From: an uncultured Massilia sp.
Lineage (GTDB): Bacteria > Pseudomonadota > Gammaproteobacteria > Burkholderiales > Burkholderiaceae_D
Assembly: GCA_913778765.1 (NCBI GenBank)
Contig: CAJYXO010000049.1
Coordinates: forward strand, 1-64,000
DNA length: 64,000 nucleotides
Reading direction: 5' to 3'
Shown here: positions 1 to 64,000 of the stretch, one piece after another
How positions within the stretch are numbered: the stretch's first letter is position 1
Layout: the number at the start of each line of letters is the position of its first letter
Translations under genes and position numbers: made by a program
The notes under the pieces: model-generated
Seen by the model: the letters and a program-made list of their open reading frames with translations, nothing else
The model's database searches: none
What the model was told of the DNA's origin: nothing

Positions 1-393
1 TTCCCGCACCCGCAACTGATGCCGGCCGACCCGCTGATGCGCGCCCGTGCCCGCCTGATGCTGTTCAACTTCGAAAAAGAGCTGTTCGTGCACGTGAACA
101 CGCTCGAGAACGAGCGCAACAAGGTCAACGACAAGAGCCACGACAAGGCCCGCGCCGAAATCCGCGACCGCCTGACCACGCTGGCCCCGCTGTTCCTGAA
201 GAACAAGTACATGCTGGGAGACGAGTTCTCGATGCTGGACGTCGCGATCGCCCCGCTGCTGTGGCGCCTGGACCACTATGGCATCGAGCTGTCGAAGACC
301 GCCGCGCCGCTGATGAAGTATGCCGAGCGTATCTTCTCGCGTCCGGCCTACATCGAAGCGCTGACGCCGTCCGAAAAGGTCATGCGCCGCTGA
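1..393 (+). CDS. sspA: Stringent starvation protein A (5'-truncated by window edge)
   Basis: The reading frame is open from the first base, and the visible 130 residues match the C-terminal two thirds of SspA, a GST-fold protein of about 200 residues that binds RNA polymerase and remodels transcription in starvation or stationary phase. Visible marks are the FPHPQLMP segment that follows the thioredoxin-like domain and the all-helical GST C-terminal domain with LGDEFSMLDVAIAPLLWRL. The first ATG visible (position 19) is internal, not the start. sspB lies 123 bases downstream in the same direction, the usual sspA-sspB order. Identification is firm; only the N terminus is missing. Confidence 0.93.
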   Translation, partial: FPHPQLMPADPLMRARARLMLFNFEKELFVHVNTLENERNKVNDKSHDKARAEIRDRLTTLAPLFLKNKYMLGDEFSMLDVAIAPLLWRLDHYGIELSKTAAPLMKYAERIFSRPAYIEALTPSEKVMRR

Positions 394-516
394 TCTTCAG
401 CAGCCGCCTCCGAGTGTCCGGCCGGGCCGGACACGGTTGCACGCCAGTTTCCGGCGCTCGCGAGCGAATCGGATTACACTGGCGTGTAACAACTTGATGC
501 AATTTGATCCACATAC

Positions 517-1029
517 ATGCCAGACATCTCCACCAAGCCCTACCTGCTGCGCGCCATCTACGAATGGTGCACGGACAGCGGCTATACGCCTTACCTGGCG
601 GTCAAGGTCGACGCCGCGACCACGGTTCCGATGGAATACGTCAAGAAGGGCGAAATCATCCTGAACATCAGCTACGGCGCGACATCCGGGCTGAAGATGG
701 ACAACGACGCAATCACCTTCCGCGCCCGCTTCAACGGCGTCTCGCGCGAGCTCTACATTCCGGTGCAGAACGTGCTGGCGATCTACGCCAACGAGAACGG
801 CCAGGGCATGGCTTTCGATGTGAGCACCACCGCGGCCGACATGGCGCCTGCTCCGGCGCCGGCGCCTGTGCCTGCTCCTTCGCCGGAGTCGGGATCCGCA
901 TCGCCGGGTTTGTCTGCCGTGCCGGGCAAGACGTCGAGCGCGCCGGCGGCCGAGGTGTCGCATCTACCCGACGGCGACAATGAACCGCCGAAAAAAGGCG
1001 GCCGCCCGACGTTGACCAGAATCAAATAA
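517..1029 (+). CDS. sspB: ClpXP protease specificity-enhancing factor SspB
   Basis: 170-residue protein that tethers ssrA-tagged and other substrates to the ClpXP protease. The N-terminal 110 residues form the conserved substrate-binding domain (starts MPDISTKPYLLRAIYEW, with the beta-rich core around EIILNISYGATSGLKM). Residues about 110-150 are an alanine/proline-rich flexible linker. The last ten residues, GGRPTLTRIK, correspond to the ClpX-binding tail seen in other SspB proteins. It sits directly after sspA. The stop codon is only three bases before the -10 element of the tRNA gene, so the tRNA promoter overlaps the 3' end of sspB. Confidence 0.95.
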   Translation: MPDISTKPYLLRAIYEWCTDSGYTPYLAVKVDAATTVPMEYVKKGEIILNISYGATSGLKMDNDAITFRARFNGVSRELYIPVQNVLAIYANENGQGMAFDVSTTAADMAPAPAPAPVPAPSPESGSASPGLSAVPGKTSSAPAAEVSHLPDGDNEPPKKGGRPTLTRIK

Positions 1030-1031
1030 GG

Positions 1032-1037
1032 TATAAT
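1032..1037 (+). promoter_or_regulatory. -10 element of the tRNA-Thr promoter
   Basis: A perfect TATAAT lies 12 bases before the first tRNA base. The best -35 lookalike (TTGACC at 1012-1017) is only 14 bases away, shorter than the usual 16-18, so the -35 assignment is uncertain. A promoter here is expected because sspB and the tRNA face the same way. Confidence 0.55.
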
Positions 1038-1049
1038 CCTGGCCACATT

Positions 1050-1125
1050 GCCGGCTTAGCTCATCAGGTAGAGCAGTTGATTTGTAATCATCAGGTGGCG
1101 GGTTCGAGTCCTGCAGCCGGCACCA
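1050..1125 (+). tRNA. tRNA-Thr (anticodon TGT)
   Basis: 76 bases including an encoded CCA. The acceptor arm GCCGGCT pairs with AGCCGGC, the D-arm is GCTC/GAGC, the anticodon loop TTTGTAA gives anticodon TGT (reads ACA, Thr), and the T-arm contains GGTTCGAGTCC. One T-T mismatch is visible in the anticodon stem. The 3' half (from 1080) is duplicated exactly at 12933-12978, marking this gene as the integration site of the element that follows; insertion leaves the tRNA intact. Its natural terminator is now at the far end of the element. Confidence 0.96.
1080..1125. repeat. attL: 46-bp direct repeat at the tRNA-Thr 3' end
   Basis: Bases 1080-1125 (anticodon loop to CCA) are identical over 46 bases to 12933-12978. 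Flanks diverge immediately on both sides. The identity with a tRNA 3' end and the adjacent tyrosine integrase make this the left attachment site. Confidence 0.93.
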
Positions 1126-1195
1126 AAATTTAGCTTTGAAAACAGTGCCTTAGGTGATCTTCATCTAAGGCATTTGTCTTTGTGAATCTTCAATA

Positions 1196-1213
1196 GGTAC
1201 ACTTTAGGTACAC
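1196..1213. promoter_or_regulatory. Candidate integrase arm-type site (left end)
   Basis: GGTACACTTTAGGTACAC contains two GGTACAC units in tandem. A near copy, GGTACACTAGAGGTACAT, sits at 12795-12812 close to the other end. Paired short repeats inside both ends are what arm-binding or excisionase sites look like; this is inference from position and repetition only. Confidence 0.45.
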
Positions 1214-1233
1214 CTACCGATCACAGAGGCTCA

Positions 1234-2295
1234 ATGGCAACACTCGTTAAGACCGACGCAGGCACATGGAAGGCCATCATCCGCAAGTAGGGATGGCCCA
1301 TCACTTCCAAGACTTTCCGAACCAAACGCGACGCCACGGATTGGGCGCGCAGCACCGAAGATGAGATGGTTCGCGGAGTGTACATCTCGCGAGCCGGCGC
1401 CGAGCGCTTGACCGTCAAAGAGGCGCTGCAGCGGTATCTGAAGGAAGTCACGCCAACCAAGAAGCCGACCACGCAGCGCAGCGAGAAGATCACGGCCGAG
1501 CACCTAACAGGCTTTCTCGGCAAGTACTCGATGGCGGCGCTCTCAAGCGACTTGGTCGCATCCTATCGCGATCATCGTATCGCTGCAGGCAAGTCAAACA
1601 ACACGGTACGGATCGAGCTGGCCTTACTCAGCAACCTGTTCACCATCGCTATTCAGGAATGGGGCCTGGGCCTCACTCACAACCCTGTATCCGCGATTCG
1701 CAAGCCGAGCCCAGGGAAAGGCCGCGACCGCCGTCTTAACCAGGCCGAAGAGAAGCGCTTGCTGCACGCCGTCGACCAGCACAGCAATCCGATGCTTGGG
1801 TGGATCGTGCGAATCGCCATCGAGACAGGTATGCGCCAGTCAGAAATTCTGAACTTGCGCACTGCTCAAGTGGACTTGGCGTCGCGCGTGGCGAGGCTGA
1901 CAGATACCAAGAACAACTCCGCCCGTACGGTCCCGCTCACCATGGGTGCTGCCTCCGCTTTCAAGGCGGCGCTCGAGAACCCGCTTCGGCCGAAGACGAG
2001 TGACCTTATCTTTTTTGGCGAACCAGGAAAAGATGGAGTGTGCCGGCCGTATCAGTTCGCGAAGATTTGGGCGGGCATCAAGGAATCCGTTCAGATTGGG
2101 GACCTGCACTTTCATGACCTTCGGCATGAGGCTGTAAGCCGTCTTGTCGAGCGTGGCCTTAGCGACCAGGAGGTGGCTTCCATCAGCGGTCACAAGTCCA
2201 TGCAGATGCTCAGGCGTTACACGCACCTGCGCGCCGAGGATCTTGTTGCCAAGTTGGACTTGCTGGCATCGCGTGGAAAAACTGCAGACGAGTGA
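1234..2295 (+). pseudogene. Tyrosine integrase with in-frame amber codon (TAG at 1288-1290)
   Basis: The full frame begins at ATG 1234 and encodes an N-terminal SAM-like start (MATLVKTDAGTWKAIIRK), then TAG at codon 19, then continues in the same frame (GWPITSKTFRTKRDAT...) to 2295. A CAG-to-TAG change would explain it, as related integrases commonly have a residue such as Q between RK and GWP. The catalytic domain is intact: R in GMRQSEI, H-x-x-R in HDLRHEA, H in SGHKSM and the nucleophile in RRYTHL. Translation could restart at ATG 1366, giving 309 residues with the core-binding and catalytic domains but lacking the first 44 residues of the arm-binding domain. It directly follows attL, the usual place for an element integrase. 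Called pseudogene cautiously: activity by restart or suppression is possible. Confidence 0.8.
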
Positions 2296-2734
2296 TCGGT
2301 TCGTCTGCCTCACGATTCTGTCCGATGGGTTCTGTAGCTTGGCGCATCCGTTCAGTGTCGGTTTTTCAGCGGGTTTTCCAAAAATTCGAATATTTTTCTT
2401 TGCAAGTCATTCATTATTCTTATTTCTTAAGAGGCTGCGGATCAAACCCTAAAGATGAATAAATTTTTTGGCATTGGGTAAGTTCTTGAATTAATAAGCG
2501 TTTGTTTTTTGGATTTGAAAAACCGATCAACTCTGCCAGCAAAACCACTCAGTTTTGCTGGAAAACTCGTCTAGTTTTGCCAGAACAATACTTTAACTTA
2601 GTAACCAAATTGTACAACTTGGCTACCAAACTGAAAAATTTTTCCTTTTTAAACAGTCAGTTATCAGAACATTTCATTAGCTGACTCGCTTTGCTTTCAT
2701 TACTCTCATCTCGGCTCAATTACTTTTGGAACAG
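2296..2734. other. AT-rich non-coding region with stacked palindromes
   Basis: No convincing gene. Contains a 10-bp perfect inverted repeat CCAGCAAAAC/GTTTTGCTGG at 2536-2561, a third related copy AGTTTTGCCAGA at 2573-2584 that also pairs with AAAACT at 2562-2567, and a 26-bp quasi-palindrome at 2601-2626 centred on TTGTACAA. It lies just upstream of the HTH and winged-helix genes, so operators, a replication origin or the oriT are all possible. The only open frame (2502-2684) has no ribosome site and low-complexity sequence. Confidence 0.6.
2601..2626. promoter_or_regulatory. 26-bp operator-like quasi-palindrome
   Basis: The two halves (GTAACCAAATTGT and ACAACTTGGCTAC) are reverse complements except at two positions. 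The size and symmetry suit a dimeric HTH repressor, and the next gene encodes a small HTH-like protein, so autoregulation is a reasonable guess. Confidence 0.45.
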
Positions 2735-3010
2735 ATGATGAAAGCAGAAAAGACCACAGGACATACCCACCAAGACCATAGAAGGAGCACTGAAGAACTC
2801 CTAATTCAGAGTCATGGGATATTACTAAATCTTCAACAGTGCGCAGCTCTTCTTAATAGGAAAAGCGCAGAGAGTTTGCGGGTTGCCATGAGCGGCAATA
2901 CCGAAATCGCACGGCTTCTGGCACCGGCAAAAATAAAGATTGGACGCCGCGTCCTCTTTAAAGCCAGCGTCTTGGCACGCATCCTGGACGACGCTTCCTC
3001 GGTGGTGTGA
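2735..3010 (+). CDS. Small HTH (AlpA/excisionase-like) DNA-binding protein
   Basis: About 91 residues from ATG 2735 (an in-frame TTG at 2726 is the alternative start). The middle, LNLQQCAALLNRKSAESLRV, looks like the helix-turn-helix of MerR-type excisionases, followed by a beta-wing-like IGRRVLFKASVL where such proteins usually have IGRRVLFRRSDL. This would suit an element-encoded excisionase (recombination directionality factor) or regulator. It is the first gene of a tightly packed run and overlaps or abuts the next gene. Function is inferred from fold resemblance and position; no partner is proven. Confidence 0.55.
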   Translation: MMKAEKTTGHTHQDHRRSTEELLIQSHGILLNLQQCAALLNRKSAESLRVAMSGNTEIARLLAPAKIKIGRRVLFKASVLARILDDASSVV

Positions 3011-3012
3011 CG

Positions 3013-3993
3013 ATGGGACGACAGCGAACAATCAATGACGCCGAATTTTGGCGCGCCCCCCGAATCGCAGATAGAACCCATGAAGACAAGGCCACGCTGC
3101 TCTATCTGCTTACCTCGCCCTACTCCAACATCATCGGTGTCTACGCTATCGTGCCCCGCATCGCTGCAGCGGAAATGGGCTGGACGGCTGATCAGCTTCT
3201 TGCCATCGTAAAAAGACTCGAAAGCTTCGGACTTGTCGACTATGACAGCTCATCCAACTTCGTCTGGATTCGAACTTGGTGGGACCACAACTCAGCGAAG
3301 ATGGCCGTCGCAAGTACGTTGCGCGAAAAAACGTACTTGCAGATCGCAGCCGTTCCAAACTCTTGGCGCACAGAATTTTTGGCCGACTTTCTCATGCGTC
3401 TTCCTACAGGCGAAAAAACCAGCACGGCTACGAAGGATGACCTGCGTAGCATCGTTGCACGCGACATGGCAAGTCGTGGCTATACCGTACCCATAGCCTA
3501 TCTGCAGACTACGGATAGCCCGGCCGCTAACACTACGAATAACGCTAACTCTAACTCCTACCACTACGACGAGAACCCCGCTCCACTCGAATACCCTATG
3601 CTGGAGAAAAGCGTCCAAGAGCAAGTTTCTAAAATCGTTAGCCGTCTGCCACTTGGAATGCGCCAGGATGTGCTGGATGAGATTGCAGCAAAGATGCGTG
3701 CCGGCACCCTTCGTTCACCGATTAGGCTAGCTCAGCACTTCGCTGACAACCCTCATGTCTTTGTCATTTCCGAGGGAATTGCGGTACGCAACGCTCGTAC
3801 ACAGCGTCTGGCCGTCCAGGAGGAGCTAGAAAATCAAGCGCTAAAGCGAGACGACGAACTGGCCGACATTGATGCTCAGCTCCGCAGTATGAGCGAAGAG
3901 CAGTTCGAGAAGACGTATGGCCGGCTGCCGGCGAATATCCGACAACAAGTTCGCGATCGCTGGTCAAAGCTGCGTGGAGGAACCTCCACATGA
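3013..3993 (+). CDS. Winged-helix replication-like protein (phage replisome-organizer type)
   Basis: 326 residues from ATG 3013; an in-frame GTG at 3007 would overlap the previous stop. The N-terminal about 110 residues (RTINDAEFWRAPRIADRTHE, GVYAIVPRIAAAEMGW, IVKRLESFGLVDYD) resemble the winged-helix module of phage O/DnaT-like replication proteins that begins with a variant of 'I-K-P-E-F-W'. The C-terminal part is helical and charged with no recognised domain; there is no Walker motif. It sits immediately upstream of mobC with a 4-base stop/start overlap, so it may act in replication of the excised circle or in the relaxosome. I recognise the fold type, not the exact family. Confidence 0.5.
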   Translation: MGRQRTINDAEFWRAPRIADRTHEDKATLLYLLTSPYSNIIGVYAIVPRIAAAEMGWTADQLLAIVKRLESFGLVDYDSSSNFVWIRTWWDHNSAKMAVASTLREKTYLQIAAVPNSWRTEFLADFLMRLPTGEKTSTATKDDLRSIVARDMASRGYTVPIAYLQTTDSPAANTTNNANSNSYHYDENPAPLEYPMLEKSVQEQVSKIVSRLPLGMRQDVLDEIAAKMRAGTLRSPIRLAQHFADNPHVFVISEGIAVRNARTQRLAVQEELENQALKRDDELADIDAQLRSMSEEQFEKTYGRLPANIRQQVRDRWSKLRGGTST

Positions 3994-4532
3994 GCGACAA
4001 CTCAAACAACGTACTGAGCATTTATCTCGGCTTTGAGCTGAAAGCCAAATGGCTCGCTTTCTGCGCAACGAACGGCACTACGTCGTCAAAAGCCATGCGA
4101 GGCGTAGTACGGAAACTGACTGGCCGCGCTCCTGAACCGATCTTGTTCAAGGTAGTTCACGAGGCTCCTGACCGGAATAAGAAGCGTCTTGAACTCCGGC
4201 TCACGGAATCGGAATTCGAGTGCGTTCGTCAACTTGCTACAGGTGCCGGCAACTCGCCAAACACTTGGGTCATCAACCTTGTCAGGGCCAATCTCACTCA
4301 CACGCCGCAATTGAACTTCAACGAGCTGCAAGCGCTTGGCATGTCGAACTCCAACCTCTTGGCGATCGGACGGAATCTAAACCAGATTGCGCGGTGGATG
4401 AACGCGAACACAGGTAGCGCACCACCAGAATTGGCCTATATCGAACGCCTGTATAAGCACGTCGTCGCTCATACCGAAGAAGTCACGAAGATCATGAGAT
4501 CCAACCTCGACCGCTGGACCATTAATGAATGA
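3990..4532 (+). CDS. mobC: Relaxosome accessory protein, MobC family
   Basis: 180 residues. The C-terminal half carries the hallmark of MobC-type proteins, a LLAIGRNLNQIARWMN motif, preceded by a ribbon-helix-helix-like segment (RLELRLTESEFECVRQLA). MobC binds near nic, opens the oriT and helps the relaxase. The start codon overlaps the upstream stop by four bases, and the relaxase start overlaps its own end by eight bases, so the three proteins are almost certainly co-translated. An oriT should be close by but I could not place it. Confidence 0.85.
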   Translation: MSDNSNNVLSIYLGFELKAKWLAFCATNGTTSSKAMRGVVRKLTGRAPEPILFKVVHEAPDRNKKRLELRLTESEFECVRQLATGAGNSPNTWVINLVRANLTHTPQLNFNELQALGMSNSNLLAIGRNLNQIARWMNANTGSAPPELAYIERLYKHVVAHTEEVTKIMRSNLDRWTINE

Positions 4533-5526
4533 CCGTATCGATAACTTGCTCGTGGAGTGGGGGGAGCGTCTGTTCTATCGCCCCGTTGAAAGCCGTCCAT
4601 CCAAAATAAGTAGCTCAGGACTACGTATTGCCGCCGCTATCGCTACCCAGAGTGCGAAGACACGTGCTCAGCGTGTCCGAACGCTAACCGCCCTCACAAC
4701 GAAGAAAGCTCCTGAAGTGATGGTGAAAATATCTGGGAGCAGCCGCGGCATGAACAAGGTCCGTGCGCATCTCGAATACATTTCACGTAACGGCAAGGTA
4801 GAGCTGGAAACCGAGAGTGAAGAAAGGATCGGTGGCCGCGAAGGCTTGCGTGATCTATGCAACGAGTGGAAGAACGGCCTGTATGGCATTCCCGCTGACG
4901 GTCTCAAGCGTGAAGCCTTCAACATTGTGCTTTCCATGCCGCCGGGAACAGAACGCAGCAGCGTTACGTCTGCAGCCAAGGAGTTTGCCAAGCTACAGTT
5001 TGGCGAAAATCACCAGTTCGTTTTCGCAACCCATGACGATGAGCGGCATCCGCACGTTCATCTTTGCGTCAAAGCGCTGGGCTTCGACGGTACTCGCCTT
5101 AATCCCCGAAAGGCTGACCTCCAGCTCTGGCGGGAGCAGTTCGCTGAGCGGCTGCGTCATCACGGCATTGAAGCAAACGCTACACCGCGGTTCGCGAGGG
5201 CACAAGCGAAGAATCCGCTGCGGCAGCAAGACATTCATCGCGCAAAACGGGGCCACCAACCTATGGAGGCGGCAACTCGAAAACGCACTCGGTCGGTAGG
5301 GTTTCGAACGGCCGTTAAAGCGTACGAAGGCCTGGCGCAAACCTTTGCACGAACCGGAGAGGCCAGTGATCGCTTGCTGGCAGTTGGGATCGTGCGTTTC
5401 GTAGGCGAACTCCATGGCTTGGACATCGTACCGGGGCGTGAGCTATCCCCCACAAACGCATCACGGGACACTCCAGAGCCGTCCGTAAAAGACATTCGGA
5501 ACGTAGCAGGTCCAGAGCTGGAATAA
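4525..5526 (+). CDS. mobA: VirD2/MobP-type relaxase
   Basis: 333 residues. The relaxase domain spans roughly residues 60-240. A candidate nucleophile is Tyr85 in HLEYISRNG; the metal-binding signature is at residues 170-179 (THDDERHPHVHLCVK, the histidine triad of motif III). It nicks one strand at oriT and pilots it through a conjugation channel. At 333 residues it is short: no primase or helicase domain follows. Overlaps mobC by eight bases. No coupling protein is encoded in the element, so it must use a helper's. Relaxase identity is secure; the MOB subclass is inferred. Confidence 0.88.
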   Translation: MNDRIDNLLVEWGERLFYRPVESRPSKISSSGLRIAAAIATQSAKTRAQRVRTLTALTTKKAPEVMVKISGSSRGMNKVRAHLEYISRNGKVELETESEERIGGREGLRDLCNEWKNGLYGIPADGLKREAFNIVLSMPPGTERSSVTSAAKEFAKLQFGENHQFVFATHDDERHPHVHLCVKALGFDGTRLNPRKADLQLWREQFAERLRHHGIEANATPRFARAQAKNPLRQQDIHRAKRGHQPMEAATRKRTRSVGFRTAVKAYEGLAQTFARTGEASDRLLAVGIVRFVGELHGLDIVPGRELSPTNASRDTPEPSVKDIRNVAGPELE

Positions 5527-5556
5527 GCAACTAAATACACCGAAAGGAACAAGAAC

Positions 5557-5826
5557 ATGAAACAGGTCAACTTCAAGGACATCGAAGATTTCTGTGATGA
5601 CCCGGCATTGCCAGGAGAAGTGACAGCAACCCTGCAGCTGGAAAAAGGAAGGGGATACAAGCTTTCGCTCAGCTCAGGAACCGATGTTGCACCCGTTGTC
5701 GTAAGCCGTAACCGGCCTTTCTACTTCAGCTCTGTCGAAGGCGCGCTTGCGAACCTCGTGGACGTGCCCAACTTGTCACGCCACCTTGTTATCGATCTGT
5801 CCGCTTTCGGAATGCACGCGTTCTAA
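5557..5826 (+). CDS. Conserved-looking small protein of unknown function
   Basis: 89 residues, preceded by a good ribosome site (AAGGAA, 9 bases before ATG). Acidic N terminus (FKDIEDFCDDPALPGE), then a beta-rich centre (ATLQLEKGRGYKLSLSS) and no transmembrane segment or signal peptide. Sits 30 bases after the relaxase in the same direction and so likely belongs to the mobilization run. Not recognised. Confidence 0.55.
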   Translation: MKQVNFKDIEDFCDDPALPGEVTATLQLEKGRGYKLSLSSGTDVAPVVVSRNRPFYFSSVEGALANLVDVPNLSRHLVIDLSAFGMHAF

Positions 5827-5850
5827 ACAACCCATGACAGGCAGATCGCA

Positions 5851-6171
5851 ATGAATCTCTCATCCTTGTATTTAGCAATTGAACTGCTCGGCTGGTGCTT
5901 CGTCACACTTGCATGGGGCAAGGCCAGATCCAAGCCAATGTGTCCGGCAAAATCCCGTAGACACCAACCACGCGGCGTGGACATCACCGTCCTCGGATTG
6001 GCTGCCTCTACTGCCGCGACGGCCTACTTCGTTATCCAACCATGCGGCTCTCTGTCAATGGTGGCATTTGGTATGTACGCACTGTCCTGGCTCCGATTTG
6101 AAGCAAACTTTGACGCGAGATCAGCAATGAGCGTGAACCGACATAGACGAGTGGCACGGAGAAAAGCATGA
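5851..6171 (+). CDS. Small membrane protein of unknown function
   Basis: 106 residues with two to three hydrophobic stretches (about 5-22, 44-62 and 68-80) and a strongly basic tail ending HRRVARRKA, which predicts a cytoplasmic C terminus. Its stop overlaps the start of the VirB6-like gene by four bases, so the two are probably translated together and may form a membrane complex. Size and context recall small type IV secretion membrane proteins, but no family was recognised. Confidence 0.5.
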   Translation: MNLSSLYLAIELLGWCFVTLAWGKARSKPMCPAKSRRHQPRGVDITVLGLAASTAATAYFVIQPCGSLSMVAFGMYALSWLRFEANFDARSAMSVNRHRRVARRKA

Positions 6172-7196
6172 ACGGAATATTCACCTTCCTGACAGCGTCG
6201 ATAGATAGCGCGCTGTCGACCTACGTAACGGCCGTCTCGACCAAGCTGGCGCTAATCCTGGCTCCCATCGTAGCTTCGGCATTGTCAATTCATTACACAC
6301 TTATGGGGATGGCTGTAACGCGGGGCGAGGCCGATGTTTCCTTTCCGAAGCTTGCTTGGAGCTGCACCAAGCATGTAATGATCTTCAGCGTCGCTCTCGG
6401 CACAGCTGCATACCAAGAATGGATCATCGACTCTGTCGCAGCCATGACTTCGTTGCTGATCGAGGCTGCATCGCCTAATGGTGCCACCACCCTTGCGGGC
6501 GCACTGGACCAAATGGATGCGCAAGGAGGCAAGTACGCAATGACAGTGCTTGGTCACGGTATGAACCTAATGCCCGTAGGCGGTTGGCTGGATATGGTCG
6601 GTGGACTCGTCATACTCATCAGCAACCTCGTATTGATGGCTTTGATGGGCGCTTGGGGCATCCTTGCAAAAGTAGCGCTGACCTTCGTGCTTGCCTTCGG
6701 CCCTCTTTTCATCTCGATGCTTGGCCTCCCTGCGACTACGAAGTTCTTTGACGCTTGGCTTGGCAAGGTTCTCAATTACATGCTGCTCACTGTGTTTATG
6801 GCTGCAGTGACAACCTTCAGCATGCGTATCGCTGGCGCCTTCGTTTCACAGGTTGCGGCCGCTGCTGACACCAGCAACACTTTGGCGGATGCGTTCGGAT
6901 TCGCGCTCCTTTCGATAACACTTATTGTGGTCACTTGGCAGATGCCGAACATCGCGTCCGGTATTGCCGGCGGCGCAGCAGTATCGGGTGCAAGTGGATG
7001 GGCTACTGCCATGGTTGCCTCGATGCGGAATCGAGGAAGCTCGTCGGATAGATCGTCGGCATCGAAAAGCGGAGGTGGCGAAATCAGCGGTGGGGCGGGC
7101 CAGTCCGATAGCTCATCAGGATCCAAGTCCTCGGCAACGCGCACCCCCGCTTACAGACGAGCAACCTTGGATCGCTTATCGAAAACAACAGAATAG
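6168..7196 (+). CDS. VirB6/TrbL-type conjugation membrane protein (solitary)
   Basis: 342 residues with five to six hydrophobic segments between about residues 25 and 265, a central glycine/leucine-rich stretch (MGAWGILAKVALTFVLAFGP) typical of VirB6/TrbL, and a serine/glycine-rich soluble tail from about 285 on. VirB6 forms the inner-membrane channel platform of type IV secretion. Here it is alone: no VirB3/4/8/9/10/11 or coupling protein gene is present. In other mobilizable elements, lone transfer-pore subunits are known that replace the helper's subunit (as with SGI1-type TraG); that role or exclusion of other elements is inference. Confidence 0.72.
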   Translation: MNGIFTFLTASIDSALSTYVTAVSTKLALILAPIVASALSIHYTLMGMAVTRGEADVSFPKLAWSCTKHVMIFSVALGTAAYQEWIIDSVAAMTSLLIEAASPNGATTLAGALDQMDAQGGKYAMTVLGHGMNLMPVGGWLDMVGGLVILISNLVLMALMGAWGILAKVALTFVLAFGPLFISMLGLPATTKFFDAWLGKVLNYMLLTVFMAAVTTFSMRIAGAFVSQVAAAADTSNTLADAFGFALLSITLIVVTWQMPNIASGIAGGAAVSGASGWATAMVASMRNRGSSSDRSSASKSGGGEISGGAGQSDSSSGSKSSATRTPAYRRATLDRLSKTTE

Positions 7197-7263
7197 TTTT
7201 TATGGGGAAATATTTCGCTCTGTTACGCTACACTACGTCAACTACTTCTCTGTTGGAGTTCAG

Positions 7264-7851
7264 ATGAATCGCAGTTCCATTATTGCCCTTGCCGCTGTCG
7301 CCACTTTCCTGACCGGCTGCCTGGTCCCCGAAAAATTTGCAGCTAAAGCTAACTTTCAGCCGGATGGGAGCTACTCGTTCTCGTATGCCGGCACAGCAGT
7401 GCATGGGATGGCAGCGCTACAACTTGCAAAGACTGGAAAACTCAGTGCAAAGGACGATGCCGCTCTTGGAGGCGAGGTCTCAAAGATGACGCGAAACCCT
7501 GACGTGCGCTCCGTTAGCTACAAAGGAAACGGCCGGTACGACCTCACGCTGGAGGCGAAGCGCAGCAAGGGACAAGCGCTTGACCTGCTCGGCATTGTCA
7601 ACGTGAAGACCGGCAAGGATGGTATCGTCACGATCAGTTCGCCGGAAATCAACGAAAAAAGTAAGAAAGAGCTGTCGCAGCTCGGCATCAAAATCGATGG
7701 AACCCTGGACGTAACGATCCCAAAAAATGCAGAAGTCATCTCTCACAATGCGACGGGGACGCCAACGTTTTTCGGTTTGGTTGGCACCTATTCTTGGAAA
7801 ATTGGCAGCGTCGAGCAACGTCCGATGATGAAGTTCCGCTTGATAGGGTAA
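7264..7851 (+). CDS. Lipoprotein, beta-rich, unknown function
   Basis: 195 residues from ATG 7264, chosen because TGGAG lies 6 bases upstream and the resulting N terminus is a clean lipoprotein signal with lipobox LTGC (Cys19). The mature part starts with VPEKFAAKANFQPDGSYSFSY and is mostly predicted beta strand, somewhat like the LppM fold. Located just after the VirB6-like gene, it may be part of the same surface function; in conjugative systems small lipoproteins near virB6 can act in entry exclusion. That role is a guess. Confidence 0.6.
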   Translation: MNRSSIIALAAVATFLTGCLVPEKFAAKANFQPDGSYSFSYAGTAVHGMAALQLAKTGKLSAKDDAALGGEVSKMTRNPDVRSVSYKGNGRYDLTLEAKRSKGQALDLLGIVNVKTGKDGIVTISSPEINEKSKKELSQLGIKIDGTLDVTIPKNAEVISHNATGTPTFFGLVGTYSWKIGSVEQRPMMKFRLIG

Positions 7852-7856
7852 GACAG

Positions 7857-8063
7857 GTGCAGCCATATCAAACTATACGCGAAGAACGTGCGCGCCACGT
7901 CGCACGGATGCGATCTAATTTCGCGATCGAAGACATGCATGCGCAAGCTGACGACCTCATCCTGCAGCAACGCTACATCAATGGCGATATCGATCTAGTC
8001 GACATGCTCGCTCATGCGCACAATTTCGCGCACCAACTGGCGAAGTCGAACAGCCCTGCCTAG
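7857..8063 (+). CDS. Small VbhA-like (Fic antitoxin-like) protein
   Basis: 68 residues from GTG 7857, which starts 5 bases after the lipoprotein stop; an upstream in-frame TTG (7794) would overlap that gene heavily. The arrangement SNFAIEDMHAQADDLILQQRY then YINGDIDLVDML parallels VbhA-type antitoxins (inhibitory motif S/TxxxEG, then 'RYxxGEIsxdE'), with Asn and Asp in place of the usual Ser/Thr and Gly. No Fic toxin gene is adjacent, so it would be an orphan. Moderate to low confidence in the family. Confidence 0.42.
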   Translation: MQPYQTIREERARHVARMRSNFAIEDMHAQADDLILQQRYINGDIDLVDMLAHAHNFAHQLAKSNSPA

Positions 8064-8143
8064 CGCTAACGAGCATCCGCCCTGCGGATTCGCGCACCTC
8101 GCTTAGCGTAAAGACGTCGGTCTAGTCTCCATCTATAAAATCT

Positions 8144-8196
8144 CAGCGCGCCCTGCGCGCAGCCAAGCCGGCGTGCAATGCGCGCAGGGCGCGCTG
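8144..8196. repeat. Perfect 18-bp GC-rich hairpin
   Basis: Arms 8144-8161 and 8179-8196 (CAGCGCGCCCTGCGCGCA and its exact reverse complement) enclose a 17-base loop. No T-run follows, so it is not a classical intrinsic terminator; a transcription barrier, oriT stem or end of the mobilization transcript are possible. Confidence 0.6.
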
Positions 8197-8340
8197 GACT
8201 ATCCGCATAGGGAATGCAGATATCAGCCAACGTAGCAGCACACCGCTAGAAGTTCCCTTCTCTGGAGACTGCTTTCGGTCGCGAGGCGCGACCAGATCAG
8301 TGGCCGACGCTGCAAGCCCCTCTACAGATGACCTTGAAAA

Positions 8341-8433
8341 TTCTTGGTAATACCAAGAACCAGCAGTTCTCCAACACCTGCTGAGCCTTGGTACTACCAA
8401 GGCTCACTGCCAAAAATCTTGGTAATTCCAAGA
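8341..8433. promoter_or_regulatory. Triple palindromic operator array, CTTGGTA-N-TACCAAG
   Basis: Copy 1: 8341-8359, 9-bp perfect arms. Copy 2: 8383-8405, 11-bp perfect arms. Copy 3: 8417-8433, one mismatch. Each has a single central base; centres are 44 and 31 bases apart, close to four and three helical turns, so bound dimers would lie on the same DNA face. The TTGGT-ACCAA form resembles GntR/FadR-type operators. No such regulator is encoded in the element. The array lies about 140-220 bases before the nuclease gene. Confidence 0.6.
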
Positions 8434-8567
8434 AATCGGTAGCGGTTGAGTCTAGTGCAGGATAGGCACTCGCCGGTTATTGTAATATAGTTTAGACAGC
8501 CTTAAGTTGAGTTGGCGCTGATACTAAGTTTACTAAGTGGCGACCTTAAAGAATAAGAGGATCGTAA

Positions 8568-10268
8568 GTGGTTATAAAAGAATCAATTATCCGCGACAAG
8601 CTGGCCCAGAATCTTTCAGTGCTCGAACCCAAATTAGAACTGCTTGACATCGAAAGATACTTGCCCAACGCGGATGGCACTCGTGGATTCGTAGATTTGC
8701 TTGCAAAAGATGCGAGAGGAAAATACGTCCTTATTGAGCTCAAACGAAGCGATGTGTCAAGTAGAGATGCCGTACATGAACTCTTGAAGTATGTTGAGGG
8801 AATGAAGGTGAACCTAGCCGTTAGGGAAGACGAGTTGCGTCTCCTCGTTGTTTCAACGCATTGGTCCGAATTGTTGGTTCCTTTCTCATCCTTAGTTCAA
8901 AGAACCTCGCTGCACATTACTGGTTACTCACTTAATGTTTCCGACGACGGGACGCCGATTGACGCTAATTGCGTTGAGCCTCTACCGATTGCACAGGACA
9001 GGCTCTTTATGGCCGAGCAAGAGGTTAGTCTCTACAAATCAGAGGCGAGTTTACGTCACGGCATAAAGTCTTATCAACAGGTATGCAAGAAAAAGGCAAT
9101 CGGCAACTTCGTGTTGATTGAGCTAAAAGCTCCGAAAGGACATAGAGAATCTGAGTTGTCGAGCGTTTTTGCAGCGATGGCAAATTTAAGGGAAGAGCTG
9201 GGAGGCGAACCACCTAATATTGAGGAGATTGATCGCCATCTACCCAACCACACGAACATGGTTTACTTCGCAATGTTGCAAATGCTTGATCAACATTGTA
9301 TTCAAAAAATCTCATCTTTGTTAAAAAATAGCCCTGAAGAGCTAGAAGAATTTAATTCATTTTTCTTAGAGGTTGAGAAAAAAGACCAGAGCAGTGTATT
9401 ACATGAAAAATTACTAGAGTTACAACCTTGGCCGCACCGGGATTATCTGGAAATAGGTTACCCAGCAAAGTTTTCGAAGATAATTGACCAGGAAGGATGG
9501 GAAGTAACAAAAATTCATCGGTTTGGCACCATTTCAGAAAATAATCTTCTAACTGACGAGGCAATACTAAGTGAGCTTCGCGGAGAGCAAGGAGTCACAA
9601 AGCAAAGGTATGTACGGAGGCTTATGGGATGTGACACGGCGGAGGCCGCCTCAATAACTCAAGAGCTAGCGAGATGCTTGGAAGATAATCCTGTATGGAA
9701 GACTCAACTGGCTGCTGCTTTGCAGGATCTACCTTTGATAGGCAAAGAATCTCAAATTTCTATTTCATTACTGAATCCAAGCAATATCCTCTTATCGATC
9801 TACATGTTACATGCTCGTGATGATGGAATATTGTACCAACCTGGATATCGCATCATTATCGGCAATGATGAAAACAATTGCCAGATGATTTTTGGGGTAG
9901 TTGAGGCTTCTGGAATTCGCCCATCGCTAAGTGCAATCGTTCGTGACTATTACAATAGCGACCCGGGTCAATTACTTTTCCCACTGAACTGGGGAGGATA
10001 TGAGAGACGGGACGCAAGGATAGTTCGAGATATCGGTCTAAAATACTCTACTTATAAGGTAGTCCATCGCCAGGGCGAGGCCGAATATTGGAAACTTACA
10101 GAACTTGGATGGGAACCTTGCGAGCCATTCGGATATCTGCAGCATTTCCTTGAGTATTTACAATCAAATCAAGAATTTGTTACCGATATTTGTGAATTCT
10201 TTAGTACCAATTGGAATGGATTTATGACGACCTATAAACGAAATGACGATTTCCAGTTTCGCACCTGA
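8568..10268 (+). CDS. NucS-like PD-(D/E)xK nuclease-domain protein, candidate defence effector
   Basis: 566 residues from GTG 8568, chosen for the TAAGAGGA ribosome site 7 bases upstream. Residues about 25-80 show a NucS/RecB-like nuclease core: RGFVDLLAKDARGKYVLIEL then KR, giving Asp43, Glu57 and Lys59, followed by a helix like the NucS QLLRY helix (here HELLKYVEGM). A second 'VLIELK' sequence occurs at about residue 112-120 bases further into the protein (GNFVLIELKAP), hinting at a duplicated half. The C-terminal about 300 residues match nothing I know. Codon usage is AT-rich relative to the chromosome. It faces the HEPN/DndB-like pair convergently across a 193-base gap. Anti-phage function is inference from nuclease fold, IME cargo position and neighbours. 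Confidence 0.62.
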   Translation: MVIKESIIRDKLAQNLSVLEPKLELLDIERYLPNADGTRGFVDLLAKDARGKYVLIELKRSDVSSRDAVHELLKYVEGMKVNLAVREDELRLLVVSTHWSELLVPFSSLVQRTSLHITGYSLNVSDDGTPIDANCVEPLPIAQDRLFMAEQEVSLYKSEASLRHGIKSYQQVCKKKAIGNFVLIELKAPKGHRESELSSVFAAMANLREELGGEPPNIEEIDRHLPNHTNMVYFAMLQMLDQHCIQKISSLLKNSPEELEEFNSFFLEVEKKDQSSVLHEKLLELQPWPHRDYLEIGYPAKFSKIIDQEGWEVTKIHRFGTISENNLLTDEAILSELRGEQGVTKQRYVRRLMGCDTAEAASITQELARCLEDNPVWKTQLAAALQDLPLIGKESQISISLLNPSNILLSIYMLHARDDGILYQPGYRIIIGNDENNCQMIFGVVEASGIRPSLSAIVRDYYNSDPGQLLFPLNWGGYERRDARIVRDIGLKYSTYKVVHRQGEAEYWKLTELGWEPCEPFGYLQHFLEYLQSNQEFVTDICEFFSTNWNGFMTTYKRNDDFQFRT

Positions 10269-10461
10269 ATAGTTCGCTAAATAATAATTTTCCGATATTG
10301 ATTAACAAGCACTTAACATACCAAGCTTCTAGTTTTCTTGGAGCCCAGATCTTTTCAAGAGGGCGGATTTAATTAGGCAATTCCAAATTTTTTCCCACCT
10401 GTCATTATTTAGATATACATCTCTCAAAAATAATTACAACAAGGCTCGTGGTGACACGCAA

Positions 10462-11547
10462 CTACGCCTTGTACACTTCAGATAGAATCGGAATTATCAT
10501 TGGCTCTGCAATCTTATGGATAAAAGCCTCATCATCAGTTGTCAGCAAATATTCTCCGATCTTTACATGAGCTATTGAGCACCTAAATCGATAAATAATA
10601 TACGCAACAAATTTACTAAGATTGTCGTAAGAGGTACCCATGCCGTTTGATGCCCAAGTAGCCGAATCATAACCGGCTGCGATGGCAGCAAGAAATTTCG
10701 CCGGCTCCACCTTATAAGGATTAGAGTCCTTGGTATATTCAATCAACATTTCTGCCAGTTGAGCGTGATAGGCAGGGATAGAAAAGGCAGAGCGAAGTAA
10801 GTTTTCGAAGAAAATAACTTGGTTCGGAGCTGCCCTTCGGACAATCTTTAACAACCTCTCAAATTCCTTATCATTACCAAAACTCTTTAAAAGCTTGCCA
10901 ACCCCTTTTAAATCAGTGCCTAAGGCATTGATAGCCGAAACAATTTGAACATCGAAATCAATCTCTAAAAGATGATACAGCTTCAAGAAGCGTTCCAGCG
11001 GCGAACCATGTGCAACGGCTCGAAAGGCAGCGTCTTTAACGATAGCATTGGATAACCCTAAGTCAGGCTTAGCAATGATTTGGGATGCGGTAGTGCGGTG
11101 AGCGACAATTCGAGTCGACTGCTCATCTGAATGAACAAATGATCCCCAAATTGCACTGCCTTCTCGGTAGTGCGCTAAATAATCCGCGTAATCTGTAGAA
11201 TTTACAACTAGATAGCTATGAAGAAAAATATAATCCCGTTTTTCGTCACCTTCCGCTTCCAAAGCGACTGCTGAAACTTCTTCTAAGTATGACGCTACAA
11301 GCTGAGCACTTGCCATACCATAACCGAATTCTTGGCCTTCGCAATTAACAAGGTCAGCAATTATACGGGTTCCATCAGAAATCGGAATAACGTCGCCTGG
11401 AGTATATTGCGGTGACACAGAGGTAAGCTTTAACGCGACGAGATCGTTAACTGCACATTTGGATTGAAAGCTACTCACCGTCAGGCTCGGGTCAATGCCA
11501 AAATCAAAACCATCAGTCTGCAGTTGCGAGAATTCAGTGTAATTCAT
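10462..11547 (-). CDS. HEPN-like protein, candidate RNase effector
   Basis: 361 residues. Near the C terminus is RFRCSIAHVKIGEY, in which Arg322-x4-His327 fits the R-x4-6-H catalytic signature of HEPN ribonucleases, and it follows a helix (FVAYIIY). A second HEPN-like feature is LERFLKLYHLLEIDF near residue 185, resembling the 'FLxYYxxLE' helix in abortive-infection HEPN proteins. The N-terminal half has no recognised domain. The start codon overlaps the stop of the upstream DndB-like gene by four bases, so the two proteins are translationally coupled. Family assignment rests on motifs only. Confidence 0.5.
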   Translation of the reverse strand: MNYTEFSQLQTDGFDFGIDPSLTVSSFQSKCAVNDLVALKLTSVSPQYTPGDVIPISDGTRIIADLVNCEGQEFGYGMASAQLVASYLEEVSAVALEAEGDEKRDYIFLHSYLVVNSTDYADYLAHYREGSAIWGSFVHSDEQSTRIVAHRTTASQIIAKPDLGLSNAIVKDAAFRAVAHGSPLERFLKLYHLLEIDFDVQIVSAINALGTDLKGVGKLLKSFGNDKEFERLLKIVRRAAPNQVIFFENLLRSAFSIPAYHAQLAEMLIEYTKDSNPYKVEPAKFLAAIAAGYDSATWASNGMGTSYDNLSKFVAYIIYRFRCSIAHVKIGEYLLTTDDEAFIHKIAEPMIIPILSEVYKA

Positions 11548-12680
11548 TCTGCTTCACGTTGCCAAATTTCTGCAATGTCGCTGTCGCCTTCATCGCGGAA
11601 GTATTCTTTAAATACAGCATTCAACAGCTTCCTGGTTCCAAACCCTACGTTCACTTTACGCACAGGGAGGCCTTCGATGATTCGTTGAAGTACTACGAGG
11701 CCAAGAGGGTCGGTACCGACTTGTGAAGCCTGAAGCTTACGCAGCAGCGCAGCGAGCGCTGTGTTTATTCGGGCTTTGCGTTCTGGGTTCGACCCGAAGT
11801 CAGAAACGGAAGAGAAGAAAGCGTTCATGACGTTCTCGTTTCCAAACCAGGCAGCGCCAGTTGGTGCACCAGGTAGGCTTCCGTCATAGACTCGACATAT
11901 TTCATCGTCAAGCGCGGCATACTGTGCCAGATAGTGCTGGAAAGATGCGAAATCTTCTCCGAGTTTGGTTTCATCTTGCGAAAGCACCGACTCTTCAGAA
12001 ATCTGTTGAGCGACAATATTCTGCTTTTCGACCTCTGGTGATTTCAAAAGAAACGTATGATACGCAGTTGCAACCTTATCTAACGCATACCGTCTAGCGC
12101 GAGTACGTCGGTTTTCTTCATTTTCAGTAATAAGCTCAAGCCTTTCGATAGTTCGTTCCAGAGTAGACCGAAACGCAGAGAAAAGCACTTCAATCTGGTG
12201 TCTCATAGACATTGGCTTTTGGCCGGCATTCAATACGATAATTCGATAGATCAAGTTATCGAGATTCTCTTCAATTCGAATCTCAAGATGCACAGTCTGT
12301 TCTGCAGCAAAAATGTGACCTTCTTCTTGCAGATCCGCGAGAATATAAGTTCGCTGCAGTCCATCGAGAATATTCACTCCACCAACAACTTTCAATCGCT
12401 CTACAAGATTTGGATAGTCTCTCACTTGACATAGCTGTTTCAAATCCGGAGCGGCCTCGAGCGCGGCTGACAGAGTGATGGTAGGCAACAGAGCACCTGC
12501 GCGAATGTCGTCTTTCATGCGGCTGTAGGCCGGATGTTTCTCGCGCCGTCGCTGGATCGAAAATTTGTCGAAGTCTTGCCCTACGAGTTCCAAGTAGTCG
12601 CTAATCGGCATTTGAGCGTAGATCACCGGGGTAGCTGTACGAATGTCTTGTTGCGGCTCGCCTAGAAGCGTGATGTTCAT
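11544..12680 (-). CDS. DndB-like (DGQHR-type, ParB-fold) protein
   Basis: 378 residues from ATG 12680, chosen because AAGGA lies about 10 bases upstream; an in-frame start at 12713 would add 11 residues. The centre reads GGVNILDGLQRTYILADLQ, a variant of the DGQ(H/R)R motif of DndB, DpdB and related ParB/sulfiredoxin-fold proteins, followed by IVLNAGQKPMSMRHQIEVLF, which also has DndB-like counterparts. DndB-type proteins belong to DNA-modification and defence loci. No dnd or dpd modification genes are present, so here it may sense or regulate. It is first of a two-gene operon with the HEPN-like gene (4-base overlap). Confidence 0.55.
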   Translation of the reverse strand: MNITLLGEPQQDIRTATPVIYAQMPISDYLELVGQDFDKFSIQRRREKHPAYSRMKDDIRAGALLPTITLSAALEAAPDLKQLCQVRDYPNLVERLKVVGGVNILDGLQRTYILADLQEEGHIFAAEQTVHLEIRIEENLDNLIYRIIVLNAGQKPMSMRHQIEVLFSAFRSTLERTIERLELITENEENRRTRARRYALDKVATAYHTFLLKSPEVEKQNIVAQQISEESVLSQDETKLGEDFASFQHYLAQYAALDDEICRVYDGSLPGAPTGAAWFGNENVMNAFFSSVSDFGSNPERKARINTALAALLRKLQASQVGTDPLGLVVLQRIIEGLPVRKVNVGFGTRKLLNAVFKEYFRDEGDSDIAEIWQREAE

Positions 12681-12794
12681 GAAAGTAAATTCCTTGCCGT
12701 GTTTATGTAACAATATTGATGCTTCATCAATGTGATCTAAGAATAATACTCGTTTAATGGCAGATCAGGGAGTATTGCCCTTGCTCTTCAGCTG

Positions 12795-12812
12795 GGTACA
12801 CTAGAGGTACAT
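12795..12812. promoter_or_regulatory. Candidate integrase arm-type site (right end)
   Basis: GGTACACTAGAGGTACAT matches GGTACACTTTAGGTACAC at 1196-1213 in 15 of 18 positions and in spacing of its two GGTACA units. It lies about 120 bases inside attR, as the other lies about 70 bases inside attL. Confidence 0.45.
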
Positions 12813-12866
12813 GAACAACGTTTCCTTCATTTAGCTAAATTTCGGTAAATTACTGATTCTAAAGTT

Positions 12867-12895
12867 CTTTTAGCTGCGTTAAATTACGGTATAAT
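12867..12895 (+). promoter_or_regulatory. Candidate outward-facing promoter at the right end
   Basis: A perfect TATAAT at 12890-12895 in AT-rich sequence, with only a weak -35 (CTTTTA at 12867-12872, 17-base spacing). It points to attR. In the integrated state it reads into the tRNA remnant; in the excised circle it would read across attP to the integrase. Confidence 0.4.
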
Positions 12896-12932
12896 TTTCT
12901 TATAAATCAAAGACATACTGTCTTCTCAGCTA

Positions 12933-12978
12933 ATTTGTAATCATCAGGTGGCGGGTTCGAGTCCTGCAGCCGGCACCA
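12933..12978. repeat. attR: 46-bp copy of the tRNA-Thr 3' end
   Basis: Identical over 46 bases to 1080-1125. It is a partial tRNA only (no 5' half: the preceding sequence TCTTCTCAGCTA does not match the tRNA), so it marks the right junction of the element. Confidence 0.93.
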
Positions 12979-12994
12979 GTTTCACCCCGCTTGA

Positions 12995-13020
12995 AGCCCA
13001 GCCCTTTGGTTGGGCTTTTT
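12995..13020 (+). terminator. Intrinsic terminator, originally of tRNA-Thr
   Basis: AGCCCAGCC / GGTTGGGCT form a 9-bp stem (one G-T pair) with a CTTT loop, followed by five T. It lies 17 bases after the 46-bp repeat, where the tRNA's own terminator would be before insertion. Confidence 0.85.
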
Positions 13021-13050
13021 GCTTTCTGTCGGTAAATTTTACAAAAACGC

Positions 13051-13070
13051 TTTTGGAATCGTTTCCAAAA
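13051..13070. promoter_or_regulatory. Palindrome upstream of the sigma-54 promoter (possible activator site)
   Basis: TTTTGGAATCGTTTCCAAAA has 8-bp perfect arms around TCGT and ends 36 bases before the -24 element. An enhancer-binding protein such as PrsR could bind here; the distance is short for a classical enhancer, so this is tentative. Confidence 0.4.
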
Positions 13071-13105
13071 CCATAATTCTTTGTTTTAAAAAGACAAAAA
13101 CCTTC

Positions 13106-13121
13106 TGGCATCGTTTTTGCT
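13106..13121 (+). promoter_or_regulatory. Sigma-54 (-24/-12) promoter
   Basis: TGGCATCGTTTTTGCT: GG at 13107-13108 and GC at 13119-13120 with the required 10-base gap, fitting TGGCAC-N5-TTGCW closely. The PEP-CTERM gene starts 39 bases after. Sigma-54 control of PEP-CTERM genes (through PrsK/PrsR) is established in floc-forming betaproteobacteria. Confidence 0.78.
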
Positions 13122-13159
13122 CATCGGTAGTCTCCACCTACAACATGAAGGAGACCTCG

Positions 13160-13786
13160 ATGTTCAAGCACATCCTGCAGGCTGGCCTGGCCAGCGCTCT
13201 GATCTTCGCCGGCAGCCTGGCTGTCGCCGCCCCGATCGCATTCATCCCAACGAACGACGCCACCGGCACGGTCTACACCAACAACGCCAACGAAGGCTGG
13301 GACAACCATCGCGGCATCGGCTTCACGGTGAGCGCGACGCAAACGCTGTCCAGCGTCGGCGCCTGGCTCGACCTGACGAATACCGATCTCCATTTTGCCG
13401 TCTACGAAATCAGCGCGCCGCAGGACGTGTTTTTCCGCGGAACGCTGCTGGCTTCCGGCGGCTCGACCGTCTCGACCAGTGGCCTGGAATGGGTCGACTA
13501 CGGTGTCAATCCACTCACCCTCAACACGGGCACGAATTACCTGATCGAGTTCTGGTTCAACGGGCCGTCGAACCAGAGCTTCTATTTCAATAACCAGAAC
13601 GCTGCCTGGTCGCAGGGCGCATACACAGGCCTGGACGGGACCCTCGGCGACGATTTTTATAATTCCACCGTCGCCGCCTTCCGCGTGAATGCGCTCGCGC
13701 CAAGCGGCGACGTGCCGGAGCCGGCATCGCTGGCCTTGATCGGCGCCGGCATGCTGGCGCTGGGCTTGCGCCGCCGCCGTTCCTGA
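13160..13786 (+). CDS. PEP-CTERM domain secreted protein
   Basis: 208 residues from ATG 13160, with AAGGAG 7 bases upstream (an in-frame ATG at 13145 is inside that site). Signal peptide to about residue 21 (GSLAVAA), a beta-rich body of about 160 residues rich in Asn, Thr and Gly, and a C-terminal sorting tail: VPEPASLALIGAGML, then a hydrophobic helix and RRRR. The tail is cut by exosortase XrtA, encoded at 56630 in this window. The body is not a recognised enzyme; a role in the extracellular matrix is likely. It was next to tRNA-Thr before the element inserted. Confidence 0.88.
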   Translation: MFKHILQAGLASALIFAGSLAVAAPIAFIPTNDATGTVYTNNANEGWDNHRGIGFTVSATQTLSSVGAWLDLTNTDLHFAVYEISAPQDVFFRGTLLASGGSTVSTSGLEWVDYGVNPLTLNTGTNYLIEFWFNGPSNQSFYFNNQNAAWSQGAYTGLDGTLGDDFYNSTVAAFRVNALAPSGDVPEPASLALIGAGMLALGLRRRRS

Positions 13787-13816
13787 GGCGAGATCTACGG
13801 ACGCCGGACTGGCAGG

Positions 13817-14027
13817 CTATAACGCTGCCAGGGCCGGCATCCCCTCCCTCCCCAGCCAGGTGGTATTGAACCGCTGTTGCGCCAGCCGCAGCGACACCGC
13901 GTCTCCCTTCTGCCGGTACACCTCCATCAAGCCCCTTCAAGCCCAGCGACTGCCGCGCCGGGTAGTACCAGTACGGCGGTTCCACGCAAGAACCGGCCAG
14001 CGGTATGCAGAGGATTTTGCGCTTCAT
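13817..14027 (-). pseudogene. Frameshifted small gene of unknown function
   Basis: On the minus strand from ATG 14027 the sequence reads MKRKILCIPLAGSCVEPPYW to SLGLKGL, then after one extra base (the T in GGGGCTTGATGG) it continues in the next frame as MEVYRQKGDAVSLRLAQQRF to a stop at 13817. Total length is 70 codons plus one base. Both halves look like real protein and join smoothly, so a one-base insertion or a sequencing error is likely. No family recognised; the rest of 13787-14119 holds nothing else I can support. Confidence 0.4.
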
Positions 14028-14119
14028 ACCGCCGATGCTGCAGTCTGTCGCAATCCGCCGTTTGCATGGCATGCACAGGCATATAGTGAATCCATCGGCA
14101 AACTTACTGGAGACAAGTC

Positions 14120-14893
14120 ATGAACAAACTGCTCGGCACCGCATTCCTGGCCACCGCCTTTTCGATCGGCACACAAGCTGCCTGGGCGGACGACATCGTG
14201 CGCGAAAACCGCGCGGTCGATGCCAAGGTTTCGAAGATCCACCTGGGCGGCATCATCCGCCTGAACGTGCGCCAGGGGCCGACCCCGTCGCTGGTGGTGT
14301 CGGGCGAGCGCCGCTACGTGTCGAAGATCACGACGAGCCAGCGCGGCGATACCTTGACGATCGATACCGAGAGCAACAATACGCATTGGGGGAACAACAA
14401 GGGCAACGAGCTGCGCGCCGAACTGACGGTGCCGAACCTGCAGGAATTCGTGTCGGAAGGCGTGGGCTCGAGCGAGGTGTCGGGCTTCAGCGGCGAGCGC
14501 CTGGTGGTGTCGCTGGATGGCGCGGGCGCCGTGAAGGTCAGCGGCCAGTACCGCGACATCGATGCCCACCTGGGCGGCGTCGGCGGCCTGACCCTGAACA
14601 CGACCGGCCAGGCGGACCGCATCGACGTCAAGCTGGGCGGCGCCGGCCATATCAGCGTGAGCGGCCAGGCCAAGGTGCTGCGCGCCCACCTGGGCGGCGT
14701 CGGCAGCCTCGATGCGCAGCAGCTGCGCGCCGATACGGTCGACCTCGACATGTCGGGCCTGGGCGGCGCCAGCGTGTTCGCCCGCACTGCCGCCAACGTC
14801 AGTCTGAGCGGCATGGGCTCGGCCACCGTCTACGGCAAGCCGGCGACGCGCAATGCCACCACGAATGGCTTCGGCAAGGTGAGCTGGCAGTAA
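14120..14893 (+). CDS. GIN-domain (DUF2807) putative adhesin-like protein
   Basis: 257 residues with a ribosome site (TGGAGA) 8 bases before ATG. Signal peptide MNKLLGTAFL to AAWA (cut near residue 23). The mature part is a run of short right-handed beta-repeat units with LGGVG, LGGAG and LSGMG turns (about residues 140-245), typical of the GIN (head of putative auto-transporter adhesin) domain. The family is secreted or periplasmic with no defined biochemical role. It faces the BON gene convergently; a GC hairpin lies between. Confidence 0.83.
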   Translation: MNKLLGTAFLATAFSIGTQAAWADDIVRENRAVDAKVSKIHLGGIIRLNVRQGPTPSLVVSGERRYVSKITTSQRGDTLTIDTESNNTHWGNNKGNELRAELTVPNLQEFVSEGVGSSEVSGFSGERLVVSLDGAGAVKVSGQYRDIDAHLGGVGGLTLNTTGQADRIDVKLGGAGHISVSGQAKVLRAHLGGVGSLDAQQLRADTVDLDMSGLGGASVFARTAANVSLSGMGSATVYGKPATRNATTNGFGKVSWQ

Positions 14894-14902
14894 GGAGGCA
14901 AG

Positions 14903-14936
14903 GGCGACGCCGGCCGGTGCAAGCGGCCGGGTCGCC
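14903..14936. terminator. Hairpin between convergent genes
   Basis: GGCGAC-CCGGCCG pairs with CGGCCGG-GTCGCC (13 bp, one bulged G, 7-base loop). There is no T-run, so termination strength is uncertain, but the position between two convergent stops fits. Confidence 0.45.
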
Positions 14937-14947
14937 GGGGTGAACGC

Positions 14948-15274
14948 TTAGCGGATCACCGTGTCGTTTTTCACCGATTTGACGCCCTTCACGCCGCGCG
15001 CCAGTTCCATCGCACGCTGGGCGCTTTCGCGCGAATCGACGAAGCCGCTCAGCTGCACCGTACCCTTGAACGTTTCGACCTGCACCTGGGTCGCCTTGAC
15101 GGTCGGGTCGGCGGCGAAGGCGGCCTTCACTTTGCCGGTGATGACGGAGTCGTCGATGTATTCACCGGTGCCTTCGCGGGTAGACGTCGGGGCGCAGGCG
15201 ACCACCGAGACCAGCAGCGTGCCGGCGATGACGGATTGGGCGATAGCGGTTGTGAGGCGACGAGTAAGAGCCAT
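14948..15274 (-). CDS. BON-domain lipoprotein (OsmY-like)
   Basis: 108 residues. Lipoprotein signal with Cys27 in VSVVAC, then one BON domain: IDDSVITGKVKAAFAADP, VETFKGTVQLSGFVDS and ARGVKGVKSVKNDTVI cover its alpha-beta-alpha-beta-beta layout. BON proteins bind phospholipid membranes and are induced by envelope or osmotic stress. The start is clear from the signal peptide. Confidence 0.88.
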   Translation of the reverse strand: MALTRRLTTAIAQSVIAGTLLVSVVACAPTSTREGTGEYIDDSVITGKVKAAFAADPTVKATQVQVETFKGTVQLSGFVDSRESAQRAMELARGVKGVKSVKNDTVIR

Positions 15275-15377
15275 GGCAGTTCTCCGAGTTTGTTGAGATT
15301 TTTATTATTCCCAATTTCGGCTCAGCCTGTCGCCCGATACTGTTGCGAGAATGGCACGATGCGCGGCAGTCATCCCC

Positions 15378-16478
15378 TCAGGGCGCACCGGCCCCGCTGG
15401 CCTGCCCTGCCGGCAGTTCATTCGGCCGGCCGGCGATGCGTTCGGCCGACAGGTCATGGCCGATCACCAGGCGCACGTTGGCGCGGCCCGGCGTGCTGAC
15501 CTCGACCGGTTCGACGGCGCCGAAGCGCTCGGCCAGCCGCTCGGCCACGCCGCGGTAGGCCGGCTGGTACTCGATGCGGGTCTGGCGCACCGCGAAGCCC
15601 TTCTCGTTGGTCAGCCGCACCACCTTCACACCCGGGTCGCGCAGCTGGCGCGACATCAGCCGCGCCAGGCCCTGGCGTCCGTTGCCGTTGCTGATCTCGA
15701 GCGCGGCGGTCATGGGCTGGCTGCGGTCTTCCTTCGGCGCGGACGGCTTTGGCGGCATCGTTGCCGGCGCCGGCGGCGCGCTGCGCGGCGGGGTCACGCG
15801 GCGCAGTTCGAGCAGGCCGTTCGGTTTGCTGACCACTTCGACGAAGGCCCAGTCCTGGTCGGGACGCGGGGCCGTCTTGACCGCCTTTTCGATGGCCGGC
15901 AGCTTCGCCCCGCCTTCCGCCGCCGCGTAGTCGGCGCGGAAGTCGTGCTCGCGCAGGGCATTCGCCTGGCGCAGCATCTGCGCCGCGCGCTCTTCCTGGC
16001 CGAGCTGCTGCAGGGTTTCGCCAAGGTGCTGCCAGGTGCGGTGGTTCAGCGGATCGAGCAGGCAGGCCTTCTCGAGCGCGACCAGGGCTTCGTCGTACTG
16101 GCCGTTGAGGAAGTAGGCATGGCCCAGGTTCCCGAACAGGAAGGCGGTGGAGGGGCCGGACGCCATCGTCGCGCCGCGCGTCAGGTCGCGCCAGATCGGG
16201 ATCGCCCTGGCGAAGTCGCGCTGCTCGGCGTAGGCGATGGCCAGGCCGTTGCGGGCGTTCACGTGGGTGGCATCGAGCTGCAGGGCGGCCTGGTAGGCGG
16301 CGACGGCTTCGTCGTAGCGGTGCGCCAGGTGGTGGTTGCGGCCGCTGACGTAATTGTCGTCGGCGGCGACGACGGCCGGGCGGCTGGTATCGGCCACCAT
16401 GCCGATGCCGCTGCAGGCCGCCAGCAGGACGCTGCTGCACAGCAGGGGCAAGGTCTTGATCAGGATTCGGGTACGCAT
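15378..16478 (-). CDS. tadD: TadD-like TPR lipoprotein with LytR_C domain
   Basis: 366 residues. Lipobox LLAAC (Cys22), TPR repeats over about residues 45-185 (e.g. DEAVAAYQAALQLDATHVNA, DEALVALEKACLLDPLNHRT), a proline/arginine-rich linker, and a LytR C-terminal domain (LEISNGNGRQGLARLMSRQL to VRLVIGHDL). TadD-type proteins help assemble the Tad secretin in the outer membrane. It is the last gene of the Tad operon, 16 bases after tadC. Confidence 0.83.
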   Translation of the reverse strand: MRTRILIKTLPLLCSSVLLAACSGIGMVADTSRPAVVAADDNYVSGRNHHLAHRYDEAVAAYQAALQLDATHVNARNGLAIAYAEQRDFARAIPIWRDLTRGATMASGPSTAFLFGNLGHAYFLNGQYDEALVALEKACLLDPLNHRTWQHLGETLQQLGQEERAAQMLRQANALREHDFRADYAAAEGGAKLPAIEKAVKTAPRPDQDWAFVEVVSKPNGLLELRRVTPPRSAPPAPATMPPKPSAPKEDRSQPMTAALEISNGNGRQGLARLMSRQLRDPGVKVVRLTNEKGFAVRQTRIEYQPAYRGVAERLAERFGAVEPVEVSTPGRANVRLVIGHDLSAERIAGRPNELPAGQASGAGAP

Positions 16479-16494
16479 CGCAGCCTCCAGAAAA

Positions 16495-17436
16495 TCAGGT
16501 CGTATTCGTCAGGACAGTGCTGAAGGTGCGCATGATCTTGATACCGGCCGGGCCGAGCAGCACCATCAGCAAGGTCGGGAAAATGCAGAAGATCAGCGGG
16601 AACAGCAGCTTCAGGCCGATCTTGGCCGCAGCTTCCTCGGCAATCACGCGGCGCTTGCCGCGCAGGTTGTCCGAGTAGACGCGCAGGGCGTCGCCGATGC
16701 TGGTGCCGAAACGTTCGGACTGGATCAGCATCGCCACCAGGGCATCGATGTCGTCGACGCCGATCCGCAGCGAGAAGTTGCGCAGCGCCTTCTCCTTGCT
16801 GAAGCCGGCGCGCATCTCCATCAGCACCAGCTGCAGCTCCTGCGCCAGGATCACGCTCTTGATGTGGATTTCGGCCGCCACCTTGACCAGCGCGCGCTCC
16901 AAGCTCAGGCCGGCCTCCACGCACACGGTGAGCAGGTCGAGGGCGTCGGGGATGGTTTCGAAGATCTCGCGCTTGCGGCGCTGGGCGATCCGCGCCAGCA
17001 CGATGTTCGGCAGGTAGTAGCCGATCGACGCCGCCACCAGCAGCATGAGCAGGACCCTGCTGCCGTTGGGCGCGGCCGGCAGGAAGGCCAGCGCGATGCC
17101 GGCCAGCGCGGGCAGCAACAGCGCGAGGCCGCTCTTCGACGCGAAATACAGGGTCGGGGCGGCCGGGTTGCGCCAGCCGGCATTCATGAAGCGGGTGCGC
17201 AGCGCCGACTTCTCCCATCCCTCTTCCGGCACCGACAGCCTGGTCAGCGGCCGCGCCGCTTTCGCCACGCGCTCGATCCAGCTGCTGCCGTTGGCGGTGC
17301 CGTCGTCGGCGCGGCCCAGGAAGTGCGCCAGACGCGCGCGCAGGGCGACGGGCGCGAACAGTGCGAAGCCGAGCCAGGCCAGCACGCAGACGATCACGAA
17401 GACGATCAGCAGGAACAGCAATTGTGCGGAAGTCAT
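16495..17436 (-). CDS. tadC: Tad pilus platform protein TadC
   Basis: 313 residues, type II secretion F (GspF) domain at about 160-290 with three or more membrane helices (start, about 95-125, and C-terminal LLFPLIFCIFPTLLMVLLGP). With TadB it forms the inner-membrane platform that transmits TadA motor action to the pilin. Starts 10 bases after tadB. Confidence 0.9.
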   Translation of the reverse strand: MTSAQLLFLLIVFVIVCVLAWLGFALFAPVALRARLAHFLGRADDGTANGSSWIERVAKAARPLTRLSVPEEGWEKSALRTRFMNAGWRNPAAPTLYFASKSGLALLLPALAGIALAFLPAAPNGSRVLLMLLVAASIGYYLPNIVLARIAQRRKREIFETIPDALDLLTVCVEAGLSLERALVKVAAEIHIKSVILAQELQLVLMEMRAGFSKEKALRNFSLRIGVDDIDALVAMLIQSERFGTSIGDALRVYSDNLRGKRRVIAEEAAAKIGLKLLFPLIFCIFPTLLMVLLGPAGIKIMRTFSTVLTNTT

Positions 17437-17446
17437 CGACGGCTCC

Positions 17447-18418
17447 TCAGATACGGATGCGGATTACCTTGCGTAGCCAGAACACGCCGATCACGATCAT
17501 CCCCAGCGCGTAGCCGAGCAGCCGGATGCCGGACGGATCGGTCCAGAGGATCCTGATGTAGCCGGGATTCAGCAGCGCCATCATGCCGCCCACCACGACC
17601 GGCAGCAGGCCGAGGATCCAGGCCGACATCCGTCCTTCGGCCGACAGCACGCGCACCTGGGCGGCCAGCTTCAGGCGGCCGCGGATGATGTGGCTGATGT
17701 TGCCGAGGATTTCGGCGAGATTGCCGCCGGTCTCGCGCTGGATCAGCACGGCGATGATCAGGTAGCGCAGGTCGGTCAGCGGAATCCGCGCCGCCATGTT
17801 GTGCAGCGCTTCGCTCATCGGCACGCCGTAGTTGATCTCTTCGCGCGCCAGGCGGAATTCGCCGCTGAGCGGTTCGGGCAGTTCGTTGCCGACGATTTGC
17901 AGCACGTTGGTGAAGGAGTGGCCGGCACGCAAAGCGCGCGCGATGAAGTCGGCCGCTTCGGGCAACTGCTGTTCGATGCGCGTCAGGCGCCGCTTGCGCG
18001 CGCGCCGCACCAGCATCAGCGGCACCAGCGCGAACAGGCAGGCGACGACGGCGCGCAGCGGCGCCGGCCAGTGCAAACCGAGGATCACGCCGGCGACCAG
18101 CGCCGTCCCGCTCCATACCAGGAACTGCTCGACCGTCCACTTCATGCCGGACTGGATCAGCAGCCGGTCGAGGCGGTACATCACGGCGACGCGGTGCAGC
18201 AGGCGGTCGGCCAGCTCGTTCTGGCTGAAGCGGCGCTGCTTGAGGATCGAGATCCGCTCGCTGGAGCGGCCCGGCGTGCCCGACATCAGCTGCAGGCGGC
18301 GCGCCACGCGCTGGGCGGCCGTGCCATGCGTGCTGGCCCACCACAGGTACGCGCCCTCGATCCCGAGGATCACGGCGGCGAACAGGAAGACGGCGAAACC
18401 GTAGAAAAGGATGTCCAT
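17447..18418 (-). CDS. tadB: Tad pilus platform protein TadB
   Basis: 323 residues with an N-terminal membrane helix, a pair of helices at about 100-140, a GspF domain (AADFIARALRAGHSFTNVLQ; ETGGNLAEILGNISHIIRGR) and C-terminal helices. The tadC paralogue next to it completes the usual TadB/TadC pair. Confidence 0.9.
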   Translation of the reverse strand: MDILFYGFAVFLFAAVILGIEGAYLWWASTHGTAAQRVARRLQLMSGTPGRSSERISILKQRRFSQNELADRLLHRVAVMYRLDRLLIQSGMKWTVEQFLVWSGTALVAGVILGLHWPAPLRAVVACLFALVPLMLVRRARKRRLTRIEQQLPEAADFIARALRAGHSFTNVLQIVGNELPEPLSGEFRLAREEINYGVPMSEALHNMAARIPLTDLRYLIIAVLIQRETGGNLAEILGNISHIIRGRLKLAAQVRVLSAEGRMSAWILGLLPVVVGGMMALLNPGYIRILWTDPSGIRLLGYALGMIVIGVFWLRKVIRIRI

Positions 18419-18442
18419 GGAAGGCTCCGATGCGGCTGGCGT

Positions 18443-19786
18443 CTAGGTGAAGATACGGTCCGGATCGAAGGTGTCTTCCGGCACCGGGGCGCCGAAGGTC
18501 TTGAGGCGCTCGGCAAAGCGCGGCCGCACGCCGGTGGCGCAGAAATGGCCCTGCACCTTGCCGTCGCCATCGATGCCAGTCTGCTCGAAGCGGAAGATCT
18601 CCTGCATCGAGAGGATGTCGCCTTCCATGCCCGTGACTTCCTGGATGCTGACCACCTTGCGGGTGCCGTCGGTCAGCCGCGAAGCCTGCAGGATCACCGT
18701 GATGGCCGAGCAGATCTGCTGGCGGATCGCGCGCGCCGTCAGGTTCACGCCGGCCATGCTGACCATGTTCTCGAGACGGGACAAGGCGTCGCGCGGCGTG
18801 TTCGCGTGGATCGTCGCCAGCGAGCCTTCGTGACCGGTGTTCATCGCCTGCAGCATGTCGAGTGCTTCGGCGCCGCGCACCTCGCCCAGGATGATGCGGT
18901 CGGGGCGCATGCGCAGCGAGTTGCGGACCAGCGCGCGCTGGGTCACCTCGCCCTTGCCTTCGATGTTCGGCGGACGCGTTTCGAGGCGCACCACGTGCGG
19001 CTGGCGCAGCTGCAGCTCGGCGGCGTCCTCGATGGTCACGATGCGCTCGTTGCCGGGGATGAAGCCGGAGATCAGGTTCAGCAGCGTGGTCTTGCCGCTG
19101 CCGGTGCCGCCCGAGATCAGGATGTTGACCTTGGCGAGGCCCAGGCTTTCCAGTACCTTGATCATCGGCGGCGTGATGCTTTTATAGTCGAGCAGGTTCT
19201 GCACCGACAGCGGCGTGGCGCCGAAGCGCCGGATCGAGACCAGCGGACCGTCCACCGCGAGCGGCGGGATGATCGCGTTCACGCGCGAGCCGTCCGGCAG
19301 GCGCGCATCGACCATCGGGCTCGACTCGTCGACCCGGCGGCCGACGCGCGAGACGATCTTCTCGATGATCTTCATCAGGTGCGCGTTGTCGTGGAAGCTC
19401 ACGTCGGTGAGTTCCAGGCGCCCGCGGCGCTCGACGTAGACCTGGCTGTGGGTATTGACCAGGATGTCGGAGACGGTCGGGTCGTTCAGCAGCGGCTCGA
19501 GGGGGCCAAAGCCGAGCATCTCGTGCTGGATGTCGAGCACCAGGTGGTGGCGCTCCTGCTGGTTCAGCACGATGCGCTCTTCTTCGATGATGCGCTGGAC
19601 CAGCAGCGCCAGCTCGTGCTTGAACTGCTCGCTGGTCAGGCGCTTCAGGCGCTCCAGGTCGATCCGGTCGAGGATCATCTGGTGCATTGTCTTCTTCAGC
19701 TCCTGGTAGGCATGTTGCGCCACTTCGGGCAAGGCCTGGTGGTGACGTTCCTCGTCGGTTCCGGACAAACGCTCGCGCAGGGACAT
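18443..19786 (-). CDS. tadA: Tad pilus assembly ATPase TadA/CpaF
   Basis: 447 residues. Secretion-ATPase fold with N-terminal helical domain, Walker [10 protein letters not shown], Asp box around [14 protein letters not shown] and His box [14 protein letters not shown]. It powers Flp pilus extension, and in some species retraction. Twenty-four bases before tadB. Confidence 0.93.
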
Positions 19787-19806
19787 CGGAATCGCTCCTT
19801 CAAAAG

Positions 19807-20982
19807 TCAGGCATCGCCTTCGCCGCGCCCGAACAGGCGGTCGAAGAGGCCTTTGGTCTCGGTGACGCGGCGCGCCGTGATCAGTTCGACCAGGTCGGCC
19901 AGGCTGCGCGCGGCGGCGCTGCCGCGCGCCAGCTGCAGCACGGGGATTCCCTGGTTGACCGAGTCGGTGACGGCGATGTAATCGTTGGGGATGGTGTGCA
20001 GTACTTCCGCGCCGAGCGCGGCATGCAGGTCCTGCAGGCGCAGCCGGCCGCCCTTTTCGTAGCGGTTGACGATCAGCCGGATATGGTCGGTGAAGTAGCC
20101 GAGCGAACGGAAGATATCCAGCAGGCGGCGCGCGTCGCGGATGTCCGGCAGGGCCAGCTGCAGCACCGGATAGATGGCGTCGGTGGCGTCGAGGGCGCGC
20201 AGCGACACCGCGTCGATCTGGCGTCCGACGTCGAGCAGGATGTAGTCGTAATGCTGGCGCGCCAGGCGCAGGATGGTGTCGATGTGCTCGGGCTTGGCTT
20301 CGCTGGTCTGGCCGGGATCGTCGGCCGCGGCCAGCACCCCGAAGCCGGGCGCCACGTGCACCAGGCAGGATTCCAGGAAGGGCCCGTCGATGCGCGCGAT
20401 CTGCTGGCAGACGTCGGACAGGGTCATGGCCGGCTTCTGGTCCGACACGTACAGCGTGGCGTCGCCGAACTGGCGGTGCAGGTCGATCAGCAGCACCTTC
20501 TTGTCGGCCAGGGTGGCCAGCGCGTAGCCGAAATTGGTCGAGATGAAGGTCGCGCCGCTGCCGCCCTTGCAGGCGATGAAGGCGAGCACCTTGCCGTCGC
20601 GCGCCGCGGCCACGCCGGTGCTGGCGGCGATGCGGTCGATCGCTTCGTGCAGCGCGCGGTGCACTAGCGGCAGCTGCAGCACTTCGCGCACGCCGGCGCG
20701 CATCGCGCGGATCAGCAGCTCGGGGTGGTGGTTATCGGTCAGCAGCATGAAGTGCGCTGCTGCGTAGTGGCGCGTCAGGCGTTCGAGAAGGTCGCCGTCG
20801 GCGGTGTCGGTTTCGCTGGCATCGACGACGACCAGGCTGGGAGGCTCGGACAGCGGACGATCGAGGGCGTCGCGCAGGCTGGCGCGGCTAGCGGAAACGT
20901 TCAGCGGCGGTACGCGCGCCGCGCCTTGCGAGGCGATCTCCGCGTATAGCTGGGTGTCGCGGCTGATCAAGAGGGCTTTCAT
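19807..20982 (-). CDS. tadZ: Tad pilus localization ATPase TadZ/CpaE
   Basis: 391 residues: an N-terminal receiver-like domain without the usual phospho-acceptor set ([20 protein letters not shown]) and a MinD/ParA-like domain with deviant Walker [19 protein letters not shown], in which the usual GKT is GAT. TadZ places the pilus machine at its cell site. Position between the secretin block and tadA is standard. Confidence 0.88.
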
Positions 20983-21018
20983 CGGATTCCTTGGGGCAGC
21001 GTTCGGCCATGGCCATCA

Positions 21019-21300
21019 TCATTTGTTGCCGTTCCCGATGACCAGCGATACTGTATTGCTGCTGGTGGAACCGGAATCGTGGAACGAGCGCTGGTAGCGC
21101 TCCTGCGCAGCACGGGCCGCCGCACCGTCCACGCCGGCGGCTGGATCGGTGTTGGCCGCGGCCGCAGGATTGATCACCTGGGCGGACAGGTTCGCGCGCA
21201 CCGAGGCGCCGAAGTTTTCGTTGAAGCGCGGCGTCGAACTGCAGCCTTGCAACGCTCCGAGCAAAAGCACGAGCAAGAACGAACTGCGTCTGATGGACAT
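21019..21300 (-). CDS. Small Tad lipoprotein (CpaD-like)
   Basis: 93 residues with lipobox LQGC (Cys20). The rest (RFNENFGASVRANLSAQVIN, DGAAARAAQERYQRSFHD) matches the short CpaD-like lipoproteins that sit between the secretin and tadZ genes; they support secretin assembly. Ten bases after rcpA. Confidence 0.68.
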   Translation of the reverse strand: MSIRRSSFLLVLLLGALQGCSSTPRFNENFGASVRANLSAQVINPAAAANTDPAAGVDGAAARAAQERYQRSFHDSGSTSSNTVSLVIGNGNK

Positions 21301-21309
21301 GGCTTCCTC

Positions 21310-22854
21310 CTATTTCAGTTCGAAGCCGCCGGCGCTCTGCGACGGCTTCGGCGCGAGCGCCGGCGCCGACATCGCCGCGGTACTGGTCTCGGGCGCGCGG
21401 CCCTCGAGTAGGCCGCCGAGCATCAGCTCGGCGCGCGAGGGCACGCCGACTCTATCGGTCGGCAGCTGGTAGCCGGGGCCGGACATCGGCTTGACCAGGT
21501 GGGCGGTGATCACGAACACCAGTTCGGTGCGGTCCTGCTGGTAATCGGTGCTGCGGAACAGGGCGCCGAGGATCGGCACTTCGCCCAGTACCGGCAGACC
21601 CTTCAGGTTGGTCACCAGGTTATTCTTGATCAGGCCCCCGATCGCGAAGCTCTGGCCATCGGACAGCTGGACCGTGGTGCTCGCCTTGCGGGTGGTGATG
21701 ACCGGCAGGATCGCGGTGCCGTTGAAACCGTTCGCGGAGATGCCGATGCCATCGCGCGACAGCTCCGACACCTCGGGCGCGACCTGCAGGTTGATGCGTC
21801 CGCCGGACAGCACGGTCGGCGTAAAGCGCAGACCGACGCCGAACTCCTTCTCGGCCAGCGTGATCTTGTTGTTGTCCTGGGCGACCGGGATATAGAACTT
21901 GCCGCCGGCGAGGAAGGTGCCTTCCTGGCCGCTGATCGCCATCACGTTCGGCTCGGCCAGAATACGCACCAGGCCGTCCTGCTTCTCGGCGGTGGCGCCG
22001 AGATTGTTGCCGTTCGATTTGATGGCGCCGAACCGGCCATGGGTGGTGCCGGTGGTGAAGTCCGACACCAGGGCGGCAGCCCAGCTGCCGGATCCAAAGC
22101 GCCAGGAAACGCCGGCTTCGAGCTTCTCCAGCAGGGTCTTCGACACCTCCGCGACCTTCACTTCCAGCTGCACTTGCTGCGGTGCGCTGACCGCCAGCAG
22201 GTTGACCACCCGGGCAGCTGCGGCATTCGCACCGCTGGCGGCGCCGGCGGCAGTCTGCTGGCCGCCGACCACATCCGCCTTGTCCGGCACTGGCAAGGGA
22301 CGCAGCGGGCGGCGCACATAAGCATTCGCCAGTTCGACCGCGCGCTCCACCGCGACGGCATCGCTCACGGTGCCGCTCAGGATCAGGGTGTCGGCGGCCG
22401 CCAGCACCTTGATGTCGCGTTCTTCCGGCATCACTTCGGCCAGCGTGGCCTGCAGCGGCGCCGGATCCATCGCCACCGTGATGTCGAGCATGCTGCACAA
22501 GCCGCTCCTGCCCTGCACGATCATGTTGGTGGTGCCGACGTCGACGCCGGCGATGTACAACGTGTCCGGCGCGACCAGCAGCGCCTGCACCACGCCCGGG
22601 TTGCCGACGCTGCGCTGCAGCACCGCCTCGGGCAGGCGCATCAGGTTCGACTTCCCGACCTGCAGGGACAGGCGCGCGGGTTTCGCCGCTTCGCCCTGGC
22701 AGCGCGGGCCGGCATCGGCGCGACTGGGCGTCGCCTGGGCCGGATTGTCGGCCTGCACCGGCTTGGCGGCGATGGCGGGTCCGGCAGCGGCCAGCGCCAG
22801 GCCGGCGGCAACGAGACAGCGGAGAATCGGCGTAGGCATCAGGCATCCGTTCAT
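21310..22854 (-). CDS. rcpA: Tad outer-membrane secretin RcpA/CpaC
   Basis: 514 residues. Signal peptide, N-terminal pilus-formation domain (LSLQVGKSNLMRLPEAVLQR), a BON-like segment, and a secretin domain about 240-460 (LEVKVAEVSKTLLEKLEAGV; VGLRFTPTVLSGGRINLQVA; NLKGLPVLGEVPILGALFRS). It forms the outer-membrane pore for the Flp pilus. Starts at 22854; ATG at codon 6 is an alternative. Confidence 0.92.
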   Translation of the reverse strand: MNGCLMPTPILRCLVAAGLALAAAGPAIAAKPVQADNPAQATPSRADAGPRCQGEAAKPARLSLQVGKSNLMRLPEAVLQRSVGNPGVVQALLVAPDTLYIAGVDVGTTNMIVQGRSGLCSMLDITVAMDPAPLQATLAEVMPEERDIKVLAAADTLILSGTVSDAVAVERAVELANAYVRRPLRPLPVPDKADVVGGQQTAAGAASGANAAAARVVNLLAVSAPQQVQLEVKVAEVSKTLLEKLEAGVSWRFGSGSWAAALVSDFTTGTTHGRFGAIKSNGNNLGATAEKQDGLVRILAEPNVMAISGQEGTFLAGGKFYIPVAQDNNKITLAEKEFGVGLRFTPTVLSGGRINLQVAPEVSELSRDGIGISANGFNGTAILPVITTRKASTTVQLSDGQSFAIGGLIKNNLVTNLKGLPVLGEVPILGALFRSTDYQQDRTELVFVITAHLVKPMSGPGYQLPTDRVGVPSRAELMLGGLLEGRAPETSTAAMSAPALAPKPSQSAGGFELK

Positions 22855-22873
22855 GACATCACCCGGGATAGGT

Positions 22874-23719
22874 TCAGAAGCACTCCTGCGACATGCGCAG
22901 GCCGTTGAGCACCGTGACGCAGTTGCGCCGCACGGGGGCCGCCACCTTGGCGATCACTGGGCGCGCGGCCGGTGCGGGCTTCGGCGCCGGCTTGGGTGCG
23001 GCCTGCGGCGCCATCGGCAGCAGCGTCAGCTTGGTTGCGCCCTGGGTCGCGGCCGATTGCGGATCGACCTGGTTGCGCAGGGCCAGCGACAGGGTGCCGA
23101 CGCTGCGCGCCAGGTCGAGCTTCTCCGCCTGCTCCGGCGTGACTTCCAGCGTGACGGCGTTGACCACTTTCGGCTTGGTCTCGTCGCGGTTGACTTCCTG
23201 CGCGACCGCCAGCACCAGGATCCGCTCCAGCACGATCTTCGAAATGCTTTGTTCGCGTCCCTCGGCGCCGGGGACCGCATCCTTTTGCGTGCTGACGATG
23301 ATGTCGACGTAGTTTCCCGGCAGCGTGAAGCCGGCCACGCCGATCACGTCGTTGACACGCACGGTGATGGCGCGCTTGCCTTCGGTGATCAGGGCCGACA
23401 GCCCGCCCAGAGTGCCGGCCGGCGCCAGCTTGACTTCGCTGACTGGCTCGCCCATCAGCAGATTGCTCTTCAGGACCCGGCCGCCGAGCTTTTGCGGATC
23501 GGTGAACGCGCCCTTCGGCACGCTGTCGGCCGGCCATTCGGCCAGCTTGAACATCTCCGGCGTCAGGCGCTGGCCGAGGCTGATGTCGGCGGCCGCCACC
23601 GCGATGCGGCCGCTGCTGCCGCCCGGCTGAGTCAGCAGCCAGCGCGAGGCGAACAGCACGGCCGCCAGGCCGAACACGATGGCAACCGCCATCACCGTGA
23701 ATGCACGCTTGTTCTTCAT
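22874..23719 (-). CDS. cpaB: Tad pilus protein CpaB/RcpC
   Basis: 281 residues: N-terminal membrane anchor (AFTVMAVAIVFGLAAVLFAS), a SAF/beta-clip domain (VAAADISLGQRLTPEMFKLA), and the RcpC core (GKRAITVRVNDVIGVAGFTL; GNYVDIIVS). A low-complexity Ala/Pro tail ends in two Cys. CpaB stabilises or gates the secretin. Directly abuts the ATPase gene upstream. Confidence 0.9.
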   Translation of the reverse strand: MKNKRAFTVMAVAIVFGLAAVLFASRWLLTQPGGSSGRIAVAAADISLGQRLTPEMFKLAEWPADSVPKGAFTDPQKLGGRVLKSNLLMGEPVSEVKLAPAGTLGGLSALITEGKRAITVRVNDVIGVAGFTLPGNYVDIIVSTQKDAVPGAEGREQSISKIVLERILVLAVAQEVNRDETKPKVVNAVTLEVTPEQAEKLDLARSVGTLSLALRNQVDPQSAATQGATKLTLLPMAPQAAPKPAPKPAPAARPVIAKVAAPVRRNCVTVLNGLRMSQECF

Positions 23720-25075
23720 TTAGGCCTCCGTGCCGCAAGCGATGAACATGCTGTTCCAGGCCTGCTCGACCGTCGCCACCGTCAGGCGCGGTTCGCTCCC
23801 GGCAAAACCGGCGAAGTCGGCGATGCGGTCGAGCAGTTCGCCGGGATAGCAGGCCAGCAGCGCGCGGCCGGATTGCGCGTGCAGGCGGTCGATCAGGTGG
23901 TCGGCGGCGGCTTCGTCGAAGTCGATGCGGCGCAGCCGGCACTGGCGGCGCAGCTGGGCGCGATAGATGCCGGCGGGCCAGGGGCCGATCCCGGCCTTGT
24001 AGCCGATCCGGCGCAGCGCCGCGTCGTCGAAGAGCGCGGCCGGTTCCAGGTTGGTGGCAAACACCATGGCGCAATCGAAGGGCAGCGATTCGACCTGGCC
24101 GCCCTGCAGCGTCAACTGGTCGGCGCCGGCATCGAGCGGCGCGATGAAGCGGTTCAGCAGCTCGGCGGCCGGAATGCGCTGGCGCCCGACATCGTCGATC
24201 ACCAGCATGCCGTTGTTGGCCTGCAGATGCGGCGGCGCGTGGTACAGGCCTTCCTCGACGTCGTAGCGCAGGTCGAGCATCTCGCGTCCCAGCTCGGCGC
24301 CGACGTGCACCAGCGGGCGCTGGCAGACGGCCCAGCGCGCATCGCAGCTGCGCCGTTCTTCCTGCTGGCGCACCACGGCCGGGGTCAGGTGCAGCGCCGG
24401 ATCGTACAGGCGGATCACCTGGCGGCCGACGACCACGGCATACGGCACCGCGATGGGTCCCGGCAGCAGGCGTCCGAGCTTGCGCGCGAGCTGGGTCTTG
24501 CCGCTGCCGGACGGACCGTGCAGCAGCAGCGAACGGCGCGCGTGCAGTGCCGCGCCGAGCACGTCGCGCACTGCCGGCGCCAGGCCATCCTCGCCCAGCA
24601 GCGCAGCCAGCTGGGCCGGGGTGGCGCGCTCGGTATCGGCATGGCGCAGGGCCTGGCGCTCGACCACCGCGCGGTAGGACGCCAGCGTGACCGGGGCCGG
24701 GCCGACGTAGCGGCAGCGCGCCAGCGCATCGGCGGCGCCGCGCTGGCCGATGCCGGTCAACTGATACTGCATGTCGATGTCGGATTCGCCGCACCAGGCC
24801 ACTTCGACCTGCTGTTCGGCGATCAGGGGATTGAGGACTTCGCGCAGGACGCTGATGGACAGGCGCAGCTTGCCCGCCAGGACCGCCAGCTGGGCCTTGC
24901 CGGCAACCTGGATCGCCTTGAGCACGAGGTCGGTCACGAAGCGCGGCTCGAGGCCGGTGTCGCGCACGGTCTTGGCCTGGCGCGGCAAGATCGGCGTGAT
25001 GTCCGGGCCGTCCGGCGCCGGTTGCGCGGCGCGCGGCGCCGTCGCGGTACTGCCTGTCGAAAGCGTGTCGAACAT
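23720..25075 (-). CDS. Tad-linked AAA-type ATPase of unclear role
   Basis: 451 residues. Walker A GPSGSGKT at residues 187-194, Walker B in NNGMLVIDDVGRQ, and an N-terminal helical/winged domain of about 110 residues (LEPRFVTDLVLKAIQVAGKA). It is distinct from TadA and TadZ. Its stop abuts the cpaB start, so it is co-expressed with the pilus. I know such ATPases from Tad loci of related genera but not their function; a regulatory or assembly ATPase is likely. Confidence 0.65.
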   Translation of the reverse strand: MFDTLSTGSTATAPRAAQPAPDGPDITPILPRQAKTVRDTGLEPRFVTDLVLKAIQVAGKAQLAVLAGKLRLSISVLREVLNPLIAEQQVEVAWCGESDIDMQYQLTGIGQRGAADALARCRYVGPAPVTLASYRAVVERQALRHADTERATPAQLAALLGEDGLAPAVRDVLGAALHARRSLLLHGPSGSGKTQLARKLGRLLPGPIAVPYAVVVGRQVIRLYDPALHLTPAVVRQQEERRSCDARWAVCQRPLVHVGAELGREMLDLRYDVEEGLYHAPPHLQANNGMLVIDDVGRQRIPAAELLNRFIAPLDAGADQLTLQGGQVESLPFDCAMVFATNLEPAALFDDAALRRIGYKAGIGPWPAGIYRAQLRRQCRLRRIDFDEAAADHLIDRLHAQSGRALLACYPGELLDRIADFAGFAGSEPRLTVATVEQAWNSMFIACGTEA

Positions 25076-25168
25076 CGGAACCCCCTGAGACCTACATGTT
25101 TTCCGAAACGGGTCAGATTGATTCTAGCGAGCGCCCTCCCGTCACCCTTGCGTTGCGCCAAGCCGGGC

Positions 25169-25693
25169 TCAACCGTAATGGCTGACCAGGACAACGATCG
25201 AGCCGGCCGCGATCGCCACGCCATACGGCATCGAACCGGCGCTCGTCTGCGCCGGTGAAGCGGACAGTCCGGCGCCGTGGGCGCGCGCGCCGCGCAGCAT
25301 GATGCCGAGATTGCTCAGCGCCAGGCGTAGGCGTCCGCACAACAACATCATCAGCAAGGCCATCACGCCGCCCACACACCAGCTCAGCACGGCGATCTTG
25401 AAGACCTCGGTCGGCCCGGTGAAGGCGCCCACCACGGCCACCATCTTGACGTCGCCGGCGGCCATGCCGTTCAGTAAATAAAAAGGCAAAAACATCGCCA
25501 GCCCGAGCGCCATCCCGCCGAGTGCGGCGAGCAGGGAAGCAAGGGGATCGGCGGACAGCAGGCGCAACACCAGTGCGCAAGCCAGTCCGGCCAGCAAAAG
25601 CCGGTTTGGAATGCGGCGTGTCGCCAGGTCGTTCATGGCGGCGATGCTGACCAGCAGTAAAAGGGCCGTGTCAAGGAGCTGTTCGTTCTGCAT
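25169..25693 (-). CDS. tadV: Prepilin peptidase TadV/CpaA (A24 family)
   Basis: 174 residues with about five membrane helices. Catalytic aspartates fit A24 peptidases: first in IAAMNDLATRRIPNRLLLAG and second in GMAAGDVKMVAVVGAF (the GxGD-like site, here AAGD). It removes the Flp leader. Separated from flp upstream by a strong terminator, so it probably has its own promoter or is reached by read-through. Confidence 0.9.
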   Translation of the reverse strand: MQNEQLLDTALLLLVSIAAMNDLATRRIPNRLLLAGLACALVLRLLSADPLASLLAALGGMALGLAMFLPFYLLNGMAAGDVKMVAVVGAFTGPTEVFKIAVLSWCVGGVMALLMMLLCGRLRLALSNLGIMLRGARAHGAGLSASPAQTSAGSMPYGVAIAAGSIVVLVSHYG

Positions 25694-25703
25694 GGCATCC
25701 TCA

Positions 25704-25741
25704 AAATAAAAAAACCCTCCGGACGACGTGTCCGGAGGGTT
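25704..25741 (-). terminator. Intrinsic terminator after flp
   Basis: AACCCTCCGGAC at 25713-25724 pairs perfectly with 25730-25741 (12 bp, 5-base loop), followed on the minus strand by a T-rich run (25704-25712). It separates abundant flp mRNA from the assembly genes. Confidence 0.9.
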
Positions 25742-25749
25742 ACAGACGC

Positions 25750-25929
25750 TTAGCTCACGACCAGTTTGTCCTTGATCGTGGTGAACAGCGTCTCGAGCTG
25801 ATCGCCCATGGCACCTGCAGCCGTTGCGATCGCGACACCGATCAACGCGGCGATCAGGCCATACTCGATGGCGGTCACACCGTTTTCGTCAGCGATGAAG
25901 GTTTTGACTGCGGTGACGAAGTTGCTCAT
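25750..25929 (-). CDS. flp: Flp-type IVb pilin
   Basis: 59 residues, read from ATG 25929. Short leader MSNFVTAVKTFIADENG, then the type IVb signature after the cleavage Gly (VTAIEYGLIAALIGVAIATA, with the Glu-Tyr pair), and a short tail ending KDKLVVS. TadV cuts it; TadA/B/C assemble it into adhesive Flp fibres. It sits upstream of its terminator and the tad operon. Confidence 0.95.
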   Translation of the reverse strand: MSNFVTAVKTFIADENGVTAIEYGLIAALIGVAIATAAGAMGDQLETLFTTIKDKLVVS

Positions 25930-26287
25930 GACATACTCCCATATGGTAGGTTAGTAATGACAGCCCTGGACCGGAGAAACTGCGTTCCGAACCAGTGAGT
26001 TCACTATAGGAGATGATGCCGTACGGCAAGTTGACTGCACGCAAGTTTTCCCATCAGCACTATTTTTTGTCGATGGGAATCATTCACCCCACGATGGGGG
26101 GAGCGGCGTCAGGCAAGTTCTTGAGAAAATGCGTGGTGCGCAAAATAAATTGCATTTGCATAATTGCATAGAATACAAAAACGCTATATGCTGTTCCGCT
26201 TGCCCTTTGTGAAATGCCAGAACTCTGCGCACCCGGCGGCGATTGCATTTGGCCCGCAGGACGGTGGATTACATTGCTGAGAACCAC
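25930..26287. other. Intergenic region between flp and the diguanylate cyclase
   Basis: 358 bases without a credible gene. It carries the flp promoter region and the leader of the divergent cyclase gene; AT-rich patches near 26050 and 26150. Confidence 0.7.
26003..26029 (-). promoter_or_regulatory. Candidate flp promoter
   Basis: On the minus strand TTGCCG (26024-26029) and TATAGT (26003-26008) are 15 bases apart, 74 bases before the flp start. Spacing is slightly short, so confidence is limited. Confidence 0.4.
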
Positions 26288-27319
26288 ATGGAATCGCTTC
26301 TGAAACACATGGTAGATATGACCGGCCACCGCGATCACGCGATGCTGGACATCTCCGTGATTTCGGCAGTGCAGGAGCTGGCCGGGGCGAGGCAGGCGCG
26401 CATCCTGAGCATCGCCACCGTGGCCGGACAGCAGTACCTGCGTTCGCGCGCGTCGATCCAGGCAGGCGGCGCAGCGCGCCTCGAGGACCCCAACGAAGGC
26501 ACGCTCGGCGAGCCCCTCAGCCCCGAGCTGGCGCGCTGCCTGCTCGAACACCGTGCCAGCGCCGAAGCCGGCGATGCGGACGGCAGCCGCACCCTGTGGC
26601 TGCCAATCTGGTTCGGCGACAAGGCCACGACCTGCCTCGAACTGCGCAACGACAAGCCGTTCTGCAGCGATACCATCCACACCGTCGGCGGCATCGTCGG
26701 CGTCTACCGCAATTTCCAGAACCTGCTGGATTACAGCGAGCGCGACTCGCTCACTGGCCTGCTCAACCGCAAGACCTTCGACGACCAGCTCGCGCGCATG
26801 CTGCACGGCGCCCACGAGCAGGATCCGCGCCTGCCCGGCCTGGCCGAACGGCGCCAGGCCCATGGTTCGGAAAAGCAGTGGCTGGCGGTGGTCGACGTCG
26901 ATCACTTCAAGGCCGTCAACGACAAGTTCGGCCACCTGTACGGCGACGAGGTGCTGATCCTGATCGCCAACCTGCTGCAGTCCTCGTTCCGCACCCAGGA
27001 CCGCGTGTTCCGCTTCGGCGGCGAGGAATTCGTCGTGCTGCTGCGCTCGACCACGCTGGAAAACGCCTGGAAGATCATCGAACGCTTCCGCGCCAATGTC
27101 GAAGGCCACGAGTTCCCGCAGGTGGGCAAGGTGACGGTCAGCGTGGGTTTTGTGAGCATCAGCGCCTACGAATCGCCGGTGGTCACCCTGGGCCATGCCG
27201 ACCAGGCCCTGTACTACGCCAAGAGCAATGGCCGCAACCAGGCCTGCCATTACGACGACCTGGTCTCGCACGGGGTGCTGCAGGCGGTGGCGTCGAACGA
27301 CACTGCCGAATTCTTCTAG
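26288..27319 (+). CDS. Diguanylate cyclase (GGEEF)
   Basis: 343 residues from ATG 26288 (an in-frame TTG at 26243 is possible). N-terminal about 140-residue GAF-like sensory region without membrane segments, then a GGDEF domain beginning DSLTGLLNRKTFDDQL with metal-binding VVDVDHFKAVND, active site GGEEF at residues 244-248 and an RxxD inhibitory site (RTQD) five residues before. A roughly 30-residue insert follows the first GGDEF helix. Makes c-di-GMP from GTP. It is convergent with an HD-GYP gene that degrades c-di-GMP, only 6 bases apart. Confidence 0.92.
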   Translation: MESLLKHMVDMTGHRDHAMLDISVISAVQELAGARQARILSIATVAGQQYLRSRASIQAGGAARLEDPNEGTLGEPLSPELARCLLEHRASAEAGDADGSRTLWLPIWFGDKATTCLELRNDKPFCSDTIHTVGGIVGVYRNFQNLLDYSERDSLTGLLNRKTFDDQLARMLHGAHEQDPRLPGLAERRQAHGSEKQWLAVVDVDHFKAVNDKFGHLYGDEVLILIANLLQSSFRTQDRVFRFGGEEFVVLLRSTTLENAWKIIERFRANVEGHEFPQVGKVTVSVGFVSISAYESPVVTLGHADQALYYAKSNGRNQACHYDDLVSHGVLQAVASNDTAEFF

Positions 27320-27325
27320 GTTTTG

Positions 27326-28549
27326 TTACGTGGCCAGCGCCATGAAGCGCGTCGGGTCGACCTTCCACTTCTCCGGCGACTCGTGGCGCACGATCTTGTC
27401 GCCGCCGCCAAAGCCCAGGCCACGCGACAAATCGATGGTTTCCGGCTTGATGTAGATCTGGCTCTTGGTGCTGAAGAATACGTTCACCTTCGGCGTCAGC
27501 AGGCTCGTTTCGTGCGGCTCGACCACCACGCCCAGGCGGCCCGATTCCAGCAGCACCAGGGTGCCGACCGGGTAGATGCCGACGCAGCGCATGAATTCCT
27601 GGGTCAGCGTCGGGTTGAAGTGGAACTTGCTCCACTCGTACATCTTGCGCAGGGCTTCGGCCGCCGGCATGCCCTTGTGGTAGCAGCGGTCGGCCGTGAT
27701 CGCGTCGTAGACGTCGACGATGGCGGCCATCTGCGCCAGCTCGCTGATCTGCTCGGCGCCCTGGCGGTCCGGATAGCCGGTGCCGTCGCGGCGCTCGTGG
27801 TGGTGCAGCGTGATGTCGAGCGGGATCGCGCCGATTTCCGGCGAGCGGAGCAGGATCTCGTAGCCGTCGCGCGGATGGCGCCGCACCACGTCGAATTCCT
27901 CGTCGGTCAGGCGGCCCGGCTTGTTCAGGATATGGTCCGGCACCAGCGCCTTGCCGGTGTCGTGCAGCAGGCCGCCGATGCCGGCCTGGTAGATGGTCTC
28001 GTCGTCCATCTTGCGCGAGCGGCAGAAGGCCACCAGCAGCGTGCACACGCTCACCGAATGCAGGAAGGTGTAATCGTCCTTGCTCTTGATGTACGAAAGG
28101 CCCAGCAAGGCGGAGGCGTTGCGCAGGATCGAGGCCGTGACGTTCTCGACCACCGGCGATACCTTGTCCAGCTCGATCGCCTTGCCCAGGCGCGCATCCT
28201 GCATCACGGTCTTGACCAGGCCGGCGGCCTGGCGGCGCACCGCCACCGCACGGTCGAACTCTTCGGCCAGCGTGGTGCGCAGCGGCGCGACCGGCTTGGC
28301 CGCGATCGCCGCCACCTCGGCGTCCAGCACTGCGTCCGCTTCCTCGACGGTCGGCGCGTTGCTGACATCCAGCCCCTTGCTGCAGTCGATGGTCACGCCG
28401 CGGATGCCGGCGTTCAGGACCTTGCGGACTTCGTCTTCGGTGGTGATGACAAAACGGTTGCGCACGAAGGGATGTTCCATCCAGCCGCAATCGAGGTCAT
28501 GGATGGCCATCCCCACACGCAGTTGGGAGGAATCGATTTTCTTGAGCAT
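27326..28549 (-). CDS. HD-GYP c-di-GMP phosphodiesterase with DUF3391
   Basis: 407 residues. N-terminal DUF3391 domain (MLKKIDSSQLRVGMAIHDLD), then HD-GYP: HD at 196-197 (GLLHDTGKALVP), HHERRDGTGYP at 250-260, and the further helices with conserved Asp (VDVYDAITADR). Hydrolyses c-di-GMP. The pair with the neighbouring cyclase suggests local c-di-GMP control, perhaps of the Tad pili or the matrix. Confidence 0.92.
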   Translation of the reverse strand: MLKKIDSSQLRVGMAIHDLDCGWMEHPFVRNRFVITTEDEVRKVLNAGIRGVTIDCSKGLDVSNAPTVEEADAVLDAEVAAIAAKPVAPLRTTLAEEFDRAVAVRRQAAGLVKTVMQDARLGKAIELDKVSPVVENVTASILRNASALLGLSYIKSKDDYTFLHSVSVCTLLVAFCRSRKMDDETIYQAGIGGLLHDTGKALVPDHILNKPGRLTDEEFDVVRRHPRDGYEILLRSPEIGAIPLDITLHHHERRDGTGYPDRQGAEQISELAQMAAIVDVYDAITADRCYHKGMPAAEALRKMYEWSKFHFNPTLTQEFMRCVGIYPVGTLVLLESGRLGVVVEPHETSLLTPKVNVFFSTKSQIYIKPETIDLSRGLGFGGGDKIVRHESPEKWKVDPTRFMALAT

Positions 28550-28682
28550 GGGGGTTGAAACCGGGTGTGTTAATCTCGCCGCATTTCGGCTTGCTTTCAG
28601 TATAGCAACTGTTCAGCTACCCGTTGCCACAAGTCAATTCAGTTTACATATTGTGTATCCTTAAAGATACAACTATTGGTCC

Positions 28683-29621
28683 ATGGAACTACGCCAGCTC
28701 CGTTATTTCGTCGCCATCGTCGACCACGGTTCGCTGTCCCGCGCCGCCCTGTTCCTGCACGTGGCGCAGCCGGCGCTGACCCAGCAGCTGCGCCAGCTGG
28801 AAGGCGAGCTCGGCGTGCAGCTGCTGCACCGTTCGGCGCAAGGGGTGATGAGCACCGATGCCGGCAAGGTCTTCTACGAGCACGCGCTGGCGATCCTGAA
28901 ACAGGTGGCCGATGCCCAGGCGGCCGTGGTCCAGTCGGCCGAACGGCCAAGCGGCAGCGTGACCCTCGGCCTGCCGCACAGCATCTCGGGCGCGCTGGCC
29001 CTGCCGCTCTTGACGGCAATCCGCCAGCGCTATCCCGAAATCACCCTGCAGCTGACCGAAGAGCTGACCGGCAACCTGGCCGAGCAGCTGCGCGCCGGCC
29101 GCGTCAACCTGGCCGTGCTGCTCGACGACGGCCAGCTGGCCGGCTTCGCCACCACCCCGCTGGTCGAGGAAGAGCTGCGCTTCATCTGCCGTGCCGACGC
29201 TTGCTGGGCCGAGGGCCGCGATAGTCTCAGCATGGCGGAAGCGCTGGACGCGACCCTGATCCTGCCCGGCCTGCAGCACGGCGTGCGTCCGCGCATCGAA
29301 AGCACTGCGCGCGCGGCCGGCCTGCACACCCGCGGCGTCATCGAGATCAATTCGATCGCGATCCTGAAGTCGGCGATCCTGGCCGGGATGGGCGCCACCA
29401 TCCTGCCGGTGGCGCCGGTGCAGGCCGAGGTCGAGCGCGGTGCGATGCGCGCCATGGCGATCCACGATCCCGCCATCTCGCGCACGGTGGTGCTGTGCAC
29501 GTCGAAGAACATCCCGCTGACGAATGCCGCCGCCGCGGTCAGCCGCCTGGTGGCGCAGGTGGCCGGCGACCTGTGCGCCAGCGGTGCCTGGATCGGCGCC
29601 CGGGCCATCCAGCACGCCTGA
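28683..29621 (+). CDS. LysR-family regulator (Nac-like)
   Basis: 312 residues. N-terminal winged HTH (MELRQLRYFVAIVDHGSLSR, ALTQQLRQLEGELGVQLLHR), then a LysR substrate-binding domain (SGSVTLGLPHSISGALALPL). The shape, with GRVNLAVLLDDG and no typical aromatic-degradation residues, is closest to the nitrogen-assimilation Nac group. It precedes the indolepyruvate oxidoreductase in the same direction by 171 bases and may control it; that is inference. Confidence 0.85.
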   Translation: MELRQLRYFVAIVDHGSLSRAALFLHVAQPALTQQLRQLEGELGVQLLHRSAQGVMSTDAGKVFYEHALAILKQVADAQAAVVQSAERPSGSVTLGLPHSISGALALPLLTAIRQRYPEITLQLTEELTGNLAEQLRAGRVNLAVLLDDGQLAGFATTPLVEEELRFICRADACWAEGRDSLSMAEALDATLILPGLQHGVRPRIESTARAAGLHTRGVIEINSIAILKSAILAGMGATILPVAPVQAEVERGAMRAMAIHDPAISRTVVLCTSKNIPLTNAAAAVSRLVAQVAGDLCASGAWIGARAIQHA

Positions 29622-29792
29622 CGAGCCATCATTTTTTCTTATATCCCCATCCCCATTCCGTATTTCCGTCCACGTCAGCTTGTCTCTACACTGCGCCCGA
29701 AAGCCAAAAAAGCATTGATTGGTCCGCCCCGGCCAGCGTCTACCCGGCGCGACGCCCTCCCCGGCCCCACCTGAACACCATTTGGAGACACC

Positions 29793-32700
29793 ATGCCTGA
29801 CACCATCCTTGGCCAGGGCGCGTCCGCGTCCACCTCGCCTGCCGTTCCCGCGGTTCCCGTCCCGTTGAAGGACGTCAGCCTCGACGACAAGTACACCCTC
29901 ACCTCCGGCAAGATCTTCCTGTCCGGGATCCAGGCCCTGGTGCGCCTGCCGATGATCCAGAAGCTGCGCGACGAAGCCGCGAACCTGAACACGGCCGGTT
30001 TTATCTCGGGCTACCGCGGCTCGCCGCTGGGTGGACTCGATGAAAACCTGTGGAAGGCCAAGGGCCACCTGGAAGCGAAAAGCATCCAGTTCGTGCCGGG
30101 CGTGAACGAAGACCTGGCCGCGACCGCCGTCTGGGGCACCCAGACCGTCGACCTGATCGGCCCGGCCAAGCACGACGGCGTGTTCGCCATGTGGTACGCC
30201 AAGGGCCCGGGCGTGGACCGCTGCGGCGACGTGTTCAAGCACATGAACCACGCCGGCACCGCCAGACATGGCGGCGTGCTGCTGGTGGCCGGCGACGACC
30301 ACGGCGCCTATTCCTCGACCCTGCCGCACCAGTCGGACCATATCTTCGCGGCCTGCATGATCCCGGTGCTGTACCCGTCGAACGTGCAGGAATACCTGGA
30401 CCTGGGCGTGCACGGCTGGGCGATGTCGCGCTACGCCGGCGTGGCCGTCGCCTTCAAGGCGCTGGCCGACACCGTCGAATCGAGCGCCTCGGTGGACGCC
30501 GACCCGTTCCGCGTCGAGGTGAAGCTCCCGCAGGACTTCGCGATGCCGGAAGGCGGCCTGAATACGCGCCTGTCCTCGGTACCGCTGGGCCAACAGGCGC
30601 GTACCCAGGAAGCGCTGATGCAGGACTACAAGATCTACGCGGCCCTGGCCTACGCCCGCGAGAACAAGCTGAATCGCGTCACCATCGACAGCCCGGACGC
30701 GAAACTCGGCATCATCGCCTCCGGCAAATCCTATGTGGACGTGCTGGAAGCGCTGGAAGAACTGGGCATCGACGAAGCGATGGCGGCGCAAGTCGGCCTG
30801 CGCCTGATGAAGGTCGCGATGATCTGGCCGCTGGAACCGGAAGGCGTGCGCGAATTCGCGCAAGGCCTGGAAGAGATCCTGGTGGTCGAAGAGAAGCGGC
30901 AAGTCGTCGAATACCAGCTGAAGGAACAGCTCTATAACTGGCGCGACGACGTCCGTCCCCACATCGTCGGCAAGTTCGACGACAAGGGCGAATGGGTCTC
31001 GCCGCGCGGCGAATGGCTGCTGCCGCCGAAAGCCGACTTCTCGGTGGCGCAGGTGGCGCGCGTGATCGCCGGCCGCATCGCCCGCCTGAATCTGGAAGAC
31101 GGCACGCGCGACCTGATCAAGGCGCGCCTGGCCTTCCTGGAAGCCAAGGACGCGGTGCTGATGAAGGCCGTGACCACGCCGTTCCGCCCGGCCTTCTACT
31201 GCTCCGGCTGCCCGCACAACACCTCGACCAAGGTGCCGGATGGCTCCTTCGCGCTGGCCGGCATCGGCTGCCACGTGATGGCGACCTCGATCTACCTGGA
31301 GATGAACAAGCTGACCACCCACATGGGCGGCGAAGGCACGCCGTGGATCGGCCAGGCCGCGTTCTCGAAAGTCCCGCACGTGTTCCAGAACCTGGGCGAC
31401 GGCACCTATTTCCACTCGGGTTATCTGGCCATCCGCGCCGCCATCGCGGCCAAGGTCAACATCACCTACAAGATTCTGTATAACGACGCGGTCGCGATGA
31501 CCGGCGGCCAACCGGTCGACGGCGTCACCTCGGTGCCGCTGATCGCCCAGCAGATGGCGGCCGAAGGCGTGAAACGCATCGCCCTCGTCACCGAAGACCT
31601 GTCGCGCTACGAAGACAGGTCAAGCCTGCCGGAACTGGTCACCATCCACGAGCGCAAGTTGATGGATGAGGTCCAGCGCGAACTGCGCGAGCTGCCGGGC
31701 GTGACGGTCCTGATCTACGACCAGACCTGCGCCGCCGAGAAGCGCCGCCGCCTCAAGAAGGGAGAATTCCCGGACCTGAACAAGCGCATGGTCATCAACG
31801 AAGCCGTGTGCGAAGGCTGCGGCGACTGCGGCGTGCAGTCGAACTGCGTCTCGATCCTGCCGAAGGAAACGGAATTCGGCCGCAAGCGCACCATCGACCA
31901 GTCGTCCTGCAACAAGGATTACTCGTGCACCAAGGGCTTCTGCCCGAGCTTCGTCACCGTCGAAGGCGGCACGCTGAAGAAGAACAAGGCCGGCGTCGCC
32001 AAGTCCAAGGACGAGGATGACGGCTGGGGCGCCCTGCCGGCGCCGATGCTGCCGTCGATCGCTGCGCCATACAACATCCTGATCAACGGCATCGGCGGCA
32101 CCGGCGTGATCACCGTCGGCGCGCTGATGGGCATGGCGGCCCACCTGGAAGGAAAAGGCGCGTCGGTGCTGGACATGACCGGCATGAGCCAGAAGAACGG
32201 CTCCGTCACTTCGCACGTCAAGATCGCGGAAACGCCGGAGCGCCTGCGCGCCCAGCGTATCGCCACCGGCGAGGCCGACCTGGTGCTGGGCTGCGACATG
32301 CTGACCGCCGGCGCTTCCGACGCGATCTCGAAGATGCGTCCGGGCCGCACCACCGTCGTCGTCAACCTGCACGAGCAGCCGACCGGCACCTTCGCCCAGC
32401 AGCGGGATTGGGAATTCCCGGCCGAACAAGTGCGCTCGCTGATCGCCGAAGCCGTCGGTGGCGAATCGGGTGTGGATTTCATCGACGCCACCAAACTGGC
32501 CACCGCGCTGATGGGCGACTCGATCGCCGCCAACCTGTTCATGATGGGCTATGCCTGGCAGAAGGGCCTGATTCCGCTGTCGGAAGCCGCGCTGCTGCGC
32601 GCCATCGAACTGAACGGCGTCGCCGTCGGTTCGAACAAGCGCAGCTTCCTGTGGGGCCGCCGCGCCGCCGTCGACCTGAAGCGCGTCGAGAACACCGCCA

Positions 32701-33374
32701 CGCCGGCCCAGGCCATCGTCGTGCAGATGCCGCAGAGCCTGGATTCGGTGATCAAGAAGCGCGTCGAGTTCCTGACCGCTTACCAGAATGCCGCCTACGC
32801 GGCCCAGTACGCAGAGCTGGTCGAGAAAGTGCGCGCCGCCGAAGGCAAGCACCAGCTCGGCAACAAGCTGGCGATGGCCGTGGCCAAGTCGCTGTTCAAG
32901 CTGATGGCCTACAAGGACGAGTACGAAGTCGCGCGCCTGTACACCGACGGCCGCTTCGTCGAGCAACTGGCGACCCAGTTCGAGGGCAAGTTCTCGGTCA
33001 AGTTCAACCTGGCGCCGCCGCTGTTCGCGAAGAAGGACGCCAAGGGCCACCTGGTGAAGGCCGAATTCGGTACCTGGATGTGGAGCGCCTTCAAGCTGCT
33101 GGCCAAGCTGAAAGGCCTGCGCGGCGGCGCCTTCGACGTGTTCGGCTACACCGCCGAGCGCAAGATGGAGCGCGCGCTCATCAATGAATATCGTGGGATG
33201 ATCGAAGGCGTGCTGAATTCGCTGGATGCGTCGAACCACGCTACTGCGGTCGAGCTGGCTTCTCTGCCGGAACAGATCCGCGGCTTCGGCCACGTGAAGG
33301 AAAAGGCGGTCGAAGAATACCGTGCGCGCAAGGCGGCGCTGCTGGGCGGTCACGTAAACAAACGCGCTGCTTAA
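29793..33374 (+). CDS. Indolepyruvate:ferredoxin oxidoreductase, fused alpha-beta type
   Basis: 1193 residues with TTGGAGA 6 bases before ATG. Order: a thiamine-pyrophosphate-dependent 2-oxoacid core (FISGYRGSPLGGLDENLWKA; GTPWIGQAAFSKVPHVFQNL), then cysteine-rich iron-sulfur region near residues 670-715 (VCEGCGDCGVQSNC, SSCNKDYSCTKGFCP), then the gamma-type catalytic domain (GIGGTGVITVGALMGMAAHL). Decarboxylates aryl or branched 2-oxoacids from transamination to acyl-CoA with ferredoxin reduction. Aerobic betaproteobacteria carry such fused enzymes. Confidence 0.92.
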   Translation: MPDTILGQGASASTSPAVPAVPVPLKDVSLDDKYTLTSGKIFLSGIQALVRLPMIQKLRDEAANLNTAGFISGYRGSPLGGLDENLWKAKGHLEAKSIQFVPGVNEDLAATAVWGTQTVDLIGPAKHDGVFAMWYAKGPGVDRCGDVFKHMNHAGTARHGGVLLVAGDDHGAYSSTLPHQSDHIFAACMIPVLYPSNVQEYLDLGVHGWAMSRYAGVAVAFKALADTVESSASVDADPFRVEVKLPQDFAMPEGGLNTRLSSVPLGQQARTQEALMQDYKIYAALAYARENKLNRVTIDSPDAKLGIIASGKSYVDVLEALEELGIDEAMAAQVGLRLMKVAMIWPLEPEGVREFAQGLEEILVVEEKRQVVEYQLKEQLYNWRDDVRPHIVGKFDDKGEWVSPRGEWLLPPKADFSVAQVARVIAGRIARLNLEDGTRDLIKARLAFLEAKDAVLMKAVTTPFRPAFYCSGCPHNTSTKVPDGSFALAGIGCHVMATSIYLEMNKLTTHMGGEGTPWIGQAAFSKVPHVFQNLGDGTYFHSGYLAIRAAIAAKVNITYKILYNDAVAMTGGQPVDGVTSVPLIAQQMAAEGVKRIALVTEDLSRYEDRSSLPELVTIHERKLMDEVQRELRELPGVTVLIYDQTCAAEKRRRLKKGEFPDLNKRMVINEAVCEGCGDCGVQSNCVSILPKETEFGRKRTIDQSSCNKDYSCTKGFCPSFVTVEGGTLKKNKAGVAKSKDEDDGWGALPAPMLPSIAAPYNILINGIGGTGVITVGALMGMAAHLEGKGASVLDMTGMSQKNGSVTSHVKIAETPERLRAQRIATGEADLVLGCDMLTAGASDAISKMRPGRTTVVVNLHEQPTGTFAQQRDWEFPAEQVRSLIAEAVGGESGVDFIDATKLATALMGDSIAANLFMMGYAWQKGLIPLSEAALLRAIELNGVAVGSNKRSFLWGRRAAVDLKRVENTATPAQAIVVQMPQSLDSVIKKRVEFLTAYQNAAYAAQYAELVEKVRAAEGKHQLGNKLAMAVAKSLFKLMAYKDEYEVARLYTDGRFVEQLATQFEGKFSVKFNLAPPLFAKKDAKGHLVKAEFGTWMWSAFKLLAKLKGLRGGAFDVFGYTAERKMERALINEYRGMIEGVLNSLDASNHATAVELASLPEQIRGFGHVKEKAVEEYRARKAALLGGHVNKRAA

Positions 33375-33402
33375 ACGCCGCCGTGCACCGCTAACTCATG
33401 CA

Positions 33403-33489
33403 CGTCATCCCCGCGCAGGCGGGGATCCAAGTTTTGTTTGCGTTACCGAAACATCGACAAACTTGGGCCCCCCCTGCGCGGGAACGACG
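33403..33489. repeat. REP-like palindromic intergenic repeat
   Basis: Long imperfect inverted repeat: CGTCATCCCCGCGCAGGCGG with matching GATCCAAGTTTTG at one end and CAAACTTGGGCCCCCCCTGC to GGAACGACG at the other. This CCCCGCGCAGGCGGGG type is known as a dispersed repeat in proteobacterial intergenic spaces. It separates the oxidoreductase from IcmF. Confidence 0.65.
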
Positions 33490-33569
33490 TTCGGCATTCT
33501 TGACGTTTACGTTAACGTCATATACCGTACCAAGAACTCCTGTTCGCTTCCGCAATCTCAAGGAACACC

Positions 33570-36500
33570 ATGAACGACATCACCCCCGCCGCCAAGCTCG
33601 ACCTGCCTACGCCGCCGAAACTGGCCAATAAAGTGCGTTTCGTGACCGCAGCCTCGCTGTTCGACGGCCATGACGCCTCGATCAACATCATGCGCCGCAT
33701 CCTGCAGTCGAACGGCGCCGAGGTCGTGCACCTGGGCCACAACCGCTCGGTCGACGACGTCGTCACCGCGGCCCTGGCCGAAGACGTGCAGGGCATCGCC
33801 ATCTCCAGCTACCAGGGCGGCCACGTCGAATATTTCAAATACATGATCGACCTGCTGCGCCAGCGCGGCGGCGCCCACATCAAGGTGTTCGGCGGCGGCG
33901 GCGGCGTGATCGTGCCGTCCGAGATCGAGGAACTGCATGCCTACGGCGTGGCGCGCATCTTCAGCCCGGAAGACGGCCAGCGCATGGGCCTGGTCGGCAT
34001 GATCCGTTCGATGCTGGAAGCCTGCGACATCGACCTCTCCCCTTACGCGCCGACTTCGCTCGCGCCGCTGACTGCCGGCGACATCGCCCAGCGCCACCGT
34101 CCGCTGGCCCAGCTGATCACCGCGCTGGAAAACGGCAAGGCATCGAGCGAGCTGCGCAAGCAGATCGTGGACAGCGCCGAAGGCCTGAAGGTGCCCGTGC
34201 TCGGCATCACCGGCACCGGCGGCGCGGGTAAATCCTCGCTGACCGACGAACTGATCCGCCGCATCCGCCTCGACCAGGGCGACCGCCTGAACATCGCCGT
34301 GGTCTCGATCGATCCGTCGCGCCGCAAGTCGGGCGGCGCCCTGCTGGGCGACCGCATCCGCATGAACGCGATCAATCCGTGGAACGGGCAGGCGCGCGTC
34401 TTCATGCGCTCGCTGGCCACCCGCGAAGCCGGTTCCGAGATTTCGCAGGCGCTGCCGGAAGTGATCGCCGCCTGCAAGGTGGCCGGTTTCGACCTGGTGA
34501 TCGTCGAGACCTCGGGCATCGGCCAGGGCGACGCCGCCATCGTCCCGCACGTCGACCTGTCGATGTACGTGATGACGCCGGAATTCGGCGCCGCCTCCCA
34601 GCTCGAGAAGATCGACATGCTGGACTTCGCCGATTTCATCGCCATCAACAAGTTCGACCGCAAGGGCGCCCAGGATGCGCTGCGCGACGTCGCCAAACAG
34701 TACCAGCGCAACCGCGAACTGTGGTCGCAAAGCCCGGAGCAGATGCCGGTGTTCGGCACCCAGGCATCGCGCTTCAACGACGATGGCGTGACGGCCCTGT
34801 ACCATGGCCTGCTGCCGGCACTCGGCGAACTCGGCCTGAAAACCGACACGCCGAAGCTGGACAAGCCGTCGCAGAAATACTCGAGCGGCAAGAACGTGAT
34901 CGTGCCGCCGTCGCGGACCCGCTACCTGGCCGAAATCGCCGACACCGTGCGCGGCTACCACCGCAACACGGGCAAACAGGTAAAACTGGCGCGCGAACGC
35001 CAGCAGCTGAGCGAAACCAAGCGCATGCTGGCCGCCGCCAACCGCGAAGTGGTGCTCGACGATTTGATTACCGAGCGCGACAACGCAATGGATGGCGAAG
35101 CGAAGAACCTGCTGGCGTCCTGGCCGCAGCTGCAAGCCACCTATGCCGGCGACGAGCACGTCGTCAAGATCCGCGACAAGGAAATCCGCACCAAGCTGGT
35201 GCAAACCACGCTGTCCGGCAACAAGGTGCGCAAGGTCGCGCTGCCGCGTTTCGAGGACCACGGCGAAATCCTGCGCTTCCTGATGCTGGAAAACGTCCCC
35301 GGCGCCTTCCCCTACACGGCCGGCGTGTTCCCGTTCAAGCGCGAAGGCGAAGACCCGACCCGCATGTTCGCCGGCGAAGGCGATGCCTTCCGCACAAACA
35401 AACGCTTCAAGCTGGTGTCGACCGGCATGGACGCGAAGCGCCTGTCGACCGCCTTCGACTCCGTCACCCTGTACGGCGCCGATCCGGCCCTGCGTCCCGA
35501 CATCTACGGCAAGGTCGGCAACTCCGGCGTGTCGATCGCGACCCTGGACGACATGAAGGTGCTGTACGACGGCTTCGACCTGTGCAGCCCGAGTACGTCC
35601 GTGTCGATGACGATCAACGGCCCGGCCCCGACCATCCTGGCGATGTTCATGAACACCGCCATCGACCAGCAGATCGAGAAATTTGCCGCCAGCCAGGGCC
35701 GCCAGCCGACCGAGGACGAGGCCGCGAAGATCCGGGAATGGGTGCTGGCCAACGTGCGCGGCACGGTGCAGGCCGACATCCTGAAGGAAGACCAGGGCCA
35801 GAACACCTGCATCTTCTCGACCGAGTTCTCGCTGAAGGTGATGGGCGACATCCAGGAATACTTCGTGCAGCACCAGGTGCGCAATTTCTACTCGGTGTCG
35901 ATCTCGGGGTACCACATCGCCGAAGCGGGCGCGAACCCGATCTCGCAGCTGGCCTTCACCCTGTCGAACGGCTTCACCTTCGTCGAAGCCTACCTGGCGC
36001 GCGGCATGCACATCGACGATTTCGCGCCCAACCTGTCGTTCTTCTTCTCGAACGGCATGGATCCGGAATACACGGTGCTGGGCCGCGTGGCGCGACGCAT
36101 CTGGGCGGTGTCGATGCGCGACAAGTACGGCGCCAACGACCGCAGCCAGAAGCTGAAGTACCACATCCAGACCTCGGGCCGCTCGCTGCACGCGCAGGAA
36201 ATCGACTTCAACGACATCCGCACCACGCTGCAGGCGCTGATCGCGATCTACGACAACTGCAACTCGCTGCACACCAACGCCTACGACGAGGCGATCACCA
36301 CGCCGACCGACGAATCGGTCCGCAGGGCATTGGCAATTCAATTGATCATCAACCGCGAATGGGGCCTGGCCAAGAACGAAAACCCGAACCAGGGCTCGTT
36401 CATCATGGAAGAGCTGACCGACCTGGTCGAGGAAGCCGTGCTGCAGGAATTCGAACGCATCGCCGAGCGCGGCGGCGTGCTGGGCGCGATGGAAACCGGC

Positions 36501-36857
36501 TACCAGCGCGGCAAGATCCAGGAAGAATCGATGTTGTACGAGCACAAGAAGCACGACGGCAGCCTGCCGATCATCGGCGTGAACACCTTCCGCAACCCGA
36601 AGGGCGCGGAGGCGCCGGCCACCATCGAGCTGGCCCGTTCCACCGACGACGAAAAGCAGTCGCAGCTGACGCGCCTGGAAGACTTCCATCAACGCAACGC
36701 CGCTGCCGCCCCGGCCGCCCTGGCCGCGCTGCAGCGGGCCGCGATCGACAACGAAAACGTGTTCGCACGCCTGATGGACGCGGTACGCGTCTGCTCGCTG
36801 GGCCAGATCACGACCGCGCTGTTCGAGGTCGGCGGCCAGTACCGCCGCAATATGTAA
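33570..36857 (+). CDS. icmF: Fused isobutyryl-CoA mutase IcmF
   Basis: 1095 residues with AAGGAACACC before ATG. Domains: B12-binding ([34 protein letters not shown], residues about 25-150), a MeaI-type chaperone GTPase ([18 protein letters not shown] near residue 211) and the mutase TIM-barrel ([40 protein letters not shown]). It interconverts isobutyryl-CoA and n-butyryl-CoA (or related branched acyl-CoA) with adenosylcobalamin. Standalone gene, no operon partner seen. Confidence 0.95.
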
Positions 36858-36900
36858 GCTGCTACAGTCAAGGCGGCCCCGCGTCCGCCTTACTTTCGCT

Positions 36901-36976
36901 CAAACCGGGGTCAGACTCCGATTTTTGGAAATATCGCCGCAGATATTGCCAATTTTCGGAGTCTGACCCCGGTTTG
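36901..36976. repeat. Long palindromic intergenic repeat (GGGGTCAGACTCC type)
   Basis: Outer arms 36901-36921 and 36956-36976 are exact 21-bp reverse complements (CAAACCGGGGTCAGACTCCG is the start of the left arm). The inner sequences also pair imperfectly, giving a near-complete 76-base hairpin. GGGGTCAGAC-type palindromes are commonly spread by REP-associated transposases; no transposase is nearby. Confidence 0.75.
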
Positions 36977-37049
36977 TTTTTGATCAATCCCGTGGGCATC
37001 GCATCTGGCGCTGGCCTAGAATGATGTCGAGATCACCACGGAGCCCCGC

Positions 37050-37364
37050 ATGCCGATCAAGCCGGAACACCTCGCCGCCCTGATGCGCGAAGTCGAGCAG
37101 GAAGACCCGATCGACTTTGCCGACCTGCCCTTCCCCGAAGACGATCTGCGGGAACTGGTCGCCAACCACTTGTGCGAGATGGCGGCGTCGATGGAAAAGT
37201 TCAGCACCGAAGACCGGCTCATGACTTTATTGGCCGTGTCCGCCAAGCTGGTGCTGGAAAACCTGGTCCTGCACGTCCAGCTGCTGCGCCGCCACGGCAT
37301 CCCCGCCGGCGACAACGTCGAGGCGCTGCTGAGCCGCTTGCGCCGGCCCGACACCCCCAAATAG
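37050..37364 (+). CDS. Hypothetical helical protein
   Basis: 104 residues, acidic N terminus (MREVEQEDPIDFADLPFPED) then helical (DRLMTLLAVSAKLVLENLVL). Short cytoplasmic protein with no recognised domain. Ribosome site GGAGC is 7 bases before ATG. 160 bases before prsT, same direction. Function not inferred. Confidence 0.55.
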   Translation: MPIKPEHLAALMREVEQEDPIDFADLPFPEDDLRELVANHLCEMAASMEKFSTEDRLMTLLAVSAKLVLENLVLHVQLLRRHGIPAGDNVEALLSRLRRPDTPK

Positions 37365-37530
37365 GGCTTGCTCTTACTAAGCAGCAATTAAGTGTCTATA
37401 CGCCGCATCGCATTTGCAACATCTGTTGGGTTTGTGCGGCTACCTTGCCATTCCTTCAGGTATTATTGTTGACGAGGAAACTCGCCGGTCGTCCATGGCC
37501 GGCGCAAGCCAGCAATCACCTGAGGACATC

Positions 37531-40308
37531 ATGCAGCGCCACGCCACCAAGCTCAAACTCATCGCCGCCGTCGTTTCGGGCGCTTTCCTGATCGGCGGCC
37601 TGTCCGCCTGCGGCCGTACGCAGTCGACCGAATCCCTGCTCGCCGACGCCAAGCAATACCAGCAGAAAGGCGACCTGAAAGCGGCCCAGATCCAGCTCAA
37701 GAACGCCGTCGAGAAGAGTCCGGAAAACGCCGATGCGCGCCTGCAACTGGCCACCCTGCAGCTGAAGATGGGCGACAACGCCTCGGCCGAGAAGGAAGCA
37801 CGCAAGGCGCGTTCGCTCGGCGCCGCCGCCGACGTCGCGCTGGTGCTTGAAGGCAAGGCGATGGCGCAGCAGGGCCGCTTCAAGGAGATGCTGGAAACGA
37901 TCACGCCGGAACTGGCGGCCAAGTCGGCGCCCCTGCTGAGCCTGCGCGGTGACGCCCTGCTGGCGACCGGCAAGACTGCCGACGCCAAGGCGCTCTACGA
38001 CCAGGCCCTGGCCCTGAATGCGAATTCCGGCGATGCCCTGCTGGGCCTGGCGCGCCACGCGATGGCCAGCAATGACCGCGAGGCCGCCGAACGTTACGCC
38101 GCCGATGCCGCCGCCAAGGACGCCAACAACCCGGACGTCTGGATGTTCGAGGGCGCCCTGCTGCGCTTCAACGGCAAGCCGGACGAGGCCCTGGCGGCCT
38201 ACGACAAAGTACTCAAGCTCGAACCGCAGCACCGCAGCGCCCACATCGAAAAAGCGTATATCGAGATCAGCCGCGGCAAGTTTGCCGAAGCCAAGACCGA
38301 AATCGACGCCGCCGACAAGGCCGCACCGGGCAGCCTGCTGGTCACCTATACCCGCGCCCTGTACGAATTCTCGCAAGGCAAGTTCGCCGCCGCCCAGGAT
38401 GCGGTCCAGAAAGTCCTCAAGAGTGCCCCGGAACACATGCCCAGCGTGCTGCTGGCCGGCGCCTCCGAGATGAACCTGGGCGCCACCCAGCAGGCCGAAC
38501 AGCATCTGCGCAAATACCTGGAAAGCAATCCGAACGACGTCTACGCGCGCAAGCTGCTGGCCCAGACCCTGCTGAAGAGCGCGCAGCCTGCCGATGCCGC
38601 CGCCGCCCTGGCGCCGGTGCTGAAGGAGTCGAGCCAGGATCCGCAACTGCTGGCCCTGGCCGGCGAGTCCTACATGCAGGTGCGCGACTTCAACAAGGCC
38701 ACCGCTTACCTGGAGAAAGCCGCGGCGCTGGCGCCGAAGGCCGCCGCCGTGCGCACCTCGCTGGGCCTGTCCCGCCTGGGCCAGGGAGACAACGAGAAAG
38801 GTTTGAGCGAGCTGGAGCTGGCGACCACCCTCGATCCGAAGTCGCCCCAGGCCACCATGGCCCTGGTGCAGACCGAGATGAGCCTGAAGCACTATGACAA
38901 GGCCCTGGCGGCCGCGCAATCGCTCGAGAAGCAGCAGCCGGACAATCCCCAGGTCTACAACCTGAAAGGCGCCGTCTACCTGGTGAAAGGCGATGCCGCC
39001 AACGCCCGCGCCGCCTTTGAAAAGGCGCTGGCCGTGCAGCCGACCTTCTTCCCGGCCGTGTCCAACCTGGCGCGTCTGGATATGCAGGAGCACAAGCCGG
39101 AAGCCGCCAAGCAGCGCTTCGAGACGCTGCTGGAAAAGGACAAGAACAACTACGGCGCCATGGCGGCGCTGGGCGAACTGGCCACGCTGCAGAAGAAGAA
39201 CGACGAAGCGACCTCGTGGTTCGAAAAAGCCAGCAATGCCAACCCCGATGCGGTGCCGCCGGCGCTCATGCTGGGTACGCACTATCTGCGCACCAACCAG
39301 GCGCCGAAGGCGCTGGCCCTGGCGCGCAAGCTCCTGGTGGCGAATCCGACCAATGCCGACCTGCTCGAACTGCAGGGCCAGGCCCAGGTCGCGACCAAGG
39401 ATCCGTCGGCCGCGCTGGAAACCTACAGCAAGCTGGTCAACGTGCTGCCGAAGTCGGCCACTGCCCAGCTGCGCCTGGCCGGCGTACACATGATGCTGAA
39501 AAACGATGCAGCCGCCGCAGACGACCTCAAGCGCGCCGTCGAGCTGCAGCCGGAATTCATGCCGGCCCGCCTGGCGCAGATCGAACTGGCGCTGCGCACC
39601 GGCCACCCGGACGACGCGCTGGCCAAGGCCCGCCAGATCCAGAAGCTGAACGACAAGCTGCCGATCGGCTATGCCGTCGAAGGCGACGTCATGCTGGCCC
39701 AGAAAAAGCCGGCCGAAGCGCTGCCGTCCTACGAGAAGGCGCTGTCGCTGTCGAAGTCGCCGGAAATGCTGGTCAAGGTGGCGCAGACCATGATCATGGC
39801 CGGCAAGGCCAAGGAAGGCCAGGCGCGCGCCACCCAGTGGCTGAAGGACCACCCGAACGACACCCTGGTCGCGATGTTCCTGGCCGACCGCAGCCTGGCC
39901 AGCAGGGAAACCAAGCAGGCGATCCCGCTGCTGGAAAGCGTCCTCAAGCAGAATCCGAACAACGCGGTGGCGCTGAACAACCTGGCCTGGGCGTATCAGC
40001 AGGAAAAGGATCCGCGCGCCATCGCGACCGCCGAGCAGGCGTTCAAGGTGGGCGGCGAGAACCCGGGCGTGATGGACACGCTGGGCTGGATGCTGGTCGA
40101 ACAGGGCAATACGGCGCGCGGCCTGCCGCTGCTGCAAAAAGCCATCGTCCTGGCGCCCGATTCGCCGGAAATCCGCTATCACCTGGCAGTCAGCCTGCAT
40201 AAATCGGGCGATCAACAGGGGGCCCGCAAAGAGCTGAACCAGCTGCTGGCGCAGAACAAGCCATTCGCGCAAATGGAGGAAGCGCGCGCGTTGCTAAAGA
40301 CGCTATAA
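37531..40308 (+). CDS. prsT: PEP-CTERM system TPR lipoprotein PrsT
   Basis: 925 residues from ATG 37531, with TGAGGA 6 bases upstream; an earlier in-frame ATG (37414) has no signal peptide. Lipobox LSAC (Cys27) then about 20 TPR repeats over the whole protein (e.g. GDLKAAQIQLKNAVEKSPEN; ARAAFEKALAVQPTFFPAVS). This matches the outer-membrane TPR protein found with XrtA/PEP-CTERM systems, thought to aid export or assembly of the exopolysaccharide or cargo. Strongly repetitive, so a same-strand frame on the minus strand looks open but is a shadow. Confidence 0.85.
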   Translation: MQRHATKLKLIAAVVSGAFLIGGLSACGRTQSTESLLADAKQYQQKGDLKAAQIQLKNAVEKSPENADARLQLATLQLKMGDNASAEKEARKARSLGAAADVALVLEGKAMAQQGRFKEMLETITPELAAKSAPLLSLRGDALLATGKTADAKALYDQALALNANSGDALLGLARHAMASNDREAAERYAADAAAKDANNPDVWMFEGALLRFNGKPDEALAAYDKVLKLEPQHRSAHIEKAYIEISRGKFAEAKTEIDAADKAAPGSLLVTYTRALYEFSQGKFAAAQDAVQKVLKSAPEHMPSVLLAGASEMNLGATQQAEQHLRKYLESNPNDVYARKLLAQTLLKSAQPADAAAALAPVLKESSQDPQLLALAGESYMQVRDFNKATAYLEKAAALAPKAAAVRTSLGLSRLGQGDNEKGLSELELATTLDPKSPQATMALVQTEMSLKHYDKALAAAQSLEKQQPDNPQVYNLKGAVYLVKGDAANARAAFEKALAVQPTFFPAVSNLARLDMQEHKPEAAKQRFETLLEKDKNNYGAMAALGELATLQKKNDEATSWFEKASNANPDAVPPALMLGTHYLRTNQAPKALALARKLLVANPTNADLLELQGQAQVATKDPSAALETYSKLVNVLPKSATAQLRLAGVHMMLKNDAAAADDLKRAVELQPEFMPARLAQIELALRTGHPDDALAKARQIQKLNDKLPIGYAVEGDVMLAQKKPAEALPSYEKALSLSKSPEMLVKVAQTMIMAGKAKEGQARATQWLKDHPNDTLVAMFLADRSLASRETKQAIPLLESVLKQNPNNAVALNNLAWAYQQEKDPRAIATAEQAFKVGGENPGVMDTLGWMLVEQGNTARGLPLLQKAIVLAPDSPEIRYHLAVSLHKSGDQQGARKELNQLLAQNKPFAQMEEARALLKTL

Positions 40309-40412
40309 AACGTTACTATCGTTACAAAATATCCAACACAAGCCGCGACAATAGCGGTATCCAAACGGGCGCTTTCCAAAACGGGCGCCCGGTAACTACG
40401 GGGTTCACTGCG

Positions 40413-41192
40413 ATGACGACTTTCGAAGATTTCAAGAATCCAGAGGGTGATTCAGACGCATCCCTATCGGACGCTCATGCTTTTAGTGATCGCGATAATA
40501 TGACGCCCTCCCAATTAGAGGATGTTATCGTGAACCACGATTCGTACGGAATCAGGCTTACCGATACTGCGGACGGGCGTAACTCGGCCAGCATGTTGAT
40601 CAATAAGATGTACGCCTGGCGCGGTTATGCGGGAACCCATCAGTTCACCGATGATCCCAACCGCATCACCCTCACCGCCACCGACAAGGGCGACGTGGTG
40701 GGCACGCTCACGATCGGCATCGATTCGCCGATCGGGCTGATGGCCGACCAGATCTTCAAGGAAGAACTCGACGCCCACCGCAACAAGGGTGCGCGCCTGT
40801 GCGAGTTCACCAAGCTCGCTTTCGATCCTTCGGTACGCTCGAAAACCTCGCTCGCCAACCTGTTTCACCTGGCGGTGATCTACGCCCGCGATATCCACCA
40901 GTGCACCGATATCGTGATCGAGGTGAATCCGCGCCATCGCCGCTTCTACGAGCGGATGCTCGGCTTCGAGCAGGAAGGCCAGCTGAAAATCAATCCGCGC
41001 GTCGACGCCCCGGCCTATCTGCTGCGCGTGAATCTCGATTTCGTCACCGAGCAAATCCAGAAATACGGCGGCACCTTCAGCACCGATGGCGTCACGACCG
41101 AACGTTCGTTTTACCCCTATTTCTTCTCGCCGCGTGAAGAACGCGGCATCATCAATCGTCTGTTGCGCATGGACGAGCAGCACGCAGCCTGA
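40413..41192 (+). CDS. FeeM-like N-acyl amino acid synthase (GNAT fold)
   Basis: 259 residues. After a 40-residue acidic lead (PEGDSDASLSDAHAFSDRDN) comes a GNAT-like core: INKMYAWRGYAGTHQF, GTLTIGIDSPIGLMADQIF, GARLCEFTKLAFDP and NPRHRRFYERMLGF. This set resembles FeeM-type acyltransferases, which join acyl chains from acyl carrier protein to amino acids; related acyltransferases are often linked to PEP-CTERM/exosortase loci. First gene of a three-gene run (acyltransferase, ThiF, nitroreductase). Confidence 0.7.
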   Translation: MTTFEDFKNPEGDSDASLSDAHAFSDRDNMTPSQLEDVIVNHDSYGIRLTDTADGRNSASMLINKMYAWRGYAGTHQFTDDPNRITLTATDKGDVVGTLTIGIDSPIGLMADQIFKEELDAHRNKGARLCEFTKLAFDPSVRSKTSLANLFHLAVIYARDIHQCTDIVIEVNPRHRRFYERMLGFEQEGQLKINPRVDAPAYLLRVNLDFVTEQIQKYGGTFSTDGVTTERSFYPYFFSPREERGIINRLLRMDEQHAA

Positions 41193-41215
41193 AAGGCTTG
41201 AATATTTCCTCATCG

Positions 41216-42103
41216 ATGAGTAATCCGTTTCGCTATGAACAGGCGTTTTCCCGCAATATCGGCTGGGTGACGCCTGCAGAACAGCAGGTCCTGCGCGGCA
41301 AACGCGTGGCCATCGCCGGCGGCGGCGGGGTCGGCGGCGTCCACCTGTTGACCCTGGCGCGCCTGGGCGTGTCCAAATTCCATATCGCCGATTTCGACGA
41401 CTTCGACATCGTCAATTTCAACCGCCAGGTCGGCGCCATGATGTCGACCGTGGGCCAGCCGAAAGCCGACGTGCTGGCGCGCATGGCCAAGGACATCAAT
41501 CCCGAAATCGACATCCGGATCTTCCCGGAAGGCGTGAATCAAGGCAATCTGAAGGAATTCCTGGGCGGCGTCGACCTGTACGTCGATGCGCTCGATTTCT
41601 TCGCCTTCGACGCCCGCCAGCAGACCTTCGCCATGTGCGCCCAGCTCGGCATCCCGGCCACCACTGCGGCGCCGCTGGGCATGGGCGCGGCCCTGCTGAA
41701 CTTCCTGCCCGGCCAGATGACCTTCGAAGAGTATTTCCAGTGGGGCGAGCTGCCGGAACTCGACAAGGCGATCCGCTTCGTGGTCGGCCTGGCGCCGGCC
41801 GGCCTGCACCGTCCCTACCTGGTGGTGCCGGAAGCGGTGAATTTTGCCGAACGGCGCGGCCCCTCGACCTTCATGGCCTGCCAGCTGTGCGCCGGCATCG
41901 TCGCCACCGAAGCCCTCAAAATTCTGCTCGGCCGCGGCAAGGTGCTGGCCGCGCCGCACGGCATGCAGTTCGACGCCTTCCGCAACAAGCTGGCCCACAC
42001 CTGGCGCCCGGGCGGCAACGGCAACCTGCTGCATCGCCTGATGATCTCGGTGGCCAAGCGCCAGATGACGCGCCAACTGGCCAGCAAGACCGCCCAGGCA
42101 TGA
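41216..42103 (+). CDS. ThiF/MoeB-family E1-like adenylating enzyme
   Basis: 295 residues from ATG 41216; a TTG at 41198 in frame is an alternative. Nucleotide-binding GGGGVGG at residues 35-41, then DFDDFDIVNFNRQVGA with the Asn-Arg-Gln typical of E1 adenylation domains. There is one CxxC (ACQLCAG) but no clear Zn-binding pair of motifs. Such enzymes adenylate the C-terminal Gly of a ubiquitin-like carrier or a peptide. No carrier protein is encoded beside it. The stop overlaps the next start by four bases. Confidence 0.8.
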   Translation: MSNPFRYEQAFSRNIGWVTPAEQQVLRGKRVAIAGGGGVGGVHLLTLARLGVSKFHIADFDDFDIVNFNRQVGAMMSTVGQPKADVLARMAKDINPEIDIRIFPEGVNQGNLKEFLGGVDLYVDALDFFAFDARQQTFAMCAQLGIPATTAAPLGMGAALLNFLPGQMTFEEYFQWGELPELDKAIRFVVGLAPAGLHRPYLVVPEAVNFAERRGPSTFMACQLCAGIVATEALKILLGRGKVLAAPHGMQFDAFRNKLAHTWRPGGNGNLLHRLMISVAKRQMTRQLASKTAQA

Positions 42104-43179
42104 CCATGAGCACGCCCATCCCGGACAGCATCTACCGCATCCTCGACCTGGCGCGCTGGGCGCCCAGCGGCGACAACACCCAGTGCTGGCGCTTCGAGGC
42201 CCCGGCCGCCGACCACCTGGTCGTGCACGGCTACGACACCCGCGCCGACACCGTCTACGACCTCGACGGCCATCCGAGCCAGATCTCGATGGGTGCGCTG
42301 CTGGAGACCATCGCGATCGCCGCCAGCGCCCAGGGCCTGCGCGCGGAAACGACCCGGCGTGCCGACAGCCCGCTCGAGCGCCCGGTCTTCGACGTGCGCT
42401 TCAGTCCGGATGCCGGCGTCAAGCCGAGCCCGCTGATCGACGCCATCACCAAACGCAGCGTGCAGCGCCGCCCGATGAGCACCCGTCCCCTCAGCGCCGA
42501 GGAAAAGCGCGCGCTGGAAGCGGCCGTCGGCCCCGGCTTCGCGGTCAGCTGGATCGAAGGCTTCGGCCCCAAGTTCCAGGCCGCGCGCCTGATGTTCAAC
42601 AACGCCAAGCTGCGCCTGACGATGCCGGAAGCCTATGAGGTGCACCGCCGCATCATCCACTGGGGCGTGACGCACAGCCCCGACCGGGTGCCGGACCAGG
42701 CACTGGGCGTCGACAACGCGACCCTCAAGTTGATGAAATGGGCCATGGTCAGCTGGAAACGGCTGTCGACCATGAATACGGTGATGGGCACCTGGGCGCC
42801 GCGCCTGCAGATGGACCTGATCCCCGGCCTGGCCTGCGCCGCCCACTTCGTGCTGAAGGCAAAGCAGCAACCGAAGACCATCGACGACTACGTCGAGGCC
42901 GGCCGCGCCGTGCAGCGGTTCTGGCTGACCTTGACGAAGCTGGGCCTGCACATGCAGCCGGAAATGACGCCGCTGATCTTCTCGAAGTATGTGCGCGAAG
43001 GCACGGCTTTTACGCGCGAAGCGAAGCTGCACGGGCCGGCCAAACGCCTGCAGCAGGAAGCCGCCGCCCTGATCTTCACGGATGCGCTGTTCCCGGTCTA
43101 CATGGGCCGCCTGGGCGCCGGCAATGCCCCCGCGGCACGCTCGGAACGCCGCAAGGTCGAAGACCTGATCAAACAATAA
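42100..43179 (+). CDS. Nitroreductase-like FMN protein
   Basis: 359 residues from ATG 42100 (ATGA overlap with the ThiF stop; 42106 also fits). N-terminal ARWAPSGDNTQCWRFEAP is the classic FMN-binding start of nitroreductases, followed by DLDGHPSQISMGALLETI. It is longer than usual and lacks the standard C-terminal dimer motif I would expect. In mycobacterial Rv1355c-type proteins ThiF and nitroreductase domains are fused, which supports a functional pairing here. Confidence 0.75.
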   Translation: MTMSTPIPDSIYRILDLARWAPSGDNTQCWRFEAPAADHLVVHGYDTRADTVYDLDGHPSQISMGALLETIAIAASAQGLRAETTRRADSPLERPVFDVRFSPDAGVKPSPLIDAITKRSVQRRPMSTRPLSAEEKRALEAAVGPGFAVSWIEGFGPKFQAARLMFNNAKLRLTMPEAYEVHRRIIHWGVTHSPDRVPDQALGVDNATLKLMKWAMVSWKRLSTMNTVMGTWAPRLQMDLIPGLACAAHFVLKAKQQPKTIDDYVEAGRAVQRFWLTLTKLGLHMQPEMTPLIFSKYVREGTAFTREAKLHGPAKRLQQEAAALIFTDALFPVYMGRLGAGNAPAARSERRKVEDLIKQ

Positions 43180-43204
43180 GCAGCGTCAACCACTGCGCAG
43201 CAAT

Positions 43205-43234
43205 AAAAAAAGAGCGGTTGTCCGCTCTTTTTTT
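43205..43234. terminator. Bidirectional intrinsic terminator
   Basis: AAAAAAAGAGCGG at 43205-43217 pairs with CCGCTCTTTTTTT at 43222-43234 over a 4-base loop. It has A-run and T-run on opposite sides and so ends both the nitroreductase (+) and pepA (-) transcripts. Confidence 0.9.
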
Positions 43235-43290
43235 ATTCGCGTTCACTCTGACGAGTGTTCCACCCGGCGAACCGGGTGGAGATCGGCCAA

Positions 43291-44148
43291 TTAAGCCTTG
43301 GTGTTGCGCTTGCGCAGGGTCACGCCGGCGCCCAGCATGGCGATGCCGAACAGGGCCAGCGAGCCCGGCTCCGGCACTTCAGCCAGCTTGAACTGACCGT
43401 TGTTGCTGACGAAGAAGTACTGGCCCGGCGCGTTGGCGTAGGTGCCGGTACCGCAGCCCGGACCCGAGAAGCCCGAGAATTGGCAAGCGACTTCCGACAC
43501 CAGGTTTGGGCTGAAGTTGCTCAGGCCGTTGGCATTGGTGAAGGCGAACGACAGGATCGACTCGTTGCTCAGGTCAGCGCCGTTGCCGCGGAAGAAGTAG
43601 CCCGATGCCAGGTCGCCCTTGTCGGCCTTGGCGAACACAGTCACTTGACCGTTGCTGATCGGGTTGCCGCTGGCGTCCACGTTACCGCCGCCGCCCATCA
43701 GGACGTCGAAGGAAGCGATCAGCTTGCCGTCGTTGGCGCCGTAGATGCCGGTGGTGCTGCCGTAGTTGTTGGTGGAATCCTGGTAGATGTTGATGGTGCC
43801 GCCGGTGAACTTGAAGGCGCCGCTGAAGGTGCCGGTACCCATGGCTTCGAAGGTCGCGGTGATGTTGCCGCCCGGGTAGTTGACCGGGAAGAACTGGCCA
43901 TTGCTGTCAGCCTGGCCGATGTTGAACACTGCGTGCTCTTTGAAGCTGAAGGTGTTGGCGCCGGTGCCGGTCAGTTGGATGAAGGCATTGCCGTTGACAT
44001 CCAGGTATTCGTTGACGATTTGGCCGTTGGCAAAGCCGGTGCCAGCCGGGTTGAACACCCAGTTGTTCAGGACGGCGTCTGCATGGGCAGCACCTGCGAA
44101 GGACAGGGCAACAGCGGTAGCGCACGACAGTTTTTTCAGAAAATTCAT
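43291..44148 (-). CDS. pepA: Flocculation-associated PEP-CTERM protein, PepA-like
   Basis: 285 residues from ATG 44148 (earlier in-frame ATG at 44190 lacks a signal peptide; GGAAGA precedes 44148 by 6 bases). Signal peptide MNFLKKLSCATAVALSFAGA, mature start NNWVFNPAGTGFANGQIVNE, a beta-rich Asn/Gly body and the tail VPEPGSLALFGIAMLGAG with basic end RKRNTKA. The N-terminal NWVFNPAGTG with EYLDVNGNAFIQL matches the PepA type needed for floc formation in Zoogloea-like bacteria. Promoter is sigma-54 (44201-44217). Confidence 0.8.
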   Translation of the reverse strand: MNFLKKLSCATAVALSFAGAAHADAVLNNWVFNPAGTGFANGQIVNEYLDVNGNAFIQLTGTGANTFSFKEHAVFNIGQADSNGQFFPVNYPGGNITATFEAMGTGTFSGAFKFTGGTINIYQDSTNNYGSTTGIYGANDGKLIASFDVLMGGGGNVDASGNPISNGQVTVFAKADKGDLASGYFFRGNGADLSNESILSFAFTNANGLSNFSPNLVSEVACQFSGFSGPGCGTGTYANAPGQYFFVSNNGQFKLAEVPEPGSLALFGIAMLGAGVTLRKRNTKA

Positions 44149-44200
44149 GGTATGTCTTCCTCGCTTTTGGTTGATCGGTTGTGTACTCACGCCTTCCTAT

Positions 44201-44217
44201 ATGCAAGGGCCGTGCCA
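44201..44217 (-). promoter_or_regulatory. Sigma-54 promoter of pepA
   Basis: On the minus strand TGGCACGGCCCTTGCAT: perfect TGGCACG-N4-TTGCA with GG and GC 10 bases apart. It lies 53 bases before the pepA start. Confidence 0.88.
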
Positions 44218-44343
44218 GAAAAGACAAACTGTTTAAAAACAATAACTTACTTAAGATTAATAAAGCGCTTTCCTCCGCACTGTAAAGAAACTCGACAGGA
44301 AAAAGCAAAGTCTTTTCTCGACGGAAAGTTACCTGAGGAACTT

Positions 44344-45060
44344 CTACTTGTCGTGCTTCAACTGATTATTCAGTTGGTCGATGATTTCCGTGGTCGCGCT
44401 GATGATCTGGGCCGGGGCAAAGCCGGCCTTGCTCAGTTCCTTGAAAAACGAGCGCGCCAGCACCCTGGCCACGTCTTCCGGGTTGCGGTAGGCAGTGCGT
44501 ACCTGCCCTTCTTCCTCCCGTTCCAGGGCCAGTTGGGCGAAACGCGAATCGAGCAGGCGCTGGAGCTGCTGGACCTGGATCGATTTGCCGATGAACAAGG
44601 CCGTGACTTCCAGCAGGCGCAAGGCGGTCTCGCCGAAGGCCGGCTGGCCGGAAGCGCCGGCGGCGTTGATCACGCCGACGATCTTGCCGTCGATGCGGAT
44701 CGGCGCGCAGATCAGGCTGGCGCTGGCGCCGGCCCGTCCGCGCGCCAGCAGGGCGAACGGCGACTTGCTGATATCGGGCACCAGCAGCGCCTGGCCGGTC
44801 GCCAGCACGCGTCCGGCAATGCCTTCGCCGCGGCCGACGGTGGCTTGCAAGGCTTCGTCCGGCAAATTGCCGTGGCGCGCATACACGCTCATCCGCATGG
44901 CTTCGCCTTCGCCGCTGTTGAGCAACATGATCGAGCAGCTGACGGCCCCGACCAGGGTGGCCGTCATCGCCGCCTGCTGGTTCAGGTTTTCGTCGAGCGT
45001 GCCGGCCGCCAGGAAGTGCTGCAAGTCCTGCAGGCGCACCAGGGGATTGCGGTCGTCCAT
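44344..45060 (-). CDS. GAF-domain protein
   Basis: 238 residues from ATG 45060, preceded by GAGGAT. Starts MDDRNPLVRLQDLQHFLAAG, then a GAF domain (about 30-175: ATLVGAVSCSIMLLN, GRGEGIAGRVLATGQALLVP, SLICAPIRIDGKIVGVINAA) and a helical C terminus. No output domain is fused, so it may be a ligand-sensing partner. An earlier ATG (45159) is in frame but lacks the ribosome site. Confidence 0.78.
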   Translation of the reverse strand: MDDRNPLVRLQDLQHFLAAGTLDENLNQQAAMTATLVGAVSCSIMLLNSGEGEAMRMSVYARHGNLPDEALQATVGRGEGIAGRVLATGQALLVPDISKSPFALLARGRAGASASLICAPIRIDGKIVGVINAAGASGQPAFGETALRLLEVTALFIGKSIQVQQLQRLLDSRFAQLALEREEEGQVRTAYRNPEDVARVLARSFFKELSKAGFAPAQIISATTEIIDQLNNQLKHDK

Positions 45061-45165
45061 ACTATCCTCGTAGAGATTGGTTGCATTAAATTCAACAATA
45101 TCCGTCGATAGTATGCGATCCAGAGCATGCCTGCCAGCGTCGCGGTCAGGGCGCGCCAACGCGCC

Positions 45166-46242
45166 TCATTGGGCAGCCGACGTGCGGGGCGAGATGAAGG
45201 CTTTATGGAACAGGTGGCGCGACAGCAACAGCGGCGGCATCCGCAGCCAGTTGCCGCGCAGGTAAAGAGCGAAGCGCGCCAGGCCGCTGAAGCGGTCTTC
45301 GCAGCTGGCGTGGACCGGCAGCAGAGCCCGCGCGAACAGCTGGTCCATCAGCCCCAGCAGCGCGCGGTTCGGCGCCGCCGGCGCCAGCGCATCCAGCACC
45401 GCCTGCGGCACCGGGGTCCCGAGCAGGCGCCGGCAATAGCGCAAGGCATAGAACAGGGGCCGCGCCAGTTCCAGTTCGCGGGCGCGCGCCGGCAGCCCCT
45501 GCCAGAATCCGGGCCGGTTGCCGAACTCGCCCAGCAGGCGGTGGATGTCGTACAGGTCGCGCAGTCCCTTGTCGAACTCGCCGTCGAAGAACAGGTGCAC
45601 CGCACTGTGCAGCACCATGTCGGCCGGCGCCAGCGTCGCCACGCCGGGCAGGCCGGGCACCGGCTGCGCCGCGGCGCGCAGCAGGTCCGGATCGGGACGC
45701 AGGGGAGCCGTTTCCGGCAGGATCGCATGGTGCACATCGATGGCATTGCCGCGCCGGATGTGCACCATCGGCGGCAATTCGTGCATCCATTGCCGGTAAT
45801 AGTGCTGGTCGTAGGCGTCGTGGTGGGTCGTGGCCCAGCCGCCCAGCATCAGCGCCGCCTCGACGTCCGGCAACAGGGCTTTCGGCACCAGCACGTCGAT
45901 GTCCGAGAACAGGCGCCCGCGCCCGGCCGCCAGGCCGGCCGCCATGTAGGCCGCGCCCTTGAGCAGGATCAGCGGCATCCTGAACGCGGCGAGCGCGCGC
46001 TGGATCTCGCGGATTTCGAATTGCACGGCCTGGCGATGCCGCGTTTCGATCGTGCGCGCCCAGTCCAGGTGGCGCCTGGCGGCGGGCGGCACGCGGTCCG
46101 CCAGCCCCTCTTCTTCGCTCAGCCAGCACAGCGTGGCGCTCAGGTTCGCGGCAGTGGCCTGGCGCAGCAGCAGCTCCCAGCCCGCCAGGTCGAGGTCCGC
46201 CATCTTTTGCGGGGCGCGCAGGATCTCGAGCAGCACCGTCAT
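45166..46242 (-). CDS. HPr-rel-A system nucleotidyltransferase-like protein
   Basis: 358 residues from ATG 46242 (4-base overlap with the kinase stop). Nucleotidyltransferase core: LLKGAA near 94-98 and GRLFSDIDVLVPKA with Asp114/Asp116 metal ligands. Later residues are helical with RDLYDIHRLLGEF. It belongs to the aminoglycoside-type (MNT) transferase group known in the HPr-rel-A set; substrate unknown. Confidence 0.77.
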   Translation of the reverse strand: MTVLLEILRAPQKMADLDLAGWELLLRQATAANLSATLCWLSEEEGLADRVPPAARRHLDWARTIETRHRQAVQFEIREIQRALAAFRMPLILLKGAAYMAAGLAAGRGRLFSDIDVLVPKALLPDVEAALMLGGWATTHHDAYDQHYYRQWMHELPPMVHIRRGNAIDVHHAILPETAPLRPDPDLLRAAAQPVPGLPGVATLAPADMVLHSAVHLFFDGEFDKGLRDLYDIHRLLGEFGNRPGFWQGLPARARELELARPLFYALRYCRRLLGTPVPQAVLDALAPAAPNRALLGLMDQLFARALLPVHASCEDRFSGLARFALYLRGNWLRMPPLLLSRHLFHKAFISPRTSAAQ

Positions 46243-47156
46243 GGCGCCTCTCCGGCGAGCCGGTCGAAGACGGCCACTGCATCCTCCAGCCGGCTGTAGC
46301 GGAAATCGTAGGCGGCGCTGCGCGCCATCAGTCCGGCCACCGCATGGAAGCCTTCCACGCCGAGCCGGCTGTAATTGAAGGCGTTTTCGGCCACGCGCAG
46401 GAAGGCGCGCGCCTTCGGAATCGTCTCCAGCTCCGGCGCGGCGCCGGCGGCGTAGCGCGGGAAGACGATCCAGGCCGGCAGCGCGGGCTCGCCGGCCCGG
46501 GCGATGCTGTCGCCGGGCGCCTTCATGTGGGCCACCGTGCCCTTCACGGTATCGTGCACTGGGGCGCTGAACACGGCGTCCGGCGCCCAGTTGCGGATCA
46601 CCTCGATCGAGGCATTCTTCAGGCTGACGGGGCGGGCGGGGCCCGTCACTTCGGCGCCGTCCAGGCGCACCAGGGTCAGCTCGTCCGACAGCAGGCGCCA
46701 GCCGCGATGGACCAGGGCGGCGCACAGCGTGCTCTTGCCCGAGCCCGGCGGTGCCGGCAGGATCGCGGCGCGGCCGTTCTTTTCGATCACGGCGGCGTGG
46801 ATGATCAGGCAGGACTGGACGCGGCTGGTCACGCACCAGTTCATCCCCCATTCCAGCATGGCGAAAGCCTGGTTCAGCGGCAGCGGGGTGAAGGTCCTGG
46901 CGCCGTCATGATCGAGCTGCGCCTGCGGACGCAACCAGCGGCGCACCCCGGCAGCACGGCTGATGCGCAGATGAAAGTCGGCCAGGCTGTCGTCGCCGGC
47001 CAGCGGGTAGTCGCCGTACAGCAAGGCGATGCCGTCGGCGACATGCGGAATCGTGCTGCGCACGCAGGTCACGAACTCGCCGGTCCGCAAGCGCAAACCG
47101 GTCGTCGCCAGGCGCTCACGCAGCTGGTCGGGCGGGACCGAAGCGACGGTCAGCAT
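46239..47156 (-). CDS. HprK-related kinase A
   Basis: 305 residues. P-loop PPGSGKST at 136-143 in AILPAPPGSGKSTLCAALVH, second motif RLLSDELTLVRLDG with metal-binding Asp, and the basic (KGTVAHMKAP) loop. It matches the HprK-like kinases of the HPr-rel-A system (a predicted modification system related to PEP-dependent HPr kinase), but no HPr gene is in this cluster. Overlaps the PqqD-like gene by seven bases. Confidence 0.85.
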   Translation of the reverse strand: MLTVASVPPDQLRERLATTGLRLRTGEFVTCVRSTIPHVADGIALLYGDYPLAGDDSLADFHLRISRAAGVRRWLRPQAQLDHDGARTFTPLPLNQAFAMLEWGMNWCVTSRVQSCLIIHAAVIEKNGRAAILPAPPGSGKSTLCAALVHRGWRLLSDELTLVRLDGAEVTGPARPVSLKNASIEVIRNWAPDAVFSAPVHDTVKGTVAHMKAPGDSIARAGEPALPAWIVFPRYAAGAAPELETIPKARAFLRVAENAFNYSRLGVEGFHAVAGLMARSAAYDFRYSRLEDAVAVFDRLAGEAP

Positions 47157-47413
47157 GTGGCGTCTTCGATCAAGGAAAGGTTGAAGAGCTCGTCGAGCAG
47201 GTCATCCAGGGCGTCCCGCTGTTCGGGATCGGCGGACAGGTCCAGCGCGATGGCCAGCGCGGGCGCGTTGCGCGGGCCGTGCTGGAGCTCAAGCAACAGC
47301 TCGACCGCAAGCTCTCCGAGCAGATGGGTATCACCGGACAGGTCGTTGTATAACAGGTATTCGCCTTCCCAACCGTACCGGGTCAGGGTCTGGCCCGGAC
47401 TCAGTCGCCACAT
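47150..47413 (-). CDS. HPr-rel-A system PqqD-like peptide-chaperone protein
   Basis: 87 residues. PqqD-like fold: WRLSPGQTLTRYGWEGEYLL, NDLSGDTHLLGELAVELLLE and a C-terminal helix (LLDELFNLSLIED). PqqD-type proteins bind a precursor peptide's leader and hand it to a modifying enzyme. Overlap with the kinase gene suggests a complex. Confidence 0.82.
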   Translation of the reverse strand: MWRLSPGQTLTRYGWEGEYLLYNDLSGDTHLLGELAVELLLELQHGPRNAPALAIALDLSADPEQRDALDDLLDELFNLSLIEDATC

Positions 47414-47427
47414 GCGCGGATGTCGCC

Positions 47428-48003
47428 TTAAGCCATTGTGGACTTCAGGTAACGAACGATCTTGGCGCCGTCCCAGGGCGTGGCCCCGGCGGTCGGCACG
47501 AAGCCGCCATTCAGGTAACCATTCCAGATCTCGAAGACCTTGTACTCGTCCATGCAGGTGATCAGGTGGGCGCGCACATTCAACAGGCTGGCGACGATGT
47601 GCATCGCAACGTTCTGGCGATCCGCCGACTTCGACGGTTCCAGGTTGCCCACCACATTCATCAGCGTGCAGTTGAACAGCGCGCTGGACGTCGAGCAGGT
47701 GAAGACCCGGCCGAACTTCAGGTTCGGATCGGTATGGGCGCTCGGCCAGGCCGTCGGGTGGGTCTTCCAGTAGCCCGGCGAGCGGCCCAGCTTCGAGGTT
47801 CCCGGCGAGTGGCTGGCAACGGTCACCGAATCGAATCCGGACGGCGACAAGGCGCCGATCGTGGTGGCCATGCTGTTGCGGCTGGCCATGGTGAGGATGA
47901 CTCCAGAGAGGGCGCCGCCGGACTTGGCAAAGCGGCGCCGGGCTTCGCCCTTGGCGCTCAGGCTGGGAGATGAGTCCGATCCCAAATGTTCTTGGTCATC
48001 CAC
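47428..48003 (-). CDS. GYWKTHPTAWP protein linked to HPr-rel-A (candidate target)
   Basis: 191 residues from GTG 48003, with AAGGA 9 bases upstream. N-terminal charged part, a Tat-like or single-anchor segment (RRRFAKSGGALSGVILTMAS), then RSPGYWKTHPTAWPSA and Cys-containing core (VFTCSTSSALFNCTLMNVVG; MDEYKVFEIWNGYLNGGFVP). SPGYWKNHPTAWP-type motifs recur in proteins from such loci. It lies 14 bases before the PqqD-like gene, same strand, behind a sigma-54-like promoter; it may be the substrate of the cluster. Confidence 0.5.
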   Translation of the reverse strand: MDDQEHLGSDSSPSLSAKGEARRRFAKSGGALSGVILTMASRNSMATTIGALSPSGFDSVTVASHSPGTSKLGRSPGYWKTHPTAWPSAHTDPNLKFGRVFTCSTSSALFNCTLMNVVGNLEPSKSADRQNVAMHIVASLLNVRAHLITCMDEYKVFEIWNGYLNGGFVPTAGATPWDGAKIVRYLKSTMA

Positions 48004-48054
48004 TTTTATGTTCCTTAGAAGAATACTGCGACTGGCTTTCGATATCGTTCAAAA

Positions 48055-48070
48055 AGCAAGATGCGTTCCA
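48055..48070 (-). promoter_or_regulatory. Sigma-54-like promoter of the HPr-rel-A cluster
   Basis: Minus strand TGGAACGCATCTTGCT: GG and GC are 10 bases apart; one mismatch to TGGCACG-N4-TTGCW. It lies 52 bases before the first gene's GTG. Confidence 0.65.
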
Positions 48071-48211
48071 TACACACTATATTGCCCTATGAACATATAT
48101 AGATCAACCAGTTACGTGTTTCTTCACCAGCAAACAACGAAGTTTAGCGGAAGCCGGCGCAGCAGCGTGTAAAAATTGTCGACAACCGTGCTGGCCCCAT
48201 CAAGCCATCCT

Positions 48212-48838
48212 TTAGAAGAAGCTTTCGGGGATGACCAGCACGTCGCCCGGGCGCATCGGCGTGTTGGCCGAGATGTCGCCGTTCTTGATCAGGTCGTCCA
48301 GGCGCACATTGAATTTCTCCTGGCGGCCATCGACGGTACGGATCAGGCTCGCGCGGTTACCGGCCGCAAACTCGGTGGTGCCGCCGACGGCGATCATCAC
48401 GTCCATCAGGGTCATGTCGCGGCGATACGGCAGGGCCTGCGGTTTGGCGGCCTGGCCGACCACGCGGACCTGCTCGCTGAAATTGCCGACGAAGTTGGTG
48501 ACGATGACGGTCACCACCGGCTGCTGGATGAATTTGGCCAGCGCCTTTTCGATGTCGCGCGCCAGTTCGGTCGAGCTCTTGCCGGCGGCCTGCAGGTCTT
48601 CGACCAGCGGCGTGGTGATCTTGCCGTCCGGACGTACCGGCACCGCCATCGACACTTCGGGATTACGCCACACCATGATGTTGACGGTGTCGCCCGGGCC
48701 GATCAGGTAATCGGCATTGCTGACCTGGGTCTGCGGCGGCGCTTGGGTGCTGGTGGCGCAGCCGCTCAGTGCCAGCGTGCACGCCACGGCGGCTGCCATC
48801 GCCGCATGTTTGATCAGGTTCGCCTTGTCCTTGCCCAC
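48212..48838 (-). CDS. XrtA-system polysaccharide export lipoprotein (Wza-like)
   Basis: 208 residues from GTG 48838 with GGAAGGGG upstream; longer in-frame starts lack a signal. Lipobox LSGC (Cys27). Export domain DYLIGPGDTVNIMVWRNPEV and SLBB-like QVRVVGQAAKPQALPYRRDM. Forms the outer-membrane channel for the exopolysaccharide. Transcribed away from the rest of the EPS operon at 49424. Confidence 0.87.
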   Translation of the reverse strand: MGKDKANLIKHAAMAAAVACTLALSGCATSTQAPPQTQVSNADYLIGPGDTVNIMVWRNPEVSMAVPVRPDGKITTPLVEDLQAAGKSSTELARDIEKALAKFIQQPVVTVIVTNFVGNFSEQVRVVGQAAKPQALPYRRDMTLMDVMIAVGGTTEFAAGNRASLIRTVDGRQEKFNVRLDDLIKNGDISANTPMRPGDVLVIPESFF

Positions 48839-49423
48839 GTCAATCCCCTTCCACCAACGGTGCCTGCAAAAAATTGTAAAAAAGCCACTAACAGCGGCGT
48901 ATTGTATACCATAGTGCTTCTGGAAAAGACCGCGCACAATAGAAATTGTTTTCGTCAATCCATTTTTGTTGCAGCGACTTTTTGAACATTGCTGCCCTGC
49001 GTTCGTGCACGTAGGTGTACCACATATGGAACAGTTGTGACGTTTCGGACAGGCACCAACCGTGCACCCCCTTTTGCATTTTAGACATTACAATGCAGCT
49101 GTTTGATTTCGAACAATTGCAGTGAGACAAGTCTATGCAGCCATGCCGCACGCATGAACAACCATGTTTTTTGCATGCAATAAGCCGCGCAGATTTCATT
49201 GATGCCCATTCAATAATTTCACGAAGTTAATGCAAATTCGTCGAATCTCCTGGTTTCCCACCGGAACTTGTGTTGTAGGCGAGGCACGTCCTGCCGAGCG
49301 TTTCACATTTTTCTCGTGCGTAATTGCAATTGCCCGGAGTACAAGCGATGATGCGAGGTATTTCATTTTTCCTTGATCCGGCTCAAAGCAAGAGGCCGGA
49401 TCGTTTATGGCGAGACTGACACG
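48839..49423. other. 585-base divergent regulatory region of the EPS locus
   Basis: No credible gene. It holds an extended -10 lookalike (TGGTATACAAT) for the export gene on the minus strand and, for the rightward operon, a weak sigma-54 match AGGCACC-N-GTGCAC near 49051-49066 (GG-N10-GC kept, the T of -24 and one T of -12 lost). A perfect 8-bp hairpin GATCCGGC/GCCGGATC (49375-49402) lies just before the first gene. Confidence 0.6.
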
Positions 49424-50962
49424 ATGGCAGAACTTACAGCCGCACTCCTCAATTTCCTCAAGGCGATTGGCAAATACCGCTGGCATGCGGTCGTCATCAC
49501 CTGGACCATCGCGCTGATCGGCTGGTTCGTGGTGCTCCGCTTGCCCAACCAGTACGAGGCCTCGGCCCGCGTCTATGTCGACACGCAGAGCATCCTGAAG
49601 CCCCTGCTGTCGGGCATGACCACCCTGCCCAACCTGGACCAGCAGGTGGTGTTCATGCGCCGCACCCTGATCAGCCGTCCGAACGTCGAGCGCCTGATGC
49701 GCATGACGGACCTGGACGTGAAGGCCAAGGACAGCAAGGAACACGAAAAGATGGTCGACGACCTGATGTCCCAGATCAAGATCGGGGGCACCGAGCGCGA
49801 CGACATCTACACGCTGACCTATGTGTCGAGCAACCCGAAGCTGGGCAAGGAAATCGTGCAGAACCTGCTGCAGATCTTCGTCGAGGGCAGCTTCAGCGGC
49901 AAGAAGCAGGATTCCGAAAAGGCGGTCCAGTTCATCGACGACCAGATCAAGTCGTATGAAGACAAGCTGGCCGCGGCCGAGAACTCGCTGAAGGAGTTCA
50001 AGATCAAGAACATGGGCCTGCTGCCGCGCGAAGGCGGCGGCGACTTCGGCGGCCAGCTGATGCAGGCCACCGATCAGCTGAGCACGGCGCGCCTGGAACT
50101 GGCCGAGGCCGAACAGGCCCGCAACGCGATCCGCCGCCAGATCTCGGGCGAGCCGGCCAAGCCGGGCGAAACCTCGACCTTCGTGCCGGTGACCGATCCG
50201 GACCTGGAAGCCCGCATCGTCACCGTGCAGAAGAACCTCGACGGCCTGCGTCTGCAGTACACCGAAGAGCATCCGGACATCGTCGCCAACAAGCGCCTGC
50301 TGGGGCAGCTGCTGGCGCAGAAGGCCGATCTGGCCAAGACCAAGAAGCGCAGCGCCGACCCGGGCGCCGGCTACAGCCCGATGCTGCAGCAGCTGAACAT
50401 CCAGCTGTCGCAGGCCGAAGCCCAGGTGGCCTCGATGCGCACCCGCGTCGAAGAGTACAGCGGCCGCGTGGCGCGCCTGCGCGCCCAGAGCGCGTCGGTG
50501 CCGGAGATCGAAGCCCAGCTGGCCCAGCTGAACCGCGACTACCAGGTCAACCGCGAAAACTACCAGAAGCTGGTCGAGCGCCGCGAATCGGCGCGCCTGT
50601 CGGGCGACCTGTCGTCCGCCACCGACATGCTGACCTTCCGCGTGATCGATCCGCCCACCGTCCCGACCCAGCCGAGCGGCCCGAACCGCCTGCGCCTGTT
50701 CTCGCTGGTGTTCGCCGCGGCGCTGGCGGCCGGCATCGCCGTCGCTTTCCTGATGAGCCAGGTGCGTCCGACCTTCCTCAGCCATGCCACGCTGCGCGAG
50801 GTCACCGGCCTGCCGGTGCTCGGCTCGATCGGCATGAACTGGACCGGCGAGCAGACCGTGCGCCGCAAGCGCCGCCTGGTCGCCCTCGGCTTCTCGGTGC
50901 TGGTCCTGTTCGGCGCGTACGGCGCCGGTGTGGCGGCGATCCTGTCGCGCCCCACGCTTTGA
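49424..50962 (+). CDS. XrtA-system chain-length determinant protein
   Basis: 512 residues. Wzz domain with N-terminal helix (AVVITWTIALIGWFVVL), long coiled coil (about 170-410: EDKLAAAENSLKEFKIKNMG) and a C-terminal helix near 440. Controls polysaccharide length with the kinase next to it. First gene of the rightward EPS operon. Confidence 0.88.
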   Translation: MAELTAALLNFLKAIGKYRWHAVVITWTIALIGWFVVLRLPNQYEASARVYVDTQSILKPLLSGMTTLPNLDQQVVFMRRTLISRPNVERLMRMTDLDVKAKDSKEHEKMVDDLMSQIKIGGTERDDIYTLTYVSSNPKLGKEIVQNLLQIFVEGSFSGKKQDSEKAVQFIDDQIKSYEDKLAAAENSLKEFKIKNMGLLPREGGGDFGGQLMQATDQLSTARLELAEAEQARNAIRRQISGEPAKPGETSTFVPVTDPDLEARIVTVQKNLDGLRLQYTEEHPDIVANKRLLGQLLAQKADLAKTKKRSADPGAGYSPMLQQLNIQLSQAEAQVASMRTRVEEYSGRVARLRAQSASVPEIEAQLAQLNRDYQVNRENYQKLVERRESARLSGDLSSATDMLTFRVIDPPTVPTQPSGPNRLRLFSLVFAAALAAGIAVAFLMSQVRPTFLSHATLREVTGLPVLGSIGMNWTGEQTVRRKRRLVALGFSVLVLFGAYGAGVAAILSRPTL

Positions 50963-50981
50963 GTTACGCAAGGAGTTCAAC

Positions 50982-51920
50982 GTGAGCATTATCGAAAAAG
51001 CAGCCAGCCGCATCGACCGCCAGCGCCCTGTCACCCCGGGCGCCGCTGCCGCCACGCCGGCCGCCGCCGCCGCCACCATCGTCGACGACGCCCCGGCCGC
51101 CGTCCTGGAACAGGAAGCGCCGCGCGCGACCGTGCGTCCGGCGCCGCTGCTGTCGGCCGCCGCCGAAGCCGAACCGGTGCAGTCGAAACCCGCCACCCGC
51201 CGCATCGAACTGGACCTGGCGCGCATGCGCGAGCTGGGCATGGTCACCGCCGCCGGCGGCCGCACCCCGCTGCTGGAAGACTTCCGCATCATCAAGCGCC
51301 CGCTGCTGCAGCGCGCCTTCGCCGAACGCGTCCCGGGCGACAAGCCGGGCAACCTGATCATGCTGACCAGCTCCCTGCCGGGCGAAGGCAAGACCTATTG
51401 CGCGATCAACCTGGCAATGAGCATCGCGATGGAACTCGACCACACCGTGCTGCTGGTCGACGCCGACGTCGCCCGTCCCTCGGTGCTGCGCACGCTCGGC
51501 CTGCCGTCCCAGCGCGGCCTGATGGACATCCTGACCGACGACAAGGTCGACATGGCCGATGTCATGCTGCGCACCAACGTCGACACGCTGTCGATCCTGC
51601 CGGCCGGCACCGCCACCGCGCGCGCCACCGAACTGCTGGCCAGCTCCACCATGAGCAACCTGGTCAACGAGATCGCCAACCGCTATCCGGACCGGATCGT
51701 GATCTTCGATTCGCCGCCTCTGCTGCTGACCAGCGAAGCCCGCGAACTCGCCTCGCACATGGGGCAGATCGTGGTGGTGGTCGAGGCCCAGACCACGACC
51801 CAGCATGCGGTCAAGGAAGCGCTGCACCAGCTGGAAGGCTTCAGCAACGTCAATCTCATCTATAACAAGACCAGGGACCTCCCCGGCATCGAAGAGACGT
51901 ATGACTATCACTACGGCTAA
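50982..51920 (+). CDS. XrtA-system tyrosine autokinase
   Basis: 312 residues from GTG 50982 with AAGGAG 8 bases upstream. Ala-rich N terminus, Walker A SLPGEGKT near 131, Walker A' LLVDADVARP and Walker B VIFDSPPLLLT. The short C terminus has only two Tyr (YDYHYG), which are the likely phosphorylation cluster. Pairs with the chain-length protein. Overlaps the next gene by 20 bases. Confidence 0.88.
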   Translation: MSIIEKAASRIDRQRPVTPGAAAATPAAAAATIVDDAPAAVLEQEAPRATVRPAPLLSAAAEAEPVQSKPATRRIELDLARMRELGMVTAAGGRTPLLEDFRIIKRPLLQRAFAERVPGDKPGNLIMLTSSLPGEGKTYCAINLAMSIAMELDHTVLLVDADVARPSVLRTLGLPSQRGLMDILTDDKVDMADVMLRTNVDTLSILPAGTATARATELLASSTMSNLVNEIANRYPDRIVIFDSPPLLLTSEARELASHMGQIVVVVEAQTTTQHAVKEALHQLEGFSNVNLIYNKTRDLPGIEETYDYHYG

Positions 51921-53490
51921 GCTGCCGCGCAAGGCTTTGCGGCTGACGCCGCTTGCCCTGGCGGCGCTGCTGATGTCGGCCGAATGCCACGCCGACTGGA
52001 AATTGACGCCGACCGTCGGCGTTGCCGAGACCTACAGCGACAACCCCGGCCTGCTGACCGACGACGAAGCGCATGGCCAGTGGATCAGCGAAGCGACCCC
52101 CGGGTTCAAGCTGAGCAACCGCTCGCGCCGCCTGCGCCTGGACGCCCTGGGCGAATGGCATTTCTACTCCTACCAGGACAAGAACACGCCGCGCACCCAC
52201 GACCGCGAGCGCCGCTACACCTTCGACGCCGACGCCCTGCTGGTCGAGAACCTGCTGTCGCTGGAAGCGAGCGCGAACGGCTCGCGCCAGGCGACGTCGG
52301 CGTTCGGGCCGCGCTTCACGCAGCCTTATTCGACCTTCAACCGCACCGACGTGCGCACCTGGAGCGTCAGCCCGGTCGTGCGGCACCGCTTCGGCTCCTT
52401 CGCCGACCTGCAGATGCGCGTGACCCGCGATTCGGTGCAGAACGACGGCGACATCGCCGCCAACGCCTTCGCCAACAGCAAGTCGACCACCGGCCAGTTC
52501 ACCCTGGGCAGCCCGGCCAACGCGCTCGGCGCCTTCGGCTGGGGCCTGCAATACCAGCACCAGGACCTGCAGACCGAGCGCTACGGCGATTCGACCTCCG
52601 AAAACGCCTCGCTCAACCTGCGCTACCGCTTGAACAGCACGCTGGACGGCGTCTTCACCATCGGTCACGACAGCTACGAATACACCGGCATGAACAACCG
52701 CAGCGGCGGTCCGAGCTACTTGATGGGCGGCATCTGGACCCCGAGCCCGCGCACCAGCATCGATGCGCGCATCGGCCACAGCTACCTGGGCCGCACCGGT
52801 TCGCTGAACGCGGTGCAGCGCAACCGCCACCTGGTGTCGCGCGTGCTGTACAGCGACCAGGTGACGACCACCCGCGCGCAATTCCTGCTGCCGGCGGCGA
52901 TCGACACCGCGGCCATGCTGGACCGCCTGTTCAGCGCCAGCATCAGCGACCCGATCGCGCGCGCGCTGGCAGTGCAGGCCTACATGGCCTCCGCCGGCCT
53001 GCCGCCCAGCCTGGCCAACAACATCAATTACCTGAGCAACCGCTACATGCGCGAGCGGCGCCTGCAGGCGGCCCTGATCTACAACATGGCGCACAGCACG
53101 ATCACGCTGTCCGCCTACCGCAGCGAGCGCATCGCGCTGTCGGAGCAGCAGACCGACAGCGACCTGCTGGGCAGCCAGCTGAATTCGCTAAACGACAACG
53201 TACGCCAGAAAGGCGTCGACCTCAGCTTCAACTACCGCCTGTCGGCGCGCTCGGCCCTGAACGCCGCCGCCGTGGCCAGCCGCGCGACCTCGCTCACCAC
53301 CGGCATCGTCTCGCCCAGCCACCAGCTGACCCTGGGCCTGACGCGCCAGTTCGGGCGCAAGACCAATGCCATGCTCGAGCTGCGCCACACGGCCGGCAAC
53401 GGCGGCACCCCGAGCCTGAACGGCTTGTTCGCGGGGGCCGGCAGTTATACCGAAAACGCCATCACGGCGACCCTTGCCGTCCAGTTTTAA
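51901..53490 (+). CDS. XrtA-system outer-membrane beta-barrel protein
   Basis: 529 residues from ATG 51901 (overlaps the kinase). Signal peptide (LALAALLMSAECHA) then alternating beta-strand pattern to a C-terminal LAVQF, the aromatic-ending barrel signature. It matches the conserved barrel found with PEP-CTERM/XrtA polysaccharide loci; exact role unknown, likely in export. Confidence 0.8.
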   Translation: MTITTAKLPRKALRLTPLALAALLMSAECHADWKLTPTVGVAETYSDNPGLLTDDEAHGQWISEATPGFKLSNRSRRLRLDALGEWHFYSYQDKNTPRTHDRERRYTFDADALLVENLLSLEASANGSRQATSAFGPRFTQPYSTFNRTDVRTWSVSPVVRHRFGSFADLQMRVTRDSVQNDGDIAANAFANSKSTTGQFTLGSPANALGAFGWGLQYQHQDLQTERYGDSTSENASLNLRYRLNSTLDGVFTIGHDSYEYTGMNNRSGGPSYLMGGIWTPSPRTSIDARIGHSYLGRTGSLNAVQRNRHLVSRVLYSDQVTTTRAQFLLPAAIDTAAMLDRLFSASISDPIARALAVQAYMASAGLPPSLANNINYLSNRYMRERRLQAALIYNMAHSTITLSAYRSERIALSEQQTDSDLLGSQLNSLNDNVRQKGVDLSFNYRLSARSALNAAAVASRATSLTTGIVSPSHQLTLGLTRQFGRKTNAMLELRHTAGNGGTPSLNGLFAGAGSYTENAITATLAVQF

Positions 53491-53501
53491 GCGGAGCAGC
53501 G

Positions 53502-54545
53502 ATGTACGAGACCTATTACGGATTTTCCGCCAAGCCCTTCCAGCTGCGGCCCGACCCGCACTTCTTCTTCGGCAGCAAGGGGCACAAGCGCGCCATGGCC
53601 TACCTCGAGTACGGGCTGTCGCAGGGCGAAGGCTTCATCATCGTCACCGGCGAAGTCGGCGCAGGCAAGACCACGCTGGTACGCAACCTGTTCAACCGCC
53701 TGCCGTCCGACCAGATCGTGGCGGCCCACATCGTCAACACCCACCTCGATCCGGACGACACCCTGCGCATGGTGGTGTCGGCGTTCGGCCTGCCGTACGA
53801 AGGCGCGAGCAAGACCGACCTGCTGACCCGCCTGGAAAAATTCCTGTGCGACGTCGACCACCAGGGCAAGCGCGCCCTGCTCGTCATCGACGAAGCCCAG
53901 AACCTGTCGGCGCGCACGGTGGAAGAGCTGCGCATGCTGTCGAACTTCCAGACCGACGACAAATCGCTGCTGCAGACCTTCCTGCTCGGCCAGCCCGAAT
54001 TCCGCGCCACCCTGCACAGCCCCGGCATGCAGCAGCTGCGCCAGCGCGTGATCGCCAGCTACCACCTGGGCCCGATGGACGCGCAGGAGACCCGCGCCTA
54101 CATCGAGCACCGCCTGCACACCGTCGGCTGGAACGGCGACCCGTCCTTCGACGACGGCGCCCACGCCGCCATCTACGCCTACAGCGGCGGCATCCCGCGC
54201 AAGGTCAACACCCTGATGGACCGCGTGCTGCTGATGGGCTACCTGGAAGAGATGCACGCCTTCACGGAAGCCGACATCAACACCGTCATCAGCGACATCA
54301 GCGAAGAATTCCAGCTGCCGCAATCGCAGGGCGACTCGCTGGCCGTCAACACCCCGGCGGTGCTCGGACAAGAGCTGCGCACCAGCGACACGCGCACCGG
54401 CGACCGCCGCGCCAACAGCGTCGAGGTGCTGGACGAACGCATGATGCGCCTCGAAAAGTCGATCGTTTCCGTACTGTCGATCCTGAAGAAGATCGTCGCC
54501 ACGCCCCAGGGGGCGGTAACCCAGCCGATGGACAACCAAGAATGA
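53502..54545 (+). CDS. XrtA-system-associated ATPase
   Basis: 347 residues. ExeA/GspA-like AAA: MYETYYGFSAKPFQLRPDPH, Walker A GEVGAGKTT at 50-58, Walker B ALLVIDEAQNLS. C-terminal part is low complexity and then a helix. Conserved partner of the XrtA EPS operon; predicted to work at the inner membrane. Confidence 0.9.
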   Translation: MYETYYGFSAKPFQLRPDPHFFFGSKGHKRAMAYLEYGLSQGEGFIIVTGEVGAGKTTLVRNLFNRLPSDQIVAAHIVNTHLDPDDTLRMVVSAFGLPYEGASKTDLLTRLEKFLCDVDHQGKRALLVIDEAQNLSARTVEELRMLSNFQTDDKSLLQTFLLGQPEFRATLHSPGMQQLRQRVIASYHLGPMDAQETRAYIEHRLHTVGWNGDPSFDDGAHAAIYAYSGGIPRKVNTLMDRVLLMGYLEEMHAFTEADINTVISDISEEFQLPQSQGDSLAVNTPAVLGQELRTSDTRTGDRRANSVEVLDERMMRLEKSIVSVLSILKKIVATPQGAVTQPMDNQE

Positions 54546-55426
54546 ACATGTACGAACTCGCCCCGCGCCGCCTGCCGGCGCCGGGAGAACGCATCCGCAA
54601 CGCGATGACCTGCGACGTCGAGGATTACTTCCAGGTGTCCGCATTCGCGCCCTACATCGACCGCGCCAGCTGGCCGAGCCGCGAGTGCCGCGTCGAAGCC
54701 AACATGGACCGCATCCTGGCCCTGTTCGAGCGCAATGACGTCCGCGCCACCTTCTTCACCCTGGGCTGGATCGCCGAGCGCTATCCGCAGGTGGTGCGCC
54801 GCATCGTCGCCGGCGGCCACGAGCTGGCCAGCCACGGCTACGGCCACCTGCGCGCCTCCGACCAGACCCGCGCCGAATTCGCCAACGACATCCGCTCCAG
54901 CAAGGCGCTGCTGGAAGACATCGGCGGACAGGCGGTACTCGGCTACCGCGCGCCCAGCTTCTCGATCGGCCGCGCCAACCTGTGGGCGCTGGACGAACTG
55001 CTGGACGCCGGCTACCGCTACAGCTCCAGCATCTACCCGATCGCCCACGACCACTACGGCATGCCGGAAGCGCCGCGCTTCGCGTTCTACCCGAACGGCC
55101 CGGACGGCCTGCTGGAAGTGCCGATCACCACGGTCCAGATGATGGGCCGTAACCTGCCGGCCGGCGGCGGCGGCTACTTCCGCCTGCTGCCCTACGCCCT
55201 GTCGCGCTGGATGATGGCAAAGGTCAACCGCGACGACCGCCAGCCTTCGCTGTTCTACTTCCACCCGTGGGAGATCGACACCGAACAGCCGCGTCCCGAA
55301 GGCCTGGGCGCGAAGGCGCGCTTCCGCCACTACATCAACATCGACCGGATGGAAGCCCGCATCGAGTCCCTGGCGCGCGATTTCGCCTGGGACCGGATGG
55401 ACCGCATCTTCCTGAACCAGGAATGA
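54542..55426 (+). CDS. XrtA-system polysaccharide deacetylase (DUF3473 type)
   Basis: 294 residues. NodB-like: Asp motif MTCDVEDYFQ, metal His98/His102 in ELASHGYGHL, and a C-terminal DUF3473-like end (FYFHPWEIDTEQPRP). Removes N-acetyl groups from the polysaccharide. ATGA overlap with the ATPase. In many XrtA loci a FemAB gene follows; none is here. Confidence 0.9.
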   Translation: MNMYELAPRRLPAPGERIRNAMTCDVEDYFQVSAFAPYIDRASWPSRECRVEANMDRILALFERNDVRATFFTLGWIAERYPQVVRRIVAGGHELASHGYGHLRASDQTRAEFANDIRSSKALLEDIGGQAVLGYRAPSFSIGRANLWALDELLDAGYRYSSSIYPIAHDHYGMPEAPRFAFYPNGPDGLLEVPITTVQMMGRNLPAGGGGYFRLLPYALSRWMMAKVNRDDRQPSLFYFHPWEIDTEQPRPEGLGAKARFRHYINIDRMEARIESLARDFAWDRMDRIFLNQE

Positions 55427-55436
55427 GGGCGCCATC

Positions 55437-56639
55437 ATGGAAGACCTGCTGCTGCTGATCCACCGGATCCCCTACCCGCCCAACAAGGGCGACAAGATCC
55501 GCTCCTACCACCTGCTGAAACACCTGGCGCAGCACTACCGGGTGCACCTCGCGACCTTCGTCGACGATCCCAACGACTGGCAGTACGTGCCGCACGTGGA
55601 AGCGCTGTGCGCGAGCAGCCATTTCGCCAAAATGAATCCGCTGCTGTCGCGCGTGCGCAGCCTGGGCGCGCTGCTGAAGAACCGCTCGCTGTCGCAGGAG
55701 TACTACCGCGACGCCGGCATGGCGCGCTGGGTCGACGACACCCTCGCCGCGAACAGGATCGACCGGGTGCTGGTGTTCTGTTCGCCGATGGCGCAGTACG
55801 CCGAAGGCCACCGCAATGCGCGCCGCGTGATCGACTTCTGCGACATCGATTCCGAAAAATGGCGCGCCTACGCCGAGCAGAAGTCCTTCCCGATGAACCT
55901 GGTCTACCGCTACGAAGCGAAGCAGCTGCTACGCTACGAGCGCCAGGTCGCGCGCGACTACGACGCCTCGCTGTTCGTGTCCGCCCCCGAGGCCGAGCTG
56001 TTCCGCCGCCTGGCGCCGGAAAGCAGCGTCAAGATCGGCCACTTCACCAACGGCGTCGACACCGACTACTTCTCGCCCGAGCTGCAGCATGCGAATCCGT
56101 TTGCGGCCTCCGAGCGCGCGCTGGTGTTCACCGGCGCGATGGATTACTGGCCGAACATCGACGCCGTCAAATGGTTCGCCGCCGAGGTGTTCCCGAGCGT
56201 GCGACAGCGCTTCCCGGACGCCCGCTTCTACATCGTCGGCTCGCGTCCAAGCCCGGCGGTGCAGGCCCTGGCCCAGCAGCCCGGCATCGTGGTGACCGGC
56301 ACCGTACCCGACGTGCGGCCCTACATCGCCCACGCCGCCGCCGCGGTGGCGCCGCTGCGCATCGCGCGCGGCGTGCAGAACAAGGTGCTGGAAGCGATGG
56401 CGATGGCGACCCCGGTGGTGGTCTCGCCGCAGGCGCTGGAGGGCATCGACGCCGTGCCCGGCAGCGAACTGGTGCTGGCCGACGAACCGGCCGCCTTCGC
56501 CGACGCCTGCGCCGCCCTGCTCGAAGGGCAGGACAGCGCCAGCGCCGCCATCGGCCGCGCCGCGCGCGCCAAAGTCCAGCGGCAGTACAGCTGGTCGAGC
56601 AACCTTGCATGCATTGGGGAGAGCCTCGAATGTTCCTGA
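55437..56639 (+). CDS. XrtA-system sugar transferase (GT4-like, first)
   Basis: 400 residues. Starts MEDLLLLIHRIPYPPNKGDK, then GT-B sites: FTNGVDTDYFSPEL and the nucleotide-binding GVQNKVLEAMAMATPVVVSP near 320. Adds a sugar to the repeating unit. Overlaps the exosortase by 10 bases. Confidence 0.87.
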   Translation: MEDLLLLIHRIPYPPNKGDKIRSYHLLKHLAQHYRVHLATFVDDPNDWQYVPHVEALCASSHFAKMNPLLSRVRSLGALLKNRSLSQEYYRDAGMARWVDDTLAANRIDRVLVFCSPMAQYAEGHRNARRVIDFCDIDSEKWRAYAEQKSFPMNLVYRYEAKQLLRYERQVARDYDASLFVSAPEAELFRRLAPESSVKIGHFTNGVDTDYFSPELQHANPFAASERALVFTGAMDYWPNIDAVKWFAAEVFPSVRQRFPDARFYIVGSRPSPAVQALAQQPGIVVTGTVPDVRPYIAHAAAAVAPLRIARGVQNKVLEAMAMATPVVVSPQALEGIDAVPGSELVLADEPAAFADACAALLEGQDSASAAIGRAARAKVQRQYSWSSNLACIGESLECS

Positions 56640-58201
56640 AACCGCCCCCGGAAGTGATCGGCACCGCCGCCGTCGCCCCCACGCCCCCGATCACCCGCGC
56701 CCGCGCGGCGCTGATGCTGTTGGCCCTGGTGGCCCCGTTCGCGCTGTACCTGAATACCGTGCAGTCGATGATCGCGGTGTGGAACAGCTCCGACACCTTC
56801 GCCCACGGCTACGCGATCCTGCCGATCAGCCTGTGGCTGATCTGGCGCCGGCGCGAGAACTTCAGCCTGTATCCGCCGCAGCCCTGGGCGCCCGGTTTGC
56901 TACTGGTCGCCATGTTCGGCGCCGGCTGGCTGGCCGCCCAGCTGGGCGAAGTGCAGGTGGTGTCGCAGTACACCTTCGTCGCCCTGTTCCCGGCGATCGC
57001 CCTGACCCTGTTCGGTCCGCGCCTGGCCGGTTCGCTGGCCTTCCCGCTGCTGTTCCTGCTGTTCGCGGTGCCGTTCGGCGAAATGTTCGTGGCCCCGCTG
57101 ATCCAGTTCACCGCCGACTTCACCGTGGCGGCGGTGCGCGCCACCGGCATCCCGGTACTGCGCAGCGGCACCCGCTTCGAGCTGCCGAGCGGTACCTGGT
57201 CGGTGGTCGAGGCCTGCAGCGGCATCCGCTACCTGATTTCCTCGATCACGCTGGGCTGGCTGTATGCCTACCTCACCTACCGCTCGAACCTGCGGCGCGG
57301 CATGTTCGTGGCCCTGTCCGTGGTGGTGCCGATCGTCGCCAACGGCCTGCGCGCCTACATGATCGTGATGATCGGCCACCTGTCGGGCATGGCGCTGGCC
57401 ACCGGCGTCGACCACCTGATCTACGGCTGGCTGTTCTTCGGCCTGGTCATGTTCATCATGTTCTGGATCGGCAGCTACTGGCGCGAAGACACCACGCCGG
57501 CCGCCGCCCCGGCCGGCAGCGTGGGCGCCACGCTGCCGGCGCCGGCAGCGGCGCGCAGCGCCGGCAAGCACATCCCGGCGATGGCCGGCCTGGTGCTGGC
57601 CGTGTGCGCGTTGTGGCCGGCGCTGGCCGCCTACGGCGAGCGCGCCAACCACAATCCGGCGCCGGTCGACCTGAAGGACGTCGCCGTCGGCTGGCCCCAG
57701 GTCGCCTCGTTCTCGGACTGGGTGCCGGCCTACATGGAGCCCGACGTGGCCCTGCACCGCAGCTACCGGCGCGATGCGACCCCGGTCGCGCTGACCCTGC
57801 TGTACTACCGCAACCAGGACCGCAGCAAGTCGCTGATCAGCTCCCTGAACCGCCTGGCGGCCTACAAGGACACCTGGCACGAGACCGAAGGCGGGCAGCG
57901 CGTCGAAACCGCCGGCGGCCGTCCGCTGGCCGTGCGCGAAACCGTGCTGCGCAGCGGCGGCAAGGCGCTGTTGGTGTGGAGCTGGATGCGCATCGGCGGC
58001 CACGATACGACCAGCAACACCATCGGCAAGTTCTACCAGGCCGGCTCGAAGGCGCTGTTCCGCGGCGACGACGGCGCGGCGATGATGCTGTCGGCCCCCT
58101 TCGACGAGAATCCGGAGACCGCCCGTACCGCCCTGCGCGCCTTCCTCGCGGATAACCTAAAGGCCGTGGACGCGGCGCTGGCGCATGCCGCCGCGCGATG
58201 A
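56630..58201 (+). CDS. xrtA: Exosortase A (XrtA) with fused EpsI domain
   Basis: 523 residues from ATG 56630 (GGGGAGAG upstream). Eight or so membrane helices; catalytic Cys196 in VVEACSGIRYL, Arg241 in ANGLRAYMIV and His262 in GVDHLIYGW. The last about 200 residues form an EpsI domain (KDVAVGWPQVASFSDWVPAY). It cuts PEP-CTERM proteins such as those at 13160 and 43291 and may link them to an outer-surface carrier. Central gene of the locus. Confidence 0.95.
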   Translation: MFLKPPPEVIGTAAVAPTPPITRARAALMLLALVAPFALYLNTVQSMIAVWNSSDTFAHGYAILPISLWLIWRRRENFSLYPPQPWAPGLLLVAMFGAGWLAAQLGEVQVVSQYTFVALFPAIALTLFGPRLAGSLAFPLLFLLFAVPFGEMFVAPLIQFTADFTVAAVRATGIPVLRSGTRFELPSGTWSVVEACSGIRYLISSITLGWLYAYLTYRSNLRRGMFVALSVVVPIVANGLRAYMIVMIGHLSGMALATGVDHLIYGWLFFGLVMFIMFWIGSYWREDTTPAAAPAGSVGATLPAPAAARSAGKHIPAMAGLVLAVCALWPALAAYGERANHNPAPVDLKDVAVGWPQVASFSDWVPAYMEPDVALHRSYRRDATPVALTLLYYRNQDRSKSLISSLNRLAAYKDTWHETEGGQRVETAGGRPLAVRETVLRSGGKALLVWSWMRIGGHDTTSNTIGKFYQAGSKALFRGDDGAAMMLSAPFDENPETARTALRAFLADNLKAVDAALAHAAAR

Positions 58202-58214
58202 GGAAGACTGCGCG

Positions 58215-59399
58215 ATGAGCGACATGAAGCAAACGCCGCTGGTTCCGCTGGTGGCACACCTGATCTACCGGCTCGACATCGGCGGCCTCGAAACGCTGCT
58301 GGTCGACGCCATCAACCGCATGCCGGCGCACCAGTACCGGCATGCGGTGATCTGCCTGACCGACTACACCGAGTTCGCCCAGCGCATCACGCGCCCGGGC
58401 GTCGAGCTGGTCGCGCTGCACAAGCCGCCGGGCCTCGAACTGGGCACCCATAAACGCCTGTTCAAGCTGCTGCGCACCATGCGCCCGGACGTGCTGCACA
58501 CCTACAACCTCGGCACCATCGAGTACCACGCGACCGCCCTGCTGGCCGGCGTGCCGGTACGGGTGCATGCCGAGCACGGACGCGACGCCAGCGACCCGCA
58601 GGGCGTCAACCGCAAGCACAACCTGCTGCGCCGCCTGCTGGTGCCGGCGATCGACCGCTACGTGCCGGTCTCGCGCGACCTCGCGCGCTGGCTGCGCGGC
58701 ACGGTCGGCATCCCGCAATCGAAAATCGAGCTGATCGACAACGGCGTCGACACCGAGCGTTTCAGGCCGGCCCTTGACGCCGCCGGCGAAGCCTGGAATG
58801 CGGACAATGCTTTCGTGATCGGCAGCGTCGGCCGCCTGCAGGACGTCAAGGACCAGGCCACCCTGATCGACGCTTTCGCCCTGTTGCGCACCATGCTGCC
58901 GGAACAGCGCGAACGCCTGCGCCTGGTGCTGGTCGGCGACGGCCCGCTGCGCGAGCGCCTGGCGCAGCGCATTCTCGATGCCGGCCTGCAGGACTGCGCC
59001 TGGCTGCCCGGCGCACGCAGCGACGTCGCCCCGGTGATGCGCAGCTTCTCGCTGTTCGCCCTGTCCTCGATCGCCGAGGGCACGCCGGTGACGATGCTGG
59101 AAGCGATGGCGAGCGGCCTGCCGGTGGTCTCGACCGCCGTCGGCGGCATCCCCGACCTGGTGCAGGACGGCGTCAGCGGCGCCCTGGTGCCCCCGAGCGA
59201 TCCGCAGCGCCTGGCCGAGGCCCTCGCCGCTTACGTACTGGATGCGGAGCGTACCCGCCAGCACGGCGCGGCCGGCCGCGCGCGCATCGAACAGCAATAC
59301 AGCGTGTCCGCCATGCTGGCCCATTACGTGGCCCTGTATGACGGCCTGCGCAAGACCAAAACCCCCTTTCAAGAAGCAATCACACCATGTGCGGAATAG
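58215..59399 (+). CDS. XrtA-system glycosyltransferase (second)
   Basis: 394 residues from ATG 58215, AGGAAG upstream. GT-B: N-terminal HLIYRLDIGGLETLLVDAIN and C-terminal GSVGRLQDVKDQATLIDAFA with EGTPVTMLEAMASGLPVVST. Overlaps the asparagine-synthase-like gene by 13 bases. Confidence 0.87.
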   Translation: MSDMKQTPLVPLVAHLIYRLDIGGLETLLVDAINRMPAHQYRHAVICLTDYTEFAQRITRPGVELVALHKPPGLELGTHKRLFKLLRTMRPDVLHTYNLGTIEYHATALLAGVPVRVHAEHGRDASDPQGVNRKHNLLRRLLVPAIDRYVPVSRDLARWLRGTVGIPQSKIELIDNGVDTERFRPALDAAGEAWNADNAFVIGSVGRLQDVKDQATLIDAFALLRTMLPEQRERLRLVLVGDGPLRERLAQRILDAGLQDCAWLPGARSDVAPVMRSFSLFALSSIAEGTPVTMLEAMASGLPVVSTAVGGIPDLVQDGVSGALVPPSDPQRLAEALAAYVLDAERTRQHGAAGRARIEQQYSVSAMLAHYVALYDGLRKTKTPFQEAITPCAE

Positions 59400-61279
59400 T
59401 AGGCATTTTTGACATGCGCGGCGGCCGCGCCATCGACCGCGACGTGCTCGGACGCATGAACGACACCCAGTTCCACCGCGGCCCGACCGAAGGCGACCTG
59501 CACATCGAGCCGGGCCTCGGCTTCGGCCACCGGCGTTTGTCCATCATCGCGCCGGAGAACGGCCTGCAGCCGCTGTTCAACGAGGACCGCACGGTGGCGC
59601 TGGTGTTCAACGGCGAGATCTACAACTTCCGCGCCTTGCGCGCCGAGCTGCAGGAACTCGGCCACGAATTCCGCACCCCGTCCGACAGCGAGACCATCGT
59701 CCACGCCTGGGAACAGTGGGGCGAAGACTGCGTCCAGCACCTGCGCGGCATGTTCGGCTTCGTGATCTGGGACCGCACCAGACAGACCCTGTTCGCGGCG
59801 CGCGACCGCATCGGCATCAAGCCGCTGCACTACGCCGTGCTGCCGGACGGGATGTTCCTGTTCGGCTCCGAGCTGAAATCCATCCTGTCGGTGCCGGGCC
59901 TGCCGCGCGAGATCGACCCGCACGCGGTCGAGGAATACTTCGCCTACGGCTACGTGCCGGAACCGCGCACGATCTTCAAGCACGCCCATAAACTGCTGCC
60001 GGGCCACACCATCACGCTCAAGGTCGGCAGCACGAAAGTCGAACAGAAGAAGTACTGGGACGTGCCGTTCAAGCCGCACGACCGCATGACCGAACGCGAC
60101 ATGGAAGGCGAGCTGATTTACCGCCTGCGCGAAGCGGTCGAAAGCCATCTCGAGGCCGACGTGCCGCTCGGCGCCTTCCTGTCGGGCGGGGTCGACTCCA
60201 GCGCCATCGTCGCGATGATGGCCGGCCTGTCGAAAGAGCCGGTAAATTCCTGCTCGATCGCCTTCGACGACCCGGCCTTCGACGAATCGACCTATGCGCG
60301 CCAGGTGGCCGAGCGCTACAAGACGAACCACCAGTGCGAGACCGTCAGCAAGGACGACTACGGCCTGGTCGACACCCTGGCCCACCTGTACGACGAACCG
60401 TATGCCGACAGCTCGGCGATCCCGACCTACCGCGTGTGCGAACTGGCGAGAAAGCGCGTGACGGTGGCGCTGTCCGGCGACGGCGGCGACGAGAACTTTG
60501 CCGGCTACCGCCGCCACCGCATGGCCAACAACGAAAACCGCGTGCGCTCGATGCTGCCGCTGGCGCTGCGCAAGCCGGTGTTCGGCTTCCTCGGCGCCGC
60601 CTACCCGAAGGCCGACTGGGCGCCGCGCGTATTCCGCGCCAAGACCACCTTCGAGGCGCTGGCGCGCGACCTCACCGAGGGCTACTTCCACGGCGTGTCG
60701 ATGCTGAACGACCGCGTGCGCGCCCAGCTTTTCTCGGACGGCTTCAAGTCCAGACTGCAGGGCTACAGCGCGGTCCAGGTGATGCGCAACTACACCAAGG
60801 ACGCGCCGACCGACGATCCGCTGTCGCTGATCCAGTACATCGACATGAAGACCTACCTGCCGGGCGACATCCTGACCAAGGTCGACCGCGCCAGCATGGC
60901 GCACGCGCTCGAAGTGCGGGTGCCGCTGCTGGACCACCAGTTCGTCGAGTGGGTTTCCGGCCTGCCGTCCGGCTGCAAGCTGCGCAACGGCGAAGGCAAG
61001 CACATTTTCAAGAAGGCGCTCGAACCCTGGCTGGGCGAAGACGTCCTGTACCGCAAGAAGATGGGCTTCTCGATCCCGCTCGCGGCCTGGCTGCGCGGCC
61101 CGCTGGCCGACAGCATGAAGAAGGCGGTATTCAGCCCGCTGCTGCGCGATACCGGCATCTTCAACGAAGCCTTCCTCAAAAAGATGGTCGACGAACACCT
61201 GGCGCGCCTGAAGGATCACAGCACCGCGCTGTGGCAGGTGCTGATGTTCGAAGCCTTCCTGCGCAAGAACGGCGCCTAA
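59387..61279 (+). CDS. XrtA-system asparagine-synthase-like amidotransferase
   Basis: 630 residues. Starts with Cys2 glutaminase (MCGIVGIFD), then synthase: SGGVDSSAIVAMM P-loop and FAGYRRHRMANNENR. Likely amidates sugars (for example glucuronamide-type residues) in the polysaccharide. Related proteins define this position in XrtA loci. Confidence 0.92.
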   Translation: MCGIVGIFDMRGGRAIDRDVLGRMNDTQFHRGPTEGDLHIEPGLGFGHRRLSIIAPENGLQPLFNEDRTVALVFNGEIYNFRALRAELQELGHEFRTPSDSETIVHAWEQWGEDCVQHLRGMFGFVIWDRTRQTLFAARDRIGIKPLHYAVLPDGMFLFGSELKSILSVPGLPREIDPHAVEEYFAYGYVPEPRTIFKHAHKLLPGHTITLKVGSTKVEQKKYWDVPFKPHDRMTERDMEGELIYRLREAVESHLEADVPLGAFLSGGVDSSAIVAMMAGLSKEPVNSCSIAFDDPAFDESTYARQVAERYKTNHQCETVSKDDYGLVDTLAHLYDEPYADSSAIPTYRVCELARKRVTVALSGDGGDENFAGYRRHRMANNENRVRSMLPLALRKPVFGFLGAAYPKADWAPRVFRAKTTFEALARDLTEGYFHGVSMLNDRVRAQLFSDGFKSRLQGYSAVQVMRNYTKDAPTDDPLSLIQYIDMKTYLPGDILTKVDRASMAHALEVRVPLLDHQFVEWVSGLPSGCKLRNGEGKHIFKKALEPWLGEDVLYRKKMGFSIPLAAWLRGPLADSMKKAVFSPLLRDTGIFNEAFLKKMVDEHLARLKDHSTALWQVLMFEAFLRKNGA

Positions 61280-61295
61280 TTTAATAGAAAAGAAT

Positions 61296-62510
61296 ATGCG
61301 AGTCCTGCACGTCCTCGATCACTCGATCCCGCTGCACAGCGGCTACACCTTCCGCACCCGCTCGATCCTGCGCGAACAGCGCGCGCTCGGCTGGGAAACC
61401 TTCCACGTCACCGGCGCCAAGCAGGGTTCCGGCGACATGCTGGAAGAAACCAGCGACGGCCTGCACTTCTACCGCACGCCCTCCGGTGCTTCCACGTTCT
61501 CGAAGCTGCCGGTACTGAACCAGGTCGACGTGATCGATGGCCTGGCCAGGCGCCTGGCCGAGATCATCCCGATCGTCAAGCCGGACGTCCTGCACGCCCA
61601 TTCGCCGGTGCTGAACGCGATCGCCGCCCTGCGCGCCGGCAAGAAATTCGGCATCCCGGTGGTGTACGAAGTGCGCGCCTTCTGGGAAGACGCCGCGGTC
61701 GACCACGGCACCAGCACCGAGAACGGCCTGCGCTACAAGCTGACCCGCGCGCTGGAAACCTATGCGCTGAAGCGCGCCGACGCCGTCACCACCATCTGCG
61801 AAGGCCTGCGCAAGGACATCGTGGCGCGCGGCATCCCGGCCGACAAGGTGACCGTGATCCCGAACGCGGTCGACATCGACAAGTTCGCGCTGGGCGGCAG
61901 CGCCGACCAGGCGCTGAAGGACAAGCTGGGCCTGTCCGGCTCGCGCCTGATCGGCTTCATCGGTTCGTTCTACGCCTACGAAGGCCTGGACGTGCTGCTG
62001 CGCGCGGTGCCCAAGCTGACCGCGCGCATGCCGGACCTGCGCGTGCTGCTGGTCGGCGGCGGTCCGCAGGACGCCCAGCTGCGCCAGCTGGCCAAGGACC
62101 TGAACATCGAAGACAAGGTCGTGTTCACCGGCCGCGTGCCGCACGACCAGGTCAACAAGTACTACGACCTGCTGGACGTGCTGGTGTATCCGCGCCTGCC
62201 GATGCGCCTGACCGACCTGGTCACGCCGCTGAAACCGCTGGAAGCGATGGCCCAGGGCCGGATCCTGGCGGCCTCCGACGTCGGCGGCCACCTCGAGCTG
62301 ATCGCCGACGGCAAGACCGGCGTGCTGTTCCGCGCCAACGACACCGATTCCCTGGTCGAGAAAGTGTCGGCCCTGCTGGATTCGCACCAGACCTGGCCGG
62401 CACTGCGCTCGGCCGGCCGCGAGTACGTCGAGACGGAGCGCAACTGGCCGGTCAGCGTGGCGCGCTACAAGAACATCTACGGCCGCCTGAAACGCACCGA
62501 GGCTGCATGA
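61296..62510 (+). CDS. XrtA-system glycosyltransferase (third)
   Basis: 404 residues. GT-B with MRVLHVLDHSIPLHSGYTFR and IGFIGSFYAYEGLDVLLRAV; DP-sugar site GLDVLLRAVPKLT. Overlaps the next transferase by four bases. Confidence 0.88.
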   Translation: MRVLHVLDHSIPLHSGYTFRTRSILREQRALGWETFHVTGAKQGSGDMLEETSDGLHFYRTPSGASTFSKLPVLNQVDVIDGLARRLAEIIPIVKPDVLHAHSPVLNAIAALRAGKKFGIPVVYEVRAFWEDAAVDHGTSTENGLRYKLTRALETYALKRADAVTTICEGLRKDIVARGIPADKVTVIPNAVDIDKFALGGSADQALKDKLGLSGSRLIGFIGSFYAYEGLDVLLRAVPKLTARMPDLRVLLVGGGPQDAQLRQLAKDLNIEDKVVFTGRVPHDQVNKYYDLLDVLVYPRLPMRLTDLVTPLKPLEAMAQGRILAASDVGGHLELIADGKTGVLFRANDTDSLVEKVSALLDSHQTWPALRSAGREYVETERNWPVSVARYKNIYGRLKRTEAA

Positions 62511-63682
62511 AGATCCTGACTTTCAGCACCCTGTTCCCGAACGCCGAAAAGCCGGGACACGGGATCTTCGTCGAAACCCGCCTGCGCCACCTGGTCGCCA
62601 GCGGCCGGGTCGAGTCGCGCGTGGTGGCGCCGGTGCCGTGGTTCCCGCTGACCCACGAGCGCTTCGGCAACTACGCGAAGATGGCCCGGGCGCCGCGCGA
62701 AGAGATCCGCCACGGCATCCCGGTACTGCATCCGCGCTATCCGGTGCTGCCGAAGGTCGGCATGAACGTGGCGCCGGTATTCCTGGCGCAGGCCGTGAAA
62801 CCGGCGATCGGCCGCCTGATCGACGAAGGCTTCGACTTCGACCTGATCGACGCCCACTACTTTTATCCGGACGGCGTCGCCGCCGCCATGCTGGGCCGCT
62901 ACTTCAACAAGCCGGTGGTGATCACCGCGCGCGGTTCCGACATCACGCTGTTCCCGGGCTACCGCCTGCCGCGCCGGATGATCCTGTGGGCGGCGCAACA
63001 AGCCGCCGGCATCATCACGGTCTGCAACGCGCTGCGCGACGAGGTGATCTCGCTGGGCGTCGACCCGCGGCGGGTGGTCTCGCTGCGCAACGGCGTCGAC
63101 CTGAACCTGTTCCGCCCGACCGAACGGCAAGCCGATCAGCCCTTCACCCTGGTCACGGTCGGCCATCTGGTGCCGGTCAAGGCCCAGGAGCTGATCGTCG
63201 GCGCCCTGCCCCTGCTGCCCGGCGTGCGCCTGGTGATCGCCGGCGACGGTCCGAACCGCGGCATGCTGGAACAGCTGGCAAGAACATTGAACGTGGCCGA
63301 CCGCGTGACTTTCCTGGGCGCGGTGCCGCAGGCCCAGCTGCGCGCCCATTACGGCGCCGCCGATGCCATGGTGCTGGCGTCCAGCCGCGAAGGCTGGGCC
63401 AACGTGCTGCTCGAGTCGATGGCCTGCGGCACCCCGGTGGTGGCGAGCCGCGTCTGGGGCACGCCGGAAGTGGTGGCGGCTCCCGAAGCCGGCGTTCTGA
63501 TGGCCGAACGCACGCCGCAGGGCGTGGCCGACGCCGTGAACGCCCTGCGCGCCCACTACCCGGAGCGCGCGGCGGTCCGCCGCTACGCCGAACGCTTCAG
63601 CTGGGACGACACCACCGCCGGCCAGCTGGCGCTGTTCGAAGCGGTGCTGGCCGAACGATCGAAGGTGCCCTGCCATGCGTGA
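62507..63682 (+). CDS. Glycosyltransferase family 4-like
   Basis: 391 residues. MKILTFSTLFPNAEKPGHGI, ITARGSDITLFPGYRLPRRM and VLASSREGWANVLLESMACG. Probably the last sugar adder here before the ligase. Overlaps the next gene by eight bases. Confidence 0.86.
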   Translation: MKILTFSTLFPNAEKPGHGIFVETRLRHLVASGRVESRVVAPVPWFPLTHERFGNYAKMARAPREEIRHGIPVLHPRYPVLPKVGMNVAPVFLAQAVKPAIGRLIDEGFDFDLIDAHYFYPDGVAAAMLGRYFNKPVVITARGSDITLFPGYRLPRRMILWAAQQAAGIITVCNALRDEVISLGVDPRRVVSLRNGVDLNLFRPTERQADQPFTLVTVGHLVPVKAQELIVGALPLLPGVRLVIAGDGPNRGMLEQLARTLNVADRVTFLGAVPQAQLRAHYGAADAMVLASSREGWANVLLESMACGTPVVASRVWGTPEVVAAPEAGVLMAERTPQGVADAVNALRAHYPERAAVRRYAERFSWDDTTAGQLALFEAVLAERSKVPCHA

Positions 63683-64000
63683 CGTCATCCTGTTCCTGAT
63701 GGTCATGGGCGGGCTGGTGTTCGCCTTCAAGCGGCCGGTGATCGGGATTTATCTGTGGAGCTGGATCAGCCTGATGAACCCGCACCGGCTGACCTATGGC
63801 TTCGCCTTCAGCTTTCCCTTTGCCGCGGTGATCGCCGGGGTGACCTTCATCGGCATGTTCGTGTCGCGCGAACCGAAAAAGCTGCCGATGCGGCCGATCG
63901 TGGTGGTGCTGATGCTGTTCATGTGCTGGATGACGCTGACCGGTATTACCGCCTTCGAACCGGACGCCGCCTGGGAGGAATGGAACCGCGTCTTCAAGAC
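63675..64000 (+). CDS. Putative O-glycosylation ligase/Wzy-like protein of the XrtA system (3'-truncated)
   Basis: At least 108 residues, open at the right edge. Membrane helices from the start (VILFLMVMGGLVFAFKRPVI, YLWSWISLMNPHRLTYGFAF). The N-terminal PVIGIYLWSWISLMNPH is the hallmark of the exosortase-linked Wzy/ligase group. It would join repeat units or attach glycan to the PEP-CTERM protein. Only the first quarter is seen. Confidence 0.82.
   Translation, partial: MRDVILFLMVMGGLVFAFKRPVIGIYLWSWISLMNPHRLTYGFAFSFPFAAVIAGVTFIGMFVSREPKKLPMRPIVVVLMLFMCWMTLTGITAFEPDAAWEEWNRVFK

Follow-up and report, generated by a model that had tools for sequence, protein, structure and literature searches.

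We analysed a window of 64,000 nucleotides, positions 1 to 64,000 of contig CAJYXO010000049.1, derived from an uncultured Massilia sp. Within it, three genes that we call NAS, ThiF and FDO lie in one direction on the plus strand at 40413-43179, with prsT on one side and pepA on the other. They belong to an XrtA/PEP-CTERM locus of Massilia with the following features:

37531..40308, plus strand: prsT, XrtA/PEP-CTERM system TPR protein (TIGR02917, 857.2 bits, cut-off 312.2)
40413..41192, plus strand: NAS, a 259-aa N-acyl amino acid synthase of the FeeM type (PF21926; FeeM structure 2g0b)
41216..42103, plus strand: ThiF, an adenylating enzyme of the ThiF type and proposed oxazolone cyclase, 295 aa if begun at the ATG (PF00899, NF006077)
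42100..43179, plus strand: FDO, a 359-aa flavin oxidase of the nitroreductase superfamily and proposed C-alpha/C-beta desaturase (NCBIfam matches below cut-off, Acg-like fold in the model)
43291..44148, minus strand: pepA, flocculation-associated PEP-CTERM protein (NF033554, 145.8 bits, cut-off 80; PEP_CTERM domain)
44202..44217, minus strand: TGGCACGGCCCTTGCA, a match to the -24/-12 promoter of the sigma-54 type, upstream of pepA (consensus match)
44344..45060, minus strand: GAF-domain protein (PF13185/PF01590)
45166..46242, minus strand: nucleotidyltransferase adjoining the HPr-rel-A kinase (PF14907, 180.1 bits)
46239..47156, minus strand: HprK-related kinase A (TIGR04352, 391.8 bits)
47150..47413, minus strand: HPr-rel-A system PqqD-family protein (TIGR04353, 47.3 bits, cut-off 35)
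48212..48838, minus strand: polysaccharide export protein (PF02563, 87.8 bits)
51901..53490, plus strand: PEP-CTERM system outer membrane protein (TIGR03016, 252.1 bits)
54542..55426, plus strand: XrtA-system polysaccharide deacetylase (TIGR03006, 441.5 bits for the ORF that runs from 53474)
56630..58201, plus strand: exosortase XrtA (TIGR03109, 340.6 bits at 56711-57487; PF09721, 243.4 bits)
59387..61279, plus strand: XrtA/PEP-CTERM system amidotransferase (TIGR03108, 1043.6 bits)

The starts of prsT (longest ORF from 37414) and of the deacetylase were chosen by coding score. The end of prsT lies 104 bp before the NAS start, and pepA, convergent with the FDO gene, ends 111 bp downstream of it. 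Several ThiF homologues start level with the ATG at 41216, which leaves a gap of 23 bp behind NAS, while others are longer, and a TTG at 41198 would reduce the gap to 5 bp. ThiF and FDO overlap by four bases, an ATGA common to the stop of the former and the start of the latter; an ATG two codons downstream is a possible alternative start for FDO. On re-check, the coordinates, direction and four-base overlap given by a first-pass annotation of this DNA proved correct, and the position that it had noted beside prsT and pepA is borne out by these distances and by the TIGR02917 and NF033554 matches, as are the three enzyme types that it had named (FeeM-like, ThiF-like and, for the Acg-like FDO, nitroreductase superfamily).

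NAS matches the FeeM family PF21926 (E 1.2e-55; 188 bits, cut-off 27) and the FeeM structure 2g0b (E 4.3e-13), and several same-genus homologues align with it from residue 1 at 88-94% identity; an N-acyl amino acid synthase of the FeeM/AHL-synthase type, one of the features of an acyl-oxazolone pathway, is present. ThiF matches PF00899 (E 3e-41) and NF006077/PRK08223 (450.9 bits, cut-off 266), and its closest named relative among the matches listed is from Massilia phosphatilytica (93%). In an alignment of 18 sequences GxGGVG, N73, R76, K89, D130 and D133, which we take to be the equivalents of the MoeB/ThiF active-site residues, are invariant, the ATP site of this putative cyclase of the ThiF superfamily being intact. 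MoeB/ThiF enzymes carry a pair of CxxC motifs; we rejected a thiamine or molybdenum cofactor enzyme on the grounds that the same 18 sequences have no conserved CxxC pair and that PRK08223 is the best model, far above the ThiF and MoeB models.

By its profile matches, the third enzyme is a remote relative. Its match to Pfam Nitroreductase exceeds the cut-off (30.6 versus 23.5 bits) but covers residues 10-32 only, and its scores against NF047509 (125.5 bits, cut-off 199), NF005901, the Rv1355c family (98.4 bits, cut-off 476), and NF011424 (81.7 bits) all lie below the respective cut-offs, a remoteness that speaks against an oxazolone pathway. Its AlphaFold model (pLDDT 85.2, pTM 0.88) has an Acg-like fold, superposing on Acg 2ymv with Z 28.2 and an rmsd of 2.9 over 294 aligned residues, the next structure reaching Z 16.0. 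An ordinary nitroreductase was set aside in view of this fold and of a genome scan with the Pfam Nitroreductase model, which did not list the FDO.

The first-pass annotation had seen no carrier protein. This stands for the window ORFs scanned, but a PF00550 acyl carrier protein, accompanied by an XrtA-type ligase, is encoded beyond the window at contig 74145-74393, about 31 kb from the cassette. The ORFs scanned, a part of all ORFs in the window, contain no condensation or carrier modules of a lipopeptide synthetase; we accordingly set aside a nonribosomal lipopeptide pathway, and the small lipopeptide product once envisaged is without support. In the region 40200-44400 no sigma-70 promoter was found (0.9 expected), and TGGCACGGCCCTTGCA is the sole exact sigma-54 consensus match in the window, where 0.10 are expected and at least one occurs in 7 of 100 shuffles.

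The chemistry of a NAS-ThiF-FDO set is of an already known kind. TyzABC, OxzAB and TrzAS are described as acyl-oxazolone pathways with NAS-type, ThiF and FDO functions, enzyme types that carry out acylation, ATP-dependent cyclisation and O2-dependent desaturation (PMC10404671, PMC12856293; these two and PMC9850573 are cited throughout from excerpts). The arrangement expected of such pathways, ThiF and FDO adjacent or fused with NAS adjacent, is found here. TyzABC of Mycobacterium tuberculosis, to which we liken the set by family and description, not sequence alignment, likewise encodes its acyltransferase, ThiF cyclase and FDO desaturase in three genes of their own, with the latter two in a predicted operon and the FDO described as Acg-like; it differs in that tyzA is on the strand opposite to tyzBC, whereas the window genes all share one direction, and in its flanks, cysK1/cysE and mmpL9 rather than prsT and pepA (excerpts of PMC10404671). 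In OxzAB of Pseudoalteromonas rubra and TrzAS of mycobacteria, ThiF and FDO form one protein, whereas the window has two overlapping genes (PMC10404671, PMC12856293). Closer in taxonomy, a NAS-ThiF-nitroreductase cluster of Massilia kyonggiensis has been tied to kyonggic acids, or dehydrotyrosine lipids, and the main text on it makes no mention of PEP-CTERM or exosortase (PMC12479983). It resembles our cassette in genus, as judged by nearest relatives, in having the three gene types side by side, and in tight packing, although its gaps are below 10 bp or overlaps, compared with the 23 bp (or, with TTG, 5 bp) between NAS and ThiF here; the likeness, also to its genes NX783_RS15590/RS15595, is one of description, the species not being among our named loci, which are the best 80 of 572 confirmed candidates, all ThiF-centred. 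Finally, long-chain NAS genes have been linked to PEP-CTERM/exosortase by Craig, Cherry and Brady 2011 (cited in PMC4897644), and the window NAS, like theirs, lies in an exosortase locus, here with prsT.

Considering the families, gene order and conserved ATP-site residues, together with the fusions and co-occurrence reported below, all of which are observed, we read the three genes, at a probability of roughly 0.7, as a compact acyl-oxazolone (azlactone) pathway whose product would serve the PEP-CTERM/XrtA surface system. By analogy with characterised relatives, which suggest each step and substrate, NAS would take a long-chain acyl group from acyl-ACP or acyl-CoA and couple it to an aromatic L-amino acid, in all likelihood tyrosine or phenylalanine, at its amino group; ThiF would use ATP to adenylate the free carboxylate, upon which the neighbouring amide oxygen would close the ring to a 2-alkyl-oxazolone; and the FDO, with FMN, would take two hydrogens from C-alpha and C-beta, giving a conjugated acyl-tyrazolone or acyl-phenazolone. 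An acylated amino acid made and modified by these enzymes and tied to PEP-CTERM, as had been proposed from the first pass, agrees with the evidence; the tie comes from gene context, which suggests that the product probably acts with PepA-type proteins.

Water would open such a ring to N-acyl-2,3-dehydro amino acids of the kyonggic acid type, and kyonggic acids may be opened oxazolones. One could also speculate that the open-chain compound is itself the end product, with ThiF activating the acid for the FDO and a ring intermediate purposely opened, an ending that we regard as possible but clearly the less likely one. The kyonggic acids reported from Massilia have a 2,3-double bond, and none of the kyonggic, thalassotalic and stieleriacine families has been seen to include an acyl-oxazolone, which also tells against an oxazolone pathway (PMC12479983); TrzS oxidises only after cyclising (PMC12856293), and beyond the end of the window this XrtA region encodes a protein that combines the two exosortase-associated hydrolase domains TIGR03101 and TIGR03100. 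The three-gene unit itself, on the other hand, has no hydrolase, and acid and methanol open the oxazolone ring in work-up, so that open forms may be artefacts (PMC12856293).

Within the genus the genes of the cassette keep together, contrary to the possibility, raised in the first-pass annotation, that they do not. Across 62 same-genus genomes, ThiF stands directly behind NAS in 47/47 cases and the FDO beside ThiF in 33/33. Besides NAS, the 47 ThiF genes have this FDO as a neighbour in 33 cases, another NAS in 12 and a divergent FDO in 2. The set is not found throughout the genus: at E 1e-20 this FDO is absent from 29 of the 62 genomes. The 12 genomes with NAS-ThiF and a second NAS lack the FDO, an observation at odds with an oxazolone pathway. 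At the level of the order (300 genomes, leaving aside an additional, partial FDO row for G454), 34 of the 35 genomes with the FDO also have NAS and 33 also have prsT, Fisher values for this co-occurrence being overstated because the genomes are phylogenetically non-independent; NAS lies within 40 kb of prsT in 30/59 genomes. A literature search did not find such co-occurrence counts in print for genus or order. The site of the cassette is variable, being occupied by the FDO, by a methyltransferase and a second NAS, by a divergent FDO or by an FAD-type oxidase, and in one genome (G008) the NAS-ThiF-FDO set has no prsT in the preceding 8.6 kb; a second set without prsT (G050) is on an 11-kb contig, too short to decide. 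These cases would suit a secondary-metabolite or signal operon merely lodged at a variable site of the XrtA locus, its PEP-CTERM link being hitchhiking, which we nevertheless consider unlikely in light of the presence of prsT in 33/35 FDO genomes and of the two findings that follow.

The first is a fusion in another phylum. Nitratidesulfovibrio vulgaris PRK14852 (NF011425, a model named hypothetical protein) is a single 989-aa protein with the same three domains in the same order as the window genes, 30%, 46% and 24% identical to NAS, ThiF and FDO, respectively, and its gene has a prsT homologue and PEP-CTERM genes as neighbours. Nitratidesulfovibrio is a sulphate reducer, which makes O2 doubtful as the only electron acceptor there. 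In-frame ThiF-FDO fusions, whose existence elsewhere the first-pass annotation had cited, occur in 7 of the best 80 of 572 loci and in one further locus.

The second concerns ThiF-FDO pairs without a nearby NAS, whose presence in many relatives is in itself an observation against an oxazolone pathway. Genes outside the window were called with a purpose-made codon-score caller and PEP-CTERM-like ORFs counted with a purpose-made tail pattern; the quick-type tree, rooted at its midpoint, has 18 of 77 inner branches firm. Janthinobacterium/Duganella relatives have the pair without NAS in the stretch examined, and in 32 of the best 80 of 572 loci the stretch contains a tandem FDO while NAS and XrtA-type genes are both absent from it, missing neighbours being lower bounds because some loci end at contig ends. 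Among the matches listed, PEP-CTERM-like ORFs adjoin 25/33 loci without NAS and XrtA-type genes, and they lie beside NAS-less pairs in 23/28 full windows, compared with 0/20 and 1/20 random ones. This PEP-CTERM neighbourhood, like that of the three-domain protein, was not found in print by literature search. Single-linkage clustering placed the Massilia and Janthinobacterium PEP-CTERM neighbours in one group; we do not claim a single family, because direct BLAST between the members examined does not show it and NCBIfam gives two types, PepA-like and EDSAP-1.

Such neighbours would also be expected if ThiF were an E1-type enzyme acting on a protein or peptide, for instance a PEP-CTERM protein, that the FDO then oxidises, with the NAS lipid a separate matter. 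PEP-CTERM proteins are exported and ThiF requires cytoplasmic ATP, which, together with the three-domain protein that joins NAS to ThiF-FDO, makes this improbable. While PepA reportedly undergoes processing and modification (excerpts of PMC9850573), the substrates of the relatives are N-acyl amino acids (PMC10404671).

Returning to the acyl-oxazolone pathway, its frequent company with a surface-protein sorting system deserves attention. We know of no explanation for the lipid-making NAS genes in exosortase loci, and an excerpt of PMC12856293 calls the physiological role of oxazolones a major unresolved question. The coupling of a full oxazolone gene set to prsT, PEP-CTERM proteins and XrtA, which in one instance takes the form of one protein encoded next to a prsT homologue, would give both role questions one testable setting in culturable environmental Massilia. 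As a speculation that we hold, as a whole, to be improbable, the acyl-oxazolone might be a reactive lipid dedicated to the exosortase system: being an azlactone, it would acylate amines and could attach lipid, and the targets could be PepA-type PEP-CTERM proteins or amino sugars that the XrtA-system polysaccharide deacetylase sets free. If so, exopolysaccharide would be bound to the cell during flocculation, and those ThiF-FDO pairs that adjoin PEP-CTERM genes without a NAS would depend on one encoded at another place in the genome.

Among plasmids, the FDO had no match at E 1e-8, and in a Bdellovibrio plasmid record with ThiF the gene preceding it had no Pfam match. ThiF was present in 4 of 72,556 plasmid records.

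The first-pass annotation had proposed a cassette of three co-directional genes, the last two overlapping by 4 bases, and both coordinates and overlap were borne out; 23 bp separate the first two genes, prsT ends 104 bp upstream and the convergent pepA ends 111 bp downstream. The contig (CAJYXO010000049.1, here C49) is 104,365 bases long and is one of the 297 contigs that make up the 5.53-Mb genome.

Features of the cassette and its surroundings (coordinates on C49)
40413-41192, plus strand: N-acyl amino acid synthase of the FeeM family (NAS)
41216-42103, plus strand: E1-like adenylating enzyme (ThiF), alternative start TTG at 41198
42100-43179, plus strand: nitroreductase-like flavin oxidase (FDO)
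44202-44217: exact match to the sigma-54 promoter consensus, just upstream of pepA (0.10 expected in the window)
45166-47413: HPr-rel-A genes (nucleotidyltransferase, HprK-related kinase, PqqD-like) beside pepA
56711-57487: exosortase XrtA, within the window's XrtA locus
68923-76143 (L098:8923-16143): XrtA-associated ligase/decarboxylase/carrier/hydrolase group, just past the window end
74145-74393: carrier protein (PF00550), 82 aa

The product of the cassette is most likely (probability about 0.7) an acyl-oxazolone built on an aromatic amino acid; an N-acyl-dehydro amino acid would then be what is seen following work-up. In a characterised pathway, TyzA, TyzB and TyzC carry out tyrosine acylation, cyclisation with ATP and desaturation with O2 to give acyl-tyrazolones, and OxzB is a fused protein (PMC10404671); TrzAS is the same kind of pathway as TyzABC, and the oxazolone ring is opened by acid or alcohol during work-up (PMC12856293). 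The chemistry would thus be of a known kind, with the cassette as one more member: enzyme families, gene order, fusions and co-occurrence are shown here, while each individual reaction would be that of its relatives. The kyonggic acid producer Massilia kyonggiensis has a NAS-ThiF-nitroreductase gene cluster, and M. umbonata, without the ThiF and nitroreductase genes, makes saturated forms only; for these compound families the same paper describes an acyl-oxazolone as never observed, and its main text names neither PEP-CTERM nor exosortase (PMC12479983). NAS genes had been linked to PEP-CTERM/exosortase loci already in 2011 (cited in PMC4897644). Within the literature searched, which mostly excludes subscription papers, we found no paper joining oxazolone chemistry with PEP-CTERM. 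PMC8776678 was the only paper found with both words 'oxazolone' and 'PEP-CTERM', and PMC2907700 the only one found with four of five related words, 'ThiF' being the missing one.

NAS scores 188 bits against the Pfam FeeM model (cut-off 27) and also matches the FeeM crystal structure 2g0b in sequence comparison. ThiF matches PF00899 and scores above the threshold set for NCBIfam NF006077, whose name is just 'hypothetical protein'; its nucleotide loop and N73, R76, K89, D130 and D133 (numbered from the TTG), which we take to be the E1/MoeB active-site positions, are invariant across 18 sequences. The closest named protein among the matches listed is the ThiF of Massilia phosphatilytica (93% identity), and the window's ThiF also has Massilia proteins as its closest neighbours in an 81-protein tree. 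FDO matches Pfam over residues 10-32 only and scores below the cut-offs of the Acg-family and Rv1355c-family models. Its AlphaFold2 model (16 sequences; mean pLDDT 85.2, pTM 0.88), a predicted structure, is by a wide margin closest, among the structures listed, to M. smegmatis Acg by Foldseek (E 1.2e-12, runner-up 6e-5) and by VIA-align (Z 28.2 over 294 residues, runner-up 16.0). Lower in the VIA-align list (Z 9.6) stands 9exv, by its title a flavin-dependent filament oxidising C-C bonds in cyclodipeptides, whose chemistry sounds related.

Within the genus, the genes proved to be conserved together. Among 62 same-genus genomes, NAS was present in 54, ThiF in 47 and FDO in 33 (E thresholds 1e-10, 1e-60 and 1e-20, respectively), and NAS lay directly upstream of ThiF, within 1 kb, in 47/47. 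FDO follows ThiF in tandem in 32 genomes and is convergent in one; a further 12 genomes have no FDO and carry in its stead a second NAS on the opposite strand, and in the remaining two (G126, G162) the FDO lies on the opposite strand and is divergent, so that each of the 47 ThiF genes has one of three arrangements adjoining it. The second NAS is paired with a methyltransferase in the two loci examined of those 12 genomes (G018, G056) and in 6/80 named loci (the best 80 of 572 ThiF-centred candidates). Mapped onto the ThiF tree, the label for a convergent FDO requires three changes and that for the methyltransferase two, or two and one on well-supported branches alone; modules seem to have been exchanged, as far as this weakly resolved tree can indicate. 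Seven genomes with a second NAS (G120, G122, G123, G133, G150, G151, G169) have an in-frame TAA inside the window-matching stretch of the first NAS, reflecting either a later start or damage. Of three NAS-only genomes examined, two (G131, G143) have an FAD-binding-oxidase relative (26-30% identity) at the same place; in the third (G132) the contig ends. An FAD-binding-4 oxidase or relative also occupies the ThiF-FDO position near prsT-linked NAS genes at L065:9722-11281, L069:8214-9791, L186 and L187, and is apparently another tailoring module. At L070:11473-14313 a prsT-linked NAS, a PEP-CTERM protein and a divergent FDO stand in a row; as no ThiF was recognised there, desaturation without cyclisation would be expected.

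Fused ThiF-nitroreductase proteins, which the first-pass annotation had invoked in support of the pairing, do exist: ThiF and FDO are joined in frame in 7 of the best 80 of 572 loci (2 Herbaspirillum, 2 Nitrosospira, 3 metagenome-derived lineages), and L078 encodes a further fusion of 669 aa with both Pfam domains. In another phylum, the sulphate reducer Nitratidesulfovibrio vulgaris DP4 (L180) has a plasmid-borne protein of 989 aa whose FeeM, ThiF and Nitroreductase domains follow one another as the three genes do in the window; it fits NF011425 from end to end. Its neighbours include a TPR protein above the prsT cut-off (443 vs 312 bits), an XrtA/PEP-CTERM glycosyltransferase and PEP-CTERM proteins. 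No other single observation points as strongly to the three activities belonging with one another and with the PEP-CTERM system. The FDO domain is found in this sulphate reducer though the known reaction requires O2.

A PEP-CTERM role for the cassette is likewise suggested by gene context. The family survey covered 116 genomes (FDO 17, NAS 31, prsT 44, XrtA above cut-off 40); FDO genomes there have NAS in 16/17 and prsT in 16/17, G047 lacking both, and NAS genomes have prsT in 31/31. NAS, ThiF-FDO and prsT are located together in 8 of the 17 (G000, the window's own genome, G070, G045, G091, G067, G075, G011, G052), with XrtA on the same contig in seven and none listed for G091. Across 300 genomes of the order (FDO 35, NAS 59, prsT 77), NAS accompanies FDO in 34/35 and prsT does so in 33/35, and NAS genomes have prsT in 54/59, co-occurrences whose p-values are not literal because the genomes are related. 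FDO has a same-strand NAS within 3 kb in 27/35; in 18/35, prsT and FDO share a contig and are no more than 40 kb apart, many contigs being broken, and in 30/59 NAS genomes at most 40 kb separates a NAS from prsT. A second, partial prsT-like match below the family cut-off lies elsewhere in the window's genome (G000:C4:8387-9388).

PEP-CTERM-like ORFs, called within 6 kb by a tail pattern of our own, adjoin 67 of the best 80 of 572 loci, vs 7/80 when proteins were read backwards. A tandem FDO whose surrounding stretch contains no NAS and no XrtA-type gene is found in 32/80 (best 80 of 572), mostly in Janthinobacterium, Duganella and Rugamonas; 30 of these 32 form one side of a ThiF-tree branch (SH-aLRT 97), and group g6 family genomes with such a pair have NAS elsewhere in 5/5. 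Even among the 33 of the best 80 of 572 loci without NAS and XrtA-type genes, 25 have PEP-CTERM-like ORFs, or 23/28 where flanks are full, vs 0/20 and 1/20 for 12-kb windows taken at even spacing from two family genomes. Among those scanned, the neighbour types vary: PepA is above cut-off in L141, the EDSAP-1 type occurs in L127 and L138, and only PepA matches below cut-off occur in L152 and L161. Among eight Massilia loci scanned, PepA is above cut-off in five (window, L058, L107, L111, L123) and PepA-like proteins are below it in three (L100, L104, L121). As few lineages are represented, this proximity is an association and no test of function.

The right part of the window holds an XrtA locus with a TIGR03016 outer membrane protein, XrtA deacetylase, glycosyltransferases stp1-3 and XrtA amidotransferase. 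That no carrier protein is seen held for the window ORFs scanned but not for the contig, where one is encoded about 31 kb away, past the window end, in the company of an XrtA-associated acyl-CoA ligase (TIGR03098), a decarboxylase (TIGR03099) and fused hydrolases (TIGR03100/03101). In published work pepA is RpoN-dependent and prsT is required for flocculation, and the floc screen, as that paper presents it, yielded no pepA mutant (PMC9850573). Allowing one mismatch, sigma-54 sites precede 55/88 PEP-CTERM-like ORFs vs 1/88 shuffled stretches, and only 3/80 cassette starts (both in the best 80 of 572 loci). A one-mismatch match at 48055-48070, minus strand, lies upstream of an ORF of no recognised family (47428-48003), two-mismatch matches being common by chance; relatives of this ORF recur adjoining HPr-rel-A genes in other loci.
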